Source: Halobellus sp. MBLA0158
GTDB taxonomy: Archaea; Halobacteriota; Halobacteria; Halobacteriales; Haloferacaceae
NCBI RefSeq assembly: GCF_041477585.1
Contig: NZ_JBGNYA010000001.1
Location: 620,001-684,000, forward strand
Length of the DNA: 64,000 bases
Direction of reading: 5' to 3'
Shown: piece after piece, positions 1-64,000 of the stretch
Position numbering within the stretch: the stretch's first letter is position 1
Layout of the letters: the number at the start of each line of letters is the position of its first letter
Made by a program: the position numbers and the translations under genes
The notes under the pieces: generated by a model
Seen by the model: the letters and a program-made list of their open reading frames with translations, nothing else
Told to the model about the DNA's origin: nothing
The model's database searches: none

Positions 1-341
1 CAGGCGTCGAAGCCGCCGCGGAGGCTCGACACGTCCGCGTCGAGGTGGCGGTCCAGCACCGACGCGACCCGCTTGGAACTCTTGCCGACGTAACAGGCGA
101 CGACGACCTCGTCGGCCCGCGCCCACGCCGCGTCGAGGGCGGCCGTCGAGAGGCGGTTCGGCGGGACGTTCACCGCGCCCGCGATGTGGCCGTCGGCGTA
201 GGAGGCCGGGTCCCTGATGTCGACGACCGAGACCGCGGGGTCGTCGTCGGCGTGAGCGTCTACATCCGAGTCGCCGTCGCCGCCCCCGTCGACGTCGTCG
301 AGTCGCGCACGCAGCGCCGCGGGCGTGATCTCGTCTACCAT
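1..341 (-). CDS. Rhodanese-like sulfurtransferase (3' end beyond the left edge)
   Basis: Single-domain rhodanese; the coding strand reads leftwards and runs off the window, so the C-terminus is missing. From the ATG at 341-339 the product has the rhodanese start (SVVDIRDPASYADGHIAGA, then NVP) and the active-site loop VVACYVGKSSKRVA, whose Cys would carry the persulfide. An acidic low-complexity stretch (GGGDGDSDVDAHADDD) sits between the N-terminal helix and the first strand, as is common in haloarchaea. It probably transfers sulfane sulfur or protects thiols in the cytoplasm. It lies before the PIN-like gene on the same strand and a few kb from a sulfur cluster, but no operon link is visible. 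Confidence 0.85.
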   Translation of the reverse strand, partial: MVDEITPAALRARLDDVDGGGDGDSDVDAHADDDPAVSVVDIRDPASYADGHIAGAVNVPPNRLSTAALDAAWARADEVVVACYVGKSSKRVASVLDRHLDADVSSLRGGFDA

Positions 342-400
342 CTCGCCTCACTCTACGGCCCGCCGCGGAAACACGCTTCGGTCCCGCCTCGGGGTCGACC

Positions 401-1012
401 TCACTCGCGCGGGTCCCGATCCGGGCCGGGGTACTCGCCGCCCGCGACCTCCCCGTAGAGGCCCTCGGGATCGAACAGCGTCGCGAACGCCCGCGGGTGG
501 CGGGCGCTCACCGACAGGCGGCCGCCGAGCGTCGCGCTCGCCTGCGTCGAGAGGAGCCGCTCGTCGAGGGACAGCAGGTGCATCGCGCCGCCGCGGTACG
601 CCGAGGCCAGCGCCGGGTGGTCGCCGAGGGGCTGGGAGACGGGCTCGCGCCACGCGTCGACCCGCTCGCGCCAGTCCGCCGCGAGGGCGTCGTCGGCGAG
701 GTCGGCCACGACCGCCGCGGCGTCGTCCACGAGCGGGTCGCTCGCGACGAGGGCCGTCCAGGAGTGGGCCCGGAGGTGATCGAGCGCGCGCCGGGCGTCG
801 CCGTCGACCAGGAGGTCGGCCGCGAGGACGTCGGCGTCGGCGACGACGCGCGCCGGCCCGGACTCCGCCGGCGGCGACACGTCGCCGTCGCTCCCGGTCG
901 CGTCGCTACCGTCCCGCTCCCGATCGCGGACCCGTTCGAGCGCCCGGCCGATCGCCGCCTCGTCGACGTCGGCCTCGGCCGCCCGGTCGAAGAGCGCGCC
1001 CCACGATTCCAT
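401..1012 (-). CDS. PIN-like domain protein, haloarchaeal
   Basis: A 203-residue acidic protein. The N-terminal third is helical and charged. From about residue 55 it looks like a PIN-fold: an early acidic motif (DADVLAADLLVDGDARRALD) and a late one (GDHPALASAYRGGAMHLLSL, then DERL). PIN proteins are metal-dependent RNases, but here the set of acidic residues is only partly recognisable, so activity is uncertain. The ATG at 1012-1010 follows a long non-coding stretch. No antitoxin-like partner is adjacent, so a toxin role is not supported. Similar stand-alone PIN-like proteins occur across Halobacteria. Confidence 0.7.
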   Translation of the reverse strand: MESWGALFDRAAEADVDEAAIGRALERVRDRERDGSDATGSDGDVSPPAESGPARVVADADVLAADLLVDGDARRALDHLRAHSWTALVASDPLVDDAAAVVADLADDALAADWRERVDAWREPVSQPLGDHPALASAYRGGAMHLLSLDERLLSTQASATLGGRLSVSARHPRAFATLFDPEGLYGEVAGGEYPGPDRDPRE

Positions 1013-1510
1013 ACGTCGGATTCGAAGACGGTCACAAGAAGGCTACCGGTTTCGCCGGCCGCGGGACCGTCGTCTGCCGCGCTTCGGCCTCCGTTGTCCC
1101 CCAATCCCGGTGACGCCCTTCCGGCCGCGACCGGCCGGGTCCACGGACGGTTGTCGGGCGCTCTGGGTGGGTCGCTGCCAGAAGTGAAATAAAATTTACC
1201 TGTGAGCGAAAATGAACGACTGGCGCCGCGTCGGTTCACTCAGATGCGGATGAATCAGCGGATCTTCGGTCCGTCCCGTCGATCGACGGGATCGGCGCCT
1301 ATTAAGTAATAATTCTTACAATACTTATATGCTCCGTGGGGAATTTACATTCGGTGAGATGAATCCAGGGGTGGGCTACTCTTCGAGACCGTGTCGGGGG
1401 GCGCGGTCTCGATTCGGATACAGAACTCTCGTCTCTCACGGTCCCGACACTCGCATTTCGGGCCCGTATCGATCGTCACCTTCGACTCGCGTTCACCTGC
1501 TCGATAGCTT
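1013..1510. promoter_or_regulatory. Divergent intergenic region with hairpin, upstream of the histidine kinase
   Basis: About 500 bases without a convincing gene, between the PIN-like gene (minus) and the kinase (plus). An AT-rich stretch near 1300-1331 (ending CTTATATGC) is the best TATA candidate for the kinase, which implies a leader of over 150 nt. Inside that leader TCGAGACCG (1383-1391) and CGGTCTCGA (1404-1412) form a perfect 9-bp hairpin with a 12-nt loop. That could be an RNA structure or a protein site; function unknown. Confidence 0.4.
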
Positions 1511-3178
1511 ATGGCCGAGTGGCTGACGCCGACGGTCGCCATCGCGCTCATGTACCTGGGGGCGGTGCCCTCGGTGGCGATCATCTACGTCCTCTACGAG
1601 CACCGGCACAACCCCGGCGTCCCGTGGTTTCTGGCACTGATGGGGATCACCACGGTCTGGGCGGTGCTCTTCGCCACGTTCACGCTCGTCAGGTCGCCCG
1701 CGATCACGCTCGCCCTGGCGAACCTCTTCTGGGCGGCCGTTCCCTCCACGGCGGTCGCGATGTTCCTCCTGGCGTACGAGTACGTCTTTCGGACGGTCGC
1801 CTCCCGTCGGCTGATCTCGGCGCTCTTCGCGCCGGTCGCCGTGCTGTTTCTGCTGTCGTGGAGCAATCCCGGAAACCTCGTGTTCACGTCCGCGTACGGC
1901 ATCGGCCCGGACGGATTCCTCTACGTCCCGCCGCTCGGCGGGCCGGTCAAGATCCTGGTGACGAAGGTCTACGGCTACCTCCTGGCGTCGTTCGCGGCGG
2001 GGATGTTCGTGGGCGAGGCCCTGCGAACGAGAGGGGTTCGCCGCCGACAGACGCTCTACCTGCTCGTCATCCTCTGTGCGCTCGCGGCCACGACCCTGAT
2101 CAAGATCGTGGGGCTGGTCCCCGAGTACTTCGATCCCACGTCGGCCGCCTACTCCGTTTCGGGGCTGTTGTTCGCGTACTCGATCGAGAAGCACGGCCTC
2201 CTGAAGTTCGCGTCGGTGGCGCGCGACCAGGCGTTCCAGGAGGTCAAAGACGTCATCGTCGTGGTCGATCCCGACGACGTCGTGGTCGAGATCAACCGAG
2301 CGGGCTCCGACCTGCTCGGTGAAGCGGTGCTCGGCAAGCCGCTCGCCGAGGTGCTGCCGGACCCGTCCGAGAGCCCCGGCGAGACGCACGGCCGGACCGT
2401 CGCACTCGACGGGGCGGACGGTCGGCGCTACTTCTCCGAGCAGACCTCGCGCATCCCGTACGGACGCGGGGACCCCGGACAGCTGGTGGTGCTCCGCGAG
2501 ATCACCGACCTCAAGCAGCGACAGGACGAACTCTCCCTGCTGAAGCAGATTCTCGTCCGGGTCTTCCGGCACAATATGCGCAACGACTTCAACGTCATCG
2601 AGGGGTACGCCTCGGAGATCCGACAGCGGGGCGACGGCCGGATCACCGAGATGGCCGCGACGATCCAAGAGCGGGCGCGACACCTCCAACAGGAGTCCGA
2701 AAAGGCCCGGGAGCTGGAGACGTTCTTCGGCGACGAGGACCCGGTCGCGGTCTCGCTCCGTGACGAGATCGACGGCATCGTCTCGCGGTACGAGGACCGG
2801 TCCGACGTCGTGATCCGTCAGTCCGTCGACGACGTGACCGTGCTGGTCGACCCGAAGTTCGGCCTCGCGCTGGACGAGCTCGTCGACAACGCGATCACCC
2901 ACCACGAGTCCGCGGGGCCGGTCGAGATCACGATCTCCACGGAGTGCGACGACGACCTGGTGGTCCTGACCTTCGAGGACAACGGCCAGGGCATCCCCGG
3001 CGAGGAGATCCGGGTGCTCGACGCGGGCGAGGAGACGAACTTACAGCACTCCTCGGGCATCGGCCTGTGGCTCGTCCAGCTCATCGTGACCCGACCCGGC
3101 GGGAAACTGCACATCGACTCGGGGCCCGAGGGGGCGCGGATCGAACTGCACCTCCCGCGCGGGGACGACGCCGACTGA
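1511..3178 (+). CDS. Membrane sensor histidine kinase (7TM-PAS-HATPase)
   Basis: A 555-residue two-component kinase. Residues 1-235 hold about seven hydrophobic helices, matching the N-terminal 7TM sensor region of archaeal histidine kinases. A PAS domain follows (about 245-335: VIVVVDPDDVVVEINRAGSD). The phospho-acceptor helix has the haloarchaeal H-box VFRHNMRND, with His354 the likely phosphorylated residue. The C-terminal ATPase has the N box (DELVDNAITHH), G1 (FEDNGQGIPG) and G2 (HSSGIGLWLVQ). It should sense a membrane or PAS ligand and phosphorylate a response regulator, but no regulator is encoded nearby, so its partner is elsewhere. The start follows a long leader with a hairpin. Confidence 0.93.
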   Translation: MAEWLTPTVAIALMYLGAVPSVAIIYVLYEHRHNPGVPWFLALMGITTVWAVLFATFTLVRSPAITLALANLFWAAVPSTAVAMFLLAYEYVFRTVASRRLISALFAPVAVLFLLSWSNPGNLVFTSAYGIGPDGFLYVPPLGGPVKILVTKVYGYLLASFAAGMFVGEALRTRGVRRRQTLYLLVILCALAATTLIKIVGLVPEYFDPTSAAYSVSGLLFAYSIEKHGLLKFASVARDQAFQEVKDVIVVVDPDDVVVEINRAGSDLLGEAVLGKPLAEVLPDPSESPGETHGRTVALDGADGRRYFSEQTSRIPYGRGDPGQLVVLREITDLKQRQDELSLLKQILVRVFRHNMRNDFNVIEGYASEIRQRGDGRITEMAATIQERARHLQQESEKARELETFFGDEDPVAVSLRDEIDGIVSRYEDRSDVVIRQSVDDVTVLVDPKFGLALDELVDNAITHHESAGPVEITISTECDDDLVVLTFEDNGQGIPGEEIRVLDAGEETNLQHSSGIGLWLVQLIVTRPGGKLHIDSGPEGARIELHLPRGDDAD

Positions 3179-3221
3179 GCGCCCGGCGCGACCACGGGAC
3201 GGCACGGGCGACCGACCGAAG

Positions 3222-3812
3222 CTAGATCAGGAGTTGGATGTCGGCCTCGGCCATGTCCTGGATGGCCGTCGCCGCGCCGACGCCCGTGCGGACGCCGTCG
3301 TAGAAGTCGTCCTCGTCGTAGCCCATCAGGTCGATCGTCATCTGACAGGCCTGGAACTCCACGCCCATCTCCAGGGAGGTCTCGATGAGCTCCTCGATGG
3401 TCGCGGTGTCGTTGTCTTCGATCCGCCGTTCCATCATCGAGGTCGTGACGCGGTCCATCCCGGGGAGCGCGCCGACGACGTTCGGGACCGGCATATTGGG
3501 GTTGCCGACCGAACTGAGCTTGAGGTCCGTCGAGCGCTCCTCGTGGAGGATGTCCAGGCCCCAGAAGGTGTGGAAGACCGTCACCTCGTAGCCGAACGCG
3601 GCGGCCGTGCTCGCCAGGATGAGCGGCGGGTACGCCATGTCGAGCGTCCCTTTCGTGGCGATGATGGACATCTTCTTTCCGCCGTCGTCGGCGTCGCCCT
3701 CGGCCAGCCGCGCTTCGAGCTCGTCGACGCGGGCGGCCAACTCCGCGCGCGTCGGCGCGTCGTCATCCGATGGAGCGTTCTCCGCGTCGGCGCCGGAGGC
3801 GTCCGTACTCAT
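3222..3812 (-). CDS. DsrE/DsrF-like sulfur-relay family protein
   Basis: A 196-residue protein with an acidic, coiled N-terminus (about 1-45) and a DsrE-like core: MSIIATKGTLDMAYPPLILA, then FGYEVTVFHTFWGLDIL, then GVEFQACQMTIDLMGY, where the Cys is the likely persulfide carrier. The family is often called peroxiredoxin-like or DsrE/F/H-like and works with TusA in sulfur relay or thiosulfate metabolism. The ATG at 3812-3810 is preceded by a strong ribosome site (GGAGGT, about 8 nt upstream). It lies downstream of tusA on the same strand and divergent from the rhodanese/MBL-YeeE genes, making a compact sulfur locus. Confidence 0.88.
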   Translation of the reverse strand: MSTDASGADAENAPSDDDAPTRAELAARVDELEARLAEGDADDGGKKMSIIATKGTLDMAYPPLILASTAAAFGYEVTVFHTFWGLDILHEERSTDLKLSSVGNPNMPVPNVVGALPGMDRVTTSMMERRIEDNDTATIEELIETSLEMGVEFQACQMTIDLMGYDEDDFYDGVRTGVGAATAIQDMAEADIQLLI

Positions 3813-3919
3813 CTCAGCGCACCTCCGTTGCCGTCGGCGCGTGCCCCGAGATGATTCCCGGACGGCGCTGCGGGCCCTCGCGGGCTCTCGCTGTCGACGG
3901 TGGATCCGACCTTGCCCAT
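3809..3919 (-). CDS. Possible 36-residue small protein between tusA and the DsrE-like gene
   Basis: Starting 3 nt after the tusA stop, an ATG (3919-3917) opens a 36-codon frame whose TGA overlaps the DsrE-like start as ATGA. The frame exactly fills the gap and would couple translation from tusA to the next gene. The peptide (starting MGKVGSTVDSESPRGPAAPS) is Gly/Ser/Pro-rich without a visible domain. It has no good ribosome site of its own and may be a chance frame in GC-rich DNA. Conservation in other genomes would decide. Confidence 0.3.
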   Translation of the reverse strand: MGKVGSTVDSESPRGPAAPSGNHLGARADGNGGALR

Positions 3920-3922
3920 CGT

Positions 3923-4168
3923 CTACTCCGTCTTGCGCACGTAGTGCGTGTACACGTCGCCCTCTTCGACCTGGTCCAGCATCTCGACGCCGTCGGTGCC
4001 GGACGCCCAGCCGTCGAGGTCGCTCATACTGCCGGGGTCCGTGGCGACCACTTCCAGCACGTCGCCCTCGTCGAGGTCGTCGACGGCGGACTTCGTCTTC
4101 ACGACCGGCATCGGACACGAGGCACCTTTCACGTCGAGCGTCTCCGTGATGTCGAAATTCACACTCAT
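3923..4168 (-). CDS. tusA: TusA/SirA-family sulfurtransferase
   Basis: An 81-residue TusA-like protein, full length for the family. The signature CPMP is present (GASCPMPVVKTKSAVDDLD) with Cys18 as the sulfur-carrying residue, followed by the conserved small alpha/beta fold (LEVVATDPGSMSDLDGWA). TusA proteins pass persulfide sulfur between donors such as rhodaneses and DsrE-type acceptors. First gene of a minus-strand unit with the DsrE-like gene and divergent from the rhodanese/MBL fusion. An AT-rich stretch about 50 nt upstream (TTTTAATC on the minus strand) is a possible TATA box. Confidence 0.93.
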   Translation of the reverse strand: MSVNFDITETLDVKGASCPMPVVKTKSAVDDLDEGDVLEVVATDPGSMSDLDGWASGTDGVEMLDQVEEGDVYTHYVRKTE

Positions 4169-4501
4169 TGTAGGTCCGCTCCTTGTTCGTATTGGAGCTA
4201 CTGCACAATACTGATGCGGAGATTAAAAGAATGTCGATTCTTGTATCTACGGCACACTTCTACTCCCGCGAATTTTCTGATCCAACACGCGGTCGCGCTC
4301 GGAAACGCGCGGAAAACAGTACTAGCTGATCGCAGTGAACGGCAGATGTGCGGATATGTCGGAATCAGAACTGTCTCTCGGCTCCGTCTGCCGTTCGATC
4401 GACGCGTCGCTTCCGTTTCTCCCGACTATCTATATTGCATAAAATACGAACTACTATGCAAACCCTTTTGTGCGCCTACCCGGTACGAACGGATGCACAA
4501 C
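4169..4501. promoter_or_regulatory. Divergent control region of the sulfur cluster with an inverted repeat
   Basis: This 333-bp stretch separates tusA (minus) from the rhodanese/MBL gene (plus). Close to the latter, TTGCATA (4435-4441) and TATGCAA (4455-4461) form a perfect inverted repeat with arm centres 20 bp apart, about two helical turns. It lies over an AT-rich TATA-like stretch (CTATATTGCATAAAATAC) about 40-60 nt before the start. The geometry suits a dimeric regulator that represses or activates the sulfur genes; the regulator is unknown. Confidence 0.5.
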
Positions 4502-5695
4502 ATGGATCCCGAAGACTTCCCGACGCCCGACGCGGACGTCGAGAGTGTCGACCCGGAAACGCTCAAGGACCGCATCGACGCCGGCGAGGACGTCACGATC
4601 CTCGACGCGCGGATGCAGTCCGATTACGAGGAGTGGCGCATCGACGGCGAGAACGTCACCTCGATCAACGTCCCGTACTTCCAGTTCCTCGACGAGGAGA
4701 TCGACGACGACGTCCTCGCTTCGATCCCCGACGACCGCGAGGTCACCGTCCTGTGTGCGAAGGGCGGCGCCAGCGAGTACGTCGCGGGGACGCTCGCAGA
4801 ACGGGGATACGACGTCGATCACCTCGAAGACGGAATGAACGGCTGGGCGCGCATCTACGAGCGCGTCGAGGTCGCCCGGTACGACGGCGCCGGCACCCTC
4901 TATCAGTACCAGCGGCCCTCCTCGGGCTGTCTCGGCTACCTGCTCGTCGCCGACGGCGAGGCGGCCGTCGTCGACCCGCTGCGGGCCTTCACCGACCGCT
5001 ACCTCGACGACGCCGACGAACTCGGCGCCGACCTCGTCTACGCCCTCGATACGCACATCCACGCGGACCACATCTCGGGCGTGCGCGACCTCGACGAGGC
5101 GGGCGTCGAGGGCGTCGTCCCCGCGAACGCGGTCGACCGCGGCGTCACCTACGCCGACGAGCTGACGACGGCCGCCGACGGCGACACCTTCGAGGTCGGG
5201 GGAGCGACCGTCGAAGCTATCTACACGCCGGGCCACACTACCGGTATGACCTCCTACCTGCTCGGTGGGAGCCTGCTCGCGACCGGCGACGGGCTCTTCG
5301 TCGAGAGCGTCGCCCGCCCCGACCTCGAAGAGGGCGACGAGGGCGCCCCCGACGCGGCGCGGCTGCTCTACGAATCGCTCCAGGAGCGCGTGCTCTCGCT
5401 CCCGGACGACACGCTCGTCGGCGGCGCCCACTTCAGCGACGCCGCCGAGCCCGCCGCCGACGGGACCTACACGGCCCCGATCGGCGACCTCGTCGCGGAG
5501 ATGGACGCGCTCTCGATGGACGAGGACGCGTTCGTCGACCTGATCCTCGCGGATATGCCGCCGCGGCCGGCCAACTACGAGGAGATCATCGCGACCAACC
5601 TCGGACAGCACGCCGTCGACGACGAGGAGGCGTTCACCCTCGAACTCGGGCCGAACAACTGCGCGGCGAGCCAGGAATCGCTCGCGGGTGACTGA
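4502..5695 (+). CDS. Rhodanese-metallo-beta-lactamase fusion (persulfide dioxygenase-like)
   Basis: A 397-residue two-domain protein. Residues about 15-125 are a rhodanese domain with active-site loop VLCAKGGASEYVAG (Cys85). Residues about 130-390 are a metallo-beta-lactamase fold with H185-x-H187-x-D189-H190 (THIHADHISG) and TPGHTTG, the metal ligands of ETHE1/Blh-type enzymes, which oxidise glutathione- or protein-persulfides. A rhodanese joined to such a fold fits persulfide or thiosulfate detoxification. Start chosen at MDPEDF; an in-frame ATG 9 nt earlier (4493) is possible. Two YeeE-type membrane genes follow after 8 nt, so this looks like one operon for uptake and handling of reduced sulfur. 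Confidence 0.92.
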   Translation: MDPEDFPTPDADVESVDPETLKDRIDAGEDVTILDARMQSDYEEWRIDGENVTSINVPYFQFLDEEIDDDVLASIPDDREVTVLCAKGGASEYVAGTLAERGYDVDHLEDGMNGWARIYERVEVARYDGAGTLYQYQRPSSGCLGYLLVADGEAAVVDPLRAFTDRYLDDADELGADLVYALDTHIHADHISGVRDLDEAGVEGVVPANAVDRGVTYADELTTAADGDTFEVGGATVEAIYTPGHTTGMTSYLLGGSLLATGDGLFVESVARPDLEEGDEGAPDAARLLYESLQERVLSLPDDTLVGGAHFSDAAEPAADGTYTAPIGDLVAEMDALSMDEDAFVDLILADMPPRPANYEEIIATNLGQHAVDDEEAFTLELGPNNCAASQESLAGD

Positions 5696-5703
5696 GCGGG
5701 CCG

Positions 5704-6261
5704 ATGATCGCTGATCCGGTACCGCTCCAGCTGTTCGCCGAGCTGTTCCCCGACGGGATCAGCCGCTACGCCGTCGGCGGACTGCTCGTGGGCCTCGGCG
5801 CGGTCGTGATCTACGTCGGGACCGGCATCGCCGCCGGCGCGAGCACCTTCCTGGAGTCGACGCTGTCGTACGTCTCCGAGCAGTCGCGGTTCCAGCGGTA
5901 CGTCGGCTCGCGGGACTGGCGCGTCGTGTTCACGCTCGGAATCGTCCTCGGCGCGTTCGCCTTCGCCGCGACCGTCCAGTCGGGCGTGCTCGCGACGCCC
6001 CTCTACGACCCCGGCTCGACCGAGGGGCTGTACGAGGCCTTCGGCGTGACGCTGTGGACGACGGACGTCCAGCCGTGGCGGCTGTTCGTCGGCGGCGTCC
6101 TGGTCGGGATCGGCACCCGGATCGGCAAGGGGTGTACCTCCGGTCACGGCGTCTGCGGCGTCGGCTCGGCCTCGAAGACGTCGCTCGTCGGCGTCGCGAC
6201 GTTCCTCTTCGTCGCCATCGTGACCGCGCAGGTCGTCGCCGCCTTGGGGGTGAGTCCATAA
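5704..6261 (+). CDS. YeeE/YedE-family membrane protein, first half-transporter
   Basis: A 185-residue membrane protein with about four to five hydrophobic segments. It carries the family signature VGIGTRIGKGCTSGHGVCG with conserved Cys residues. The YeeE/YedE (sulfur transport) family takes up thiosulfate or related sulfur compounds; bacterial YeeE is a single chain, whereas here, as often in haloarchaea, the transporter is split into two proteins. The gene starts 8 nt after the rhodanese/MBL stop and ends 1 nt before its partner, so the two halves are probably made together and pair in the membrane. Confidence 0.9.
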   Translation: MIADPVPLQLFAELFPDGISRYAVGGLLVGLGAVVIYVGTGIAAGASTFLESTLSYVSEQSRFQRYVGSRDWRVVFTLGIVLGAFAFAATVQSGVLATPLYDPGSTEGLYEAFGVTLWTTDVQPWRLFVGGVLVGIGTRIGKGCTSGHGVCGVGSASKTSLVGVATFLFVAIVTAQVVAALGVSP

Positions 6262-6262
6262 G

Positions 6263-6682
6263 ATGGCTGATCGGCATCCCCTCTTTATGCCGCTGATCCT
6301 CGTCGGCGGGCTGATCTTCGGCTTCGGGCTCGGCTTCAGCCAGATGGCCCGGCCGGAGGTCGTCTTGGACTTCCTCCAGTTCGAGGACTTCGGCCTGCTC
6401 TTCGTGATGTTCGGCGCCGCGATCGTCACCGGGGTCGGCTTCGCCGTGATGCCCCGGATCCGCGACGCAGCGCCGCTGACGGGCGACCCATACGAGCGCC
6501 GGCTCAAGCCCTTCGACCGGAACGTCCTGGTCGGGGGCGCGATCTTCGGCGTCGGCTGGGGGCTCTCGGGCATCTGCCCCGGCGCGGCCTACGCCAGCCT
6601 GGGCGTCGGCAACGTCACCATCCTGTGGGCGCTCGCCGGGATGTTCGTCGGCGCGTACCTCCAGGGCTACGTCCGGAGCTGA
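6263..6682 (+). CDS. YeeE/YedE-family membrane protein, second half-transporter
   Basis: A 139-residue membrane protein with about four hydrophobic segments, the second half of the split transporter. The family motif is GWGLSGICPGAAYASLGVG, again with a conserved Cys in the presumed pore. It starts one base after the preceding stop, which indicates translational coupling. With the rhodanese/MBL protein it makes a three-gene plus-strand unit; the TusA and DsrE-like proteins opposite supply possible cytoplasmic sulfur carriers. No terminator with a clear T-tract is visible directly after it. Confidence 0.9.
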   Translation: MADRHPLFMPLILVGGLIFGFGLGFSQMARPEVVLDFLQFEDFGLLFVMFGAAIVTGVGFAVMPRIRDAAPLTGDPYERRLKPFDRNVLVGGAIFGVGWGLSGICPGAAYASLGVGNVTILWALAGMFVGAYLQGYVRS

Positions 6683-7121
6683 GCCCGCCTCTTCGCCCTT
6701 TTCGTATCGCCCCCGACCGCGTGAGCGCCCTCGCTGCGCCCGCGCCCGCGACGATCCCGATCCACTGCCGACCACTCTTCCCTCCCCGCCGACGCTGGTT
6801 TCGCCTGTCAGCCTGGGATAATTACCAGACTGCGACAGGATGTGTGCTAGAAGTCTGCCTCTCGTCTGACGCGGTTTTAAGTCACGAACGGCCGATCACA
6901 CACTCGGGCGCGCACCGACGGCCTCACGGGGCTTCGGCCTCGTGATGGGAGCGCTCGCACGTCCCGCTCGTTCGATCGCCTCGCGGTCGCGAGTCCCAGT
7001 GTGGGCGCTCCCGTCGCTCCCATCCTCCCACCGCGCGCCCGGCACGCGGCGTTGCACCCCGGTTCGACGGCGTCGTCGTCCCCCCGGCGACGCACTCGAC
7101 CGCCTTTCGGCGCTCGTTCCC
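6683..7121. other. Convergent intergenic region with long stem-loop potential
   Basis: About 440 bases between the ends of the YeeE gene (plus) and the TrkA-like gene (minus), without a convincing gene. GATGGGAGCG (6944-6953) has a perfect inverted copy CGCTCCCATC (7015-7024). Between them GGGAGCGCTCGCAC is nearly mirrored by GTGTGGGCGCTCCC, and CTCGCG-GT-CGCGAG (6980-6993) makes a tip hairpin. The whole could fold into an arm of about 80 nt. It could be a bidirectional 3' structure or a small RNA. I did not recognise RNase P or SRP RNA features. Confidence 0.4.
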
Positions 7122-7778
7122 TCACTCGCCCAGCAGCGCCGCTCGCGTCCGTTCGAGCCCGTCGTCGTCGACCACGAGCGCGAGCTGGTCGCCGGCCTCG
7201 ACGACGGTTCCGGGGAGGGGAATCGTCATCTCCTCGCGCTCGCGACCGTGCGCGTAGATCCGCCCGAAGTCGCCGAGGTCGATCTCGTTGACCTTCTGTC
7301 CGACCACCGGCGCGTCCGCGGGGATCGTCACCGTCGTGAGCCGGAGCTGTTCTGTGAGCTCGCCGAGCGCGTTGAAGCTCCCGCCGAGGAGCGCCGTCTT
7401 CGCGCCCGCAGCGCCCAGCCGCTCGGGGTAGACGACCTCGTCGACGTCCTCCTCGTAGCGCTCGTAGATCTCCTCCCGGTAGTCCTCGCTGATCCGCATC
7501 ACCACGCGACAGCCGAAGCGCTTGCCGATCATACAGGCCGCGAAGTTGCTGTTCGGATCGCCGGTGAAGCCGCCGAGCGCGACGGCGTTCTCGACGCCAG
7601 CCCGCTTCAGCACCGACTCGTTGGTCCCGTCGCCCTCGACGACCTCGAAGCCGGCCTCGCGGGCCCGGTCGGCCTTGTCGGGGTCGTTCTCGACGACGAC
7701 GACCGCCCGGCCCTCCTCGTGGAGGATCCGCGCGGTCCGCGCGCCCACCCGTCCGTACCCGACGATGATGAACGTCAT
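7122..7778 (-). CDS. trkA: TrkA-type potassium channel/transport regulator (RCK_N + RCK_C)
   Basis: A 218-residue cytoplasmic regulator. The N-terminal Rossmann half begins FIIVGYGRVGARTARILHEE with the GxGxxG nucleotide loop and the acidic strand end VVVENDPDKAD (NAD(H)-type binding), then VEGDGTNESVL. The C-terminal half (about 140-218) is a TrkA_C domain that senses a small ligand. Such proteins gate Trk/Ktr potassium transporters, central to haloarchaeal osmotic balance. I start at MTFIIVGYG; the frame is open for 8 more codons upstream without support. No Trk membrane subunit is adjacent. Confidence 0.9.
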   Translation of the reverse strand: MTFIIVGYGRVGARTARILHEEGRAVVVVENDPDKADRAREAGFEVVEGDGTNESVLKRAGVENAVALGGFTGDPNSNFAACMIGKRFGCRVVMRISEDYREEIYERYEEDVDEVVYPERLGAAGAKTALLGGSFNALGELTEQLRLTTVTIPADAPVVGQKVNEIDLGDFGRIYAHGREREEMTIPLPGTVVEAGDQLALVVDDDGLERTRAALLGE

Positions 7779-7868
7779 ATGCCAACGTAACACACTCCGC
7801 ACACAAAAGCGTGGACCCGCACGGAGCCGGGAAGTCCGGGACGGAAGCGGAGGACACGCGGCGTCGAC

Positions 7869-8507
7869 TCATTCCGCGTCCGTGGCGTTCGCCGCCAGGA
7901 GGCGCTCGCGGATGGTCTCGACGAGGTCGGAGAGCCGCTCGGTGCCGAACAGCGCCACGAGGAGCGCGCCGACGCTGTCGAAGACGAGGTCCAGGATCGT
8001 GTCCTCCAGCCCGTACTGAATCAGGACGGCCTCCGCGCCCGCCGCGTCCGCCGCGAGTCGCCCGACGAACTCGACGACCTCCCAGAACACGCCGAGCGCG
8101 AGCGTGAAGAGGAGCAGGAACACCGAGAGGAACCGCGGGGGAAAGGAGACGGCCTCCGAATGGAGGTCGATGGCGCGGGTGGCGGCGTAGCCGACGGCGG
8201 CGACGAGCGCGGCCGAGAACGTGTGTGTCAAGTGATCGTACCACACGATATTCTCGTAGAGGCCGATCATCCCGAGCGTGTGGAGGAGCACCGCGAGCGT
8301 CACCACGAGCGTGAGCCCCGGCGAGAGGCGGAGATTCCAGTCCCGCCGGAGGAGCGCGGGCAGGTAGGTCACGCCGAGGGCGAAGACGGCGTTGACGACG
8401 ACCCCGAGGTTCAGCGTCGCGACGCCGACGCCGAGGACGACCGCGATGGTCATCCGCATCGCGCTCGCTGCGAGCCGCGCGGCCGTCGTCCGGGAGGGAA
8501 GCCGCAT
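7869..8507 (-). CDS. YjdF-like (DUF2238) membrane protein
   Basis: A 212-residue integral membrane protein with about five to six hydrophobic helices. The motifs YENIVWYDHLTHTFSAALVA and ALGVFWEVVEF resemble the DxxxHxxH and WExxE patterns of the YjdF/DUF2238 inner-membrane family, whose function is unknown; the acidic and His residues inside the membrane suggest metal or substrate binding. The C-terminus is amphipathic and basic/acidic. It lies 90 nt upstream of trkA on the same strand and diverges from the YdjM-like gene. Starts at MRLPSRT; MRMTIAVV, 17 codons later, is an alternative. Confidence 0.75.
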   Translation of the reverse strand: MRLPSRTTAARLAASAMRMTIAVVLGVGVATLNLGVVVNAVFALGVTYLPALLRRDWNLRLSPGLTLVVTLAVLLHTLGMIGLYENIVWYDHLTHTFSAALVAAVGYAATRAIDLHSEAVSFPPRFLSVFLLLFTLALGVFWEVVEFVGRLAADAAGAEAVLIQYGLEDTILDLVFDSVGALLVALFGTERLSDLVETIRERLLAANATDAE

Positions 8508-8629
8508 AGCCGGCCGTTCGCGGCCCGTGGTGAAAAACGGGAGCCCCGCGAATCTGGCATATTCCTCGCCAATACGTGCTAGCGCGACACACGAAACGGT
8601 CTTACGCCGGATTCGCCTACTACACGGTG

Positions 8630-9253
8630 ATGATGGCCACCACGCACGCGCTCGCGGGCGTCGTGCTCGCCGTGACCGTCGGCGCGTTGTTCCCCGAGAG
8701 CGCGGCCGGAACGTCGCTCCTGCCGGTCGCCGCCGCGGCGCTGGGCGGCCTGTTCCCGGACTTCGACCTCTACGCCGGCCACCGCCGGACGCTCCACTTC
8801 CCGGTGTACTTCGGCGTCGCCGCCGCCCTCGCGACCCCCGTCGCGGTCGCGGTCGGGACGCCCCTCGCCGTCGGCGCGGCCCTGTTCCTCGCCGCCGCGG
8901 CGCTGCACTCGGCGATGGACGCCCTCGGCGGCGGGCTCGAACTGAAGCCGTGGCTCGGGACCTCCGAGCGGGCCGTCTACAGCCACTACCACGGCCGGTG
9001 GATCCGCCCCCGCCGGTGGATCCGCTACGACGGCGCCCCCGAGGACCTCGCGCTCGCGGTCGGCTTCGCGGTCCCCGCGGCGTTCGTCCTCGACGGCCTC
9101 GCCGAGTCGGTCGTGTTCGCCGCCGTCGCGGTCTCGGCCGTCTACGTGCTGCTGCGGAAGCCGATGGTGCTCGCCGCCGAAGTCGTCGTCGACGCGCTCC
9201 CCGATCAGCTCGTGGCCCGCCTTCCGGCCCGGTTCGTCGAGGACTTCCGGTAA
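8630..9253 (+). CDS. YdjM-like membrane-bound metal-dependent hydrolase
   Basis: A 207-residue protein of the YdjM/LexA-binding membrane hydrolase family (PF04307-like). It begins MMATTHALAGVVLAVTVG, with the family His in the first helix. It then has ALGGLFPDFDLYAGHRRTLH, giving Asp and two His, and LHSAMDALGGGLELKP, the expected metal ligands. About five hydrophobic helices surround these motifs. Biochemical activity in archaea is not known; bacterial members are linked to DNA-damage response or lipid/wall chemistry. Two consecutive ATG codons (8630, 8633) are equally possible starts. It diverges from the YjdF-like gene. Confidence 0.85.
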   Translation: MMATTHALAGVVLAVTVGALFPESAAGTSLLPVAAAALGGLFPDFDLYAGHRRTLHFPVYFGVAAALATPVAVAVGTPLAVGAALFLAAAALHSAMDALGGGLELKPWLGTSERAVYSHYHGRWIRPRRWIRYDGAPEDLALAVGFAVPAAFVLDGLAESVVFAAVAVSAVYVLLRKPMVLAAEVVVDALPDQLVARLPARFVEDFR

Positions 9254-9321
9254 TCGTTTTCGCTTCTGCCGTCGCTGGGTGCGGCCCTCGCCCTCTGCCG
9301 CGCTCTTTCTCGACGTCGCGA

Positions 9322-9504
9322 TCAGGCCATCGACAAGGTCGACACGACGAGTCCGACGAGGAACACCGCCAGCGCGACGACGGTGCTCCACCGCGACCAC
9401 GCCGACTCCCCGGACCCGCCCTCGCGGGTGAACACGAACACCACGCCCGCGAGTGCCAGTAGCAGTACCGCCGCAGCGTACACGGTGTACAGTATCCCTG
9501 CCAT
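9322..9504 (-). CDS. Small two-helix membrane protein
   Basis: A 60-residue hydrophobic protein: helix 1 at about 2-25 (ILYTVYAAAVLLLALAGVVF), a short charged loop with REGGSGESAW, and helix 2 at about 38-58. No family recognised. Its ATG is preceded by an AT-rich stretch typical of a haloarchaeal promoter (CATAGC and further TTGTAC), and codon use fits a real gene. It stands alone between the YdjM-like gene (convergent) and the 131-residue protein gene (divergent). Confidence 0.6.
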   Translation of the reverse strand: MAGILYTVYAAAVLLLALAGVVFVFTREGGSGESAWSRWSTVVALAVFLVGLVVSTLSMA

Positions 9505-9625
9505 ATGCTATGAATTATCACGATAGTACAAAAAGATGGACCCGATCGACCCCCGATCGGGGCCGCGGGAACCGGGGACTGCGGCGGGCCAAAGGGTAAT
9601 GTCGATCCCCCTGTTACGGGGTGGT

Positions 9626-10021
9626 ATGCGAATCGAACTCAGGGTCTGCAAGCACTGCCACGAGGGCGAACACGGAAACGAGCAGAAGACCGCCGTGACG
9701 CGGGATATGGTCCGGTGCGCAAAGCAGGTCAGAGAGTACAAGGACCTCGTGAGCCTCGACGGCGTGTACATCACGATGGTCGAAGAGGGCGACCCCGGCG
9801 GCGCGGAGGCGCTCCCGGCCATCGTCGCCCGCATCGAGAACGACCAGGTCGCCCTCTCGGACACCCAGCTCGTGATGGAAGACCAGGACGGCAATATGCT
9901 CGTCTACCCGGAGCCCGAGGACATCCTGAACGTCCTCACGCGCAACATCGATCAGATACAGGAACAGACGCGTCAGGACGTCACCGTCGAGCTCTCCGAG
10001 CAGGGCGCGAAGCTCCTCTGA
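9626..10021 (+). CDS. Conserved 131-residue protein with N-terminal CxxC-type motif
   Basis: A soluble acidic protein, not recognised by name. The N-terminus RVCKHCHEGEHGNEQK has Cys and His residues that could bind zinc or an Fe-S cluster. The rest alternates strands and helices, with an amphipathic region near DILNVLTRNIDQIQEQTRQ. The long frame extends upstream to 9536, but the ATG at 9626 fits the start of homogeneous coding sequence. It is convergent with the formate dehydrogenase operon; no functional link is provable. Confidence 0.7.
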   Translation: MRIELRVCKHCHEGEHGNEQKTAVTRDMVRCAKQVREYKDLVSLDGVYITMVEEGDPGGAEALPAIVARIENDQVALSDTQLVMEDQDGNMLVYPEPEDILNVLTRNIDQIQEQTRQDVTVELSEQGAKLL

Positions 10022-10068
10022 GAGGAGAGGCGAAAAATACTAAATGGGAGAACGGCGACGGTCTCCGG

Positions 10069-11079
10069 TCAGTCTTCTGCGGGCTCGCCGCCGTCGGTGG
10101 CGGTGCGGCCCTCCTCGCTGACTTCCTTTTCGAGTTCGCGCTCCCAGCGGACGCGCAGCACGTTCCCGTACATCGACAGCACGAGGCCGAAGAGCAGGAC
10201 GAAGATGCCGATGTTGATCCCGACGGTCAAGAGGAGGTTCGTCGGCCCGCCGCCGATGGCGATCTCGCGGGGGACGGGATACCCCTCGTCGAACAGGCTC
10301 CCCAACAGCACCGAGACGATGCCGATGACGACGAACGAGCCCATCACCGTCGAGGCCCACCGCCAGGAGGGCGACAGCGACAGATTCTCGATGCCGGTGC
10401 CCTCCGGCTCCCCGTCGCCGTGGTGCTCCGGCACCATGCTCCGCGGGATGAACGCCTTCGTCTCGATGGGGTAGAACGCGGGGTGGAAGCCGTGTTCGTA
10501 GATGTGGAACATCACGCCCATCAGCATGATGACGCCGAGCAGTCCGTGGAAGACGACGAACGCCATCGCGGCCGCCTTCGTCGCGAAGAGGTCCATAATT
10601 CCGGTCTTGCTCCAGATGAGCAGCCCCGAGATGGTCAGAAGCGTCAGCTCGATGGCGAAGATGAACACGACGCCCTTGCCGACGTACGACAGCAAGGGCA
10701 CCTCGTCGGCCGTGTGACCGGCGAACTGTCGGGCGTTGGGATGGCGTTCGTCGGCCCGTCCGAGCATAAACCTGATGTCCTGAACGAACGCCTCCATATC
10801 TCCCCGTTTGGGCAGGATCTCTCGGAAGTTGCTCCGACCGGTCGGAGAGATCACTTGGAGGACGATCCAGAACACGACGAGAGCGACGAGGCCGGCGCCC
10901 GCGACCCGGTGGACGGCGGCCACGCCCGCGGTGCCGCCCATCAGGCTCGCCAGCCACCACAGTTCGTCGTTGAACATGATGCCGTAGCCGGTGAAAAACA
11001 GGAAGAACACGTCCAGCGCCAAAAGCGAGTGGAAGACCGTGGTGACGCGCGTGAACTTCCCGTGATCGAGGTTGGTCAT
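10069..11079 (-). CDS. fdoI: Formate dehydrogenase gamma-like cytochrome b subunit
   Basis: A 336-residue integral membrane protein of the cytochrome b561/FdnI type, with at least five hydrophobic helices. Candidate haem ligands are His17 (VTTVFHSLLALDVFF), the His of AAVHRVAGAG, and the His pair in FHGLLGVIMLMGVMFHIYEH. It should take electrons from the beta subunit and deliver them to the quinone pool. The C-terminal 35 residues are an acidic tail typical of halophiles. Last gene of the operon; its ATG overlaps the previous stop (ATGA), showing tight coupling. Longer than bacterial FdnI (about 217 residues) because of extra helices at the C-terminus. Confidence 0.88.
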   Translation of the reverse strand: MTNLDHGKFTRVTTVFHSLLALDVFFLFFTGYGIMFNDELWWLASLMGGTAGVAAVHRVAGAGLVALVVFWIVLQVISPTGRSNFREILPKRGDMEAFVQDIRFMLGRADERHPNARQFAGHTADEVPLLSYVGKGVVFIFAIELTLLTISGLLIWSKTGIMDLFATKAAAMAFVVFHGLLGVIMLMGVMFHIYEHGFHPAFYPIETKAFIPRSMVPEHHGDGEPEGTGIENLSLSPSWRWASTVMGSFVVIGIVSVLLGSLFDEGYPVPREIAIGGGPTNLLLTVGINIGIFVLLFGLVLSMYGNVLRVRWERELEKEVSEEGRTATDGGEPAED

Positions 11080-11483
11080 TCGGACCCACCTCCCTCACCG
11101 CCGGTGGTGCCGCCGTCGGCGGCGACGGCCTCGCCGCCCGTCTCGTCGGGCTGGCGCATCCGGTTGGCCAGCCGCCGGAACGCCGCCCAGTGGAGGAACA
11201 CCATCAGGAGGATGAAAAGCCCCATCAGGACGTCGGCGGCGTGGACCAGGGCGACGAGGAAGTCCAGCGAGGGGATGGTGTTCCCGGCCACCCAGTCGGC
11301 CCCGACCCCGCGGCTGGGACCGGTCGCCGTCGGGCCCACCCGGAACAGCGTCTCGTAGAACGGGCCGAACCCCGAGGCCCACCAGATGGACAGCGCCGCC
11401 ACCGCGACCCCGACGAGCGCGCTGAGGTAGACCTGCCAGGCCTCGTACCCCCGGACCTCGGGGAGGTCCTCCGCGTGGCTCAT
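11076..11483 (-). CDS. Small membrane protein of the formate dehydrogenase operon
   Basis: A 135-residue protein with two hydrophobic segments (about 20-37 and 75-100: LDFLVALVHAADVLMGLFIL) and an acidic, glycine-rich tail. Not a recognised subunit. Its start overlaps the beta-subunit stop and its stop overlaps the gamma start (both ATGA type), so it is translated in step with the complex and is probably a structural or assembly partner in the membrane. A His in LVHAADVLMG and another in FLHWAAF could ligate haem, but this is only a guess. Confidence 0.75.
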   Translation of the reverse strand: MSHAEDLPEVRGYEAWQVYLSALVGVAVAALSIWWASGFGPFYETLFRVGPTATGPSRGVGADWVAGNTIPSLDFLVALVHAADVLMGLFILLMVFLHWAAFRRLANRMRQPDETGGEAVAADGGTTGGEGGGSE

Positions 11484-12145
11484 GCGAACTCACCGGCGTT
11501 CTCGCCGAAGATGATGTTCATCGCGACGTCGTTGAAGAAGACGCCGCTGTCGCGCTTTTCCATCTCGTCGGCGATCTCGCCGGGCGAGCCGACGAGGATA
11601 GCGTCGGTGGCGCACTCCTCGGCGCAGGCCGGGCCCTTGCCGACGTCCTGGCGCTCTTCGCACATCGTACACTTGTCCATCGTCCCGCCCGTGCCGAACA
11701 GCTTGGCGGCCCCCTCGTCCTCCTCGGGGAACTGCGGCGCGCCGAACGGACAGGCCGACAGGCAGTACTGACAGCCGATACAGAGGTCGTCGCGGACGTC
11801 GACGAAGTCGCCGTCGGTCTTGATGAGCGAGTCGGTCGGACAGACCGACACGCAGGGCGCGTCCGAGCAGTGGTAACACTGCATCGGAATGGCCGTCTCG
11901 CCGGGATTTTCGCCGGCCTCCAGCGCCCGGCCGCTGGCGGCGTTCATCCCGTCGGCGCCCTCTTGGCCCTCCAGCATCGTCGAGATGCTGATCCGCTGTT
12001 CGTCCCGCGGCACGTCCCACGTCCGCTTGCAGGCGACGACGCACCCGCCGCAGTCGATGCAGGCCTCCACGTCGGGGAAGATGCGGGTCCCCTCGCCGAC
12101 ACTCATCACGCCATCACTCATTACTTCCTTAGATGATTTTGACAT
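11480..12145 (-). CDS. fdoH: Formate dehydrogenase beta-like iron-sulfur subunit
   Basis: A 221-residue electron-transfer protein with four ferredoxin-type cysteine groups, as in FdnH/DmsB/NrfC proteins. They are ACIDCGGCVVACKR, QCYHCSDAPCVSVCPTDSL, DDLCIGCQYCLSACPFGAP and KCTMCEERQDVGKGPACAEE, followed by CATDAIL. These should hold four [4Fe-4S] clusters carrying electrons from the molybdenum subunit to cytochrome b. Unlike E. coli FdnH there is no C-terminal membrane helix, so the small membrane protein downstream may replace it. It starts 13 nt after the alpha subunit. Confidence 0.93.
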   Translation of the reverse strand: MSKSSKEVMSDGVMSVGEGTRIFPDVEACIDCGGCVVACKRTWDVPRDEQRISISTMLEGQEGADGMNAASGRALEAGENPGETAIPMQCYHCSDAPCVSVCPTDSLIKTDGDFVDVRDDLCIGCQYCLSACPFGAPQFPEEDEGAAKLFGTGGTMDKCTMCEERQDVGKGPACAEECATDAILVGSPGEIADEMEKRDSGVFFNDVAMNIIFGENAGEFA

Positions 12146-12158
12146 TCGGTGTCACCTC

Positions 12159-15100
12159 CTATTGGACCGCCTCGCTGTCGCGGACGTCGAAGTCCTTCTG
12201 GAGACCCACGCCCTCGCGGTCCTGCGGGAACTCGATGTCGACGTCCATATTGAGCTGTTCGAGCAGCTCCGGCGTCGCCGGGCGGACGGCCACCATCGAC
12301 ACCTTCGTCTCCTGCATCTGGGTCTCGACGTCGTAGCCGCGCGCCGTGATGGCGTTGGCCGAGTCGCCGATCGCGTAGGGGACCATCCCCTCGGGGTATT
12401 TGTCCTCGAGGCTCTGGCCCTTGAAGACGCCGCCCCAGTGGTACGGCAGGAACACCTCGCTGTCGTTGGGGCGGTCGGTCACGCGGGCCTTCACCAGCAC
12501 GGAGCCCTTGTCGGTCGAGGAGACGACCACGAGATCGCCGCCGTCGACGCCGAGCTCGTCGGCCTTCGCGGGCGTCATCTCGGCGTACATATGCGGCTGC
12601 AGGTCGGCGGTGTGGATGTTGTTCCGCGTCTCCGCGCCGCCGCCCTGGTGTTCGACCTGCCGGCCGGTCGTCATGATCGTATCGAGGTCCGGCCCGTCGC
12701 CGTCGCCGTGGATGATGTCCGTCGCCCGCTGCTGTTCGACGGCGTTGTTCTGGTCGAGCCGGTAGAAGTTGAGCTGTTGGCCGTTCGCGGGCCACTCTTC
12801 GACCAGGTCCGGCCGCGGGCTCTCGATGGGCTCGCGGTGGACTGGCACCTTGTCGAGGAAGTTCCAGACGACCGCCCGCGCCCGCCCGCGTCCGGTCGGA
12901 GCGTCGACCTGCCGGTAGTCGTACTGCTCGTAGAACTCCTCGTCGATGTCCTTGTCCATCAGCGGGTTCTGATTCAGCGCCTGCGCGGCCGTGTAGACCG
13001 ACTGATCGGGACTCAGCGCGTGTTCCTGCGGGATCGTGAGTTCGTCCGACTGCGTGCTCCGCGTCGGATCGAGCACGCTCTCGGGGAAGGTGGTCTTCCA
13101 GCCCGGATACTCGGGCACGCCGTGGACCATCCCGTCCTCGGCGCTCTCGCGCTCGCCCGCCCAGTCGGGGTCGTAGGGATCACGCAGGAGGCTCAGCGCG
13201 TCCGCCTGGCTGTCGTAGGTGTCGCCGACGGCGTCGAGCGTCTCCTGGAACGGGTACGGTTCGTCGGTCGGCATCGCGTCCCAGTCCTCGGGGGTCGGCG
13301 CCTGCACGCCCCAGCGCGCGCGGAAGTCCTGGCCGCCCTCGCGGGGGTCCCAGTCGTCGTTCCAGATGATGGGCGTACCCGGGTGGCCCTCGCCCCAGCA
13401 GGGCCAGGGCAGCATCCAGTACTCGCCCTCGACGGGCGTCCCCGGCGCCCCCTGCAGGTCCTCGTCGGAGAACGCGTAGTCGTACTCCAGGTGCTGCTGG
13501 AGGCGCTCGGGCGTCTGGCGGTAGCCGATGGTCATCGTCCCGAGGTTGAACTCCCGGATGACCGACTCGTAGCTGGACTTGCCGTTGTGGATCTCCGGGC
13601 CCTCGCCCCAGTCGAAGTGCTCGCCGAAGCCCAGGCGGTCGGCCAGCTCCTGCATAATCTGCAGGTCGGGCTTGGAGTTGTGCTTCGGCGGGCCGACCGG
13701 CTCGGACCACTGGGTCGAGCGGTGGGAGTTGGTCAGCGAGCGGTAGTGCTCGTACTGGCTGGAGGCCGGCAACAGCAACACCGGCGGTCCCTCCTCGTAG
13801 TCGGGGAGAACGCTCGCCACGGAGGGGAACAGGTCGATGACCACGAGCAGGTCGAGGTTCTCCATCCCCTCTTTCATCTGTTCCATCTCGCTGATGGAGT
13901 TCGCCGAGTGGCCCCAGAACACCGCGATCTTCAGCTGATCGGGCTGGTAGATCGGCGTCTCCTGATACCGGTCACCCTGATCGAGCGCCGCCTCGAACCA
14001 CCGGGCGACCGTCAGCCCGTTCTGGAACATCATCGAGTTCTCGGCGGGGTTGGCCGGACCGTGGCCCGGATCGTCCCGGCTCTCCGGGAGGTCGGCGTCC
14101 TCCGAGCCCTCGTACTGCGGGCTCTGTCTGATGTACTTGTCCGGCGGCATCAGCTCGAACCGGTCGTACATGTCCGCGAACGAGGTGGAGCCGCTCGTCT
14201 GCGGCGTGTTGTCCCACACGTCGGCCCACCACGACCAGCCGCCGGGCGTCAGCCCGTAGTACCCCGGCAGGATGTGGCTCGCCACCGCGAGGTCGGTCGC
14301 GCCCTGGACGTTGGCGTGGCCGCGCATCACCTGCAGGCCGCCGCCGACGCGCGCCGAGCTTCCGGACGCGAGGCTCGTGAGCGCGTACGAGCGGATGTTC
14401 TGGGTGCCGTTGTTGTGCTGGGTGCCGCCCATCGCCCACTCGATCTGGACGTGCGGGCGGTTCTCGGCGATGAGGTCCGCGATGCGTTCGATGTCCTCGA
14501 CCGAGACCCAGGTGATGTCGGAGACGGTCTCCTTGTCGTAGCGGTCGAGTTCCGCGGCCGCGTCCTCCCAGCCCTGGACGCGGTCTGTCAGCATGTTCTG
14601 CCCGCTGTCGTCGGCGTCGGGGTCGACCGCCAGCCCGTGGCGGTCCCGGAGGTCCTTGATGACGCCCATCATCAGCGCCACGTCGGTCCCGGGACGGAAC
14701 CGGACGAACTCGTCGGCGTGGGCCGCGGTCTTGGTGAACCGCGGGTCCAGACAGAGGATGGTCCCGCCGCGCTTCTGGCCCTCCAGGATGTGCTGCATCG
14801 CGATGGGGTGGGCCTCGGCGGGGTTCTGCCCGACGATGATGTTGAGCTCGAAGTTCCGGTAGTCGTTGATCGTGTTCGTCATCGCGCCGTAGCCCCACGT
14901 GTTCGCGAGGCCGGCGACGGTCGTCGAGTGGCAGATCCGCGCCTGGTGGTCGATGTTGTTCGTGCCCATGAACGCCGCCAGCTTCCTGATGGCGTAGGAC
15001 TCCTCGTTGGAGTGGTGGGCGCTGCCGAGCAACATCACGCTCTCGCGGCTGAGTTCCTGGTCGACGTCGACGGCGTCCGACGGGCTCGTCGGATCGTCGG

Positions 15101-15518
15101 GCCACAGCGCCCGGATGTCCGTGGCCAGCCGGTCGTAGGCGTCGTCCCACGAGAGCTTGCGCCACTCGCCGTCCTCCTGTATCATCGGGTGCTTGACCCG
15201 CTTTTCGGAGTGTTCGGTCTCGTAGATGCCGGCGCCCTTCGAACACAGCGACCCGCTGTTTATCGGGTGTTCTTCCCACGGCTCCATTCCGACGAACGCG
15301 TCGCCCTGCTTTTCGCCCAGGAAGCCGCACCCGACCGAACAGTAGTTACAGATCGTCTTCGAACGCTCGCCCGTGGTGTCTTGCCCGTCGACCTCGCCCT
15401 CGCCCTGTGCGAGTGCCTGTCCGACGCCTCCACCAGCCAGCGTCAGCCCCCCCGCCAAGGCGCTCGCTTTCAGGAACGACCGCCGGTCGAGGTCGAGCGA
15501 TACCGGTTCAGCACTCAT
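12159..15518 (-). CDS. fdoG: Formate dehydrogenase alpha subunit, Tat-exported, molybdopterin-dependent
   Basis: A 1119-residue molybdopterin oxidoreductase. The N-terminus has a Tat signal (DRRSFLKASALAGG), so the enzyme works outside the membrane. A [4Fe-4S] motif follows: Cys57-x2-Cys60-x3-Cys64-x27-Cys92. ARICHSTTVAGLANTWGYGA places Cys196-His197 where E. coli FdnG has Sec196-His197, so the Mo ligand is cysteine, not selenocysteine. The C-terminal third is the molydop-binding domain (MTPAKADELGVDGGDLVVVS). Close to FdnG in length and order, so formate is the likely substrate, although related members act on other compounds. Start chosen at MSAEP; the frame is open 20 codons further. Heads the minus-strand operon; the TorD-type chaperone across the control region probably matures it. 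Confidence 0.92.
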   Translation of the reverse strand: MSAEPVSLDLDRRSFLKASALAGGLTLAGGGVGQALAQGEGEVDGQDTTGERSKTICNYCSVGCGFLGEKQGDAFVGMEPWEEHPINSGSLCSKGAGIYETEHSEKRVKHPMIQEDGEWRKLSWDDAYDRLATDIRALWPDDPTSPSDAVDVDQELSRESVMLLGSAHHSNEESYAIRKLAAFMGTNNIDHQARICHSTTVAGLANTWGYGAMTNTINDYRNFELNIIVGQNPAEAHPIAMQHILEGQKRGGTILCLDPRFTKTAAHADEFVRFRPGTDVALMMGVIKDLRDRHGLAVDPDADDSGQNMLTDRVQGWEDAAAELDRYDKETVSDITWVSVEDIERIADLIAENRPHVQIEWAMGGTQHNNGTQNIRSYALTSLASGSSARVGGGLQVMRGHANVQGATDLAVASHILPGYYGLTPGGWSWWADVWDNTPQTSGSTSFADMYDRFELMPPDKYIRQSPQYEGSEDADLPESRDDPGHGPANPAENSMMFQNGLTVARWFEAALDQGDRYQETPIYQPDQLKIAVFWGHSANSISEMEQMKEGMENLDLLVVIDLFPSVASVLPDYEEGPPVLLLPASSQYEHYRSLTNSHRSTQWSEPVGPPKHNSKPDLQIMQELADRLGFGEHFDWGEGPEIHNGKSSYESVIREFNLGTMTIGYRQTPERLQQHLEYDYAFSDEDLQGAPGTPVEGEYWMLPWPCWGEGHPGTPIIWNDDWDPREGGQDFRARWGVQAPTPEDWDAMPTDEPYPFQETLDAVGDTYDSQADALSLLRDPYDPDWAGERESAEDGMVHGVPEYPGWKTTFPESVLDPTRSTQSDELTIPQEHALSPDQSVYTAAQALNQNPLMDKDIDEEFYEQYDYRQVDAPTGRGRARAVVWNFLDKVPVHREPIESPRPDLVEEWPANGQQLNFYRLDQNNAVEQQRATDIIHGDGDGPDLDTIMTTGRQVEHQGGGAETRNNIHTADLQPHMYAEMTPAKADELGVDGGDLVVVSSTDKGSVLVKARVTDRPNDSEVFLPYHWGGVFKGQSLEDKYPEGMVPYAIGDSANAITARGYDVETQMQETKVSMVAVRPATPELLEQLNMDVDIEFPQDREGVGLQKDFDVRDSEAVQ

Positions 15519-15716
15519 ACACAGTCCCTCGGTATGCGAATTGGTAGCATAGCCGACTCCCATAGTGCTTCCGTGCAATCTATAATAAAAGTTAACGTTG
15601 GATTTAGGGCAACCTAAACCAAAATCCAGTAATTTTCGCCGGGAGTGAAACGGGATTCAGTTTCGATTCGGCGATTCGGCGAAAGGCATTTGGGTAGGTC
15701 ACCCATGCCACAGGCT
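15519..15716. promoter_or_regulatory. Divergent promoter region with DtxR-like palindrome
   Basis: About 200 bp drive the formate dehydrogenase operon (minus) and the HdrA-like gene (plus). The perfect palindrome TTTAGG-GCAA-CCTAAA (15603-15618) matches the TTAGGnnnnCCTAA core of DtxR/IdeR-type metal regulator sites; haloarchaea have DtxR relatives (SirR, Idr). A TATA-like stretch TTTATTATA (15583-15592, minus strand) lies between the palindrome and the operon start. The site therefore sits upstream of the TATA box of an iron-rich enzyme. Regulator identity is inferred from the motif only. Confidence 0.55.
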
Positions 15717-17903
15717 ATGAACGTCGGCGCCTTCGTGTGTTCCTGTGGTGGCTCCTGTGACATCGATCTCGAGTCCGTTCGGGACGGCGTCCGCGACGTC
15801 GACGTGGTCGCCAGCTCCGAACTGCTCTGTCAGGACGGGCGGGAGCCGATGGCGCAGGTCATCGAGGAGTACGACCTCGACCAGGTCATCGCGACGACGC
15901 CCGCCGACAGTTGCCAGGCGCGCATCCGCGAGGTCGCGGACGCACAGGGGCTCCACCCCGACGCCACCGCGTTCGTCGACCACCGCGAGGGCGCCGCCTG
16001 GGTCCACGACGAGCAGGCGGCCACGGAGAAGGTGGCGCGCCTGATCAACCGCACGTACGCCGGCCTCGAACAGGAGGCCATCTCGCGGACCGTCTCCCGC
16101 GACGCGGGCGACAGCGTGGCGGTCGTCGGCGACGCCGAGGGCGCGGCGGCGCTCGCCGACACCGCCGACGTGACGCTGATCGCCGACGGCCGGGACTTCG
16201 CCGACGTCGAGGAGCTGTCGGACGTGACCGTCGAGCGCGGCCGCGTGACGGCGGTCGAGGGCCACTTCGGCGCCTTCGAGCTGACGCTGGAGGCGCGGGT
16301 CACAGACAACTGCATCGACTGTATGGAGTGCGTCCGGGAAGGCCCCGACGGGATGGTGACCGCCGATCCCGTCGACGTCGCGCCCGAGGCCGACGGCGGC
16401 GAGTGGGTCGAGGTCTGTCCGACCGACGCGATCGACCTTGACGGCGTCGAGCGGACGCTCACCTTCGATCAGGTGGTGATCCCGGGCGCCCGGCCCGCGG
16501 CCCCGGCCGGCGAGGTCGGGCTCTACACCAGCCAGATCGACGCCGGCACCGTCGCGGCCGTCGAGTCCCGCCTCGGCGGCATCGAACACCCGCAGTACCT
16601 CGATCTCGATATGGACGTGTGCGCGTCCGGCGCGTCCAGTCAGCGGGGGTGCAACGAGTGCGTCGACGCCTGCCCCCACGGCGCCGTCGACCGGGTCGCC
16701 GTCGACGAGGTGGCCTTCGACGAGGTGGCCTGTCAGGACTGCGGCGCCTGCACGAGTTCGTGTCCGACGGGTGCCACGGGGCTCAGAGAGCCCTCCAACG
16801 AGCGCATCGCCCGCGAGGTGGAGGCCCTGCTGACCGCCGAGAACGACGAGGGCGGGTGGTTCTCGTGGGGGAGCGACGCCGCCATCGACACCGAGGTGGT
16901 CGCGTTCGTCTGCTCGGAGCGGGCCGCAGAGCGCCTCCGGGCCTACGGCCGCCGCGCCCGCCACGCCGACGACGTCGACTACCCGCCGGTCCTGCCCGTC
17001 GAGGTCAACTGCACGGACACGGTCGGCGAGGCCCACGTGATGCACGCGCTCGCCGCGGGCGCCGACGGCGTGGCCGTCGTCGGGTGCGGCGGCGACTGCC
17101 TGCACTCGGGGCCCGACCCGAAGGTCGAGCTGGTCGAGCGGCTGAACCGCGCGACGACGGACCTCGGCCTCGGCGAGCGCGTCGGCTTCTTCGCGCCCGA
17201 GACCGAGGGGCCGGACTCGTTCGTCGCGGAACTGTCGACGTTCGTCGACGGCCTCGAGGAGTCGCCGGTCCCGGCGGGCGAACACGTCGCCGAGGGCCGC
17301 GCCCGCGACGTCGCCGCCGGCGCCGGGAGCGGCGGTGCCGCGATGGCCGACGGCGGCCCGCGACCGCCCGGCGGCGACGGTCACGGCCCCGCGTTCAACA
17401 GCCACGAGTGGACCCTAGAGAGCGTGCGGACCATCACCGACTACGTCGACCCCGAGCGCGACGTCGTCCGCGGGCTGAAGGACTTCGGCTGGATGGATGT
17501 CTCGGACGCCTGCAACCTCACGCCGACGTGTACGAACCTCTGTCCGACCGACGCGGTCCAGCGCACCGACGAGGCGGACCTGCTGTTCAACCACGAGCGC
17601 TGTGTCAACTGCGGCCTCTGCGAGGAGGGCTGTCCCGAGACGGCCATCACGATGCGGGACGGTCTGGACCTCTCGCGGCTGCCCGAGAACCGCGGCGGCG
17701 AGGCCTGGGAGACGGTCTACGAGGGCGAGATCCTGGAGTGCGTCCGGTGCGGCAAGCCCTTCACGAGCGTCGAGTCCGCCGAGAAGATCCAAGACGAGGT
17801 CGGCGAGCAGGTGGCCGGCATCGCCCCCGACAGCGACCACAGCATCTTCGAGTACTGCAGCGACTGTCGCGCGGGGCTCCTCTTCCAGCGGGGTGAGAAC
17901 TGA
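15717..17903 (+). CDS. HdrA/MvhD-like multi-cluster iron-sulfur electron-transfer protein
   Basis: A 728-residue cytoplasmic protein. The N-terminus VGAFVCSCGGSCDIDLE resembles HdrA. The next region, where HdrA binds FAD, is short, and the expected glycine loop is degenerate (VAVVGDAEGAAAL), so flavin binding is doubtful. Ferredoxin motifs: NCIDCMECV with CPTDAI; GCNECVDACPHGA with CQDCGACTSSCPTGA; CTNLCPTDAV with CVNCGLCEEGCPETA. Between them (about 385-510) is an MvhD domain (VAFVCSERAAERL ... VGCGGDCLH). Four Cys at the C-terminus (CVRCGK, CSDC) suggest a zinc site. It could pass electrons between formate dehydrogenase and ferredoxin or disulfide acceptors. ATG at 15705 is an alternative start. 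Overlaps the next gene by one base. Confidence 0.85.
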   Translation: MNVGAFVCSCGGSCDIDLESVRDGVRDVDVVASSELLCQDGREPMAQVIEEYDLDQVIATTPADSCQARIREVADAQGLHPDATAFVDHREGAAWVHDEQAATEKVARLINRTYAGLEQEAISRTVSRDAGDSVAVVGDAEGAAALADTADVTLIADGRDFADVEELSDVTVERGRVTAVEGHFGAFELTLEARVTDNCIDCMECVREGPDGMVTADPVDVAPEADGGEWVEVCPTDAIDLDGVERTLTFDQVVIPGARPAAPAGEVGLYTSQIDAGTVAAVESRLGGIEHPQYLDLDMDVCASGASSQRGCNECVDACPHGAVDRVAVDEVAFDEVACQDCGACTSSCPTGATGLREPSNERIAREVEALLTAENDEGGWFSWGSDAAIDTEVVAFVCSERAAERLRAYGRRARHADDVDYPPVLPVEVNCTDTVGEAHVMHALAAGADGVAVVGCGGDCLHSGPDPKVELVERLNRATTDLGLGERVGFFAPETEGPDSFVAELSTFVDGLEESPVPAGEHVAEGRARDVAAGAGSGGAAMADGGPRPPGGDGHGPAFNSHEWTLESVRTITDYVDPERDVVRGLKDFGWMDVSDACNLTPTCTNLCPTDAVQRTDEADLLFNHERCVNCGLCEEGCPETAITMRDGLDLSRLPENRGGEAWETVYEGEILECVRCGKPFTSVESAEKIQDEVGEQVAGIAPDSDHSIFEYCSDCRAGLLFQRGEN

Positions 17904-18529
17904 TGGACGACGCCGCCGTCTACGACGCCCGCCTCGAACTGGTGGACTTCTGCATCGAGGTGTTCTGGGACACGCCGGGCGAGGAGTTCGTCGCCGAGCT
18001 GTTGGACGGGTCGGTGTCGATGCCCGACGACCCGATCACCGACCACATCGACGAGGGCTTCGAGCGGCTCGAAGCCTGGCGCGAGCGCAACCGCGACCGC
18101 TCGCCCGAGTCGGTCCACCAGGAACTGGAGCGGGAGTACACCCTCCTGTTCGTCGGGCCGCGTCCCCCCGTGCTCCCCCACGAGACGTACTACCGGGACG
18201 ACACCGACTTCCTCGGGGAGGGGCTGGCCGAGGTGTCGGCCAGCTACGCGGCCGCCGGGTGGAGCCCCCCGGAGGAGTACCCCGAAGAGGACGACTTCAT
18301 CGCCGTCGAGTTGGCCTTCCTGCGGCACCTGATCGAGCGCCAGCGGCGGGGCGACGCGGAGACGGTCGGCTTCGAGCGGGTGTTCATCGAAGAGCACCTC
18401 CAGCAGTGGGTCGACCCGTTCCTCGCGGAGATGCGCGAGGAGGCCGACGACGGGCTGTTCCTCGCGGCCGCGCTGCTCTTCCGCGGGCTCGTCACCTTCG
18501 AGGACGAACTGGTCGCCCAGCTCGCCTGA
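17903..18529 (+). CDS. TorD/DmsD-family chaperone for a Tat-exported molybdoenzyme
   Basis: A 208-residue, mostly helical acidic protein of the TorD family. Characteristic parts are ELEREYTLLFVGPRPPVLPHETYYRDD (family motif EYxxLFxGPxxxxxxPxxS/ETYY, shortened here) and the helical C-terminus with FIEEHLQQWVDPFLAEM. These chaperones bind the Tat signal of molybdoenzymes and delay export until the cofactor is inserted. The evident client is the formate dehydrogenase alpha subunit across the control region, which has a Tat signal. TGATG overlap with the preceding stop shows coupling to the HdrA-like gene. Confidence 0.9.
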   Translation: MDDAAVYDARLELVDFCIEVFWDTPGEEFVAELLDGSVSMPDDPITDHIDEGFERLEAWRERNRDRSPESVHQELEREYTLLFVGPRPPVLPHETYYRDDTDFLGEGLAEVSASYAAAGWSPPEEYPEEDDFIAVELAFLRHLIERQRRGDAETVGFERVFIEEHLQQWVDPFLAEMREEADDGLFLAAALLFRGLVTFEDELVAQLA

Positions 18530-18533
18530 GGCG

Positions 18534-18761
18534 CTAGCCCGCGCGGTAGACGGCGGCGAAGGAGGTCGCGAGCGCGACCGCCGCCAGCGCGACGGCCACG
18601 GGCGTCGACTGCTCGACGGTCCGCTCCATAATGTGGTAGGCGGTCCAGCTCTGTTCGAACTCCGCGAGCAGGGCCACGAAGCCGACGGCGCCGACCACGA
18701 TACACAGCACCACGAGACTCGCGAGGGCGACCGATCCGGCGTACCGGCCGGTCTCACGCAT
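18534..18761 (-). CDS. Small two-helix membrane protein, third of a three-gene unit
   Basis: A 75-residue protein with hydrophobic helices at about 8-33 and 52-72. No family recognised. It overlaps the upstream 92-residue membrane protein by 8 nt, so the genes are coupled, and is convergent with the TorD-type gene, ending 4 nt from it. Placement beside the redox locus suggests a quinone- or assembly-related membrane role, which is inference. Confidence 0.6.
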   Translation of the reverse strand: MRETGRYAGSVALASLVVLCIVVGAVGFVALLAEFEQSWTAYHIMERTVEQSTPVAVALAAVALATSFAAVYRAG

Positions 18762-19032
18762 CGTCGATCACCGCCCGGCCGACGACCAAGATCACGAACA
18801 GCGGGCCGAGCACGACGAGCAGCCGGCTGACGAAGACGGCGGTGTAACTGAGCGTCGACTGCAGGTGAATCGCCCAGTGCCAGGTGCCCTTCACCTCGGC
18901 GATGATGGCGACGGTGCCGACGAGCAACAGCGACAGCCCCAGCAGCGCCGTCAGGAGATACACCGCGATGCGGACGTACCCCAGGGCGGTCGCGGCGTCG
19001 ATTCCCATCCGGCCGTCGGACTCTACGGCCAT
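18754..19032 (-). CDS. Small membrane protein, second of a three-gene unit
   Basis: A 92-residue protein with two to three hydrophobic stretches: YVRIAVYLLTALLGLSLLLV, a middle segment with the His-containing KGTWHWAIHLQSTLSYTAVF, and a last helix near VVLGPLFVILVVG. The His/Trp-rich turn could bind a cofactor, but nothing proves it. The start MAVESDG overlaps the stop of the GTG-started 46-residue gene upstream and its end overlaps the 75-residue gene, so the three are translated together. The frame extends upstream to 19206, but that part is low-quality sequence. Confidence 0.65.
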   Translation of the reverse strand: MAVESDGRMGIDAATALGYVRIAVYLLTALLGLSLLLVGTVAIIAEVKGTWHWAIHLQSTLSYTAVFVSRLLVVLGPLFVILVVGRAVIDDA

Positions 19033-19163
19033 CCGCCCACCTCCCGGCGATAGATGTCGAAGAGCACGAGGAAGAACACGACGGCACCGACGCCGAGGAT
19101 GGTGACGGCCAGCCGCGGCGACAGCGGCAGATTCGGCCCGGCGTGGATGGGAACGAGTGTCAC
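19023..19163 (-). CDS. Very small single-helix membrane protein, GTG start
   Basis: A 46-residue product beginning at GTG (19163-19161), with a short N-terminal segment and one hydrophobic helix (LAVTILGVGAVVFFLVLF) followed by DIYRREVGGWP. Its TAG overlaps the next ATG by several bases. Clean helix, coupling and position ahead of two other small membrane proteins support it as a real gene. A second in-frame GTG two codons upstream is possible. It resembles the short membrane-anchor subunits of redox complexes, but no family is identified. Confidence 0.55.
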   Translation of the reverse strand: MTLVPIHAGPNLPLSPRLAVTILGVGAVVFFLVLFDIYRREVGGWP

Positions 19164-19242
19164 ACACACGGGAATACGGGCAGAGTAAGTAAACGCTTGC
19201 GCCCACGCAACGCTTTTGTCGACGTACCCCTAGTCGCGTGCA

Positions 19243-20460
19243 ATGTCATCACGCCGCACAGTACTGGGCACACTGGCCGGCCTCTGCAGCAGCCTCGGGC
19301 TCTCGGGCTGTATGCGCGTTCTCGGAGAGCGCGCGCCGACGCCCGCGGACCTGCCGCCGAATCCCCACGCCGAGGGCCTGCCCGACCGCCAGCACGCCTG
19401 GGACGGCGCGCTCCGGAGCGACCGCCACGGCAATCTCCTGCCGCCCCGCCACCACCGCGTGCTCCTCTTGGACCTGGACACGACGCCCGACGACGACGCC
19501 GCCCGGACCGTCGAGCGGGCGATGCGCACGCTGGAGGGCGCCTACGACTGGGGTCCCGACGGCCTGTTCCACATGCTGGCGTGGGGGTCGCGGTACTTCG
19601 AGCGGCGCGGGCGGCTCGACTCCGGGCCCATCAGGGAACCGCGGGTCATCTCCCGGACGGACGACCCGGACCTCCTCGCGTTCGACGCCGCGGTGGTCTT
19701 GGCCAGCGACGTGCCCTCGCACCTGGCCGCGGCCGAGAGCGCGCTCCGCGGGGACCGCGAGACGCTGAACGGCGTGTCCGTCGACGCCCACCTCGCCGAG
19801 GTGTTCGCCGTCCGCGGCCGCCGAACGGGGTTCGTCGGCGAGGGGCTCCCCGCGGCACACACGGACGCCGAGGGGGTGCCCGCGGGCGCCGTCCCCGAGG
19901 ACGCGCCGCTCTTCACGGGCTTCTTCTCGGGGCGGCAGGGCACCCAGGCCACCGAGGACCGGGTCACCATCGCGGACGGCCCCTACGAGGGCGGGACGAC
20001 GATGCACCTCTCGCGGCTCGATGAGTCGCTGTCGGGCTGGTGGGACCTGAGCGAGTCCGAACGGGTCGAGCGGATGTTCTCCGGCGACGTCGACCCCGCG
20101 GACCTGGCGGACTTCGAGACCACGGTCCCCTTCACGGGCGGGGTGGCAGAGCGCGTCGCCGACCACGGCGTCGCGGGGCACCACGAGAAGGTCGCCCGCG
20201 CCCGCGAGGACGGCCGGCCGATCATCCTCCGGCGGGACTTCAACACCGTCGACGGCGGGCAGGCGGGCCTCCACTTCCTCTCGTTGCAGGCGTCGCTCGC
20301 GGACTTCGAGAAGACGCGACGAGCGATGAACGGGTGGTACCTCCGCGACGACCACGAGGACGTGACCGACCGCTCGAACAACGGCCTGTTGGACTTCATC
20401 ACGGTCGCTTCCCGGGCGAACTTCTACGTCCCGCCCCGGCGGAATCGGGCCTTCCCCTGA
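19243..20460 (+). CDS. Tat lipoprotein, Dyp-type-peroxidase-like haloarchaeal protein
   Basis: A 405-residue exported protein. The N-terminus is a Tat signal with lipobox (SRRTVLGTLAGL, then LGLSGC), so it should be lipid-anchored outside the cell. The long central region and the conserved end (GLHFLSLQASLADFEKTRRA, then GLLDFITVASRANFYVPPRR) resemble a family of haloarchaeal Tat proteins related to Dyp peroxidases; several His in the middle part could be haem ligands. Substrate unknown. It is divergent from the three small membrane proteins with an 80-bp control region between, and may belong with the exported formate dehydrogenase machinery. Confidence 0.75.
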   Translation: MSSRRTVLGTLAGLCSSLGLSGCMRVLGERAPTPADLPPNPHAEGLPDRQHAWDGALRSDRHGNLLPPRHHRVLLLDLDTTPDDDAARTVERAMRTLEGAYDWGPDGLFHMLAWGSRYFERRGRLDSGPIREPRVISRTDDPDLLAFDAAVVLASDVPSHLAAAESALRGDRETLNGVSVDAHLAEVFAVRGRRTGFVGEGLPAAHTDAEGVPAGAVPEDAPLFTGFFSGRQGTQATEDRVTIADGPYEGGTTMHLSRLDESLSGWWDLSESERVERMFSGDVDPADLADFETTVPFTGGVAERVADHGVAGHHEKVARAREDGRPIILRRDFNTVDGGQAGLHFLSLQASLADFEKTRRAMNGWYLRDDHEDVTDRSNNGLLDFITVASRANFYVPPRRNRAFP

Positions 20461-20467
20461 CCTTCGA

Positions 20468-20611
20468 TTACTCCTCGTCGGGCGCGGTCACGTCGCCGTC
20501 GACCTCGCCGGGGCTCATGTCGACCGGCCAGACGCCGTGGTCCCAGACCTTGAACCCGTTGTACTCCTCGACGGCCCCCTCCGGCTCGTAGTCCGTCTCG
20601 TGGTGTGCCAT
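20468..20611 (-). CDS. Small acidic protein (47 residues)
   Basis: Begins MAHHETDYEPEGAVEEYNGF and continues KVWDHGVWPVDMSPGEVDGD, ending in an acidic tail. Too short for a recognised domain, but the Trp/Tyr/His-rich composition and even codon use look coding. It ends 7 nt from the convergent Tat lipoprotein gene. Function unknown; small acidic peptides of this kind accompany haloarchaeal redox operons. Confidence 0.5.
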   Translation of the reverse strand: MAHHETDYEPEGAVEEYNGFKVWDHGVWPVDMSPGEVDGDVTAPDEE

Positions 20612-20795
20612 ACCACACCAGTCTGCGGGCCGGCGGCTTAACGTTTGTGTCGGGCCGACTGCCGGTCGCCGTTCGCCGGCGGTCGCACTCTCCGGCCGCG
20701 GTGAGCACCGCAGGACGATACTGGGGGCCGGAGCCGAACGGGAGCGGGAGCGAGAACGATAATGAGACCGAGACCGAGATCGGGTGCCAGCGGTC

Positions 20796-21134
20796 TCAGG
20801 TCGGTGGCGCGTTCGGCGGCCGCTCCTCGTCGTCGTCGAGGAAGACGCTGGCGAAGAGGTCGACGTGCAGTTTCAGGACCGCCGCCTCGTCGATGCCCGC
20901 CTCCGCGGCCTGGGATTCGAGGAACGCGGCGAGGTCGTCGGTCGGCTCGTAGCGCACCTCCCGGCCGTCGACGGTGAATTCGACCTCGTGGACGCCCGCG
21001 ACGAGGTGTTCGATCTCCAAGAGCGCCTGCTCGACCTTGGTCTCTAAGGCCTCCTCGGTGTCCATCAACCGCTGTTCGCCCCACTCTTCGGCCGCCGCGT
21101 GAAAGCGGTCGTCGACGGTGAACGAGAGGGTCAA
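20796..21134 (-). CDS. Conserved haloarchaeal 112-residue acidic protein, TTG start
   Basis: A soluble protein with alternating strands and helices (LSFTVDDRFHAAAEEWGEQR, and EVEFTVDGREVRYEPTDDL). The best start is the TTG at 21134-21132, which overlaps the TGA of the zinc-ribbon gene (TTGA) and gives translation coupling; no ATG or GTG is available near the first coding residues. Last member of a three-gene unit. No function recognised. Confidence 0.6.
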   Translation of the reverse strand: MTLSFTVDDRFHAAAEEWGEQRLMDTEEALETKVEQALLEIEHLVAGVHEVEFTVDGREVRYEPTDDLAAFLESQAAEAGIDEAAVLKLHVDLFASVFLDDDEERPPNAPPT

Positions 21135-21274
21135 TACGACACCCCCTCGCCCTCGAAGGCCGTCTCCCAGAGCGTCTCCTCGCCGCACTCCGGGCACTCC
21201 TGTTTGAGCTCTGACCGCTCGAACCGCCCGAGGTTGGCCATCGTCCCGCAGACGGAACACTCGAAGTACGGCAT
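21131..21274 (-). CDS. Small zinc-ribbon protein (47 residues)
   Basis: MPYFECSVCGTMANLGRFER then KQECPECGEETLWETAFEGE: two CxxC pairs about 21 residues apart, a complete zinc ribbon. Such mini zinc fingers are abundant in Halobacteria and act in nucleic-acid or protein contacts. The start overlaps the stop of the membrane protein upstream (TGATG) and its stop overlaps the next start (TTGA), so it is the centre of a coupled three-gene operon. Confidence 0.75.
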   Translation of the reverse strand: MPYFECSVCGTMANLGRFERSELKQECPECGEETLWETAFEGEGVSY

Positions 21275-21537
21275 CACTGGGGCGGCCAGGTCTCGGGTGC
21301 GGGATCGGCTTCCGTGACCTCGCTGTAGAGGCCGACGAGCAGGCCGAGGAACGCGATCAACACGAGGAGCCCAACGACGCCGCCGACGGCCGTCTGACCG
21401 ACGTACGCCGACGTGTCGAAGGCCATCCAGTTGAACCGTCCCGCTACGTCCAGTACCGTCAGCACCGTCCACAGCGTCGCGACCAGTATCGCGACGGTGA
21501 CGATGCGCGCCTCCCTGAGTGCCGTTCGCAAGCTCAT
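21274..21537 (-). CDS. Small membrane protein (87 residues)
   Basis: Two hydrophobic helices, at about 10-30 (ARIVTVAILVATLWTVLTVL) and 46-72 (VGGVVGLLVLIAFLGLLVGL), with an acidic proline-containing tail. No family recognised. First gene of a coupled minus-strand unit with the zinc ribbon and the 112-residue protein; the promoter must lie in the short gap (21538-21585) to the next gene's end. Confidence 0.65.
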   Translation of the reverse strand: MSLRTALREARIVTVAILVATLWTVLTVLDVAGRFNWMAFDTSAYVGQTAVGGVVGLLVLIAFLGLLVGLYSEVTEADPAPETWPPQ

Positions 21538-21585
21538 TGTGTACGCCTCTCACGGATATTGCACACCGGCCGTCAAAAAACTATG

Positions 21586-22347
21586 TCACGCACCCTCGTG
21601 GTCCCAGCCGGCCTTCTCGGCGGCCTCCGACAGCGGGAGGAACTCCCAGCCGGCCCGCTCGGCGATGCCCTCCTCGCCCTCGCGGCCGACAAGCACCAGC
21701 CGCTCGGCGTAGAACATCGAGTTCTCGTCGATGTCGGCGAGCCGCTCGGCCGGCTCCATCCCCGATCCGTTGAAGAAGTCCAGATCGAGGTGGTGGTCGC
21801 GCTGGAACTTGTTGAGGACGTGCGCGGGGACGCCGCCGACGATGCCGATCCAGTCCGCCCAGCGGTTCGCGTCGGCGAACGCCCCCGACGGATTCGCCAG
21901 CGCCGTCGCCGCCTCGTAGGTCAGCGCCAGCGTCATCTCGTCCACGCCGCGGCCGTGCGGGCCGGCGTTCTCCGCGTCGGATCCGCTCGCCGCGTCCGCG
22001 TCGGCCCCGTCGGCCGCGCTCGACTCGCCTCCGGCGACGCCGCCCGCACCGCCGCCCTCCTTCGGAATGCCGACGGGCTTGTCCTTATCCGAGCGGGGGA
22101 CGTGTGGGACCCGCGTCTCGGCGGGGTCGGCCCGGGCCGCCTCGCCGTCGGCCGCGGCGTCGACGGTCCCGGATCCGTCGTCGGAGTCCGGGCTTCCGGG
22201 TGGTGCTGATACGCCCGCGGCCGCTGTTCCGTCGTCGCGGTCGCCCCCGGGCGCCGTGTTCTCGGGACTGAGCCAGTCGCCGTCGTCCGAATCGTCCTCG
22301 CGCTCGCCTTCGGTCGTCAGTTCGTCCAGATTTACGTGGTCGGTCAT
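21586..22347 (-). CDS. Conserved haloarchaeal protein with disordered acidic N-terminal half
   Basis: A 253-residue protein. Residues 1-135 are an acidic, Gly/Ala/Asp-rich region that is probably unstructured. Residues 136-253 are a folded conserved domain (VDEMTLALTYEAATALANPS, NRWADWIGIVGGVPAHVLNK, FYAERLVLVGREGEEGIAER). Homologues occur throughout Halobacteria with unknown function. Started at MTDHVNLDEL; upstream codons to 22428 are low-complexity Arg-rich and not credible. Last chromosomal gene before the tRNA fragment. Confidence 0.7.
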   Translation of the reverse strand: MTDHVNLDELTTEGEREDDSDDGDWLSPENTAPGGDRDDGTAAAGVSAPPGSPDSDDGSGTVDAAADGEAARADPAETRVPHVPRSDKDKPVGIPKEGGGAGGVAGGESSAADGADADAASGSDAENAGPHGRGVDEMTLALTYEAATALANPSGAFADANRWADWIGIVGGVPAHVLNKFQRDHHLDLDFFNGSGMEPAERLADIDENSMFYAERLVLVGREGEEGIAERAGWEFLPLSEAAEKAGWDHEGA

Positions 22348-22518
22348 CGTTCGAGTGGCCTCCCCGCGCCCGGCGCGTGCTCGGCCTGCGGTCCGCCGTC
22401 GGAAGCGGGGTGTGTCATCTGGTGTCACAAGCGGACGTCGAGTGATAAAGTTTCCGCGGGACGGCGCTCCGGTCGCTCGGCGGACGTGAGGCCGTTCGGA
22501 CGAACGCGCGGTAGAAAG

Positions 22519-22562
22519 AGCCTAGGCCGGGATTTGAACCCGGGGTCTCGTCCTTACCAAGG
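22519..22562 (-). other. tRNA-Thr(GGU) 3' fragment, presumed attachment site
   Basis: Read on the minus strand, these 44 nt hold a 7-nt anticodon loop TTGGTAA (anticodon GGT), the 3' anticodon stem GGACG, a T-arm CCGGG-TTCAAAT-CCCGG and acceptor end CCTAGGC plus discriminator T. The 5' half is absent: upstream the expected CGTCC stem reads as GCC and then unrelated sequence, and no GCCTAGG is found. This is what integration into the 3' half of a tRNA leaves at the end away from the intact gene. The intact tRNA-Thr should sit at the right end of the element. Confidence 0.8.
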
Positions 22563-22605
22563 CGTTGACACCTTCCGTGGCCTGAAACCCGAGTTTTGTC
22601 CGGAG

Positions 22606-22881
22606 TCAGGCAACACGTTTTCGACCGGTTTGTTGAGTGTCGACGCTGTCTTGGATTCTGCCGTATTTTCGGGTGCTGGCAGGTTTCTCCGTCACTGTAG
22701 TATTATCTTGCACCCTCTTGAAACACCGGGCAAGCAGGCTTCGGGCCTGAGATATAATGCGAGGTCCGAAGGTATACTTCCCGAGGGAGTCCAACATCTC
22801 GGCGGCTTCATTCCGCGTGAGGGGGTCGTCACAGATTTCATCGTTTCCGGTGACAGGGGGTATCCTAACTATATCGCGCAT
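22606..22881 (-). CDS. Hypothetical 91-residue protein next to the attachment site
   Basis: A basic, mostly helical product (DPLTRNEAAEMLDSLGKYTF, then GPRIISQARSLLARCFKRVQ). I do not recognise a family. Its position directly beside the attachment site suggests a small DNA-binding or directionality factor, but it may also be the degraded end of a longer gene, since the last 35 residues are polar and low-complexity. The opposite strand carries overlapping frames that look non-coding. Confidence 0.4.
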   Translation of the reverse strand: MRDIVRIPPVTGNDEICDDPLTRNEAAEMLDSLGKYTFGPRIISQARSLLARCFKRVQDNTTVTEKPASTRKYGRIQDSVDTQQTGRKRVA

Positions 22882-22945
22882 CCCACGTGTATCAGCTGGA
22901 TATGTCCTGGTGGAGCGCAGTCCTTTGCCTACGAAGGATTGCGTG

Positions 22946-23866
22946 CTAGTGCTCTAATTCTATCTCCTCCAGAGCCAACCTAATGAATTGGTATTCGACG
23001 TCATTTTCATCAAGGTCTGAAAGTTCTGAGATTGTGATATTCTCTAGTTCGATTTCAGGGATGTCATCAATTAGCTGGAGGCCCGGGGGTAGACCATTAG
23101 CCGGCCCTGCTCTTCTTACTGATTCCGTCATTAAAACGGGGAACAGTGTAAGTCCGTCACCGGAATAGCGGTTTTTGAACTCACGGAAATGTGCATCAGG
23201 CGGATTTGGGAAATTTTTGTAGAAGACTATCTGGAACAGTAGTTGATGGTGATCTCGAATTTTTCCCTGCTCAATCTGTTCTTGTTCTATTTCCTTCGCT
23301 GCGGCTTTCGCAGGTTCCCGTTGTGGACTTGGCAGAATGATAGTAGTGTACGTATCCCCTCGATCTACGAAGGAACAAATGATATTCTCCTCTCTATCAG
23401 TTGATTCACCATTGTTCCATTTATACAGAGTTTCAAAGAATGCCTCTGCCATTTCTTTTTCACTAAATATCACCCCGATAGACCATCCACTCGGAGTCCC
23501 AACATAGAGGTTTCCTTCCCACGTCGAGTTATCCCACTTCTCAGGCAAGGGATGAACAAAGGCGCTCGTGATTGACAGGACGATTCTCTCTAATATTTGC
23601 TCTATTATTATTAGACCGATAGATAGACCAATTCCGAAAGGAGATCGAATAGAAATAATAGAAGTGATAACACCAATTAGCGTTAGTACCCTTCCTGTCC
23701 ATTTCACCTTCGTTTCGTGTGTCTCGTGAACGACAATTTTTGGGAGATGACCTTCCTTCTCGATTCTAATCCAATTCCTACGCCGATTATTAGCCAAAAT
23801 AAGTTTGTTGCGTACTCTAATCCAGTAGCGCCGAAAGAGATCACGAAGAGGCCAGTCAATACCCAT
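22946..23866 (-). CDS. Hypothetical membrane protein (306 residues)
   Basis: A basic N-terminus (RRYWIRVRNKLILANNRRRN), then two hydrophobic segments at about 55-100 (VLTLIGVITSIISIRSP, FGIGLSIGLIIIEQILERIV), then a mostly soluble domain of about 200 residues. The topology suggests the soluble domain lies in the cytoplasm. No known family or active-site pattern recognised. Low-GC codon use matches the element. It lies downstream of, and on the same strand as, the nuclease-like membrane protein, and the two may be a pair. Confidence 0.6.
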   Translation of the reverse strand: MGIDWPLRDLFRRYWIRVRNKLILANNRRRNWIRIEKEGHLPKIVVHETHETKVKWTGRVLTLIGVITSIISIRSPFGIGLSIGLIIIEQILERIVLSITSAFVHPLPEKWDNSTWEGNLYVGTPSGWSIGVIFSEKEMAEAFFETLYKWNNGESTDREENIICSFVDRGDTYTTIILPSPQREPAKAAAKEIEQEQIEQGKIRDHHQLLFQIVFYKNFPNPPDAHFREFKNRYSGDGLTLFPVLMTESVRRAGPANGLPPGLQLIDDIPEIELENITISELSDLDENDVEYQFIRLALEEIELEH

Positions 23867-23951
23867 CAGAAGATACCAGTCATAATAGGTATTAGAAACC
23901 TTTGCTGAACGTAACCGTCCAAATGCCCGCAGCGAAACTGGAATTAGCAGA

Positions 23952-24770
23952 TTATTCGGTTATATCTTGTTCAAGATTTACCTTAATCGATAGAATATGA
24001 ATTGAATTCTCGTCCAGTGGCTCCTCTTCCCCACCGTCTGCATAGAAGCCATCACCTCGTCTGAAATCTGAACCGTAGCCAGTAAGATGGTTAATCCGGT
24101 TATAGGTATGCTCATTTCCGATATATCCCATAAACAATTCCGTAAATAGCGATTTCGGCTGCTTGCTGTGATATTTCTGGGTCAAGATTGTATCATCCTC
24201 AAATTCTCTTAAGTCAGTTCCCACAACCGATACTGCAGGAACAACCGCCATCCCGTTGGTAGAATAATCAATTACGAATGAATCTGTAGTGAGTCGAAGC
24301 ATACTTTCGCACTGTTCCCTCAATTTACCAAAATTAGTATAATGTCCACTTTCCCGCCTCTTTGCTTGAACTAATATCGCCGTTTGTAGTGTGTAGCCAG
24401 ATGATGAGACATCATACATAATTGCATAATCTGCACCTATATCACTCTCCATATGTCTTTGGACTCTGTCAGCAGTCACATAGAACTCGTCAGGAATACT
24501 GTCGTTAGAAGGAACGTGGCTAGCGATTTCTTGAAGGAATCCACTAGTAATATCATCCTCTTCTTTATGGATTGCAGGATCGGATATAGAGTAGTTGTCA
24601 ATTGTATTCTCCGCTGCTTCTTGGATTTCCTCACCTAATGCGTAAGCATAACTCCCGTAATCCTTAATCATAGAGAGAGTTGAATCGTAGAGTGGAATAT
24701 AATTAATCAATAGGAAGAAGAGTATACCCCAGAATATCTCGGGTGATCTAAATATCCCTGATATAATCAC
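23952..24770 (-). CDS. Membrane-anchored protein with possible PD-(D/E)XK-like fold
   Basis: A 272-residue protein: one N-terminal hydrophobic helix (FWGILFFLLINYIPLY) and a soluble domain. The stretch YAIMYDVSSSGYTLQTAILV followed by QAKRRES has the pattern D-(12-15)-(E/Q)xK of restriction-like nucleases, with downstream helix KLREQCESMLRLT as in that fold. This is a weak, motif-only match. The GTG start (24770) overlaps the end of the degraded integrase, implying that the gene was joined to the integrase locus. Possibly a defence or exclusion protein of the element. Confidence 0.5.
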   Translation of the reverse strand: MIISGIFRSPEIFWGILFFLLINYIPLYDSTLSMIKDYGSYAYALGEEIQEAAENTIDNYSISDPAIHKEEDDITSGFLQEIASHVPSNDSIPDEFYVTADRVQRHMESDIGADYAIMYDVSSSGYTLQTAILVQAKRRESGHYTNFGKLREQCESMLRLTTDSFVIDYSTNGMAVVPAVSVVGTDLREFEDDTILTQKYHSKQPKSLFTELFMGYIGNEHTYNRINHLTGYGSDFRRGDGFYADGGEEEPLDENSIHILSIKVNLEQDITE

Positions 24771-24906
24771 GCCGTCTCTCTGCTTTGTCAGCGCTTGAAC
24801 CCTTGTTGTAGTGTTTGTCCAGTACCTTTCCGCTCATATTGACCTGTTCTCTGGTCACGTCCTTGGGTTGTCTCGTGTTCTGAGTGTCTATCCGATCGAT
24901 GACCGT
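24748..24906 (-). pseudogene. C-terminal remnant of a tyrosine integrase
   Basis: The minus-strand frame between an upstream TAA and a TAG (24750-24748) encodes 52 residues (TVIDRIDTQNTRQPKDVTRE, then QVNMSGKVLDKHYNKGSSAD, ending in RRDYIRDI). This is the typical C-terminus of haloarchaeal phage-type integrases, including the nucleophile Tyr in LDKHYNK and the basic helix that follows. No start codon and no catalytic Arg/His boxes remain; upstream sequence is unrelated. It points toward the tRNA fragment 2.2 kb away, so it is probably the ruin of the enzyme that made that junction. Confidence 0.65.
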
Positions 24907-24922
24907 TTAGCTAAACACGGTC
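24901..24922. repeat. Palindrome at the upstream edge of the integrase remnant
   Basis: GTTTAGCTAAAC (24905-24916) is a perfect 12-bp palindrome. It is flanked by GACC on the left and GGTC on the right with a two-base offset, giving an almost complete 22-bp dyad. It marks exactly where the integrase reading frame is lost, so it could be a recombination junction, or an operator left from a promoter region. Confidence 0.45.
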
Positions 24923-24983
24923 TGAGAGGCGCGTGAGATAAAGAAGGAGGTCGCGTTCAGATGGGTCTGAGGAATATTTAGAC

Positions 24984-25973
24984 TCAGGTCATTTTCAAAT
25001 TCTCTATTGAAATCTTGGTTTCACCTTCTTGTTCTGCTTTTCTCCCTGCTTTGTGTAGTGTTTTGAGTGCTGTTCGGCAGTCACCTGAGTTTTCGGCTAC
25101 CTGTTGGGCGATGGCCTCGATGACTTCGTCCGGTACGGCTCCAGGCTGAAACGCCTTCTCGGCTCGTTTCTCAAGGATTTCCTGGAGCTGTGAAGCGTTG
25201 TAGGGCTGGAATTGGAGTGTTTGACAGTTCAAACGTGAGCGGCTTCTGGGATCGAGTTGGACTTGTTGTGGTGGCTGGTTGGAGACCATTACTAGGCCGA
25301 GGCTGTTTTGGCTTTCTTGGTTGACCATTGAGAGGTCGTAGATGACTTCGGTGGGGTCTTCCAGTTGGTCAAATTCGTCGATTGCGACGGCAACGCCTCG
25401 GTTTTTGTCCAGCCACTCCTTGATCTTCGACAGGAGTTCGTCGATGGGTTTGCCCTTCCGCGGTGCTGGGTACCCGAATTGTATAAGTAGTTCTGTTAGG
25501 AGGCTGGGGCGGGTGTTGTATTTCCAAGAGTTGATGAAGACGGCTTTGCCCGAGGTTTCGTCTTCGAATTTGTCGAAGACGTGTTTGACTGTCGTTGATT
25601 TCCCTATGCCGGCGGGTCCGTGTACCAACAGATTCTCCGGCGTTTTTCCGTGTCTTACGGGTTTGATTGCTTGTGCTATGCGTTGGATCTCTGTTTCTCG
25701 GCCTACCGGTTTCTCCGGTTGGTGGCCGCTGTCAAGGTATTTTTCCGACCGGAAAATGTTCCCTTCTGAATTGGATTCAAACACGTCTGGTTTGGACACC
25801 TCCCTAAGTGATTCTGTTTTTCCGAGTTTTAGTTTCAAAAGAGAGGGTTGGCTCCTTGTTTCACTTGCAGAGCCGTAGACAAACCAGAAAACAACCGGAA
25901 TAACCGGTACAACCCTCGTAACGGCTTTAAATAACAGTTCACCCTTATTTACAACTAATAACCTCTGACTCAA
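24984..25973 (-). CDS. Cdc6/Orc1-like AAA+ ATPase without winged-helix domain
   Basis: A 329-residue frame. The Orc1/Cdc6 pattern starts at VFESNSEGNIFRSEKYLDSG, followed by Walker A VHGPAGIGKST, Walker B VAVAIDEFDQLED, sensor 1 (GLVMVSNQ) and sensor 2 region (NSGDCRTALKTLHKA). The C-terminal winged helix of real initiators is missing: the protein ends about 30 residues after sensor 2. The first ~60 residues include a hydrophobic stretch unlike Orc1; a GTG at 25799 is a plausible true start. May act in replication or, being truncated, as a regulator. Divergent from the second Orc-like gene. Confidence 0.75.
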   Translation of the reverse strand: MSQRLLVVNKGELLFKAVTRVVPVIPVVFWFVYGSASETRSQPSLLKLKLGKTESLREVSKPDVFESNSEGNIFRSEKYLDSGHQPEKPVGRETEIQRIAQAIKPVRHGKTPENLLVHGPAGIGKSTTVKHVFDKFEDETSGKAVFINSWKYNTRPSLLTELLIQFGYPAPRKGKPIDELLSKIKEWLDKNRGVAVAIDEFDQLEDPTEVIYDLSMVNQESQNSLGLVMVSNQPPQQVQLDPRSRSRLNCQTLQFQPYNASQLQEILEKRAEKAFQPGAVPDEVIEAIAQQVAENSGDCRTALKTLHKAGRKAEQEGETKISIENLKMT

Positions 25974-26035
25974 CCGAACACCGGTACCTGAAAACCAGTA
26001 TACCGCTTGTAACCATCCGACCTTTTCCTGCTACT
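25974..26035. promoter_or_regulatory. Short divergent region between two Orc1-like genes
   Basis: Only 62 bp separate the outer starts; if the left gene begins at the GTG at 25799 the region is about 240 bp. Haloarchaeal replication origins usually lie beside an orc1/cdc6 gene, so this area and the 27074-27264 gap are the candidate origin sites. I see no clear pair of G-rich origin-recognition boxes in either, so the role is unproven. Confidence 0.3.
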
Positions 26036-27073
26036 ATGAACTCCTCTACGTCTTTGATCTCCGACCCAGGACCACTCCAACCCGAAACAATACCACTCGA
26101 ATTTGAGTGCCGGCAACAAGCACTGGAACAACTCAAAAACCGTGCTGACAGCGGCCGGAACATCCACCTCTACGGAGAAAGAGGTACTGGAAAAACCCAC
26201 CTCACACTATCCACTCTCCAATCAATGGATGACGTGCAAACCTGCTACGTCGACTGCCGACACTGCCAAACACAGTACCAAATACTTCAACAAATCCTCC
26301 GAAAATTGACCGGAGAACCCGTCAAAGACGGATTACACACTTCCACGCTTCAACGCCGAATCGAAGACCGGACTACCGCAGTACAGACAATAATCGTCTT
26401 AGATGAAATCGATTTCCTACTACAAGAAGACGAAGACAGCACTCTCTACCACCTCTCACGCACATCCAACCCAATCCACCTCGTCACTATTTCACCCAAC
26501 AAAACCGAATTACAAGACCACTTAGAAGAAAGAACATACAGTTCTCTCCAACCCCAAACCATCCAACTACAACCATATACCGAAGACCAAACCTACCAAA
26601 TCCTGCTACAAAGAGCACAGAAAGCCCTAAAACCACAGACACTGCAAAAACAAGCCCTCGGAAAAATCACCTCACAAGCCGACGATCTCAAGTCTGGTCT
26701 GCATTGGCTGAAAGCAGCTGCCGAAACAGCAGAAAACGCAGTAACCGTCTCCACCGTTGAACAAACCCGAGAGAAGGCTTTCAAGCAGCACGCACAGCAA
26801 CTGCTACAACCATTCACCCAGCACCACCACCTAACCCATCAAGCCATCAAAGAACTCCACAGTGAACTTGGAACAGTGACTGCTGGAGATGTCTACCAAA
26901 AATACCGTGAACTCACGGACAAACACGAAATAGACTCACTGACTGACCGGAGGATCAGCGACTATCTCAAGCACTTAGAGCTGCTTGATTTGATCGAGGC
27001 AGAATATCACTACGGTGGACGAAAAGGTAAAACCAGGGAGATCACCGTCAAGAGATCCGTATCTAATCCATAA
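26036..27073 (+). CDS. Cdc6/Orc1-like replication initiator with winged helix
   Basis: A 345-residue AAA+ protein. Walker A is GERGTGKT (Gly47-Thr54), Walker B IIVLDEIDFLLQE, and the lid region contains TSQADDLKSGLHWLKAAAET. The C-terminal ~85 residues (HHLTHQAIKELHSELGTVTA, then YLKHLELLDLIEAEYHYGGR) are a winged-helix DNA-binding domain. Shorter than chromosomal Orc1 (about 400 residues) and compact, as in plasmid- and virus-borne versions. It probably recognises the element's own origin, allowing replication before or after excision. Codon use (many A/C-ending codons) differs from the core genome. Confidence 0.8.
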   Translation: MNSSTSLISDPGPLQPETIPLEFECRQQALEQLKNRADSGRNIHLYGERGTGKTHLTLSTLQSMDDVQTCYVDCRHCQTQYQILQQILRKLTGEPVKDGLHTSTLQRRIEDRTTAVQTIIVLDEIDFLLQEDEDSTLYHLSRTSNPIHLVTISPNKTELQDHLEERTYSSLQPQTIQLQPYTEDQTYQILLQRAQKALKPQTLQKQALGKITSQADDLKSGLHWLKAAAETAENAVTVSTVEQTREKAFKQHAQQLLQPFTQHHHLTHQAIKELHSELGTVTAGDVYQKYRELTDKHEIDSLTDRRISDYLKHLELLDLIEAEYHYGGRKGKTREITVKRSVSNP

Positions 27074-27264
27074 TAGCAATTAATATACTGTTATCCTAAC
27101 CCGTGTGTGGTGCTCGGGCCAATCTCCTCACCAAACGATACGAGATCTTCTGATGGCAGCCAAGTAACAAAATATTCTTTCAATTATTGTGATGACTCGT
27201 AGTAACTGGGACTGCATCGTAGATGTTTGGGATTGGAACGAGTATCTGCGAAACCGATGAAATG

Positions 27265-27735
27265 TTAATCCGATGAATAGCGTGGATTGAGTTCGGCCTC
27301 GATTGCTTCCTCTATTAGTCGCCTTCGTTCACGGCTCCCTGTCACCTCAACGTACTTGATCGCTGTTCTATCCCAAATATTTCCTTCCCGACCTCCTTCT
27401 ATATTGATTTCATCATCATCTTCGACCAACGCCAACAGATTACTCCCGCTCCTTGTACGAAAGTGATCGCTGATGCGTCGAATTAGAGCCTGCGTCTCCC
27501 CAACGTACAACAATTCACCCGTCCTCCGATCATAGATACCATACACGACACTTCGTTTTGATGCACTCGGTTCCTGAAGTTTGAATTCTCTGATAAGTCG
27601 TTTATCCTCTGCATTCAAAGACTTCGCTATTTCTCCTGAAACCAAGTCATCGAGACCCATAGAGTTATTAAACGAGTGGTAGGACCGTAAATCTTCAGCA
27701 GAGTTTGGCTCTACTCGTAGTCTGTTACAAATCAC
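27265..27735 (-). CDS. GIY-YIG nuclease-superfamily protein
   Basis: A 156-residue protein with the GIY-YIG core in its second half: SVVYGIYDRRTGELLYVGET with the GIY and YVG triads, Arg in ALIRRISDHF, and the C-terminal metal-binding Glu in IEEAIEAELNPRY. Such nucleases cut DNA in repair, homing or restriction. The N-terminal ~65 residues are an unassigned helical extension (DDLVSGEIAKSLNAEDKRLI). GTG start; an internal ATG at 27660 would give 131 residues. It lies next to the DndD-like operon but 100 bp away. Confidence 0.85.
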   Translation of the reverse strand: MICNRLRVEPNSAEDLRSYHSFNNSMGLDDLVSGEIAKSLNAEDKRLIREFKLQEPSASKRSVVYGIYDRRTGELLYVGETQALIRRISDHFRTRSGSNLLALVEDDDEINIEGGREGNIWDRTAIKYVEVTGSRERRRLIEEAIEAELNPRYSSD

Positions 27736-27842
27736 TGGTAAAAGATGAAATCAAATTGAAAACCACTGTGACAAAAATTAGATAATATAGAAATCATTCC
27801 TTCCTCCTACTTCCGAATTAAGAAAATTCGACCATCAATTCC

Positions 27843-28241
27843 CTAGGCTTCTTTCACGTCACCATCAAGGTATTGATGGTACTCAAAGTAGTTTTGTTCA
27901 TCTATATCCTCGGCCATTTCCCTAATACCTCCTTCCAAATATTGCTCCATAATATCCTTCAAATCCTCTGCAGAAGCATCCTCGTGCCGACGTTCAATCA
28001 TCGTTCGGAGAACCTTGTCTTGGTCTAAGGATTCCATCTTTATTGGCTTATTTGTGCTCTTCGGTTCCTCACGTCGTTCTTCTTTGAAACCAACCGCAAT
28101 CGCCAGATTCGCTATTTGGGTGTTTTCCACCGGATTACCGTCGTTGTTCTCCAGTGTTTCATTAATCGAGGTCGCTACCTTGTCGAATTTCTCGGTCGTG
28201 ACGTGAACGGTTTGAGCACCGGATATTTTGTCGAATTCCAT
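27843..28241 (-). CDS. 132-residue acidic protein coupled to the DndD-like ATPase (possible Dnd-associated protein)
   Basis: Starts with a strand-rich segment (MEFDKISGAQTVHVTTEKFD), followed by TQIANLAIAVGFKEERREEP and an acidic helical tail. The middle (a helix then an xAxxxGFKEERR-like motif) loosely resembles small proteins accompanying DNA phosphorothioation systems (dnd-associated protein 4); this is a memory-based resemblance, not a demonstrated match. The ATG shares a base with the TAA of the DndD-like gene (TAATG), so the two are made together and probably form a complex. Confidence 0.55.
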   Translation of the reverse strand: MEFDKISGAQTVHVTTEKFDKVATSINETLENNDGNPVENTQIANLAIAVGFKEERREEPKSTNKPIKMESLDQDKVLRTMIERRHEDASAEDLKDIMEQYLEGGIREMAEDIDEQNYFEYHQYLDGDVKEA

Positions 28242-29542
28242 TATTTCACCTTATTAAGCTCTGAGTCCTTTCCATCAGGCTTGATTTCGTAGTGAGCACC
28301 AATCTCCTGTTGAACGGATTCACCAAGATCACGAAGTTCGGAATCCGTTACGAGCAGTAGGAGCGGCTCATCCAGCGACGCAAAGAACTCACCTTGCGCC
28401 TCACTGTTAGTCAAGTCGAGACGGCCAGCAACGGTATCGAACACAATCGTCGAGGAATAACGGGCGTACTTATTGAGGCCGAAAATAAAGCTGAGAGCGG
28501 TTAATTGCGATTCGCCTGCTGACGGTTGGTGATTGACCATATCCTTTGTCTCGCCGTCGACCTCGATAAGCTGGAGAACATAGGAATCGTCCTCATCTGG
28601 ACTCCCACGGAAATCAAGTCCCTTGTAGCGCTCGCTCATAAACTCAGACTGCGCTACCTGATTGAACACCTCATTCATTTCATCCCGGATCTTTTTCCGC
28701 TTCTCCCGGACGTGCTCCTCACGTATCTTTTTCAATTTCTCAATAGCAGTCTTAGCCGCCTCAATCTTATCGGCAACTTCTTCCAGATCCTTGTTCGAGG
28801 AGCGCTCTTCCCGCTTATTCTCTAACTTCTTGATCTCCTGATTCTTTTTCTGAATCTTCTCTTCTCGATCCTCGATATCCTCTCGAAGATCCCTAATGTC
28901 GTTTTCGAGCTGCTTGATATTCTGTTCTAACGTGTCTCTCTCACTTTCATCAGGAACGCCTCCTAATTCATCTAACAGCTCATCACGGCGCTCCTGCTTC
29001 TCATCAATCTCGTCCGTAATCTCTTCAAGCCGGACTTGTTTGTCACCAGGAGCATCTTCGGGTGCTTCGACGGAGTCAAGCCTATCCCGCATCTCACGCA
29101 GTTCAACTATTCTCTCCGTAATTTGCTCCTTCAGATCCTCATCGTGGTTCTCGTGATCGTGCTGTTTCAGATATTCAATATCTTCGTTCCCGCAAATCGG
29201 GCACTCACCGTCTCTGGCTTCTTCAGTTAGTTCGTAGATAATCTGGTTACGCTCAATCTCCGATAGTTGCTCGTCATATTCCTCAATCTGATTCTCAAGT
29301 TCCTGTTTTAAATCGACGACATCGTCAAACAGAATAGCGTAAGCAGTCCACGACCCGACCACCACTATCTCTCCGTCTTGATGACCCCTCCGGGTAGCGA
29401 TCAGTCCTGAACGAGGGTCTATTGCCTGTTTCGATATTATGGTCTTGTAAAAAAGTGGTAAAGAATACAGTGGCTGCTGAGATTCTTTCTGTCCGATCCT
29501 GATGTCATAGTGAGAGAAACTCGTCGAATAGCTCGGTGTCAC
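28241..29542 (-). CDS. DndD/SMC-like coiled-coil ATPase lacking the N-terminal Walker A
   Basis: A 433-residue protein. The C-terminal ATPase half has the signature motif NHQPSAGESQLTALSFIFGL and a Walker-B region SSTIVFDTVAGRLDLT, very close to DndD (which has SAGE.Q and IDTPLGRLD) and to Rad50/SMC proteins. The middle is a long coiled coil with a CPICGNEDIEYL half-hook (CxxC). The N-terminus, where Walker A should be, is instead an unrelated ~85-residue segment with no GxxGxGK. Alone it cannot form a normal nucleotide site, so it is either a truncated gene or works with a Walker-A partner. GTG start overlaps the coiled-coil gene upstream by 38 nt. Confidence 0.8.
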   Translation of the reverse strand: MTPSYSTSFSHYDIRIGQKESQQPLYSLPLFYKTIISKQAIDPRSGLIATRRGHQDGEIVVVGSWTAYAILFDDVVDLKQELENQIEEYDEQLSEIERNQIIYELTEEARDGECPICGNEDIEYLKQHDHENHDEDLKEQITERIVELREMRDRLDSVEAPEDAPGDKQVRLEEITDEIDEKQERRDELLDELGGVPDESERDTLEQNIKQLENDIRDLREDIEDREEKIQKKNQEIKKLENKREERSSNKDLEEVADKIEAAKTAIEKLKKIREEHVREKRKKIRDEMNEVFNQVAQSEFMSERYKGLDFRGSPDEDDSYVLQLIEVDGETKDMVNHQPSAGESQLTALSFIFGLNKYARYSSTIVFDTVAGRLDLTNSEAQGEFFASLDEPLLLLVTDSELRDLGESVQQEIGAHYEIKPDGKDSELNKVK

Positions 29543-29906
29543 TAGCTTCTTCTAATTTGCGGAGAAGTTCCCGGCGTTCCTGCTCCAATTTTTGTTTGTC
29601 GTGCCAGTGCTGCTGTTTCTCTTCTCGCAACTGGCGGTAGAACGAACTAATCTGGTTTTTCAATTCTTGTCGTTCTCCGGTTTTTCCAGTTCTCTGTTTG
29701 TAAAGCGATTCGAGCCTGTCTGTGTACCAACTAAGTTTGGATTCGAGTTCGTCGACGATCTCCCTGTGAATCTCATCACGCTCTTCGAGCTGTTGTTCGA
29801 TGCGTTCGAGTTCTTTTTCAAGACGTTGTTGCTGCCGCTGACCGGTCTCCTCCAATAATTCGTTGATGTCGAATTCGGGGTTATCGAGGTAGTCCACAGA
29901 AAACAA
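29505..29906 (-). CDS. Coiled-coil protein of the DndD-like operon
   Basis: A 133-residue protein that is coiled coil over most of its length (RLEKELERIEQQLEERDEIH, then KQKLEQERRELLRKLEEASD). Starts at TTG (29906) or GTG (29897). It precedes the DndD-like gene with an overlap and could pair with that protein's coiled coil. No enzymatic motif. The tail ELFDEFLSL overlaps the GTG of the next gene. Confidence 0.65.
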   Translation of the reverse strand: MFSVDYLDNPEFDINELLEETGQRQQQRLEKELERIEQQLEERDEIHREIVDELESKLSWYTDRLESLYKQRTGKTGERQELKNQISSFYRQLREEKQQHWHDKQKLEQERRELLRKLEEASDTELFDEFLSL

Positions 29907-29933
29907 AAAATGGGGTGAAGGAGGTATTGGTGG

Positions 29934-30086
29934 TTAGTCTTCGCCGTGTTGCAGAAGCCCCCGGTATTCCCTTGCCCTCTCTCGATACAACTTAGGCAAA
30001 TCCTTGATCTCTTCCTCGCTCCAAGAATTGACTTCTTTCAACAGCTCTTCTGCCTCAGCTAGTCGACGTGATAGTACCTGTGACAT
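29934..30086 (-). CDS. Small helical protein (50 residues), first gene of the DndD-like operon
   Basis: MSQVLSRRLAEAEELLKEVN followed by SWSEEEIKDLPKLYRERARE and a short tail: two amphipathic helices, acidic and charged, ending before TAA at 29936-29934. Its length is below usual gene-calling limits, but composition and position 28 nt upstream of the coiled-coil gene support it. Possibly a regulator or subunit of the system. Confidence 0.5.
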   Translation of the reverse strand: MSQVLSRRLAEAEELLKEVNSWSEEEIKDLPKLYRERAREYRGLLQHGED

Positions 30087-30200
30087 ACTTACACAAACTT
30101 TAGAAGATGTTGAATTGTTTTGTCTCAGTCCTTGTATCGGTTGAAATCGGGTTTAACAGGGAATTAGTCTTGCTGTAGCAGAATAAACAGATAATTTGTA

Positions 30201-30617
30201 ATGGTGGAAGGCTTCCACCGCGTCAACTTAGAGAAGGTTAACGCCTTCAAAGTCGACAACCGATACCTGTTCAAGCACTACTTCGAGGGAGACGAGGTCT
30301 TCGCCCGTCTAAGAAAACACTACAACCACAACCAGTACCGGTTCGAAGTCCCGGTTGAAGATTTTGAAGAAACCAAGTCATTCCTCGCAGAACAGGGTTA
30401 TGGACTCGTCGCTGTTCAGGCGGCGGAAGAGTTCGTGGTGGTGGTACGGAAGTATACTGAGCATCCGGGTAACATCTTCAAGCAATCAGTTACCCAACGA
30501 AGTATACCGAAGTACAACTGCTTCCTGATGACCACCCAAACCGCAGTCAAAGAAGCAGCCGCCCAAACCAGCACCGCCAAACCACTCAACAAAACCAAGA
30601 TCGACAACCCATTCTAA
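30201..30617 (+). CDS. Hypothetical 138-residue protein
   Basis: An N-terminal alpha/beta segment (FHRVNLEKVNAFKVDNRYLF, then HYNHNQYRFEVPVEDFEETK) and a more basic, polar tail (PLNKTKIDNPF). Not recognised. The basic charge is unusual for a halophile and fits a nucleic-acid-binding protein of the element. Divergent from the DndD-like operon across a 114-bp AT-rich region, so it may regulate that operon. Confidence 0.5.
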   Translation: MVEGFHRVNLEKVNAFKVDNRYLFKHYFEGDEVFARLRKHYNHNQYRFEVPVEDFEETKSFLAEQGYGLVAVQAAEEFVVVVRKYTEHPGNIFKQSVTQRSIPKYNCFLMTTQTAVKEAAAQTSTAKPLNKTKIDNPF

Positions 30618-30774
30618 CCCCCAGAGCGCCACAAAAACAGTCAATAATACCCACCTCTTGACTTCTGAATCACTCAATACGGAAGACCTATCCACCACAC
30701 GAGGTTGTGCAAGAGTGAGTGTGGATCAGTAGTTATCCAGGGTAAGCCATCTGTAGATCTATCTGAAAGGATAT

Positions 30775-32055
30775 TTACTCAGTTTCCGCAGCAATATCGA
30801 GCGCACGCTCGTGAACTTCGGTCAGGACTGGTGCTAATTCGACGAACTCCTCGAAGGCCTGTGCCAGCGTCTCGTAGAATCCTTCGGGACCACGTTTCGG
30901 GTCGAAGGAGTACCATTTCTGGGCCTGTGTCTTGTTGCCTCTGCCGTGTTCGATATCGTGTCGCTCACGAATCGTGGCCAGATCGTCATAGAACTCTTCG
31001 TTCGTTAAGTCCTTGAACGCGTTCCTATAGGCGTCGGGTACGCCGTTGGGCGAAGTGTAGACTCGGAACCTGAGCTCACCCTCAGCCCACGTCTCTCGTT
31101 TACGCACGAACTGCTGAAATTCAAGTCGATACCGGGCGTCGTCAACAGCCTTGACTGGCTTTCCGTCGGCGTCACATCGCCAACCGTGCTTGAACAGCAG
31201 GCCGTACTTCGAAGGATCACAGTACCACTCGTCGGTCAGGCTCTCGGGAGCATACCGCTCACGAAACCGAGTCGCCCAGCGGTCCCGTTCTCGCTTCCGG
31301 ACCGCCTCGAAGGCCTTTCGTGCGGTCCTGATCTCGTCGTAGTGTTCGATGTACAGTGCCATCTGCTCGCGCTGGCGTTCGGTGTACTCCTGGTCTTCCA
31401 TACTAACCTCCTCGCTGATCGCATCACGGAAATCCCGCAACTGCGCTGCTCCCCGTTCGGTCGCGCCGCCTCGTGTCGACAGCAATACGTCGTCGAACAC
31501 GTCGACAACCGTATGCCAAGACACGTCATAAAACCTATCAGCTACAGAATCAGAACGGGTAGCCTTAGAGATGTAAACGTGGTACTCATCGCTTGGTGGG
31601 ACTGATACGTTATCCGGCAAGAAATTATCTTGAACATACTGAGTGGTCTGGTTTCTCCCCTCGCTGGCGTTGACTTTCAGTTCGAAACACACGGACCACT
31701 CTTCAGGGCAGTAGGCAAGCAGGTCCGGACGGTTGCCACCAGTGCTCTGGACTTCTGACTCCACGACGATTTCGTCGCCAGACTGGTGGTCGAATTCGGC
31801 ACTCCCGTCGTGGTCGGCAACCACTGCGAGTATACCGTCTAGAATTGCCGTCTTGAAGCCGTGTGGTTCTGACGGGTCGAGGAAGTACCTGAGCAGACGG
31901 TTCCAGTAGGCCTCTGTTTGCTGCTGGTTCAGCACCGCTAGCGTCGGCCGCGGTGGCTCCTCAATTTCGGGAACTGACCGGACTGCGGTCGCGAACGTCT
32001 CCAGTGTCGTCTGTAGGTGCTTGACTGATTGGTCCACCTTGCTAGTTATATACAC
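30775..32055 (-). CDS. PD-(D/E)XK nuclease family protein (PDDEXK_4 type)
   Basis: A 426-residue protein. QTEAYWNRLLRYFLDPSEPH is the family's N-terminal helix, followed by the catalytic core GGNRPDLLAYCPEEWSVCFE plus LKV: RPD supplies Asp and FELK supplies E-x-K. These proteins occur in defence islands and mobile elements and are thought to cut DNA. The C-terminal half is helical and charged, ending with a nuclease-accessory region. GC-richer codon use than its neighbours suggests separate acquisition from a haloarchaeal chromosome. GTG start; stands alone on the minus strand. Confidence 0.8.
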   Translation of the reverse strand: MYITSKVDQSVKHLQTTLETFATAVRSVPEIEEPPRPTLAVLNQQQTEAYWNRLLRYFLDPSEPHGFKTAILDGILAVVADHDGSAEFDHQSGDEIVVESEVQSTGGNRPDLLAYCPEEWSVCFELKVNASEGRNQTTQYVQDNFLPDNVSVPPSDEYHVYISKATRSDSVADRFYDVSWHTVVDVFDDVLLSTRGGATERGAAQLRDFRDAISEEVSMEDQEYTERQREQMALYIEHYDEIRTARKAFEAVRKRERDRWATRFRERYAPESLTDEWYCDPSKYGLLFKHGWRCDADGKPVKAVDDARYRLEFQQFVRKRETWAEGELRFRVYTSPNGVPDAYRNAFKDLTNEEFYDDLATIRERHDIEHGRGNKTQAQKWYSFDPKRGPEGFYETLAQAFEEFVELAPVLTEVHERALDIAAETE

Positions 32056-32233
32056 TCACAGTCACTTATATTTCTAGACCAGTGGAATGCGTGCTCTCGC
32101 CAGCTGCTTCCCCCCGTTCCTGATGGGGTACCGATACTATCTCGAAAAATCGGCTCCATAAATCCAGACGGATATTCACCAAACAGGATTCAATCCTAAA
32201 TCGAGCCAAGCCGAATATCAGCATTTTAGGCTT

Positions 32234-32395
32234 TTACTCCCACCATTTCAGTTCTTTACTAAGCTCCGATTGACATCTTCCACATCGATAGCGATGCTTT
32301 GCATACGGTCGTCCAGTTTCTTCGTCAATCAGAAAGTCCGCAATAAGTATAAGTTCAAGATTATTTTCCTCACCACATTTCAGACAGGTAGTCAC
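32234..32395 (-). CDS. Small zinc-ribbon protein (53 residues), GTG start
   Basis: Reads (V/M)TTCLKCGEENNLELILIA and then, after about 17 residues, RYRCGRCQSELSKELKWWE. Two CxxC pairs make a zinc ribbon, too short for routine gene finding. The GTG at 32395-32393 is the only start. It fills most of the gap between the nuclease gene and the 88-residue gene. Likely a small nucleic-acid-binding or adaptor protein. Confidence 0.55.
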   Translation of the reverse strand: MTTCLKCGEENNLELILIADFLIDEETGRPYAKHRYRCGRCQSELSKELKWWE

Positions 32396-32510
32396 GGAAG
32401 AGTGATCGTTGAGTCAGAAGTTATTTTTTATCCTCATATTTAAGAGTAATACGGTACTAGAATAGGTCAACCGACAGAACATATTAGTTACTTGATCACT
32501 AATATGTAGT

Positions 32511-32777
32511 ATGGTCGGTTGGGAAGACCACAAAGATGTATATCCACAAGAGAAAAAATACAGCGTAGTTGTACTTGATCCGTGGAAAGCACCCGACGAC
32601 GACGATTTTGTCTACAAAATCAAGGAAATTGATACCCTTGAAGAAGGGCCAGAAAACACTGCGGGAAAAGGCCCTATGAAAGGAGAGTCTATATTCGTTC
32701 TCGATCAGGATGGGAATACTATATCTCTTCCAGAAGAGTTAGAAAAATCTGGAGTAGAAGAGGATGGGAGTGTCTAG
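32511..32777 (+). CDS. Hypothetical 88-residue acidic protein
   Basis: Strand-rich start (KKYSVVVLDPWKAPDDDDFV) and a second strand region (GESIFVLDQDGNTISLPEEL). The fold could be a small beta protein. Good start context with an AT-rich promoter-like stretch (ATATTAGTTACTTGATCACT) upstream. No family recognised; the surrounding stretch has scattered small genes. Confidence 0.55.
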   Translation: MVGWEDHKDVYPQEKKYSVVVLDPWKAPDDDDFVYKIKEIDTLEEGPENTAGKGPMKGESIFVLDQDGNTISLPEELEKSGVEEDGSV

Positions 32778-32950
32778 TTTGGAGCATTGAGCCAGGAAAC
32801 AAACGCTTGGAGCCAATTTTCGGCAGTTTCGAGGTTCGGCGTTTGAGTTAGAGGAGGGGCGCAGCATTGGGAGACCACAGAGATCCACGCCGTGACACCT
32901 AGTATATCCTCATCTCTCCGGCACTGCAACAGATACCCTCCACAGATTCG

Positions 32951-33133
32951 ATGCCGAAATGGACGAACTCAGAATACGTGGCAACCGTCGTCGATGTCCT
33001 CGCTATTGGTGTTCTCGTATTCTACAGTTCGGTCATACAAACTGGCCCAACCGTTGATGAAATCCTATTCGTTTTGCTAAGCATCACTGTCCCTGTGACT
33101 ATTGCATACGAGATTGCTCGTCGCCGGCTGTGA
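32951..33133 (+). CDS. Small two-helix membrane protein (60 residues)
   Basis: A short polar start (MPKWTNSEYVATVVD), helix 1 (VLAIGVLVFYSSVI), helix 2 (EILFVLLSITVPVTIAYEIA) and a basic end ARRRL. This pattern, two helices and a positive C-terminus, occurs in many haloarchaeal accessory genes. No function assigned. Confidence 0.5.
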   Translation: MPKWTNSEYVATVVDVLAIGVLVFYSSVIQTGPTVDEILFVLLSITVPVTIAYEIARRRL

Positions 33134-33279
33134 CCGACTCGCGCTGGGTATCTCGCATAGTTATCGGAATACTCTGTCGAACTGGTAGAACCTTTACGAT
33201 CAATACGCACGCAAGCTCCGCGGCGCATTCAATTGGGAGATTGTGGAATAAACCACCGTGAGAAGAGTTCTATGACATT

Positions 33280-33675
33280 CTAGTCGATTACTTCTGCGAA
33301 TCCGACATTTTTCCTCACTTCTTCTACCCTGATTTTGGGCTGCTCACCGGGTGCAGCTCCTGGAACGATCAGGACGTACCCACGGTCGACCTTCGCAATT
33401 CCGTCTCCCTGATCACCCACAGATTCAATCGTTACCTCCAAGGTTTCGCCTTCACTTACCGGCGGACCACTGCTTTCATCAACCATTTGGCGTCCATCTG
33501 CTTCATCCTCCGAAACAGCTTCTTCGGCTTCAAGCAATGCAACACGGACAGTCTCACCCTTGTCGACAGATCCGAGATCTAGTTCGCGGTCAGGAACCTC
33601 CACGACATAACCTCCGTCTCTCTTCGTGACCTCTGCTGTGTAGACGGTATGAACCGAATTAGGAACTTCAACCAT
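33280..33675 (-). CDS. TRAM-domain protein with N-terminal acidic extension
   Basis: A 131-residue protein. The C-terminal ~60 residues are a TRAM beta-barrel (EGETLEVTIESVGDQGDGIA, then RGYVLIVPGAAPGEQPKIRV), the RNA-binding module of archaeal small TRAM proteins and tRNA modification enzymes. The N-terminal half contains a separate strand-rich segment and an acidic linker. Stand-alone TRAM proteins in haloarchaea are thought to be RNA chaperones, so this copy may adjust translation after entry into a new host. It has its own promoter region on the minus strand. Confidence 0.85.
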   Translation of the reverse strand: MVEVPNSVHTVYTAEVTKRDGGYVVEVPDRELDLGSVDKGETVRVALLEAEEAVSEDEADGRQMVDESSGPPVSEGETLEVTIESVGDQGDGIAKVDRGYVLIVPGAAPGEQPKIRVEEVRKNVGFAEVID

Positions 33676-33782
33676 AGTCTTCTCAAAATGCAGACGGAGT
33701 CAACTTAAATACCTTCTAACGTTACTGAGTCGGGTTACAGATACATTCGTACTTTTTTCCAGCCAGTTGTAGGATATGGCTG

Positions 33783-34454
33783 TTATCCATTGAAGACCGC
33801 CTCTTGGATTTGTTCGAGTTCGTTGGTTTCACGGAGTTTGATACCTTCTGAAAAGATTTCCTGGAGTTTTTCCCCGTAGCTCTCAGCACTTTCCACTGAT
33901 TCAACGAGGACCTGGAACTCGTACCGGTTTCCATCGAACCGTTTTTCTTCGATTTCTTGACGTATGTCCTGTACTGTGCGTCGTGATTCTAGAAGGTCGT
34001 TTTCTACGATGATTTGGATGTCGATGTCGCTTGCGCGGTCCGCTTCTCCTCGTGCTACGCTTCCGAACAGGATTACTCCGGCGACGTCGACGTCGGTTTG
34101 ATCGAGTTGGTCGAGGAATGCTTTGACTGGTGTTCTGAACTCTTCTTGCGGTATCGACAGGAGTGGATCATCGGGGTTGTGGTACCGTGTTCTGTTGGCT
34201 TTGATCAGTTTTTTTCGTCCTTTTCTCTGTGTTTGGATGAGGTCTGCGGCTTCTAGGACGTTGAGTGCTGTTTGGATGGTATCGCCTCCGTGTTCGGTGG
34301 TGTTGCGGATTTCTGTGACTGTGAATTCTTGGTGGGGGTTTCGTAGGAAGAGTAGTAGGATGTCTTGGGTTGCTTGGTTTCGGAAGAGTCGTTGTTGGGG
34401 TAGAGGAAATTGGATGTAGACCCCACTCCCCTTCTCGTCAGTATAACTGGTCAT
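33783..34454 (-). CDS. Winged-helix plus minimal nucleotidyltransferase (MNT) protein
   Basis: A 223-residue protein. Residues ~25-95 are a winged helix (HQEFTVTEIRNTTEHGGDTI, then LIQTQRKGRKKLIKANRTRY). The nucleotidyltransferase motif is AGVILFGSVARGEADRASDI followed by D: GS-x10-DxD, with a C-terminal strand containing further acids. Such proteins are transcription regulators or AMP-adding antitoxins of HEPN-MNT modules, but no HEPN partner is adjacent. Its start codon lies inside the ACTGGT/ACCAGT repeats, so it probably represses itself. Codon use rich in T-ending codons differs from neighbours. Confidence 0.85.
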   Translation of the reverse strand: MTSYTDEKGSGVYIQFPLPQQRLFRNQATQDILLLFLRNPHQEFTVTEIRNTTEHGGDTIQTALNVLEAADLIQTQRKGRKKLIKANRTRYHNPDDPLLSIPQEEFRTPVKAFLDQLDQTDVDVAGVILFGSVARGEADRASDIDIQIIVENDLLESRRTVQDIRQEIEEKRFDGNRYEFQVLVESVESAESYGEKLQEIFSEGIKLRETNELEQIQEAVFNG

Positions 34455-34470
34455 AACCAGTAATACTGGT
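34446..34470. promoter_or_regulatory. Triple-arm operator over the start of the MNT gene
   Basis: ACTGGT (34446-34451), ACCAGT (34456-34461) and ACTGGT (34465-34470) alternate, making two overlapping inverted repeats. ACCAGTA-A-TACTGGT (34456-34470) is a perfect 15-bp dyad. The array covers the gene's ATG and sits just downstream of a TATA-like TATAAAAATTTG on the minus strand. A winged-helix autorepressor is the obvious ligand. Confidence 0.6.
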
Positions 34471-34501
34471 CAAATTTTTATATTTCTAACCCCCCGCCTT
34501 C

Positions 34502-35740
34502 TCACTGTAACTTATCCAAACGCTCCAACTTATCCAAAACCCCGTTCTCTTCCAACTCAGACAATTTCTCCAACACGTCTTGCTTTTCCTCACGGCTTTT
34601 CTCTTCTCTCAAGTTGAGGGGGCGTCCGCAGCTACGGCACTCACTGTACTGCGATTGATTCTCCGAACCGCAGAACGAGCATTCAATTTTCTGGTCTTCT
34701 TCTGTACTTGAGTCAAGACCGTATTGGTCGCGGATTGCTCTGTTGACGTCGTCGTTGTTGAGATGGACATAGACTTTAGCGCGGTCACTTCCTGGCTTCC
34801 AGCCGGCGAACTTGTTCAACTGCTCATACCCCATAAACGTCGCAACCTCAGTCAAACGAGTATGCCGCAAATTGTATGGAGTGCGTTTATTCTCCGGAAT
34901 ATCAGCCTTTTCACACGCATTTTTGAATCCGCGTCGGAAAGCATCGTACTTCATCCGATCCGCCAAATCAGGCTCATAGGCGCAAGATTCGTCGTGGTGG
35001 TGCGGGATCTCACCACAGTTACTGCACTGTTGCTGCTCAGTCTTAACCCACAGAGGAGCATTAGGATCCTCAATATCGCCAGGCTCCCCGCCCAAGGGAT
35101 GAGACGCGATCCACTCTCGTAGAGGTCTCCCCGATCGGACAAGCTGGTTCGTCCTGTCTGGCGTTCCCTTCGCACCTTCCAAGTAGATAAAATCGCCTTT
35201 CTCGTTGGACGTGAAGTCTCCAATATTACGGGAAAGTAGTTCACCTGGCCGCGCCGCAGACTCGTACAAAACGTAGGTAAAGGCTCTATCACGGGTGCTC
35301 GTAAAGCTCCGAACCAACTGTTTCAGTTCATCTTCCGTAAACAGGTCTTCACGGGAGACAGAGGTCGGCTTATTGCTTTTGTGAACCGAAAAGAACTGGA
35401 CCTTTTCGGGTGCCTGACCCTTGTTCTTCGCCGTGTACAGCTTCTTGACCGCGCAACGGAACTTGTGCTTCGTTGCCTCCGCGTAATCACTACGATTCAA
35501 GGCCGCGACGACATTCTTGATTTCTTGCTCAGAAGCACCGTCTATAACAAAATCTTCAGGCGCAAACTTATCGAGAATGGTTTTCCAAGCGTAGGCATAC
35601 CGCTGCTGTTGGCTTTCGCCGATGCCTTCTGCCGCAGCGTGGTTGATCAAGTCGCGGACTGCCTCGAAATTCTCCTGAGAGACCTCGTCTTCCAGATTTT
35701 GAAGAGCGTTAGATACGTTGATGTATTCGGTCGTGGTCAT
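34502..35740 (-). CDS. Tyrosine recombinase with internal and C-terminal zinc-binding motifs
   Basis: A 412-residue integrase-fold protein. The N-terminal core-binding region ends near 125; the catalytic domain has SAARPGELLSR (catalytic Arg), GAKGTPDRTNQLV (Lys), YNLRHTRLTEVATFMGY (box-II Arg), AGWKPGSDRAKVYVHL (Trp/His and Tyr nucleophile). Two insertions are unusual: a zinc motif CSNCGEIPHHHDESC inside the catalytic domain and a zinc ribbon CSFCGSENQSQYSECRSCGR near the C-terminus, followed by a charged coiled tail. In the usual H-x-x-R the His is Tyr here. It may integrate, excise or resolve the element. Start at MTTTEYINV. Confidence 0.85.
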   Translation of the reverse strand: MTTTEYINVSNALQNLEDEVSQENFEAVRDLINHAAAEGIGESQQQRYAYAWKTILDKFAPEDFVIDGASEQEIKNVVAALNRSDYAEATKHKFRCAVKKLYTAKNKGQAPEKVQFFSVHKSNKPTSVSREDLFTEDELKQLVRSFTSTRDRAFTYVLYESAARPGELLSRNIGDFTSNEKGDFIYLEGAKGTPDRTNQLVRSGRPLREWIASHPLGGEPGDIEDPNAPLWVKTEQQQCSNCGEIPHHHDESCAYEPDLADRMKYDAFRRGFKNACEKADIPENKRTPYNLRHTRLTEVATFMGYEQLNKFAGWKPGSDRAKVYVHLNNDDVNRAIRDQYGLDSSTEEDQKIECSFCGSENQSQYSECRSCGRPLNLREEKSREEKQDVLEKLSELEENGVLDKLERLDKLQ

Positions 35741-36023
35741 AGTTCTTCGAATCACGTAATGGATAGAGAAGGAAGGAGAGGAAACACAGAGATTCGAATG
35801 ATGGCTGGTCCACTGAAGCGTTGATTGAGTTGGCCGGTGGGAACCCTTGCCGGCGTTCTCTTGCCCCCGCTCTCACTTGGTGTCCATTGAACCGTTCGTA
35901 GATTGGACTCGCAGACCCTGATACGAACAGTTAAGAGGTCGTTTTTTACTTTCTCTTGTCTTCTCCTTCCTTCGATTGGGTTTTCAAGAGAAAATTAGTG
36001 TTTTACTTTTAAATTAATTTGCT
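35741..36023. other. Intergenic region between the recombinase and the TraB-like gene
   Basis: About 280 bases with no supported gene. GCCGG (35832-35836) and CCGGC (about 35849-35853) enclose a GGGAACCC core, a small dyad (GCCGG, TGGGAACCCTT, GCCGGC). A T-rich stretch (TTACTTTCTCTTGTCTTCTCC) follows further right. It might hold the promoter of the recombinase or a recombination site; nothing firm. Confidence 0.25.
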
Positions 36024-36830
36024 TCAGATACGATTCCTAATCTGGTTTTTCCCCTCCTTGATGGTTTCAATCGGGCTGAGGATTCTGCCCGTGATACGGT
36101 CTGCGAGTGAGATGATTCTAGCTAACCAGTGTTTGGATGGCTGTTCTACGACCTTCCAGTCGTCTTGCTCTAATGATCGAGCAATTGGCTTTCGATGCGC
36201 ATCTCCACAACTCACAAAGACGTTCTCGAATCCGTTTTCAGCAGTTATCTCTTGGATTCTCTCGGTCATATAGTCGTCACGACCGCCTTTGGCCTCGCCT
36301 TCGATCAACCCGAAGAATCCGAGCGGCCAAGTCAACCCGAAAAATAATACAAGCAGGACAGCAGCCAGATAGGGAATCCACGTCGGAGCTGTCAACCCGA
36401 GAAAGCCGAGTCCTCGAATTACAACTTGTCCGGTCGAGCCTAATACAATCAGAGTGAATATAGGTGAGCCGAGGAGGAGAAAGGTCCGTTTCCATCGAGG
36501 AACCATTTCATATGTTTCGTGGACATCAGCGTCAACTTCAAAGAACGGAGTACCCGATTCCTCAACCTTCTCCCTGAACTCCTCTGGAGGATTATAGACA
36601 CGGCCAAAGGTCGCTCCATACATCAAATGACCTACCGCATAAAACGAGTATCCAACCGTGAGATCTCTCTCAAAATAATCCTTATCGTGGCCCTCACGAA
36701 ATACCGCATCAAAACCGGACAGATCCAGCTGCATCAAAGCCTGTCTATCCTTCTCCGACAAATGAACCTCGCCCTGAATCTCAGCCCTCGGCATTCTTCC
36801 TAAACTCTGCTTGTAACTACAGAAATCCAC
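36024..36830 (-). CDS. TraB/PrgY-like membrane protein
   Basis: A 268-residue protein that resembles the TraB/PrgY family. The N-terminus has EGHDKDYFERDLTVGYSFYA; the C-terminal part has RDDYMTERIQEITAENGFEN followed by VFVSCGDAHRKPIARSLEQD, matching the family's RDxxM and VxVGAGH motifs, with the Gly-His changed to DAH. Two hydrophobic segments (TFLLLGSPIFTLIVLGSTGQ and YLAAVLLVLFFGLTWPLGFF) lie between, whereas canonical archaeal TraB has them at the C-terminus. In Enterococcus, PrgY/TraB proteins limit pheromone signals in conjugation. GTG start; MPRAEIQ at 36794 is an alternative. Confidence 0.6.
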   Translation of the reverse strand: MDFCSYKQSLGRMPRAEIQGEVHLSEKDRQALMQLDLSGFDAVFREGHDKDYFERDLTVGYSFYAVGHLMYGATFGRVYNPPEEFREKVEESGTPFFEVDADVHETYEMVPRWKRTFLLLGSPIFTLIVLGSTGQVVIRGLGFLGLTAPTWIPYLAAVLLVLFFGLTWPLGFFGLIEGEAKGGRDDYMTERIQEITAENGFENVFVSCGDAHRKPIARSLEQDDWKVVEQPSKHWLARIISLADRITGRILSPIETIKEGKNQIRNRI

Positions 36831-36884
36831 CGAACTATCAATCCTCTCGTAGGTGAAAAAATATATAGAATATTCGTATTAAAT

Positions 36885-37301
36885 TTAAATAACTTCTTCA
36901 GCTAATCTTTCAAAGTCATCTCTGAGCTTTTGATTTCGATTGCTGTCCGAATATGGTCTTACGCAGGCTTGTCTAACCGTTTCATAGCCTACATCGTTAC
37001 TGTCTGACACAGTCTGAATTGCTTTTTCCAGCTTGGCCTGGCTTTTCTCCTTACCGCCACGAATGGTAACATCTTCGCGGTTATATTTGAGAAATTCTTC
37101 TGCGACTTCGTACCGATACAACAGATCCTGGTCGCTACCAGTATGGTCTGGGAGTATCTCTCGAAGTGAACCGACCAATTCTTCGCCGTGTTTCTCGATT
37201 ACAACATCCCAGACAGTTCTTATGCCAGGCATCGTCGGTACCTGGATGCTGTACTTTGAGTCTGGGAATACGTCCTCAGAGAGATCAGTGTCTTCTGTCA
37301 A
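36885..37301 (-). CDS. Hypothetical 138-residue protein, TTG start
   Basis: An acidic, helical product (MPGIRTVWDVVIEKHGEELV, then YRYEVAEEFLKYNREDVTIR, ending KLRDDFERLAEEVI). The only good start is TTG (37301-37299). The region between residues 85 and 125 (KAIQTVSDSNDVGYETVRQA) could be a small helix-turn-helix, so a transcriptional role is possible but unproven. Directly upstream is a hairpin/operator candidate. Confidence 0.5.
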   Translation of the reverse strand: MTEDTDLSEDVFPDSKYSIQVPTMPGIRTVWDVVIEKHGEELVGSLREILPDHTGSDQDLLYRYEVAEEFLKYNREDVTIRGGKEKSQAKLEKAIQTVSDSNDVGYETVRQACVRPYSDSNRNQKLRDDFERLAEEVI

Positions 37302-37310
37302 TATGGATCA

Positions 37311-37329
37311 GCACCATTTCGTATGGTGC
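37311..37329. promoter_or_regulatory. Hairpin/dyad upstream of the 138-residue gene
   Basis: GCACCAT-TTCGT-ATGGTGC is a perfect 7-bp inverted repeat with a 5-nt loop, ending 10 nt before the TTG start of the minus-strand gene. In DNA it is a likely operator; in RNA it would hide the start region. A TATA-like stretch is seen further upstream on the minus strand (CTATATTTTACC). Confidence 0.4.
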
Positions 37330-37477
37330 AATTGACGATAGGTGGGCTGGTAAAATATAGCGACCGACGCCCAAAATCAGCAGTCATCACAGTTCTAGAC
37401 ATTTTCCCTGCTAACAATAATACAGCCTCAAAACAAGACACACAAACCTTTCCGATCAGCCGAAACCGCCGAACCAC

Positions 37478-39484
37478 CTACAATGACAAGCTCTCCACGT
37501 CGTTGAACCGTCGAAGCAGCCGAAACACTACCTGATCTGGATCTAATCCGTTCTCCTGTAGTCTTTGCTGTAATCCGTCTTGGATTTCTTTGTTCCGGCA
37601 GGCAATCCAGATAGTGAAGTCTCGGTTGAGGTGTTTCTCTACGTGTTGGATTTCTCTTGGTTTGTCTCCCATTGCGACTTCGACCGCTAACTCCGTGTTT
37701 CCCATATTGATGTAGATGTCGGCATCGAACTTTTCTAGGAAGGCGTCCCAGCCGGCTTCCTCGAACAGGTCTCGTATCTTGTGCTGCCAGTATTGGTGGA
37801 TGATTCCGCCACGACCCCCGTGTTTCACTTCCAGATCTAGATCTTTTTCAGCGTATTTTCGGCCTTGTTCGGTGAGTTGCAGCAGCTTTCGCTTGTCCTC
37901 TTGTTGGTGGATTCTGCGTTCAACTGCTACGCCCTCGTCGACGAGCTCGTTCTTCGCCTTGTTTCCCTTGTACCGACTGGAAAAATCGCTGTATCTCTCG
38001 GTCAGTGGTCGGAACGGATCGTTGACAACGTCTTCGAGAAGTCTTTCAGCACTGCTGGAGAGCTGTACCTCGCTGTTTGGATCACGGGGGTCGCTTGGAA
38101 TCTCCGATCCTTGTTCTTCGTTGCTGTTGCTTGGTCCGATTTTTTCTCGGAAGTCGGGGGTGGTTTCTCTTGGACTATGGCTGAGTTTTTCCCAGTTCTC
38201 GGCTTGCTGTTTTCGCAGCTCTTTGTCTGAGACATTCTTGTCTAACCGGTAGTTGTCGAGTTTGACCGGTACCGGACTACGGTTTCCGACCTGGACAACT
38301 GCTTCACCTGTATCGAGTTCCTGTGCAAATTCCATCTGCCGCTTAGACAAATTCATCGACTCCGCGACGGCTTGGAACTGCTTCTGATCACCAGTAGACA
38401 GCAAAGCTTTGGTGTAGGTATTGGCCTTGATCGAGTCCGTCAACTTCGACGCCTCTTGGTCTGCTACGACTAGTCCTTCACCGAATTCCCGCATCTTCGC
38501 CGTCAACTCATCAATCTCCGGAATACCCGACGCATCCTGTCTTTCTTTGTAGACACTGAAGACTCGTTTGCCTTCATCCAAGAAGAAAGCGTGATTCAAA
38601 CCACTGTCTCGCTGGTTCTGAGCTAACCGGTACTCGTAGACGTATGCGAACAAGATCTCCATCAAAAAGTTCTGGACATCCCGAGAGAGGCCGTCAAACT
38701 CGAAGACAACATCCCGATCCAGAAGCTCTTCCGCTCCGTATCCCTTGCTGCAGTCGAGCACTGTTCCTGCAACCAAGTTCATCGACTCCAACCGGTTCAA
38801 CAGTGTGTCGCGGTAATCCGACGCTTTCCGTACATAATTCAACCTCTCTTTCCTGATCAACAGCTCCAGTTCGTGCAAACTCGGAAACGGTTCCTCAAAA
38901 CTATCAAACAAGCCGTACAACCGGTATAGCTCGATGATTTTCTTCAACAGGTAGTTTTTCGATCCGCTCAACAACGCAGTGCTATGCCCAAAGATCTCAG
39001 CGAAAACCTGCGCCCAACGCCTCGGTGAAACATTTCTTGGCGGCCTCAACGGATTCAACTTGATCTCAGACCAAGGCAGCACCAACAAACCATCCAAACC
39101 CTCTACAAGATGGCGGTAATCCTGCTTCAAATCAAAAGCCCAAAACGGCCTACCCAACTCCTCCATCAAGTTATAGAACAACGTCGTCTTCCCCGAACCC
39201 GACTGCCCCACAGCCAACAGATGCTTGGTAAAATCGTCCTGTGAAAGACCGAATGAACCGCCTCGAAACGTCTCACCCAAAGAAACTTCACCAAACCACG
39301 TTCTCTCATCAAACGGGTACTGCCAGTTCTGCACCGACTTACCGATCACTGCTTTCAACGCCGCCTCCTGCAATCCATCGTTCTGAGAAATTCCCGCAGC
39401 TAGAACCAATCGCCGAACACTGGGGTCCTCAAGCAAACCCCTTTGATCCGCTACGCTCAGAAGCCGTTCCCCAGAATCCACCAC
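37478..39484 (-). CDS. HerA-like AAA ATPase with C-terminal nuclease-like domain
   Basis: A 668-residue protein. Residues ~85-400 are a HerA/TraG-type motor: Walker A AVGQSGSGKTTLFYNLMEEL, Walker B LNHAFFLDEGKRVFS, then an Arg-finger region. After a low-complexity linker (~430-480) comes a C-terminal domain with KFDADIYINMGNTELAVEVA followed by MGDKPREIQHVEKHL: an Asp and VEVA in the positions of a PD-(D/E)XK motif, with Lys replaced by Ala, so the nuclease may be inactive. Such fused proteins occur widely on archaeal mobile elements and may pump, anchor or process element DNA. It starts with two GTG codons. Confidence 0.8.
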   Translation of the reverse strand: MVDSGERLLSVADQRGLLEDPSVRRLVLAAGISQNDGLQEAALKAVIGKSVQNWQYPFDERTWFGEVSLGETFRGGSFGLSQDDFTKHLLAVGQSGSGKTTLFYNLMEELGRPFWAFDLKQDYRHLVEGLDGLLVLPWSEIKLNPLRPPRNVSPRRWAQVFAEIFGHSTALLSGSKNYLLKKIIELYRLYGLFDSFEEPFPSLHELELLIRKERLNYVRKASDYRDTLLNRLESMNLVAGTVLDCSKGYGAEELLDRDVVFEFDGLSRDVQNFLMEILFAYVYEYRLAQNQRDSGLNHAFFLDEGKRVFSVYKERQDASGIPEIDELTAKMREFGEGLVVADQEASKLTDSIKANTYTKALLSTGDQKQFQAVAESMNLSKRQMEFAQELDTGEAVVQVGNRSPVPVKLDNYRLDKNVSDKELRKQQAENWEKLSHSPRETTPDFREKIGPSNSNEEQGSEIPSDPRDPNSEVQLSSSAERLLEDVVNDPFRPLTERYSDFSSRYKGNKAKNELVDEGVAVERRIHQQEDKRKLLQLTEQGRKYAEKDLDLEVKHGGRGGIIHQYWQHKIRDLFEEAGWDAFLEKFDADIYINMGNTELAVEVAMGDKPREIQHVEKHLNRDFTIWIACRNKEIQDGLQQRLQENGLDPDQVVFRLLRRFNDVESLSL

Positions 39485-39609
39485 AGATGACTACAGATCT
39501 CAAAGAATCTCAAAACAGGAAGGGTATAGCCTGTTTCAAATGAAGAATCCTCCAATAAAGGCTCTGAAAAACAAGAATTTTAATAAAAATTGTCAGACAA
39601 AAATTGGAT

Positions 39610-39843
39610 ATGACTATTCAGAAGAGCGAAGAACACAGCAACGGAGCACCAACCATCGAAGGCACCGGCATACGAGTCGAAGATATCGCCAATACATACG
39701 AACACAGCGAATACAGCCCTGATGAAATAACAGAACTATACCCGGACCTATCTCTCAGCGACGTCCATACAGCACTCGCATACTACTACAAAAACATCGA
39801 AAAATTCCGCTCCAAAAGCCCTGAAACAGGCGTCTCCGCGTAG
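39610..39843 (+). CDS. DUF433-type antitoxin-like protein
   Basis: A 77-residue protein with the DUF433 pattern: PTIEGTGIRVEDIANTYEHS then LYPDLSLSDVHTALAYYYKN. DUF433 proteins are small winged-helix antitoxins, mostly paired with PIN-family toxins. Here the next gene in line is another antitoxin type, and the PIN gene is 400 bp further, so this copy may belong to a composite module or be an orphan. ATG at 39610; the frame also allows TTG at 39604. Confidence 0.8.
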   Translation: MTIQKSEEHSNGAPTIEGTGIRVEDIANTYEHSEYSPDEITELYPDLSLSDVHTALAYYYKNIEKFRSKSPETGVSA

Positions 39844-39931
39844 TGCTCCTACTCAGATAAACCCAGTCTCTCTTTGCTACACGTACTGTTTTATATCTTG
39901 GTCTACCATTTCTATTTGTAGAAACAAAGAG

Positions 39932-40234
39932 GTGACTGGGATCGTGATAGATGTGGACGAAGACGCCGAAATCCTACGTGAAAGCGGCGGCTTCAGCTCT
40001 CGCAACGAAGTAGTTGAAGAAGCGTTTAGAGCGCTTCTCAAAGAAAATCCTGAACTCCGTATCGAGTTCGCTGTCGAAAAATACCGGTCTGGATCAGTCA
40101 GCCTGAACCGAGCCGCCGAAATAGCCGGCAAATCCACTGAAGAATTCAAAGAGATTCTCAAAAACCGTGGAATCGAACGCAGCATCGGCTTTCTCTCAGA
40201 GGAAGATCGCGAACAGCGTTTGAACGAGATGTGA
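39932..40234 (+). CDS. UPF0175-family antitoxin
   Basis: A 100-residue protein. The N-terminal half is a ribbon-helix-helix-like segment (GFSSRNEVVEEAFRALLKEN); the rest is the UPF0175 motif (VEKYRSGSVSLNRAAEIAGK, then STEEFKEILKNRGIE), a helix-turn-helix. UPF0175 proteins serve as antitoxins for PIN toxins of DUF3368 type. GTG start with AAAGAGGTG context. The PIN toxin follows after 10 nt, so the pair forms an operon. Confidence 0.85.
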   Translation: MTGIVIDVDEDAEILRESGGFSSRNEVVEEAFRALLKENPELRIEFAVEKYRSGSVSLNRAAEIAGKSTEEFKEILKNRGIERSIGFLSEEDREQRLNEM

Positions 40235-40244
40235 AGCAGGTTAG

Positions 40245-40754
40245 ATGGTCGTCGTCGACAACAATATTCTAAGCTCTCTTTCCAAAATCAACCGACTGAA
40301 CCTGCTGAACAAGGTATTTGACCAAGTCTCAACAATACCATCAGTTATCGAAGAACTTCACGGCGGCGGAGTCGCAGATTCAGAGTTTGTTGGGAGAATT
40401 GAAGAAAAGAAATCAAACAACGGCGGCTGGCTCAAAATCCGCTCACTGACCGAAGAAGAACTCGAATTCGCCGAAAAAGTTATCGATAACTCTCTATCTT
40501 TTACAGATGCTGAATGTATCGCAGCCGCAAAAACACAGGACAAAATCCTACTCACCGACGACAAACACGTAGGCGAAATCGCATCACAAAACAACATCAA
40601 AGTCTGGGATCTAAAACTGTTTATACAAGCCTGTATAGTCAAAGACCTGATCGAAACACAACCACAGTTAGACAAACTCATCCAACAGCTTGAAACAGAA
40701 GATAATTACCAATTTACCGGCCAAGACCGCGAAGACCTGAAAAAACGGCTATGA
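40245..40754 (+). CDS. PIN-domain toxin (DUF3368-like)
   Basis: A 169-residue PIN RNase. Catalytic acids: Asp5 (VVVDNNILSSLSKI), Glu in PSVIEELHGG, Asp/Glu in SLSFTDAECIAAAKTQ, and Asp in KILLTDDKHVGEI. The complete set indicates an active enzyme that cleaves RNA unless held by the UPF0175 antitoxin encoded 10 nt upstream. The C-terminal 35 residues are a polar helical tail. Such modules help to keep mobile elements in the cell. Confidence 0.85.
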   Translation: MVVVDNNILSSLSKINRLNLLNKVFDQVSTIPSVIEELHGGGVADSEFVGRIEEKKSNNGGWLKIRSLTEEELEFAEKVIDNSLSFTDAECIAAAKTQDKILLTDDKHVGEIASQNNIKVWDLKLFIQACIVKDLIETQPQLDKLIQQLETEDNYQFTGQDREDLKKRL

Positions 40755-40822
40755 CTGAAGTTAGGAACAACTGAACCTCTACTTCAGTTGAAACAAGATT
40801 CCAAACGAACTGGATCTAACTT

Positions 40823-43800
40823 TTAAACCGATCCTCTTCTTGAAAACAACAATACTGCAGCTCCTACGAGCGCAATGATCGTAGCTAACGGTCCGAAGCC
40901 CGGTGCCTCCGATCCTGTCGTCTCTGCAGGTGTTGTCGAAATCGGCTCTTCCGTAGTAGTGGTAGTTGTTGAAGTATTCTGAACGGTCAGCGTTGCAAGT
41001 TGATCTCCAACGATCAGGGTGTACTCTCCTGGTTCCTCAAACGTAGGTAGATATACGAGAGTCGCGTTCTCTCCCGGTTCAAGATTATCTACTTGGCTAC
41101 TAGAACCAATACCTTCCTGTAGAGTACCGTCGCGGTAGACTTCAAGAGTATATGATGCGTTTGTCGTTTCTGTACCATTATTGTAGACCACAGCCTCCAC
41201 TCCAACACTATCGCCTTCATCTATCGTGGTCCGCGTAAGAGTTAGATCAGTGATTTCCGTAGAGATCTCACCGTCATCCGATCCTCCACCACCCGGACCG
41301 GTACCGCCGCCACCATCGGACGAATCACCGTCAGTCGAAGTAACGTTTATCGATGCTACTTGACGCTGTATCCCTGTGAAGCGGTCAGTAACCCGGATCT
41401 GATAATCACCGGCAGAGATATCGGTATCTGCAAGATCGAAACTAAACGCTGCTTCGCCTTGTCCATCAAGTGTGTAGACTTGACTCACAGCAACAGAGCT
41501 GCTGGACTCATTGACCAGTCCAATACGGATTTCCCGGGCAGCCACGTTCGACTCAATTGTACCGCTAAGTGTCGCCGACGTATTCACAGTTGAAGAGTCA
41601 ACCGACGCCGCAAACTCCAGCCGCGCCACTTCGAACGTCGAGGTTTCAACCCCTGCGACACTGACCTGATAATCACCGGTTGAAACTGCCTCTGTATCCA
41701 GCAACGCGATCCGGCTATCACTACCCGTCGACAGTTCCTGAACCAGCGTCCCATTCTGAGAGATCGTCACATCCGAGTTAACCGTATCTGTAACAACTGC
41801 AAGTATTGAACCTCTGTACACGCCTACATTATCGCCTGAGTGGACAGAAACCGGTGCCCGAGTAACAGACACGTTCTGCGGAGTATCCAACGGCACATCC
41901 TCGGTACTAACAATACCATCTTCAAGACGGAGCGTCAGCTCCGAGATGATAACTTGATCAAGCTCGATGACAGCACGACCACCATCTATCTGCACAGTTG
42001 TGTTCGTAGTATCAATCTGTGCCCCATCAGCGTACAACTCAAAGTTGCCGCTAAGATTCTGCACCGGTTCTGAGAACGCTACTTCGATCGCCGGAGACCC
42101 ATCCGCCTGCCTGTACTGCACAGCACTTCTGACCTCTGGCGACGTTTCTGTAGTAGTATTGGTTGAACTTACAGTGATCTTAGATAACCAGAACTGGCTT
42201 TCAGCTTCTGTCGCACCCTGATCACCTCCCAGCACGAACTCTCCCAGCCCTGTCTGAACCGCAGAATAGACTGTAGTGTTCTCAGGAACGGAGTAATTGC
42301 CAACCCCCATTCTATCTCCACTATCTGAAAGCCTGAGAATCTCCTTGTCCTCAGTTACAGCTGAAATGTTTCCGTCAAATACCGTTACATCAATCGGCGG
42401 CCCAGTATCGTAGGTACGATCCCACTCAACGTTGTTACTCGGAGTGACGCGGACAACCCGGAGCGAACCAGTCGTCTCGTTAGTACCGGTAACGAGGATA
42501 TCCCCATCAGGCAGTGTTTGTAGCTGCGGCGAAGACAGATTGGGGACGGTCCGTTCCCACCTTTTGCTTCCATCAGCTTGGAGAGCGTACAGGTAGGTCG
42601 GCTCAGAATTGAAGCCTGCGACACTGAACACTGCTCCATCACCCAGACCTGCTCCACTGTAAGATAACGCACCGTACGAATCGTTGGTTATCGACAGAGT
42701 CCGGTTCCACTGCTCAACCCCACCTGAATCCGTCCGGATAAACCTCGACTTACGATCATCACTACAACAAGTATTACCAGCTAAGAACATAGCGCTACCA
42801 TCACTTTCGACAATAGCCTCGTAGGTACCTCCAGAAAGATCGTCGGCACGCTGCCAAACAACACTACCGTTGCTGTCGAGTTTGACGAACGTATCTATAC
42901 CTACAGTGACGAAACCCCCGTCACTGGTTCTAATAATATCCTTACTCGTGTCAACATAGCCAGGGTCTGCAGTAGTAATCCATTCCCGATTTCCATCAGA
43001 CCCAGCTTTGAGAACAGTTACATTAGTCTCTGACCCAGAGTCGCTTACATTAGCATCCGTAACACCCGCAAGTACAACTCCTCCGTCACCAGCTTTAATC
43101 AGTTCTCCAAATCTGGAGGTGGCTGCCTGATCAGTCTCGTAACTCCGACTCCAATTACTGGTAGTGGTAAAGGAGACAGTCCGAGTAGAGAAATGCGGAA
43201 CATTGAACGCAACCCAAGAACTCTGGCCCGGCCCACCAGATTTGTTGACCACAAACGGTTGTTCCTCACCATCAAGATACATCGTAAGATCGTCGATATC
43301 CTGTGACGCAGATATCGCTTGAGTCTGAAGATAGAAAGTCACATTCTCAGCATCATCAGGCGCAGAAATAGCGATCGAATAATTCGTCGACGACGAACGG
43401 AGAACATCAACAGAGGTTTTGTCACTGCTTGCAACAGATTTCTCAACCCTGATTTGACCGGCGAGATCCGCATCCACTTGATCAGAACCCAGCCTAACCG
43501 TCTCAGAGAACGACGCGATATTCGAGACGTTTTCGACAGGAGTGACGGAAAGGGCGTCATCAGTGAAGGATGTACTGATATTTAGACTTGCACCACTTGG
43601 CGTCTCCAGTGATACAACGTATCCGTAGTCACCCGCCGGAAGTACAGACTGCGAGATATTCGTTCGGAACGAGTCCGTATTGTTGTCAACGCGTAGCGTA
43701 CGGGTTAGTATAGGTGTCGCTTCCCACGTTTTGGCCGTATCGTAAACCCTGAGGATAGCCTCTGTATCTCGCGGGAAGAACTGTTTTGGCATCGAAACAG

Positions 43801-46800
43801 TGATAGTATCGTCGTTAATCGATGTCGTCGGTTCGCCTTCATAGCCGAAGATAAGAGGCCTCGAAGCCGTCGCAGCGACGGCTTCGCCATCTTCGCTACG
43901 TAATTTGATTGAATAGTTTATGAGACCGCGCTCGGTCGGAATAGACCCGCTTTCGACCGTCAAATTGTACTTTTCGACGCCAGTGGATGTGTAGCGATGG
44001 AGTTTCGGACTCCCAGAAACTGGGTCTCCCTGTGAGCCGAAGAACAAGAGCGCAAACTCGCTATCGTTTGCTATCGTGACGGATTCTGTGACTGAAGCGG
44101 TGAACTGAGGTTGTCCTTCTCGAACGAATACGAACTGGTAATTCGACCCATTATCGAAGGCCAGTTCTGTGTCTGATTCTACTGCTACAAGGTTTGATAT
44201 GACCGTTGGATCCTTTCTTGGATTTGAAATCGTGTAAAGAACATCTGGATAGGTTAGTTCTAGCTCTTTGGGCGAATCGCTGTCTCCACCAGTATCTATA
44301 TCCCACGCAAGTACTGGATAATCGCTCGGTTTTGTTACCCAGATGTTATCGAAGTCAAGCCCGCTCATATTCGATGCTGCCGCCGATCCCTGCATTTCAG
44401 CCGTCGTTAAACCGATCGCACTCCCAGCGGACGTAGTCTGACCTGTTGCTTGTTCATCCCAGTATGAATCCATAACAGTCCCAGAGTTACGACCTACCAA
44501 TCCTCCGACTTGAGTGTCTCCAGTTACATATCCAACAGCGAATGAATCTCGGATTGTGGCCCCGAGGTTACGTCCAACGAGCCCACCAACCTGTGTAGAA
44601 CCAGTCACATTTCCAGACGCCTTCGCGCTTTGAATTACGCTGTCGTTCTCATTTTCTCCGACGAGCCCACCAACCTGTGTAGAACCAGTCACATCACCAG
44701 ACGCTGTGACATTCTGAATCGTGCTGTTGTGAACAGCGCTTCCGACAAAACCACCGGTTACCTCGGAACCGTTGACGTTTCCTGTCGAATACGATGACTC
44801 TACTGTTGCATTATCTGAATTAATTCCAATCAGGCCACCAGTGAAATATGTTCCGGAAACATTCCCAGTCGCATATGATAAGGTCACTCTACCTCCTTGT
44901 GAAAGTGAATTGAAATTATCGTTCCTGCCGATCAGTCCGCCTACTTGGAACGTTCCATTGACATTTCCTGTAGCGTACGATGCTATTACTGTAGTGTTAT
45001 CAGAATTATACGCAACAAGTCCTCCCACCCACCCAGAACCATTGACGTATCCTGACGCATTTGACGATGTTACTATACCGTTCCCGTCATTGTATCCGAC
45101 AAGCCCACCTATGACCTCTGTCCCGGAAACATTCCCAGTCGCATACGAGGACTTTACTGCACTGTTCTCATTGTTACTTCCGACAAGACCACCGATGAGT
45201 TCTGTCCCGGAAACATTCCCTGTCGCATAGGATGACTCTATATTAGCATTATCATAGGTAGAGCCGACAAGACCACCAACTCTATCTACTCCGGTCACTT
45301 TTCCAGAAGCTCTTCCATCATAGAGAGTACTGTTGTTATAAACATCTCCAGCAAGTCCGCCAACAGAATAAGAACCGTTGACATCCCCGGATGCCGATAC
45401 ATTCTGAAGTGAGCTATGATCCTTAGCATCTCCGACTAACCCGCCCAGAGAATAGGTGCCAGTTACATTTCCGGACGCTGTGGCGTTCTGAATCGTGCTG
45501 TAGCTGGCACTAACTCCAATAAGTCCGCCCAAGCCAACAATACCCTCCACGTTGCCGGACGCCGTTATATTCCGAAGTGTGCTATTACCTTCAGCATTGC
45601 CGACAAGCCCGCCTACAGCATAGTAAGAGCCGGTTACATTTCCAGATGCTGCCGCACTCTTGATCGTGCTGTTGCTGTAAGAGCTCCCGACTAAGCCGCC
45701 TACAAAGTCTGAACCGTTCACATCGCCAGACGCTGCCGCACTCTTGATCGTGCTGTTGCCTATGGTGTCTCCGACAAGTCCACCTACATCATTCTCGAAG
45801 CCCATTACATTTCCCGAGGCTGTCGCACTCTTGATTGTGCTGTTGTACCTACTCTGTCCGACAAGTCCTCCAACTTCGCTGGAGCCAGTTACATTCCCGG
45901 ATGCTGTGACGTTCCTAAGTGCAGTATTGTATATAATTCGTCCTACAAGTCCACCTACATTGTCAGAGCCGTTCACATTCCCCGATGCCGTTGCGCTCTG
46001 AATCGTGCCGTTATCCCTAGCTTTTCCTACAAGCCCCCCTACGAAGTAACTAGATCCGTTCACATCGCCAGACGCTGCCGCACTCTTGATCGTGCTGTTG
46101 CTAGCACTGAATCCGACGATTCCACCCACAAAGCTAGACCCAGTCACAGTTCCAGATGCGGAGATATTCTGAAGTCTGCTGTTATCCTCAGCCTCTCCGA
46201 CAAGCCCCCCGACGCTACCGGATCCGGTCACGTTTCCGGAGGCTATCGCACTCTTGATCATACTGTTATCAACGCTTCCGACAAGTCCGCCCACATCGTT
46301 AGAACCGGTAACGTTTCCAGAGGCTGTCACATCCTGAATCGCGCTGTTGGCGTAAGCATTTCCAGCGAGTCCACCCACTGAGAAACCACTACCCTGTACA
46401 TTCCCAGAGACTGCGACATTCTGAACTGTGCTGTTGCCAACACTACCGGCGAGTCCGCCTACATCTTCTGAACCAGTTGCTCCGAGTTGCGCAAGCGAGA
46501 CATATTCAATCGTTGCTGACTCAATATAGCTAAAGAGTCCAATGCCACTTTCATTCGGACGTTCGATCGTAAGTCCAGTTACTGTATGATTGTTTCCGTC
46601 TAGCGATCCAGAGAACGAACTTACGGGATCAAATCCACGCTCATTACCCCACTGCGCAGTTCTGGAGGCATCAATATCGGCAACTAATTCATAATGCGCG
46701 TTCGGGTCATCTTCCATCGCCTGTAGTTCCGATGCGTTCGAGACCTGGTACGGATCAGCCCGCGTACCACCCCCAGGCAAGTCACTTGCATCAATATCCA

Positions 46801-49800
46801 CTAAAGATCCATCTCCCCGGTCGTCTCCGCTATCGTCAGGAATAGATATCGTATCAGATTGTCCAGATCCACCATCATTTCCACCTGAATCTTCCGCAGT
46901 GCGTAGGATTGCAGTATAATCTCCTGACCCATCAACAGAATAATTTGAAGTATAAGTATGGTTATCTACGTCTCTTTCAATAAAGTCACTTCTGCGTAAA
47001 TTCGTTACAACTGTTGTGCCGCGGATTAGATCAACGCTAATTCTGGAAAGTGGCTCTGAGGAGGTGAGATTAATTCTGAGAGCACTTCCATCGGTTTTTG
47101 AAAGAGAGATAGAGGGTGCAGATTCATCTACATCTTCTTGTACTGAAATTGTAGAACTGGTAGTGTCGACAAGCCCGCTACTATCAGTAACAGTCAGTGA
47201 AACTACCTTTTCACCTGCACTATTGAATGTATAATCTGGGCTGATACCTGTCGCCTCAATACTTCCATCCCCATCAAAATCCCACTCATATGATTCAATA
47301 GATCCGGACGGATCTTCTGATTCAGATGCATCAAAGCTTACAGTAGAACCAATGGATGGGCTTTGCGGCGAGTAGCTAAAGGACGCAGATGGTCCAACTA
47401 CTGTTGTGAAACTCCAGACAGGACTCCTTGTGGTTAATCCGTGCTCATCTGTTGCTACAATTTGCCAGTAGTAGACTGAACCTCTCTCTAAATTGCTTGG
47501 AGAGTAGGAAGACTGTGACTGGCCACTAGCTACTTGTTCATCAGGAGTTGGATCACCTTTCTCCAGATATACATCGTACGAGACAGCATCTCCATCAGGA
47601 TCATCACCGCTCCATTGTAGGACGGTATCTGTGCCTACAGAGTCCGCTCCGTCGCCAGGTGAAGGATTAGATGGTTCCTCGGGAGGGTTGTTTTGGTTGA
47701 TCGTTATTGATTCGCTCAAAGCGTGCCTCTCATTGCTTGCATCAATTACTTCAGCAGAGATCGTATGGTCGCCCTCAGTAAGACTTAGTGAGACAGATTC
47801 CTCGTCTGATTCGCCAGCATCAACGTGGTAGGTTTCTGTCTCCACGATATTCCCATCAGCTTTGAACCGGATAATGTAGTTAGCCTGTGTTGAACCAGTG
47901 TTCTCCATACTAACACTCGCAGAAACAGGATTGCCAGCTGAACCTGTGTCAGGAACACTGAGTCCATTAATATCTAGGTCCGGGCCGAAATCATCTTCCA
48001 CATAGAGGGTTGTCTCATCAATAACGCACCCGTCAACATCTGCAGTATCTGAGACAGTAACTGTGTACTCATCAGCACCTTCTAATTGAAGATCAGTACT
48101 TGACAGGCTGCTTCCCTGTTCTTCCTTAATAACGTCGACTTGACCATCATCCGGGTCTCCTTTGTATACATACCACGAGTAGCCTTCTATTCCAGTATCG
48201 CACGTATCCTCTTCTATGTGCGAGACATCAAGTGTGACCTCTTCATACGGACGGGGCTCAATCGGAAGTATAGACATTTCATCCTCGGGCGGCGAATGCT
48301 CTACATCAACCGTCGCTGATGTCTCAAAAGTATCCCCAGAGATCGAATGGCGGACAATGGCATCAACGGTATATGTTCCTGGCTCGCGGAATAATGCACC
48401 TCCCTCCAACTCCAAATCAGTAGCAAATTCTTCTCCCTCATTGGCATTATCCTCTTCAACGCCAATTACCGTACCACGCTCATTCACAACTCGGAGATCA
48501 TAATCACTCTCTTGCACCCCGTCAATGTGCTCAACATAATTCATATACCCGAACTCCAACTGGTTATCCTTGATCTCCATAGGTCCATCCCGATCATCAT
48601 TCTCGAACGAAATATCCGAAATAGAGATCGAACTATCTCCACTACTCGTCGAGAAAGTCCAGACACCGCTGGAACTCGTAGTTTGACCATCATCCGCAAC
48701 AACTCTCCAATAGTACGTTGTACCCCGATCAAGTCCAGAAACCGTTACCTCAGAAGAGGAAGTTGTCGTATAAAATCCAGGATCAGAGTTTGCCCCGAAG
48801 TACACATTATACGATACGTCACTGTTACTGGATCCAGACCAAGACAAAGTCACATCTCCGGAGAAGCCGATTGAATCATTTTCAGGAACCGGATTAGAAG
48901 GCGCTGAAGGCGAATCACTTCCCGAACCACGTGTTGTGAAGCTCCACAGGTTGCTTTCTACTGTATTACCCTGTCCATCTTCTGCAACTATTTTCCAGTA
49001 GTATGTGGTCCCAGCTTCCAAACCCGCAGGATCATAACTGGTATCAGACTGATCTTCAGCAACTAATGCCGGTGTCTGGTCTCCTTTTTCTAAATATATA
49101 TCATAAGATACGCTATCCGGGTTGTTTGATTCCCATTCTAGGATACTATCGGTGGGAATATTTGAAGCGGCATCAGTGGGGCTGGGATTTGAAGGTGGTT
49201 GGAGAGATGACGATTCAACCACATTCAAGTTGACCGATTTTGAAATCGAGCCTCTCTCATTGTCCACTCCAGATACGGTAACTGACAGAGAATGGCTGCC
49301 TAACGAGGTATCTTCAGATGTTTGAATTTCGGCAGCTGCCTGATTCTGGTATCCACTACTTAGATCCCCGATTGGAAGTACTTTGAAATCTCGGTCACTG
49401 CCGTTGAACGCCAATTCAGATTCAGAATTAAATGAAACTTCGCCTGTAACCGCAGCCACAGGTGCACCTGTACCTTGAACGGTGACAGGTAGAGTTACAT
49501 TGTTACCTTTGGTTACAATTACTTCGCTCGGCACATCAACAGATAATGTGCTTTCTTCTGTAATAACACGAACAAGTCCTGCATAGTTCTCAGTTGGATG
49601 CAAAGGGTCAATTCCGTTTCCATCAACGGTGATTTGCCAATCCCCGGTAGATTCTGGATCTTGTATACTTATTTTCCTCACATTATTGGTATCACCGTCT
49701 GCGCAATACTTACTTGGGTCATCAACAGGCCCCACACAAACATCAATATCATTCACCAATGTGTCAGAGGAACTGATTGACGACTCTGGATCAAGCCAAG

Positions 49801-51697
49801 TGGTCGATACAACCACTCTCTCTGCATTTGGCGAAACTGAAAAACTATAAACATCCGTCTCATCAGCCACTCGCGTTAAACTACCACTGAACCGGTTCGC
49901 TGTAGATTCATAGCTATTATTATAGATCGCGTTGTGAACATTTGTTCCACCATATCCGGATGCATAATTTAGGCGATTTCTTACTGGGTGAGTCGTACCA
50001 ATAATTGCAGCCTTAATCTCAGCTGCTCCAGCCTCAGGATATGCCTGCTTGTACATTGCCGCTACCCCAGCTACGTGCGGAGCCGCCATACTCGAACCAG
50101 CCTTCGTCCCGTATTCAGAGGCACCAGGTGGAGAAACGACAGGAGCCGTAATATACTCCCCAGGCGCAACTACATCCGGCTTAGTCCGTCCATCAACGGG
50201 GAGATCAAGATTATTGGAATCAGATACTTCCCCTAGCCGACTAGCCACACCATAAGGTTCGAACTCAGAAGAGCCATCTAACGATGAGCCAACGGTAAGT
50301 GCATTCTTTGCCAAACCAGGAGACGTGACATTTTCAACTATTCCATACTCTTCGGAATCATCCCCATAATTCCCACCAGAGAACAGAACAAGAGTATCTG
50401 GGTGATTATTAGCCCATTCATCAGTAGAGTGAGCCCCTTGATCATATCCACCGCCACTATCGTGACCCCAACTATTGCTGATAATAGTTGCACCAGCCTG
50501 TTCTACTTTATTATATAGATCGTCATACCCTGGTCCAATGATATTTCCGCAATTATTCACCTCAAACCCTCCAGTATCGTTGAAAATGCGCGAAATAACT
50601 AGTGTAGCTTCGGGGGCAACCCCGGTTAGGGTCCTACCTTCGTGAGTTCCTTCGCCTGCGACAGTACCAGCAACGTGAGTTCCGTGGTCATTGTCGATAC
50701 CTGTATACGGCGCCTCAGGATCTACATCGCATCCTGCCCAATCATAGGAGTCAATAATATTAATCCCGGAAAAATGTGGATGATCGGAATCAATACCGGT
50801 GTCAATTATACCTACTCTTACTCCTTCCCCGTCATACTGTGAATCAACTTTGTGGGCGCCAACTAATCGGCGTCCTTCGGCCACGCTTGGATTTGGTTCC
50901 TGGTATTTTTCGATCCACGCAACCTTGTTTATTGATTGTAACTGTCTGATCTGAGAAACAGTTAGACTGCCTCGATAGGTGGTATTGTCAATACGACTTA
51001 AATTCGAATAGGATAACCTCTCAAAAGTTCTGATACTCACTTCATACTCTCCAGTAGCATTAGATATTGTAGAATTCAATGAGGGAGATATCTTCCATTT
51101 TGGTTTAATATCTATGATTGAACGAACAAATTGAATTTCATTTATTGAATTGATTTCTTCTGGAGGAATTGCAACATAGTATGTTCCATCAGTTACTGTT
51201 TCTACGAAAACAACGTCTTTACTACGAAGCTCACTGATTGCGTCTGTTGGCTTGTCTGCATAGAACTGTAGAATTGTCCAGTAAGTATCATTTGAAGACG
51301 TGTTAGAGATATTATCCTGTTCTATTTGAACGCCTTCTTTTGGAGTCACATTACCTGTACGAAGGGGAATTACGTACGAATTTGATTCAGAGTCTTCAGA
51401 AGTAGATGCTATAGAAGCACCTGTCAATCTCTCATTCTTTGGCTCGTTAACTTCGGTTAGATTGCCCATCAGAGTCTTCGTACTATTATTGGAATCGGGT
51501 TCGGTAGAATTTGATTTAGAACTCTCTACTGGTGGATTACTATCCGCTGTTGTGGATTCAGTATTACTTTCAGAAATATGGTTATCGTTAATTGATTTCC
51601 CCGGATCAGCGATCGCCGTACCTCCGACCGGTGCCGGAACTGTCGATAGCACCAGCATTAAAGCCAAAAAGAGCGCACACAGGCCCCTTTCACGCAT
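40823..51697 (-). CDS. Giant cell-surface subtilase with FN3, PKD and 24 GLUG repeats and a PGF-CTERM anchor
   Basis: A 3624-residue exported protein. It starts with a Sec signal (LCALFLALMLVLSTVPAPVG), then a Thr/Ser/Asn-rich linker and a pro-region. The S8 protease has Asp299 (VGIIDTGIDSDHPHF), His338 (NDHGTHVAGTVAG) and Ser536 (GSSMAAPHVAGVAA). FN3-like domains follow (about 834-1022 and 1343-1430), a PKD domain (about 1436-1510), 24 GLUG repeats (about 1746-2423), a strand-repeat region that may be a beta-propeller (about 2856-3110), surface beta domains, a CARDB-like domain (about 3480-3585), a Thr-rich stem and a PGF-CTERM tail. NxS/T sites are very common, suggesting N-glycosylation. 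The tail should be processed and lipid-anchored by archaeosortase. Probable role: adhesion and proteolysis at cell contact. ATG at 51697; TTG at 51703 is an alternative. Confidence 0.9.
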   Translation of the reverse strand: MRERGLCALFLALMLVLSTVPAPVGGTAIADPGKSINDNHISESNTESTTADSNPPVESSKSNSTEPDSNNSTKTLMGNLTEVNEPKNERLTGASIASTSEDSESNSYVIPLRTGNVTPKEGVQIEQDNISNTSSNDTYWTILQFYADKPTDAISELRSKDVVFVETVTDGTYYVAIPPEEINSINEIQFVRSIIDIKPKWKISPSLNSTISNATGEYEVSIRTFERLSYSNLSRIDNTTYRGSLTVSQIRQLQSINKVAWIEKYQEPNPSVAEGRRLVGAHKVDSQYDGEGVRVGIIDTGIDSDHPHFSGINIIDSYDWAGCDVDPEAPYTGIDNDHGTHVAGTVAGEGTHEGRTLTGVAPEATLVISRIFNDTGGFEVNNCGNIIGPGYDDLYNKVEQAGATIISNSWGHDSGGGYDQGAHSTDEWANNHPDTLVLFSGGNYGDDSEEYGIVENVTSPGLAKNALTVGSSLDGSSEFEPYGVASRLGEVSDSNNLDLPVDGRTKPDVVAPGEYITAPVVSPPGASEYGTKAGSSMAAPHVAGVAAMYKQAYPEAGAAEIKAAIIGTTHPVRNRLNYASGYGGTNVHNAIYNNSYESTANRFSGSLTRVADETDVYSFSVSPNAERVVVSTTWLDPESSISSSDTLVNDIDVCVGPVDDPSKYCADGDTNNVRKISIQDPESTGDWQITVDGNGIDPLHPTENYAGLVRVITEESTLSVDVPSEVIVTKGNNVTLPVTVQGTGAPVAAVTGEVSFNSESELAFNGSDRDFKVLPIGDLSSGYQNQAAAEIQTSEDTSLGSHSLSVTVSGVDNERGSISKSVNLNVVESSSLQPPSNPSPTDAASNIPTDSILEWESNNPDSVSYDIYLEKGDQTPALVAEDQSDTSYDPAGLEAGTTYYWKIVAEDGQGNTVESNLWSFTTRGSGSDSPSAPSNPVPENDSIGFSGDVTLSWSGSSNSDVSYNVYFGANSDPGFYTTTSSSEVTVSGLDRGTTYYWRVVADDGQTTSSSGVWTFSTSSGDSSISISDISFENDDRDGPMEIKDNQLEFGYMNYVEHIDGVQESDYDLRVVNERGTVIGVEEDNANEGEEFATDLELEGGALFREPGTYTVDAIVRHSISGDTFETSATVDVEHSPPEDEMSILPIEPRPYEEVTLDVSHIEEDTCDTGIEGYSWYVYKGDPDDGQVDVIKEEQGSSLSSTDLQLEGADEYTVTVSDTADVDGCVIDETTLYVEDDFGPDLDINGLSVPDTGSAGNPVSASVSMENTGSTQANYIIRFKADGNIVETETYHVDAGESDEESVSLSLTEGDHTISAEVIDASNERHALSESITINQNNPPEEPSNPSPGDGADSVGTDTVLQWSGDDPDGDAVSYDVYLEKGDPTPDEQVASGQSQSSYSPSNLERGSVYYWQIVATDEHGLTTRSPVWSFTTVVGPSASFSYSPQSPSIGSTVSFDASESEDPSGSIESYEWDFDGDGSIEATGISPDYTFNSAGEKVVSLTVTDSSGLVDTTSSTISVQEDVDESAPSISLSKTDGSALRINLTSSEPLSRISVDLIRGTTVVTNLRRSDFIERDVDNHTYTSNYSVDGSGDYTAILRTAEDSGGNDGGSGQSDTISIPDDSGDDRGDGSLVDIDASDLPGGGTRADPYQVSNASELQAMEDDPNAHYELVADIDASRTAQWGNERGFDPVSSFSGSLDGNNHTVTGLTIERPNESGIGLFSYIESATIEYVSLAQLGATGSEDVGGLAGSVGNSTVQNVAVSGNVQGSGFSVGGLAGNAYANSAIQDVTASGNVTGSNDVGGLVGSVDNSMIKSAIASGNVTGSGSVGGLVGEAEDNSRLQNISASGTVTGSSFVGGIVGFSASNSTIKSAAASGDVNGSSYFVGGLVGKARDNGTIQSATASGNVNGSDNVGGLVGRIIYNTALRNVTASGNVTGSSEVGGLVGQSRYNSTIKSATASGNVMGFENDVGGLVGDTIGNSTIKSAAASGDVNGSDFVGGLVGSSYSNSTIKSAAASGNVTGSYYAVGGLVGNAEGNSTLRNITASGNVEGIVGLGGLIGVSASYSTIQNATASGNVTGTYSLGGLVGDAKDHSSLQNVSASGDVNGSYSVGGLAGDVYNNSTLYDGRASGKVTGVDRVGGLVGSTYDNANIESSYATGNVSGTELIGGLVGSNNENSAVKSSYATGNVSGTEVIGGLVGYNDGNGIVTSSNASGYVNGSGWVGGLVAYNSDNTTVIASYATGNVNGTFQVGGLIGRNDNFNSLSQGGRVTLSYATGNVSGTYFTGGLIGINSDNATVESSYSTGNVNGSEVTGGFVGSAVHNSTIQNVTASGDVTGSTQVGGLVGENENDSVIQSAKASGNVTGSTQVGGLVGRNLGATIRDSFAVGYVTGDTQVGGLVGRNSGTVMDSYWDEQATGQTTSAGSAIGLTTAEMQGSAAASNMSGLDFDNIWVTKPSDYPVLAWDIDTGGDSDSPKELELTYPDVLYTISNPRKDPTVISNLVAVESDTELAFDNGSNYQFVFVREGQPQFTASVTESVTIANDSEFALLFFGSQGDPVSGSPKLHRYTSTGVEKYNLTVESGSIPTERGLINYSIKLRSEDGEAVAATASRPLIFGYEGEPTTSINDDTITVSMPKQFFPRDTEAILRVYDTAKTWEATPILTRTLRVDNNTDSFRTNISQSVLPAGDYGYVVSLETPSGASLNISTSFTDDALSVTPVENVSNIASFSETVRLGSDQVDADLAGQIRVEKSVASSDKTSVDVLRSSSTNYSIAISAPDDAENVTFYLQTQAISASQDIDDLTMYLDGEEQPFVVNKSGGPGQSSWVAFNVPHFSTRTVSFTTTSNWSRSYETDQAATSRFGELIKAGDGGVVLAGVTDANVSDSGSETNVTVLKAGSDGNREWITTADPGYVDTSKDIIRTSDGGFVTVGIDTFVKLDSNGSVVWQRADDLSGGTYEAIVESDGSAMFLAGNTCCSDDRKSRFIRTDSGGVEQWNRTLSITNDSYGALSYSGAGLGDGAVFSVAGFNSEPTYLYALQADGSKRWERTVPNLSSPQLQTLPDGDILVTGTNETTGSLRVVRVTPSNNVEWDRTYDTGPPIDVTVFDGNISAVTEDKEILRLSDSGDRMGVGNYSVPENTTVYSAVQTGLGEFVLGGDQGATEAESQFWLSKITVSSTNTTTETSPEVRSAVQYRQADGSPAIEVAFSEPVQNLSGNFELYADGAQIDTTNTTVQIDGGRAVIELDQVIISELTLRLEDGIVSTEDVPLDTPQNVSVTRAPVSVHSGDNVGVYRGSILAVVTDTVNSDVTISQNGTLVQELSTGSDSRIALLDTEAVSTGDYQVSVAGVETSTFEVARLEFAASVDSSTVNTSATLSGTIESNVAAREIRIGLVNESSSSVAVSQVYTLDGQGEAAFSFDLADTDISAGDYQIRVTDRFTGIQRQVASINVTSTDGDSSDGGGGTGPGGGGSDDGEISTEITDLTLTRTTIDEGDSVGVEAVVYNNGTETTNASYTLEVYRDGTLQEGIGSSSQVDNLEPGENATLVYLPTFEEPGEYTLIVGDQLATLTVQNTSTTTTTTEEPISTTPAETTGSEAPGFGPLATIIALVGAAVLLFSRRGSV
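44430..46462 (-). repeat. Array of 24 GLUG repeats inside the giant gene
   Basis: About 84-bp units encode about 28 residues each: VGGLVGxxxxNSTIxxxxAS then GNVTGSxx. Units differ at many positions, so this is an old, selected protein repeat and not a recent DNA duplication. One unit (near 44.9 kb) is longer by 6 residues. GLUG repeats stack as a beta-helix and occur in surface adhesins. Confidence 0.85.
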
Positions 51698-51703
51698 ACG
51701 CAA

Positions 51704-51799
51704 ACAGGCTAATCTGTTGACACTTAATTCTGGTGCGGCCTTTGGATTAAACGGAAGCTTTTCCTAGTGCTCCGGCCAGCACCAAGTATTTAGAAAATG
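51704..51799 (-). promoter_or_regulatory. Promoter of the giant surface protein gene
   Basis: On the minus strand a TATA-like TTTAATCC (about 51752-51745) lies some 50 nt before the start. GTGCT-CCGGCC-AGCAC (about 51767-51782) could end the lipoprotein transcript. The giant gene can therefore have its own promoter, although read-through from the lipoprotein gene is possible. Confidence 0.4.
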
Positions 51800-52384
51800 C
51801 TATTTTGAAGAAGCCGGATGAACTGGCACCTTATTTTTTAATCCACCTTGTATATTGATATCAAACGTGAAGTGATCCAACCGGGTTCTTTCATTTATTT
51901 TTATAATCAGTGTTTCAATTGTAAGCGTAGAAAGACTATTACCTCCACTGCAGTTTTCCTCTATATCAATTGTAATTGTCTGGTTCTCTTTAGCCACTGT
52001 TTTCACTGGATGTGAGCATTGACTGCTTGAACGAGTTTGTACGACCAGAATCGTTTTATTTCGCAGATTTGTATTTCGGATCGATTCTGAGGTTGAGTTG
52101 TTAGTTTCTTCAGCGATCCGGTCATAATTCAGTGAGACAAGTTGACTACGATTTTCGATTAACAAGGCTCTACTACCGTTATAATACGACCTTGTCGAGA
52201 TTAGTCCGCCTTCAATAACCGGAATCATATCACTCTGCTTAAAATCAATAGTTTCAAAACCGATTTTCTGTCCCTCCAGCTCTGGTTCGTCCTCACTACC
52301 TCCAGGATCAGAAACAGAGTTAGACACACAACCCGAGGTTAGGACTGTAACAGCAAGAAGAATAATCAGTAACAAACGACCCAT
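51800..52384 (-). CDS. Putative lipoprotein (194 residues)
   Basis: A lipoprotein signal with lipobox LLIILLAVTVLTSGC (Cys19) and a Ser/Asp/Glu-rich linker. The soluble domain has about seven predicted strands and several N-glycosylation sites (NNST, NKT, NQT, NCS); two Cys in its second half may form a disulfide. Not a known family. Directly upstream of the giant protease on the same strand, it could help fold, anchor or inhibit it. Confidence 0.7.
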   Translation of the reverse strand: MGRLLLIILLAVTVLTSGCVSNSVSDPGGSEDEPELEGQKIGFETIDFKQSDMIPVIEGGLISTRSYYNGSRALLIENRSQLVSLNYDRIAEETNNSTSESIRNTNLRNKTILVVQTRSSSQCSHPVKTVAKENQTITIDIEENCSGGNSLSTLTIETLIIKINERTRLDHFTFDINIQGGLKNKVPVHPASSK

Positions 52385-52588
52385 ACAACATATTAGTCAG
52401 ATAGAGGTTTAAAAAAGTAGGAAGGAATACGTGCATCTCAAAGATCCTCTACTTCGATGTCTGAGGAGTCTTGTGGTAATCCTAGACCGTTTCGACCGAG
52501 AAATTTCAAATAAGGGGGGATATATCCCTGAAATTGAATGGCGATCCTATCGAACTCGTCAACCAATTTCTCTTCCTCTATTAGTGTT

Positions 52589-53035
52589 TCACCATTGGTC
52601 GAGCCCGGCTTGCTGTGTGAGGACTTCGGTAGCTTCCATTACTTTTCGGTTGCCGGATTTCCGCAGTACCAGGTTTTCGTACTGTTCTTGGCCGTGGAGA
52701 TCGGCTTGGTTCTCCAAGTACCGTTCGGCTTGTTCTATAGAGCCGAAGAACGGATCGACCGTGTCTTCCCCTGTCTCTGAGTGGTAGAGTACTCCTTGTT
52801 CTCCGCTCCAGTAGTACTGGGTGCCGCCATCCGGCAACAACTCACCTTCTTCCTCTTTTTCCTTTGTTTGTATGGCTTTCCGGTAATGAGCTTCAGGAAA
52901 GTAGTTCTCCAGTTCGTAGCGGAGAGGTCCGGAGAATGTGGTGCCGCCTCTAAGATTCAACCAGTACGGCTTCTCCTCCTCAACAAACCGTTTCTCTTCC
53001 TGATATTCTTCAAGCAGTTCGTCTACCTCTCGGAT
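52589..53035 (-). CDS. Hypothetical protein with PDGGT motif, paralogue of its upstream neighbour; start uncertain
   Basis: The frame is open from 53040 to 52589. The first ordinary start is TTG at 52960 (123 residues). However, the 25 codons before it read REVDELLEEYQEEKRFVEEE and then KPYW, clearly coding. They have no ATG/GTG/TTG, only an ATC (53035-53033) placed 5 nt after a good ribosome site GAGGGTGAT. The body (GPLRYELENYFPEAHYRKAI, LLPDGGTQYYW) resembles the 110-residue protein upstream (GYFTQSQLETAGAYRTDLDP, LFPDGGT). Either a rare start codon is used or the gene has lost its start. Confidence 0.5.
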   Translation of the reverse strand: MREVDELLEEYQEEKRFVEEEKPYWLNLRGGTTFSGPLRYELENYFPEAHYRKAIQTKEKEEEGELLPDGGTQYYWSGEQGVLYHSETGEDTVDPFFGSIEQAERYLENQADLHGQEQYENLVLRKSGNRKVMEATEVLTQQAGLDQW

Positions 53036-53355
53036 CGTGGATCACCCTCTTCGTATTCTGTTTCAAGTAGTGCTTGGAGCTCAGTCTCATACACTCCAAC
53101 TATGTCTTCCACAGTACCTCCGTCCGGAAACAACGGCTCCTCCTCATCCGGATCTAGATCGGTACGGTAAGCACCCGCAGTTTCCAACTGGCTTTGGGTG
53201 AAGTAGCCGTACTCCCAGTTCCCGTACGTATTCGGAGATTTTACCCGGCCGAAGTAGACGCCGTCCTCTTCTTTGTCGTAAGCCTCCCACTCCCAATCAG
53301 GAAGCAAAGCCGCCTCCCAAGACGCGAGCGGTTCTTCTTCCTCATAATCTGTCAT
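53023..53355 (-). CDS. Hypothetical 110-residue acidic protein with PDGGT motif
   Basis: Acidic and Trp/Tyr-rich (ASWEAALLPDWEWEAYDKEE, GVYFGRVKSPNTYGNWEYGY), with a conserved-looking LFPDGGTVEDIVGVY end. It is related in layout to the following protein, so the two arose by tandem duplication. Function unknown; small paired acidic proteins are frequent on such elements. Overlaps the downstream frame by a few bases if the ATC start is used there. Confidence 0.55.
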   Translation of the reverse strand: MTDYEEEEPLASWEAALLPDWEWEAYDKEEDGVYFGRVKSPNTYGNWEYGYFTQSQLETAGAYRTDLDPDEEEPLFPDGGTVEDIVGVYETELQALLETEYEEGDPRSER

Positions 53356-53435
53356 AGTAAGTCGAAGTTCAACAGGGCAAATTGAGGAAGATGTTTAGAT
53401 ACCTGATTTCAGATGAAGTTTGAGAGGCTTTTTTT

Positions 53436-53846
53436 CTAGTCGGTAGCGTGTTCTCCGAGAAATTCTTCCGCTGTCAGTATTGGAATATCTCTGAATTCGT
53501 TGAGTTGGAGCAGATCGGAGTCACCGGAGATCAGGTAGTCTGCGTCGACTGCGGCCGCACATTCCAAGAAGATATCATCGGCAGAATCAACGGAAGCGGA
53601 TACGTTGATCTTTGAATCTGCGAACTCAAACTCGGCGACAACTATCTCCAGAAACGACTGCTTCTCCTTCTCTGTGAAGGGAAACTTGTCGTATTCAAGA
53701 ACCTGTGAAAACTCATCAATCATCTCCTGAGTCGCATACGCCTCAATTTCATCCTCGAACACGAGTTGAAGACACTGCTCTGGTTTCCCATTCCAGCCAA
53801 GCGCCGAAATCAAGATATTAGTATCCAGTACTACCCGCGTGCCCAT
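53436..53846 (-). CDS. PIN-domain toxin (VapC-like)
   Basis: A 136-residue PIN RNase. Catalytic acids: VVLDTNILISALGWNG (Asp8), Glu in EMIDEFSQVL, Asp pair in SVDSADDIFLECAAAVDADY, and LISGDSDLLQL. Matches the PIN-family toxins named 'putative toxin-antitoxin system toxin component'. The start is embedded in the antitoxin gene (16-nt overlap), so the antitoxin is translated first, as usual. The second TA module of this element. Confidence 0.88.
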   Translation of the reverse strand: MGTRVVLDTNILISALGWNGKPEQCLQLVFEDEIEAYATQEMIDEFSQVLEYDKFPFTEKEKQSFLEIVVAEFEFADSKINVSASVDSADDIFLECAAAVDADYLISGDSDLLQLNEFRDIPILTAEEFLGEHATD

Positions 53847-54088
53847 TCTACCGCATCCTCAACCTCATCTTCGCTGATATCCTGCTCGTTGAACCGTTTT
53901 TGAACCTTCTCGCTCAACCGGTCATACTCTTCCTGGACGTCAAAATCGATTTTCTTGAACATCACGCCATCTTCAACTGAAACAGCGATAAACCGGTCAG
54001 ACGGCTCAAAGCCCGCTTCTTCACGTATCTCCTTTGGAACCACCAACTGCCCCTTCGGAGACATCTTCACAACATCTTCCCCACTCAT
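53831..54088 (-). CDS. AbrB/SpoVT-type antitoxin (VapB-like)
   Basis: An 85-residue protein with the swapped-hairpin AbrB motif VVKMSPKGQLVVPKEIREEA, followed by GFEPSDRFIAVSVEDGVMFK, and an acidic helical tail that would wrap the PIN toxin. It binds its own promoter in most systems. The start is directly after an AT-rich leader (ATTTAAATTTTAAAC on the minus strand). Overlaps vapC. Confidence 0.9.
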   Translation of the reverse strand: MSGEDVVKMSPKGQLVVPKEIREEAGFEPSDRFIAVSVEDGVMFKKIDFDVQEEYDRLSEKVQKRFNEQDISEDEVEDAVEWARG

Positions 54089-54139
54089 AACTGTAAAACA
54101 ATTAAACAGTTTAAAATTTAAATAAATAAGTAGTAGACT

Positions 54140-55141
54140 CTACGCTTGTATCTCGTGTTGCTGCATTAGTTCTCTCAGGGATTCGTCTTCGCCTTGCCAG
54201 TACTGAGTGTCTTCCTGTGAGTCAATCCGTTGTTGCACACGGCGTTCTACTGTTTCCCGACCCAAATATTCAGGATCAGGTATCTCGCTGTACCCGTTTT
54301 CAAGTAGTTTTGAGGCAGATTCGAACCCGTGGTCCAGTTCGTAGTCAGGGATAGAGTCGTCACTGTAGTGTGTAAGTGCTCGTGTAGCCGCGTTATACGT
54401 CTCCCACAACGTCGGATTATCCGGATCCGCAACTTCAGCCTGAAGAGCATTGAGTAGGTCGGGTACAGGCTGCTCCAAGTACTCACCAACCCCATTCTCC
54501 AGGAGAACCAGTAATGCTTCATCCTGATTCAACAGCTCCCGGTTCTGGGCCTGCGAAAGCCTGTGTTCGATCTCTGCCGGCGATTCGAGGACAGCGTCAA
54601 CCGCGTTGTACGTCAATCCTGGTTGGAACTGTTCACTGTGACTCTGCTCGAAATGCAGGTCGGTGACAAAAGCCATCATACCATTACTACAGACCTGTCG
54701 CTCCGCACCAACGTCGTACTTCAACGCGTGAAAACCCGAGTGTCCACTCCTCACTTTCAATCCTAGGTCGATCGGGTCATCCTGGGATGCGTAGACTGTT
54801 GCTCCGTCAAAATCGAGTTTAGCACTCATCTTATGGGCTGTAGGAGACAAGGAAACACTGCCTCGCACATCCAAGTTCTGATCACTGTGCCGGTCGACAG
54901 CATCACCAACCGTCTCTAAAATATCACCGTACTGGATAACGTTGTAGAACTCTTCGTTGCTGGAAACAACTCCCGTAGCACGTCCATCATCCGTCCACAA
55001 ACTATCACGGTAACGAACACGCTCCCACTCACCCATTTCTTCGTGGTGAGCATACACGTCCTGCCTCTCCACCTCCGGCAACTGTTCCGCGGTTTCGTAT
55101 AATTCGTCTAAATCATCGAAACTGTAGCGTTCAGATTGAAT
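54140..55141 (-). CDS. DUF932-family protein with possible ATT start
   Basis: Recognisable as DUF932 by KVRSGHSGFHALKYDVGAER and QVCSNGMM, domains common in plasmids, phages and integrative elements with unknown role in DNA metabolism. The standard frame would begin with TTG at 55081 (313 residues). But 20 clearly coding codons precede it (QSERYSFDDLDELYETAEQL) without ATG/GTG/TTG. An ATT at 55141-55139 stands 6 nt after a strong ribosome site AGGTGAT. An ATT start (333 residues) is therefore proposed. Confidence 0.7.
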   Translation of the reverse strand: MQSERYSFDDLDELYETAEQLPEVERQDVYAHHEEMGEWERVRYRDSLWTDDGRATGVVSSNEEFYNVIQYGDILETVGDAVDRHSDQNLDVRGSVSLSPTAHKMSAKLDFDGATVYASQDDPIDLGLKVRSGHSGFHALKYDVGAERQVCSNGMMAFVTDLHFEQSHSEQFQPGLTYNAVDAVLESPAEIEHRLSQAQNRELLNQDEALLVLLENGVGEYLEQPVPDLLNALQAEVADPDNPTLWETYNAATRALTHYSDDSIPDYELDHGFESASKLLENGYSEIPDPEYLGRETVERRVQQRIDSQEDTQYWQGEDESLRELMQQHEIQA

Positions 55142-55212
55142 TAGTGAATCACCTTTCGGCTAGATGAAGGAATTAAAACAAACTGTATAGTATAACCAGT
55201 AGAGGCCGTGTT

Positions 55213-56853
55213 TCAGTTGCTGTCCGAATCACTTTGAAGCAAAGTTTTTCGCTGCTCGATACTGGGATGTGCATCTGATAACGCGAAATTTCCGTAGTAA
55301 AATCCGTAGATACGATCCCAGAGATTACGGACCCTCTCTGAGCGAAAATTGTTGATCGTCGGGGAGAACTCAGGTACAACATTATGTACCGATTCGTACC
55401 GGATGCTTTGAAGCCGATCTAAAGCATCCGCCAGTGACTCCTGACCCACCTTGTTAGCAGCGTATTCGTCAGCACGGTGCTCCCGTTCCCTGAATCCTAA
55501 CACACTGAACAAGACGTTTCGACCAGTGAAAACAAAGGGGCTCAAGGCTCCCACTAAGACCGCTATACGGGTATCACCGTACTCAAGATGAGCTTGTTCG
55601 TGAGCAACAACCGCCTCCAACTCTTCCTCTTCAAGCTCGTCAAGTAATCCCTCAGATACCACGATGAACTCTCGAAAAAACAGTGAGACAGCACCTGCCA
55701 TACAGATCTCAGAATCCAAAACCCGGACCGGATACTCCGAACTCAGTTCAAGATCACGGTTCTCTGAGTTCAAGAACAAGGTGGCATTCCCGTAGATGAA
55801 GGTCGCTAGCTGATAAGCCACTCCTCCAAGAACGTAGAAGAATGGCAGTAAGGCCGCAAACAAGACGAAATACGCAGTTACAGGTCCGGTTTTACTTACG
55901 AAGGCCAGTCCTCCTACCAGGGCATATACCGATAAAACAGCAAAACCCATCGAGACGAGTACTGCAGTCAAAGCCAGAACCAAACTTTCGGTACGAGAGA
56001 ACTCGTCTAATCCGTGTTGATCGAACTGGACTGCCTCAATCTGCTGTGCTTCTCTGAACGTTCTAATGCAGTACGCAGCTATAAATAAAAACAGAGCTGT
56101 GGAAATGGATGCGAAAAGGAACGGCGAATACCTAAGCAAGCCGGAGAAGCTCGGATACTGCATCAAGATCAAAAATAGTGCAACCAAACCGGTCATCAGT
56201 AATAGGCCGATAAGATAGTTTCCAAAAACTCCGGGAAGACGGCCAACAGTCTGTAACAAACCTTTCTGCCACCAAAACGACCACCGAGCCACCCATTCAT
56301 TATATCGCCAGTAAACCACTGAGAGAAGTACGGCTCCGAACACTGCCAGTATCTGCAGGAATGGAGAACCACGAGTTAAGAGAACAACTAATACCAGTAC
56401 TCCAGCAACGAAAGAAGCAATCGGCATATACTGATCCCGATTCCGTCCTTTCCGCATAACGTCCTGTAAAGGACTATCAACCCCGATCTGAACCCAGATC
56501 AATAACGCGAATGTGAAAGTAAAGAGATTGGTTACCCCCATCATCAACAAAAACCTAAAACCAGAGAATATCGGGGTGATAACCGTTGAAATCAGCATTC
56601 CAATCAGCACCAACGCAGTAATCAAAAAGAGTCGAGAAGAAACGTAGACATCCTCTATCAAACAGTAACTAGATTCCCGAGCAACCAGCCTCCACTCAAA
56701 ACGGGTACCGAATAAACCTCTGAAAATTGATCGGCTGCACCGAAAGCCGCCAGATTGTGTTTCAACTACGTCTTCAGGAAGCCTCTTTCTGATCTCAAAC
56801 GGTGTTAATCCAGTCTTTGCCTCAGTTCTCCGCAGATGCAGCCACTTCGTCAT
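55213..56853 (-). CDS. M48-family membrane metalloprotease
   Basis: A 546-residue protein with about eight to nine membrane helices. The zinc motif HEQAH (His418, His422) is in ELEAVVAHEQAHLEYGDTRI; the third ligand Glu is in REREHRADEYAANK. This is the M48/HtpX/BlaR1-type layout, but the long N-terminal membrane part (~300 residues) and a soluble N-terminal segment are unlike HtpX. It may clean up membrane proteins or process the element's secreted proteins. Start is directly adjacent (TGAATG) to the upstream gene, so they are co-transcribed. Confidence 0.85.
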   Translation of the reverse strand: MTKWLHLRRTEAKTGLTPFEIRKRLPEDVVETQSGGFRCSRSIFRGLFGTRFEWRLVARESSYCLIEDVYVSSRLFLITALVLIGMLISTVITPIFSGFRFLLMMGVTNLFTFTFALLIWVQIGVDSPLQDVMRKGRNRDQYMPIASFVAGVLVLVVLLTRGSPFLQILAVFGAVLLSVVYWRYNEWVARWSFWWQKGLLQTVGRLPGVFGNYLIGLLLMTGLVALFLILMQYPSFSGLLRYSPFLFASISTALFLFIAAYCIRTFREAQQIEAVQFDQHGLDEFSRTESLVLALTAVLVSMGFAVLSVYALVGGLAFVSKTGPVTAYFVLFAALLPFFYVLGGVAYQLATFIYGNATLFLNSENRDLELSSEYPVRVLDSEICMAGAVSLFFREFIVVSEGLLDELEEEELEAVVAHEQAHLEYGDTRIAVLVGALSPFVFTGRNVLFSVLGFREREHRADEYAANKVGQESLADALDRLQSIRYESVHNVVPEFSPTINNFRSERVRNLWDRIYGFYYGNFALSDAHPSIEQRKTLLQSDSDSN

Positions 56854-57336
56854 TCAGTAGAACCGGGGGACGTCCTCAATCTCCTGCAGCTGATCCGAGT
56901 CTGAAAACCGCTTATCAAACTGGTCTTCTGTTAACACGTAACACGTCTTTGGATCAGTCTCGGTCATATCTTCGTGGAACACGAAGTGCAGCCAGCCATC
57001 TTTCTGCAGGTTGATCTTGTCCGCTGCACGCGGATCGATTTTGGGCTCACCACGGCCCTTAAAATCCGAAAAGAATGCCTTCGGAATACCAACAGTATAC
57101 TCACTATCACCCTCTCTAAACTTTCGAGACTCACCGCTATACTCGTAGTTCTCCTCTTTCAACTCATTTCGGGAGATAATCAAAACCCCGACCGTCTTCT
57201 CATAATGCCATAGCACCGGAAACCCAGGCTTCACGATGCTTTCCTCACGGAACAAACGGTCAGGAATACGGACATACCGACTCTCCTCACCCTTGATCTT
57301 AGAAATACCAGCAACAGTCCAAGAACGGTCCGTCAT
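56854..57336 (-). CDS. Hypothetical 160-residue protein, coupled to the M48 protease
   Basis: A strand-rich acidic protein (SWTVAGISKIKGEESRYVRI, then EYTVGIPKAFFSDFKGRGEP). The two halves each show a VxI/V-P-x-x-xF pattern, like paired AbrB-type strands, so a swapped-hairpin DNA-binding fold is possible. Start MTDRSW chosen; the frame extends 11 codons upstream. The stop touches the protease start. Might regulate or sense the protease. Confidence 0.55.
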   Translation of the reverse strand: MTDRSWTVAGISKIKGEESRYVRIPDRLFREESIVKPGFPVLWHYEKTVGVLIISRNELKEENYEYSGESRKFREGDSEYTVGIPKAFFSDFKGRGEPKIDPRAADKINLQKDGWLHFVFHEDMTETDPKTCYVLTEDQFDKRFSDSDQLQEIEDVPRFY

Positions 57337-57403
57337 CTCTGTGTACAACCAGAGGCAAGTAGGGCTCAACTGAAAAAATAAACGGGAAAAACAGGAAATT
57401 GCT

Positions 57404-57931
57404 TTACTCTAAGTATCGCTGGACTGGTTCCCTTATATCTTGATTTAGCCGGTATGCTTCTTCAGCAGCGGCACCTAACTCATCCATCGTAGCTTGAACC
57501 ATTGCAGGATCGTAATCCATCGGTATCTGGACCTGTAATAAGTCAAACGTGAGATCTTCAGAGCTTTCAGCAGTTGCCAAATAATCTGTTTTGTGATCTT
57601 CTGCAATTGACTGGTACGCGTCGGCAAGTTGGTGCTCGAAAGAATCAGGTCCAGGTAATTGGTTCGGATGTGGGTCTGATAGAAGTGCTTGACGTGTCTG
57701 CCCTGTTAATATGTGTTCGTGGCCTTCTGACGGTACTTGCCCGTACAGAACCGTATCTGTGTCGGGGTGTACGAGTTCTATTTCAGCAGTTCCACCTTCC
57801 GAAGCAGTCGTAACAGTCTCATCAAGAGTAAGCCAGGTACTGGGATGCCATTTCCACTCTTCGTGAGAACTGATTTGGTTTAGAAAATTCTCGAAATATT
57901 CCGTATCAAAGGAATCATCGTCAAACTCCAT
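57404..57931 (-). CDS. Hypothetical 175-residue acidic protein
   Basis: Acidic, soluble and mostly helical at the C-terminus (ATMDELGAAAEEAYRLNQDI), with a strand-rich middle (GGTAEIELVHPDTDTVLYGQ). No family recognised. The ATG at 57931 follows a good ribosome site (GGGTGG). Divergent from the secretion operon, from which it is separated by about 190 bp; a regulator of transfer would be in such a position, but no DNA-binding motif is visible. Confidence 0.55.
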   Translation of the reverse strand: MEFDDDSFDTEYFENFLNQISSHEEWKWHPSTWLTLDETVTTASEGGTAEIELVHPDTDTVLYGQVPSEGHEHILTGQTRQALLSDPHPNQLPGPDSFEHQLADAYQSIAEDHKTDYLATAESSEDLTFDLLQVQIPMDYDPAMVQATMDELGAAAEEAYRLNQDIREPVQRYLE

Positions 57932-57940
57932 ATTTACCAC

Positions 57941-58122
57941 CCATATTCAACAAATTTTTTATGCTTTTGCTCTGGTCGAGATATCGTTCAACTACCATAT
58001 CCACCGAGTTTAGCACCAGCCCTCAGTAGCATCAGAGGATAGATTACAGAATCCTCAATCTTCCAAGATCCCCCACGATATCGTCTCAAACCACATATTC
58101 ACCTCTCAAAGCACTGGCTGTG
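57941..58122. promoter_or_regulatory. Divergent control region of the secretion operon
   Basis: Some 180 bp, AT-rich near the minus-strand gene (AATTTTTTATGC). GATATCG occurs twice (near 57981 and 58077) about 95 bp apart. These may be promoter parts or binding sites for a regulator of transfer; nothing more specific can be said. Confidence 0.3.
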
Positions 58123-58485
58123 ATGCCAGAAAACAGAACAAGGCACGCAGCCCGGACCATCGCCATCACTGCCCTGATAACAGTGGTAGCGTCGACGCCG
58201 GCTGCTGCCGTCCACGACTCGGTCCCGTGTAGCCCACCAGAATCCTTGATGCCGTTGTTCAACCTGCTTCACAGCATCGTCGAACTGACGTTTCTGGGCG
58301 GGATCGTGCTCGCCACTCTCGGATTCATCACCGCCGGAATCCTGCTGATGATTCCGGGTGAAGACAATAGTCGACGCGGCAAGTTGGTAGCGCGGAACGT
58401 CTTGTTCGGCACCGTATTGTTGTTGAGTTCGTCGATGATTGTCCGGTTCTTCGTTAGTCAAACCGGGAGCGGCTTCTGCACCTGA
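58123..58485 (+). CDS. VirB2-like small membrane protein (T4SS pilin-like)
   Basis: A 120-residue protein: Sec signal (ITALITVVASTPAAA), then two hydrophobic helices at about 45-75 and 90-110 (LTFLGGIVLATLGFITAGIL, and NVLFGTVLLLSSSMIVRFFV) separated by a basic loop PGEDNSRRGKL. Size, signal and two-helix layout match VirB2/TrbC pilins. First gene of the secretion operon and 6 nt before the VirB6-like gene. GTG at 58120 is an alternative start. Confidence 0.65.
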   Translation: MPENRTRHAARTIAITALITVVASTPAAAVHDSVPCSPPESLMPLFNLLHSIVELTFLGGIVLATLGFITAGILLMIPGEDNSRRGKLVARNVLFGTVLLLSSSMIVRFFVSQTGSGFCT

Positions 58486-58491
58486 ACAACA

Positions 58492-59595
58492 ATGAAACGA
58501 AGTAATTCTTTGTACGTGCGTGTCGCGCTCGCTGCCCTGCTCGCGACGTCGTTACTGGCGGTGCCGGTCGCTGCCCAAGATAGTGGTCAAGAGGATGAGA
58601 GTGATGATGGCGGTAATACGATCATCGAGATAGACGTCGGCGATATTGTCGACGCGATTGAGGATTTGGCCGACGACTTTCAGGACTTCGCCGGCGACTG
58701 GGACAACACGTTACAGGAGGTGTTGACCGCGGTCCTGTTCCGGCCGTTCCGAACACTTGGACAGCAAACCCTGGAGTCATTGACCTACCTGTTCCTGAAC
58801 ACTCCTTCCGTCGATCCGAATCCAGCAGTCGAAGAAGTTCACCGCGAAGTCCTGCTCGTAACCACCTTGCTATCTACCGCGGGTTTTGCCGTGGCGGGAA
58901 TCCTGTATATGGTTGGTCCGGTGGTTGGCGTCTCTTACAGCCAAGTCCGATCCATACTGCCGCGGCTGCTGTTAGCACTGATTTTCTCGACCGTTTCTCT
59001 GCCGCTGCTTCAACTAGCGGTCGATCTCACGGATGCGTTGATTCTGGCTTTCGCACCCGAACAGCTCTCGATGTCGTTCTCCCAGTTGTTCGGATTCAGT
59101 ATCGGGTTGGTCTTGGTCTGGGTGGTGAAGGCTACGCTGTTGTTGGTGTTGGCGGCGTTATTCGTGATCAGAGATGTCTACATCCTGTTCGTCGCCGCAA
59201 TCAGCCCGTTAATCGCGTTGATGTGGAGCCTGCCGTCGACCAAGAAGTACGCGGACACGTTCATCTCTGGTTGGATCGCCGCACTCCTCATCGCACCACT
59301 CGACCTGCTAGCAATCAAATTCTCGATGGCGCTCCTCCAAGGAAACGGAGCCACTGGAATACAGAGCGTGTCAAACTGGATACTGGGCATCGGCAGCCTG
59401 GTACTCCTACTACTGATCCCACGACAACTCTGGAAAGCCTCACAATCCACAGTCGGGAAAGCCAACGAGCTTGGTTCAGAGTTGAAAAAGCGGTTCAGGA
59501 ACAGTCAAACCGGCAAAAAAGTGAATCCGGTACATCGGTACCGAGACCAGAATATGTGGCGTCGTCGAAACCGAAGCTTCCAGGAGGATGACTGA
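58492..59595 (+). CDS. VirB6/TrbL-like polytopic membrane protein
   Basis: A 367-residue protein with a signal peptide (VALAALLATSLLAVPVAAQD), an acidic external stretch (about 30-60) and at least six helices. The central part (SFSQLFGFSIGLVLVWVVKA, then FVIRDVYILFVAAISPLIAL) is typical of VirB6/TrbL channel proteins: helices, then a cytoplasmic loop with MWSLPSTKKYADTFISGWIA. The C-terminus is basic. It would be the inner-membrane core of the conjugation channel. Starts 6 nt after the VirB2-like gene. Confidence 0.75.
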   Translation: MKRSNSLYVRVALAALLATSLLAVPVAAQDSGQEDESDDGGNTIIEIDVGDIVDAIEDLADDFQDFAGDWDNTLQEVLTAVLFRPFRTLGQQTLESLTYLFLNTPSVDPNPAVEEVHREVLLVTTLLSTAGFAVAGILYMVGPVVGVSYSQVRSILPRLLLALIFSTVSLPLLQLAVDLTDALILAFAPEQLSMSFSQLFGFSIGLVLVWVVKATLLLVLAALFVIRDVYILFVAAISPLIALMWSLPSTKKYADTFISGWIAALLIAPLDLLAIKFSMALLQGNGATGIQSVSNWILGIGSLVLLLLIPRQLWKASQSTVGKANELGSELKKRFRNSQTGKKVNPVHRYRDQNMWRRRNRSFQEDD

Positions 59596-59598
59596 AAA

Positions 59599-61776
59599 AT
59601 GTCTGGACCCAGCATCCGGATCCCTGGCGACCTCAACATCCCTACCCGTTTCTTCGGACGATTCACGCCCCGCGACCTCATCAGAATCAGTACTCCGCTC
59701 ATCCTGATATGGATCCAAGTTTCTGGCTCCCCACTCAACCTCTCCACGGCCGTACTCCTCCTACTCGGAGCCGGTGTCAGCACTGTTTGGTACGGTTTCC
59801 GGCCCTACGGAAAGCCGTTAGACAATCACCTGTACCACTTCCTCCGCTGGCTGTACAGACAGCAAACCGAGTCAGAACAGCCGGAGATCAACATCGAACA
59901 AGAATGCATCGTAGTCGGCGAGGAAACCGTAGTCGGGTACGTCGAGGTCGAGCCGACCAACCTGGAGATGAAAACCACGGCCGAGCAGAAAGCCCTCCAC
60001 AACGTCTACGAAAACCTGCTCAACACCGTCTCCTACCCAGTCACCATCCATTCTAGGCAAAAACAGGTCGACCTCAGCCAGTACCGCCGAAAGATTCTGG
60101 ACAACGCCGATGACTCCACCCTGAGAAACGATTACCTGCGGTACATCGACCAATTCAGCGAAAATGAACTCACAGCAACAACCCACATCATCACGGTCAA
60201 AACCCATCAAAACAGCGTCCAATGGCTTCAGCAACGCCTACCCGAATGGCTACCGATAGAGACAGAATCGGAAGTCGACGTCGAAAACCTGGCAGAAGAA
60301 CTCAACAACCGAATCAACGAAGTCATCGACGCCGTCAACACAGCCGACCTCTCACCCGAACACGTCACCGGAAGAGAACTCGAAGAACTGGCAAGGGAGG
60401 AACGGCTCGAACCGTTCCAACCGACGCCTACCAAATCCACGACCCCCGCCGAACGAGGCGGAACCCATCAGCATCCGGTTATAGTCTCTGAACTGCCTTC
60501 CCAGACTGAACTGGCTTGGCCGCATCAACTGCTCCAAGTCGACGGACAAGTCGACATAACACAGGTCATCCACCCGCGAAGCCCCGCCAAGACCTCAAAA
60601 AAGCTCCAACGGATCTCGGAGAAGCTACACGCCGAGATCGACTCTCTGTTGAGACAGGGCCATACAGGCACTAACAAACTCGAATCACTGCTCGAAGACA
60701 CGGAATGGTTCCTCGACCTGCTCGCAGACAGAGAAGCACAGCCCGTCGACTACGCCGCCTACATCACCGCACACCACGACGAACAGGAGAAAGCACGCCA
60801 GACACTCGAACAAGTCATCAACCGATTGGAAACCTTACAGATCCGGTATCAGCAGCCGGTTCTCCGAACCGACCAAGCATACCACACCCACAACCTGCTG
60901 TACTCCGACCAGTTAGACGAGACCTGGCTGGTACCGACCAGTAGTGCCGCCGCTGGCTTCCCCTTCGCCACCCAAAACACAGACCAAGACCACGGAGTGA
61001 TCTATGGCGTCGACAAAAACAGTCAGTCACCCGTCCTGCTCGACCGATTCCAATGGAGCAGTCATTCAACGGCGCGGATGGGAATGGTCGGCTCCGGCAA
61101 AAGCTACGCCTCCAAAATCGAACTCCTCCGCACCTGGCTCGCCTACCAAGATACGCAGATCATCATCGTAGACCCGAAAAAAGAGTACAGAAGCATAACT
61201 CGACTCCTCAACGGCGAAACCCAAGTCCTCAAACAAAGCCAGGAGATCAATCCCAGCGACCACTCCGTCGTCAACTACACTGTCGAAGACCGCGGCCAAG
61301 AAGAAAACAAGAAGCTGCTAGTCGACGCCGTCCGAGAAATCTACCGATCTACAAGCCAAAACCGGCGTAAGACACTCGTCTTAATCGACGAAGCCCGCAT
61401 CCTCCTAAACGATGACGAAGGCCGAAACGTACTGAACCAGTTCGTTCTGGAGGCACGAGATACGAACACTGCCATCACTTTGGTAACGCAGAACGCCTCC
61501 CACTTCACCCACCACCGGAAAGGCCGCGAAATCCTCGACAATATACCCGCGAAAATCTTTATGCGGCACGACCGCGTCCCCGACTCAGTCAGTAACTACT
61601 TCGACCTGAGCCAACGCGAAAAGCAACGGCTCCACGAACTCAAAACCGGTACCGACGCCGAGTACAGCGAAGCACTAGTCAAAATCACCGGAAAACTCGA
61701 CACACAAATCGAAATCCAAGCCACCTCAAAAGAACACGCCACAATCACCGCAGGAAACGGAGGCAGGAGTCGATGA
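59599..61776 (+). CDS. VirB3/PrgI-VirB4 fusion ATPase (TraC-like)
   Basis: A 725-residue secretion motor. Residues 1-65 resemble PrgI/VirB3: RIPGDLNIPTRFFGRFTPRD then two hydrophobic helices, as in bacterial PrgI. The rest is VirB4: a ~300-residue N-terminal domain, Walker A GMVGSGKS (Gly495-Ser502), Walker B LVLIDEAR (Asp597, Glu598), and the Gln/Asn-rich motif LVTQNASHF. Fusions of VirB3 with VirB4 are known in bacterial systems. It powers substrate transfer or pilus assembly. 3 nt after the preceding stop and overlapping the next start (ATGA). Confidence 0.88.
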   Translation: MSGPSIRIPGDLNIPTRFFGRFTPRDLIRISTPLILIWIQVSGSPLNLSTAVLLLLGAGVSTVWYGFRPYGKPLDNHLYHFLRWLYRQQTESEQPEINIEQECIVVGEETVVGYVEVEPTNLEMKTTAEQKALHNVYENLLNTVSYPVTIHSRQKQVDLSQYRRKILDNADDSTLRNDYLRYIDQFSENELTATTHIITVKTHQNSVQWLQQRLPEWLPIETESEVDVENLAEELNNRINEVIDAVNTADLSPEHVTGRELEELAREERLEPFQPTPTKSTTPAERGGTHQHPVIVSELPSQTELAWPHQLLQVDGQVDITQVIHPRSPAKTSKKLQRISEKLHAEIDSLLRQGHTGTNKLESLLEDTEWFLDLLADREAQPVDYAAYITAHHDEQEKARQTLEQVINRLETLQIRYQQPVLRTDQAYHTHNLLYSDQLDETWLVPTSSAAAGFPFATQNTDQDHGVIYGVDKNSQSPVLLDRFQWSSHSTARMGMVGSGKSYASKIELLRTWLAYQDTQIIIVDPKKEYRSITRLLNGETQVLKQSQEINPSDHSVVNYTVEDRGQEENKKLLVDAVREIYRSTSQNRRKTLVLIDEARILLNDDEGRNVLNQFVLEARDTNTAITLVTQNASHFTHHRKGREILDNIPAKIFMRHDRVPDSVSNYFDLSQREKQRLHELKTGTDAEYSEALVKITGKLDTQIEIQATSKEHATITAGNGGRSR

Positions 61777-62756
61777 ACTCGATCAAGCACCGCCTCCTCA
61801 ACAACCACATCGTCCTTACTGAGGACGAAGCAGAAACTCTCTCACAGCCCTCTACAAACCACTACACGGTAGAAGTCAAACCCGCAGACCCATCCACCTC
61901 CAACATTCCCGAGACACTCACAGAGTTCACCGACGCAATCACCGAATTCCAAACCAGTTATCTCGGACTCAAAAACACGTCACCCACCACAATCTTCGAA
62001 ATACTGCGACCACAACCCAACCAACTCCGGTTCCAATACCACGCACCTACCAAAAGACTGGAGCGGAAAATCCGGCTCCACCTCTCCAACCAGATACCCA
62101 AAGTCGGATTCCAAGAGGGTACCACAGAACTACCAGTCGGAGAAGGCGGTACTGTTGGCGGCGGATTCCTTACTACCGGATACAGCAGTTATCATCCGCT
62201 CCGGTACGAGTTCGACTCACCGCCTAACAACGCTGTAGTTTCAGCTCTGCACCGACACGCTACCCAGAGCACACGGTACCTGATCCAGATCCTGTTCAAG
62301 CCCGTAGCCGGCCACTCACTGAAACAGTGGCTGTGGAGAAAACGGGCGTACCACCACCGCAACTACCTGAAAAAAGAGAAAGACAGCTTGTGGAGAACGG
62401 TACAGCCCACCCGGAGAGAACGAAGACAGGCACAGGAGATCGATGACAAAGCCGGCGAGCCCCGGTACCGGACCAGTATCCGGTTCCTCGTAATCAACGC
62501 CGCCGACTACACACCTAGCCGAGTCAAAGAACTGGCCGGAGCCTACAACACGTTCGAAAACCCGGAAACCGGGCAATACCTTGACGCAGTCACCGTAACC
62601 CGGCTCCAGCGAAAACCCTTTCTCCGGTTCGCAGAAGCCGTCGGACAACGCCGTTTCTCCGGTTGGACACGTAGCTTCCAAACCAGTGCGAAAGAACTCG
62701 CAGCACTGCTCTCACTCCCAGACAAACAACAAGAAAACATCCAGTACAACCGATGA
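61773..62756 (+). CDS. Unknown protein between VirB4- and VirD4-like genes
   Basis: A 327-residue soluble protein. There is an alpha/beta N-terminal region (PSTNHYTVEVKPADPSTSNI, then LRPQPNQLRFQYHAPTKRLE), a Gly-rich patch (GEGGTVGGGF), and a central basic helical part (QWLWRKRAYHHRNYLKKEKD). The later part, with the strand TSIRFLVINAADYTPSRVKE, resembles the N-terminal region of archaeal conjugation ATPases that has here become a separate gene. ATGA overlaps on both sides prove coupling; it probably binds the VirD4-like ATPase. Confidence 0.6.
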   Translation: MNSIKHRLLNNHIVLTEDEAETLSQPSTNHYTVEVKPADPSTSNIPETLTEFTDAITEFQTSYLGLKNTSPTTIFEILRPQPNQLRFQYHAPTKRLERKIRLHLSNQIPKVGFQEGTTELPVGEGGTVGGGFLTTGYSSYHPLRYEFDSPPNNAVVSALHRHATQSTRYLIQILFKPVAGHSLKQWLWRKRAYHHRNYLKKEKDSLWRTVQPTRRERRQAQEIDDKAGEPRYRTSIRFLVINAADYTPSRVKELAGAYNTFENPETGQYLDAVTVTRLQRKPFLRFAEAVGQRRFSGWTRSFQTSAKELAALLSLPDKQQENIQYNR

Positions 62757-64000
62757 CACCCGAAGAAGCCCAAAACCTGATCGAGAACAGCGACGCATTC
62801 ACAACCACGTTCATCGGCACCCGCACCAGCAAACTCGGCGTCGAAGAAGATGTGGGTATCCCCGACGATCAACGCCGCTTACACGTCTTGACTACCGGCC
62901 CTACCGGGTATGGCAAGACGCAGGTGATGATCCACGCCGCACTCCAAGACAGCTACAAGAATCGGGGATTCTGCTTCCTCATCCCGAAAGGCGGCGCTGA
63001 AAAACAAATACTCAGCAAACTACCTGAAGACCGGCTAGACGACGTACTCTACATTAACCCAGGAGAATCACCGTTACCCTCGATCAACGTCCTCCAGCCC
63101 CACACAACGGAGGAAATGACCAGGCAGCAGAAAGAGAACCAGAAAGAGATTATCGTCTCCGACCTCATCGACCTCTTCAAAAGACAAAGTGAGAACTGGG
63201 GTGACCAATTCGGCCGTGTACTCGAAACTCTGCTCCGCGCACACCTCAACCAGAACATCTACCACGGCCAAAACAAGTCACTGCTCGACGTCTTCCACTG
63301 CGTAACCCAAGACGAAGAACTCTCAGACCTGATCGATCAAACCGAGGACCCGGTAATCCGGAGACAACTGGTCCAAGTCAAAGAAGACCTGTCCAGCTAT
63401 GAAATGGGGCCGCTACAACGACGACTAAACGACTTCGTGATGCGGCCAACCATCCGAAAAATCATCTCCTCACAACACAGCGACATCAACTTCCGAAAAG
63501 CGGTCAACCAAGGCAAAATAATCTTAGTCGACATCCAAAAGGGTGAGATCGGGGAAACAGTCTCCACCCTCGTCGGCAGCATAATCATCACCCAAGTCTG
63601 GGCAGCAGCACAAAGCCGAATCACCCAAACCCCAGAGAACAGGGAACCGTTCTACCTGTACGTCGACGAACTCCAAAACTTCGGCAGCGAGGGCTCCGCA
63701 CTCGCACAAATGCTCGCAGAAGCACGAGAATACCGGCTCGGACTCTGGCTCGCCACACAATACATCTCCAACCTCGACTCCAAAACAATGCAAGAAGCCG
63801 TTCTCAACAACTGCCGCAGCAAAATCCTATTCCAACCCAGCGACAGCGAAAACAAAAACCGGCTCATCTCCACACTCAACCAAATCAGTAAAAACGAAAT
63901 CAACCAACTCGGCCGATACCGAGCCATCCTCCAAACACCGAGTAGAAAAACGCAGAAACCTGCCGTCAAAATCGATACCTACCCACCCTGGACCGGCGAC
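62753..64000 (+). CDS. VirD4/TraG-like coupling ATPase (runs off the right edge)
   Basis: The first 416 residues of a DNA-translocating ATPase. Walker A is GPTGYGKT (Gly49-Thr56), with a further motor motif KIILVDIQKGEIG (Asp260) and YVDELQNFGS (Asp305-Glu306), then the sensor LGLWLATQYISNL. There are no N-terminal membrane helices, unlike VirD4, so membrane attachment must come from partners. It should feed DNA into the secretion channel. The frame is open at the right edge. Starts with ATGA overlap. Confidence 0.85.
   Translation, partial: MTPEEAQNLIENSDAFTTTFIGTRTSKLGVEEDVGIPDDQRRLHVLTTGPTGYGKTQVMIHAALQDSYKNRGFCFLIPKGGAEKQILSKLPEDRLDDVLYINPGESPLPSINVLQPHTTEEMTRQQKENQKEIIVSDLIDLFKRQSENWGDQFGRVLETLLRAHLNQNIYHGQNKSLLDVFHCVTQDEELSDLIDQTEDPVIRRQLVQVKEDLSSYEMGPLQRRLNDFVMRPTIRKIISSQHSDINFRKAVNQGKIILVDIQKGEIGETVSTLVGSIIITQVWAAAQSRITQTPENREPFYLYVDELQNFGSEGSALAQMLAEAREYRLGLWLATQYISNLDSKTMQEAVLNNCRSKILFQPSDSENKNRLISTLNQISKNEINQLGRYRAILQTPSRKTQKPAVKIDTYPPWTGD

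What the first reader, a model, noticed from the sequence alone, without database searches (positions are those of the whole stretch)
40823..51697. A 3624-residue surface protease/adhesin carried on an integrated element
A secreted subtilase with an intact triad (Asp299, His338, Ser536) is joined to FN3-like, PKD, 24 GLUG repeats, further surface beta domains and a PGF-CTERM anchor. At 10.9 kb it is about a quarter of the visible element. Giant protease-adhesin proteins are known from Nanohaloarchaeota (the SPEARE proteins, proposed to act in host contact). Finding a related layout as cargo of a haloarchaeal conjugative element suggests a weapon, mating-contact or host-recognition protein. The link to SPEARE is inference from layout.
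Basis: partly seen in the sequence, partly recalled or inferred. Interest (0 to 1): 0.88.

Follow-up and report, generated by a model that had tools for sequence, protein, structure and literature searches.

The report
Mobile-element-borne giant protease-adhesin surface protein
A salt-loving archaeon carries, inside a 50-kb element that looks able to move between cells, a gene for one enormous cell-surface protein that joins a protein-cutting enzyme to a long sticky-looking stalk; relatives of the element carry a cell-fusion protein with similar giant surface proteins beside it, so the protein may help cells touch and mate, though this is untested.

Summary
In detail: one intact 3,624-aa frame (minus strand) with signal peptide, subtilase with all three catalytic residues, FN3, PKD, about 20 GLUG units and a PGF-CTERM-like anchor. 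The element is now bounded: about 49.9 kb, GC 0.48 in a 0.69 host, between the end of a tRNA-Thr gene and its partial copy. Thirteen relatives of its VirB4/VirD4 cluster were found in sampled haloarchaea; none carries this protease. The SPEARE link fails: the restriction and laminin-G domains that define SPEARE are absent. The protein looks chimeric: prodomain, KP-43-type protease and following beta domain match Methanosarcinales, not haloarchaea, whereas the GLUG-to-anchor half matches haloarchaeal surface proteins, including this host's. Unexpectedly, two relatives of the element (one confirmed against PDB 7P4L) carry Fusexin1, and all five fusexin loci found have a giant surface-like gene within about 5 kb, two with GLUG modules. 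I favour a cell-contact protease-adhesin carried by a fusexin-type mobile element (probability about 0.4); an ordinary proteinase or barrier cargo is the main rival. New variant of a known kind.

The parts
22519..22562 (.). left attachment repeat (attL): 44-bp imperfect copy of the 3' half of tRNA-Thr(GGT); partner attR at L002:8413-8456 (window-frame 72413-72456, outside the window)
   Evidence: exact 17-bp and 15-bp blocks in register with the tRNA; GC step at both ends
24984..27073 (.). two Cdc6/Orc1-type initiator genes (24984-25973 minus, 26036-27073 plus)
   Evidence: conserved in most relatives
34502..35755 (-). tyrosine integrase, internal copy; a second integrase lies beside attR (window-frame 71091-72224 minus)
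   Evidence: both conserved in relatives
37478..39484 (-). HerA/DUF87-type ATPase, conserved backbone gene at one edge of the cargo zone
   Evidence: weak Pfam hit, E to 0.0 in relatives
40823..51697 (-). giant protease-adhesin gene, 3,624 aa
50966..51697 (-). signal peptide and prodomain (aa 1-244)
   Evidence: hydrophobic N-terminus; prodomain matches Methanosarcinales-type proteins (E to about 1e-11), no significant haloarchaeal match
49949..50830 (-). KP-43-type subtilase domain (aa 290-583); Asp299 codon 50801-50803, His338 50684-50686, Ser536 50090-50092
   Evidence: Foldseek best hit 1wmd KP-43
49208..49900 (-). post-catalytic beta domain (aa 600-830)
   Evidence: matches only Methanosarcinales-type and bacterial S8 proteins, E about 1e-7
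48638..49162 (-). FN3-like domains (aa about 846-1020; a further FN3-like stretch near aa 1373-1432)
47150..47392 (-). PKD domain (aa 1436-1516)
44708..46777 (-). GLUG module with its N-terminal cap (aa 1641-2330)
42098..43147 (-). predicted all-beta repeat domain, propeller-like by strand pattern only (aa 2851-3200)
   Evidence: 47% identity to a same-family haloarchaeal protein; low-confidence model
40847..40918 (-). PGF-CTERM-like anchor (aa 3594-3617)
   Evidence: TIGR04126 23.6 vs 24.5 bits
51800..52384 (-). 194-aa predicted lipoprotein 102 bp upstream, same strand; possible operon partner
   Evidence: sequence; no Pfam family; no homologue in the relatives
54140..55081 (-). DUF932 gene, conserved backbone gene at the other edge of the cargo zone
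58492..64000 (+). transfer cluster: polytopic VirB6-like protein, VirB4 (59599-61776), conserved 327-aa protein, VirD4/TraG (62753-64681, runs past the window)
   Evidence: cluster conserved in 13 relatives

Best explanation
The gene is cargo of an integrated, probably conjugative, haloarchaeal element of the same family as the fusexin (Fsx1) integrated mobile elements. It encodes an exported protein that stays tethered to the cell surface by its C-terminal PGF-CTERM-type anchor. The GLUG, FN3, PKD and Ig-like stalk projects the N-terminal KP-43-type protease away from the cell. Most likely use: the stalk binds neighbouring cells and the protease trims S-layer or surface proteins at the contact, helping the element's VirB4/VirD4 machinery reach a recipient. 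Shown: reading frame, domains, catalytic residues, element limits, shared transfer cluster, fusexin in sister elements, giant surface-like genes beside every fusexin gene found. Inferred: export and anchoring, protease activity, substrate, and the role in contact.
For: Intact frame and domains with all catalytic residues conserved. Closed 49.9-kb element with two integrases and a VirB4/VirD4 cluster. Gene composition fits the element, not the host. The transfer cluster is shared with two fusexin genomes: G281, Fsx1 confirmed against PDB 7P4L at E 8e-88 on the same contig, and G007, Fsx1 about 70 kb from VirB4 in continuous low-GC DNA. All five fsx1 loci have a surface-like ORF of 964-2265 aa within about 5.4 kb, two with GLUG modules related to this one, one with laminin-G and Ig-like domains. 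Precedent: large Ig-like proteins encoded in plasmid transfer regions promote bacterial conjugation by aiding cell contact (PMC8730810).
Against: No expression or functional data. This element itself has no fusexin. None of the 13 sister elements carries this protease, so it is not needed for transfer; in three sisters a comparable zone holds a type I restriction enzyme, which suits general cargo. The fusexin-neighbour pattern is post hoc, n = 5, and rests partly on a hydropathy filter. Giant PGF-CTERM subtilases and GLUG proteins are common on haloarchaeal chromosomes outside such elements.
Confidence: 0.4

Rival explanations
1. Host-beneficial surface proteinase: an anchored scavenging or surface-remodelling protease that the element carries as ordinary accessory cargo, like plasmid-borne lactococcal cell-envelope proteinases (analogy from my own knowledge).
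For: Anchored giant S8 proteins of 1,600-3,063 aa with PGFG tails are common in haloarchaeal chromosomes, so the type does not need an element. Cargo in sisters varies widely.
Against: The protease type here is not the common haloarchaeal one, and a roughly 1,980-residue GLUG-to-anchor stalk is more than a nutritional enzyme needs.
Confidence: 0.28
2. Barrier or competition protein: it attacks or blocks foreign cells, viruses or competing elements at the surface (weapon, or surface exclusion).
For: Sisters carry defence cargo at a comparable place: type I restriction HsdR in three. This element has other defence-like genes, a truncated PbeC and PDC-like genes.
Against: No toxin or effector domain found by Pfam, and the C-terminus ends in an anchor rather than a cargo domain.
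Confidence: 0.17
3. SPEARE-type host-contact protein related to nanohaloarchaeal giants, as proposed by the first reader.
For: Same broad layout: large, extracellular, serine protease plus adhesion domains.
Against: No type III restriction part, no laminin-G, single C-terminal PGF-CTERM-type anchor instead of an internal membrane segment. The GLUG-to-anchor half matches haloarchaeal proteins.
Confidence: 0.04
4. Neutral passenger: a chimeric surface gene captured by a recombination-prone cargo zone without a role in the element's life.
For: Mosaic build and different third-position GC of the two halves (0.35 vs 0.45, p about 1e-9); absent from sister elements.
Against: A 10.9-kb frame with intact signal, catalytic residues and anchor suggests selection.
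Confidence: 0.11

Closest known systems
Fusexin1 (Fsx1) integrated mobile elements of haloarchaea (PMC9259645)
   Same: XerC/D-type integrases, HerA, VirB4 and TraG/VirD4 genes; low-GC island; the whole transfer cluster is homologous to those of the Fsx1-carrying genomes G281 and G007
   Different: This element has no fsx1; it carries the giant protease-adhesin instead
Large PGF-CTERM surface subtilases of Halobacteriales
   Same: Signal peptide, S8 domain near the N-terminus, long beta stalk, PGFG-type C-terminal anchor
   Different: No GLUG arrays in the 20 examined; different S8 type (SLG rather than NSWG motif); mostly in higher-GC DNA
Methanosarcinaceae giant S8 surface proteins, e.g. Methanohalobium evestigatum pMETEV01 METEV_RS11550
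   Same: Collinear prodomain, KP-43-type catalytic domain and following beta domain (about 30% identity over about 600 residues, about 200 bits); one is plasmid-borne
   Different: No GLUG, no PGF-CTERM-type tail
KP-43 subtilase (PDB 1wmd)
   Same: Best fold match; NSWG-type motif
   Different: Free secreted enzyme without stalk or anchor
SPEARE proteins of Nanohaloarchaeota (PMC6642349)
   Same: Giant, extracellular, serine protease with adhesion domains
   Different: Lacks the type III restriction part, laminin-G and internal membrane anchor
Plasmid-encoded Big (Ig-like) proteins of R27 and IncA/C plasmids (PMC8730810)
   Same: Very large surface or secreted proteins encoded by conjugative DNA
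   Different: Bacterial, no protease domain, no shared sequence tested

Membership tests
SPEARE proteins | Type III restriction enzyme domains in the conserved intracellular part | tested here: not met
   No such Pfam match in 3,624 aa at E 0.1; definition from PMC6642349
SPEARE proteins | At least one laminin-G domain in the extracellular part | tested here: not met
SPEARE proteins | Transmembrane segment followed by a cytoplasmic region | tested here: not met
   Only hydrophobic stretches are at residues 6 and 3600
SPEARE proteins | S8 domain groups with SPEARE S8 domains | not testable with these tools
   No nanohaloarchaeal SPEARE sequence was reachable; the single genome-contig scan returned none
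Peptidase family S8, KP-43-like | Asp/His/Ser triad in S8 motifs | tested here: met
Peptidase family S8, KP-43-like | KP-43-type motifs (NSWG, LFxxGNxG, AKNxLTVG) and following beta domain | tested here: met
   Shared with 26-28 of 29 Methanosarcinales-type sequences, 0 of 27 haloarchaeal; fold search best 1wmd; post domain. Tree placement unresolved
Halolysins | Groups with haloarchaeal halolysins | tested here: inconclusive
   AU p 0.64 for the grouping, long branches; motifs absent from 10 of 10 halolysins and lowest profile score
PGF-CTERM surface proteins | PGF-CTERM motif, transmembrane helix and basic tail at the C-terminus | tested here: inconclusive
   GPGFGPLATIIALVGAAVLLFSRR-type tail present (read as APGFGPLATIIALVGAAVLLFSRRGSV); 23.6 bits vs cut-off 24.5
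Fsx1-type integrated mobile elements | XerC/D, HerA, VirB4, TraG/VirD4 signature genes | tested here: met
   definition from PMC9259645
Fsx1-type integrated mobile elements | Carries fsx1 | tested here: not met
   phmmer --max finds none in the element

The most novel reading that the evidence does not exclude
Haloarchaeal T4SS/fusexin elements encode their own mating surface: giant adhesins that hold cells together, paired in some elements with a fusogen and in this one with an anchored methanogen-type protease that opens the recipient's S-layer.
Probability: 0.17. Interest if true: 0.85.

Novelty: new variant of a known kind. Interest (0 to 1): 0.6.

Why it matters
How haloarchaeal cells recognise, touch and fuse during gene exchange is unknown, and Fsx1 has so far been discussed without partner proteins (no adhesin or surface-protein mention in the main text of PMC9259645). 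If giant surface proteins are regular companions of fsx1 and of this transfer cluster, the contact step becomes testable by deleting single genes. The protein also records gene assembly across archaeal classes: a methanogen-type protease module joined to a haloarchaeal adhesin on a mobile element.

Tried and rejected
SPEARE kinship (defining features absent). Tree placement of the S8 domain: long branch; AU test rejects neither haloarchaeal giants (p 0.12) nor halolysins (p 0.64), so I rely on motifs and on collinear pro/post domains. A 15,179-aa GLUG frame in G060 proved to be an artefact of an N run. Search for fusexin or this VirB4 in viral contigs and plasmids: nothing. G556 as a possible fragmented orthologue: shares only separate C-terminal modules, no S8. 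Models were modest (S8 pLDDT 59, beta repeat pLDDT 52), so the second was not searched for folds.

Full report
Observation. The frame is real: 40823-51697 on the minus strand, 3,624 aa, no internal stop. Pfam finds S8 (290-583), fn3, PKD and a strong GLUG signal. The GLUG units repeat every 28 residues, about 20 of them. Asp299, His338 and Ser536 are invariant in alignments with 19 haloarchaeal and 20 mostly Methanosarcinaceae subtilases. The C-terminus ends in a PGF-CTERM-like anchor just below the curated cut-off. The only strongly hydrophobic stretches are at residues 6 and 3600.

Element. The window lies at G000:C1:620001-684000. GC drops to about 0.48 from 22.5 to 72.4 kb, against about 0.69 on either side. 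The right end is a tRNA-Thr(GGT) gene, with an integrase beside it; the left end is a 44-bp imperfect copy of its 3' half. That gives about 49.9 kb, of which the giant gene is about 22%. The element holds two Cdc6/Orc1 genes, a second integrase, a HerA-like ATPase, VirB4 and VirD4/TraG. The giant gene's trinucleotide make-up correlates with the rest of the element (0.77) and not with the host (-0.14).

Sister elements. A search of 293 genomes of the order with VirB4 gave 13 clear relatives besides the window, E 1e-67 or better. In them the cluster VirB6-like, VirB4, 327-aa protein, VirD4 and a small winged-helix-like protein is conserved, usually with HerA, DUF932, Cdc6 and integrases. Cargo between or near HerA and DUF932 varies. 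Three elements carry a type I restriction HsdR, two a helicase, and one (G182) a 1,481-aa surface-type protein with PKD and CARDB. No sister element carries a related S8 giant; the one weak S8 match, in the G235 segment (403 aa), lies in its higher-GC edge. The exact layout is therefore not a fixed part of the element.

Fusexin link. A 653-aa protein in the G281 element matches Fusexin1 (PDB 7P4L) at 8e-88. Fsx1 elements are known to carry XerC/D, HerA, VirB4 and TraG/VirD4 (PMC9259645). A search of 243 genomes found full-length fsx1 in G104, G007, G211 and G123, and only a weak partial match in G192. In G007 fsx1 and the VirB4 cluster lie about 70 kb apart in continuous low-GC DNA. In all five fsx1 loci (these four and G281) a surface-like ORF of 964-2265 aa lies within about 0.8-5.4 kb. 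Two carry GLUG modules related to the window protein: G281 (Pfam 7e-12) and G007 (38% over the GLUG cap, 9e-22; below Pfam's threshold there). One (G211) carries laminin-G and Ig-like domains, and glycine-rich domains were seen in G104 and in a second G281 protein. Across the fetched segments I counted 9 such ORFs in 757 kb of low-GC DNA and none in 300 kb of high-GC flank. This is a post hoc observation on few elements, with a simple hydropathy filter, and the main text of the fusexin paper mentions no adhesin, protease or GLUG protein. The window element itself has no fsx1.

Origin of the parts. Against haloarchaea the S8 domain finds at best 94 bits in 392 genomes; against the whole phylum it finds 143 bits in family f19, the family that holds the Methanosarcinaceae. 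The stretch 107-826, that is prodomain, catalytic domain and following beta domain, aligns collinearly with a protein of G405 (222 bits) and with a plasmid protein of Methanohalobium evestigatum (210 bits). The best haloarchaeal match is 119 bits and covers the catalytic part alone. Prodomain and post domain searched separately match that group (and a few bacteria) and no haloarchaeal protein. Three motifs are shared with 26-28 of 29 sequences of that group and with 0 of 27 haloarchaeal ones. The best fold match is KP-43, 1wmd. A tree did not settle the placement. The other half is haloarchaeal: GLUG and post-GLUG modules match many giants of the family, one module is 66% identical to another giant of the same genome, and a 276-residue C-terminal stretch matches a 1,164-aa host protein. 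Third-position GC differs between the halves, 0.35 against 0.45. So the protein looks like a chimera.

Mechanism. Shown: the sequence features above. Inferred from established biology of signal peptides, S8 enzymes and PGF-CTERM anchoring: export, self-processing of the prodomain, anchoring at the membrane, and a stalk that carries the protease outwards. Inferred with less certainty: binding of other cells and cutting of S-layer proteins at the contact. Large surface proteins encoded by conjugative plasmids do aid mating contact in bacteria (PMC8730810). I put this at 0.4, against a scavenging or surface-remodelling proteinase (0.28), a barrier or weapon (0.17), a passenger (0.11) and a SPEARE-type role (0.04).

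Membership. It is not a SPEARE protein: three defining features tested and not met. It is an S8 enzyme of KP-43 type, and its element has the signature genes of the Fsx1 element family without fsx1. The novelty is the combination and context, not a new kind of domain.

Noticed in passing
L348 (G281:C4), L344 (G007:C1), L335 (G104), L338/L349 (G211), L341 (G123): Every fusexin (fsx1) gene found has a giant surface-like gene within about 5 kb; domains differ (GLUG, laminin-G plus Ig-like, glycine-rich).
   Followed up: partly
window 28241-29542 (-): Matches only the C-terminal 60% of PbeC (PADLOC 1e-96, profile 262-638 of 638): a truncated phosphorothioate-type defence gene.
   Followed up: partly
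window-frame 67432-69009 (L002:3432-5009, +) and window 30775-32055 (-): Candidate defence genes: PDC-S39-like and a PD-(D/E)XK protein of PDC-S26 type.
   Followed up: no
L096:5698-16065 and L316:1754-9778 (host genome): Two more giant GLUG/PGF-CTERM-type surface proteins in the same genome (3,455 and 2,674 aa).
   Followed up: partly
window 51800-52384 (-): 194-aa predicted lipoprotein just upstream of the giant gene, without known family; possible inhibitor, chaperone or partner.
   Followed up: no
window 55213-56853 (-): M48-family membrane protease with about ten hydrophobic segments beside the transfer cluster; counterparts in G182 and G198 elements.
   Followed up: no
G198:C11:3077-5245 and G239:C17:23845-25314: VirB4 genes of two sister elements each carry an in-frame stop, suggesting decaying elements.
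   Followed up: no
L127, Methanohalobium evestigatum plasmid pMETEV01: Plasmid-borne 2,251-aa S8 surface protein near a tubulin-like gene and a PGF-pre-PGF protein; closest annotated relative of the protease module.
   Followed up: partly
G060:C3 about 106768-140000: An apparent 15,179-aa GLUG frame is an artefact of masked bases (N run) in the record.
   Followed up: yes
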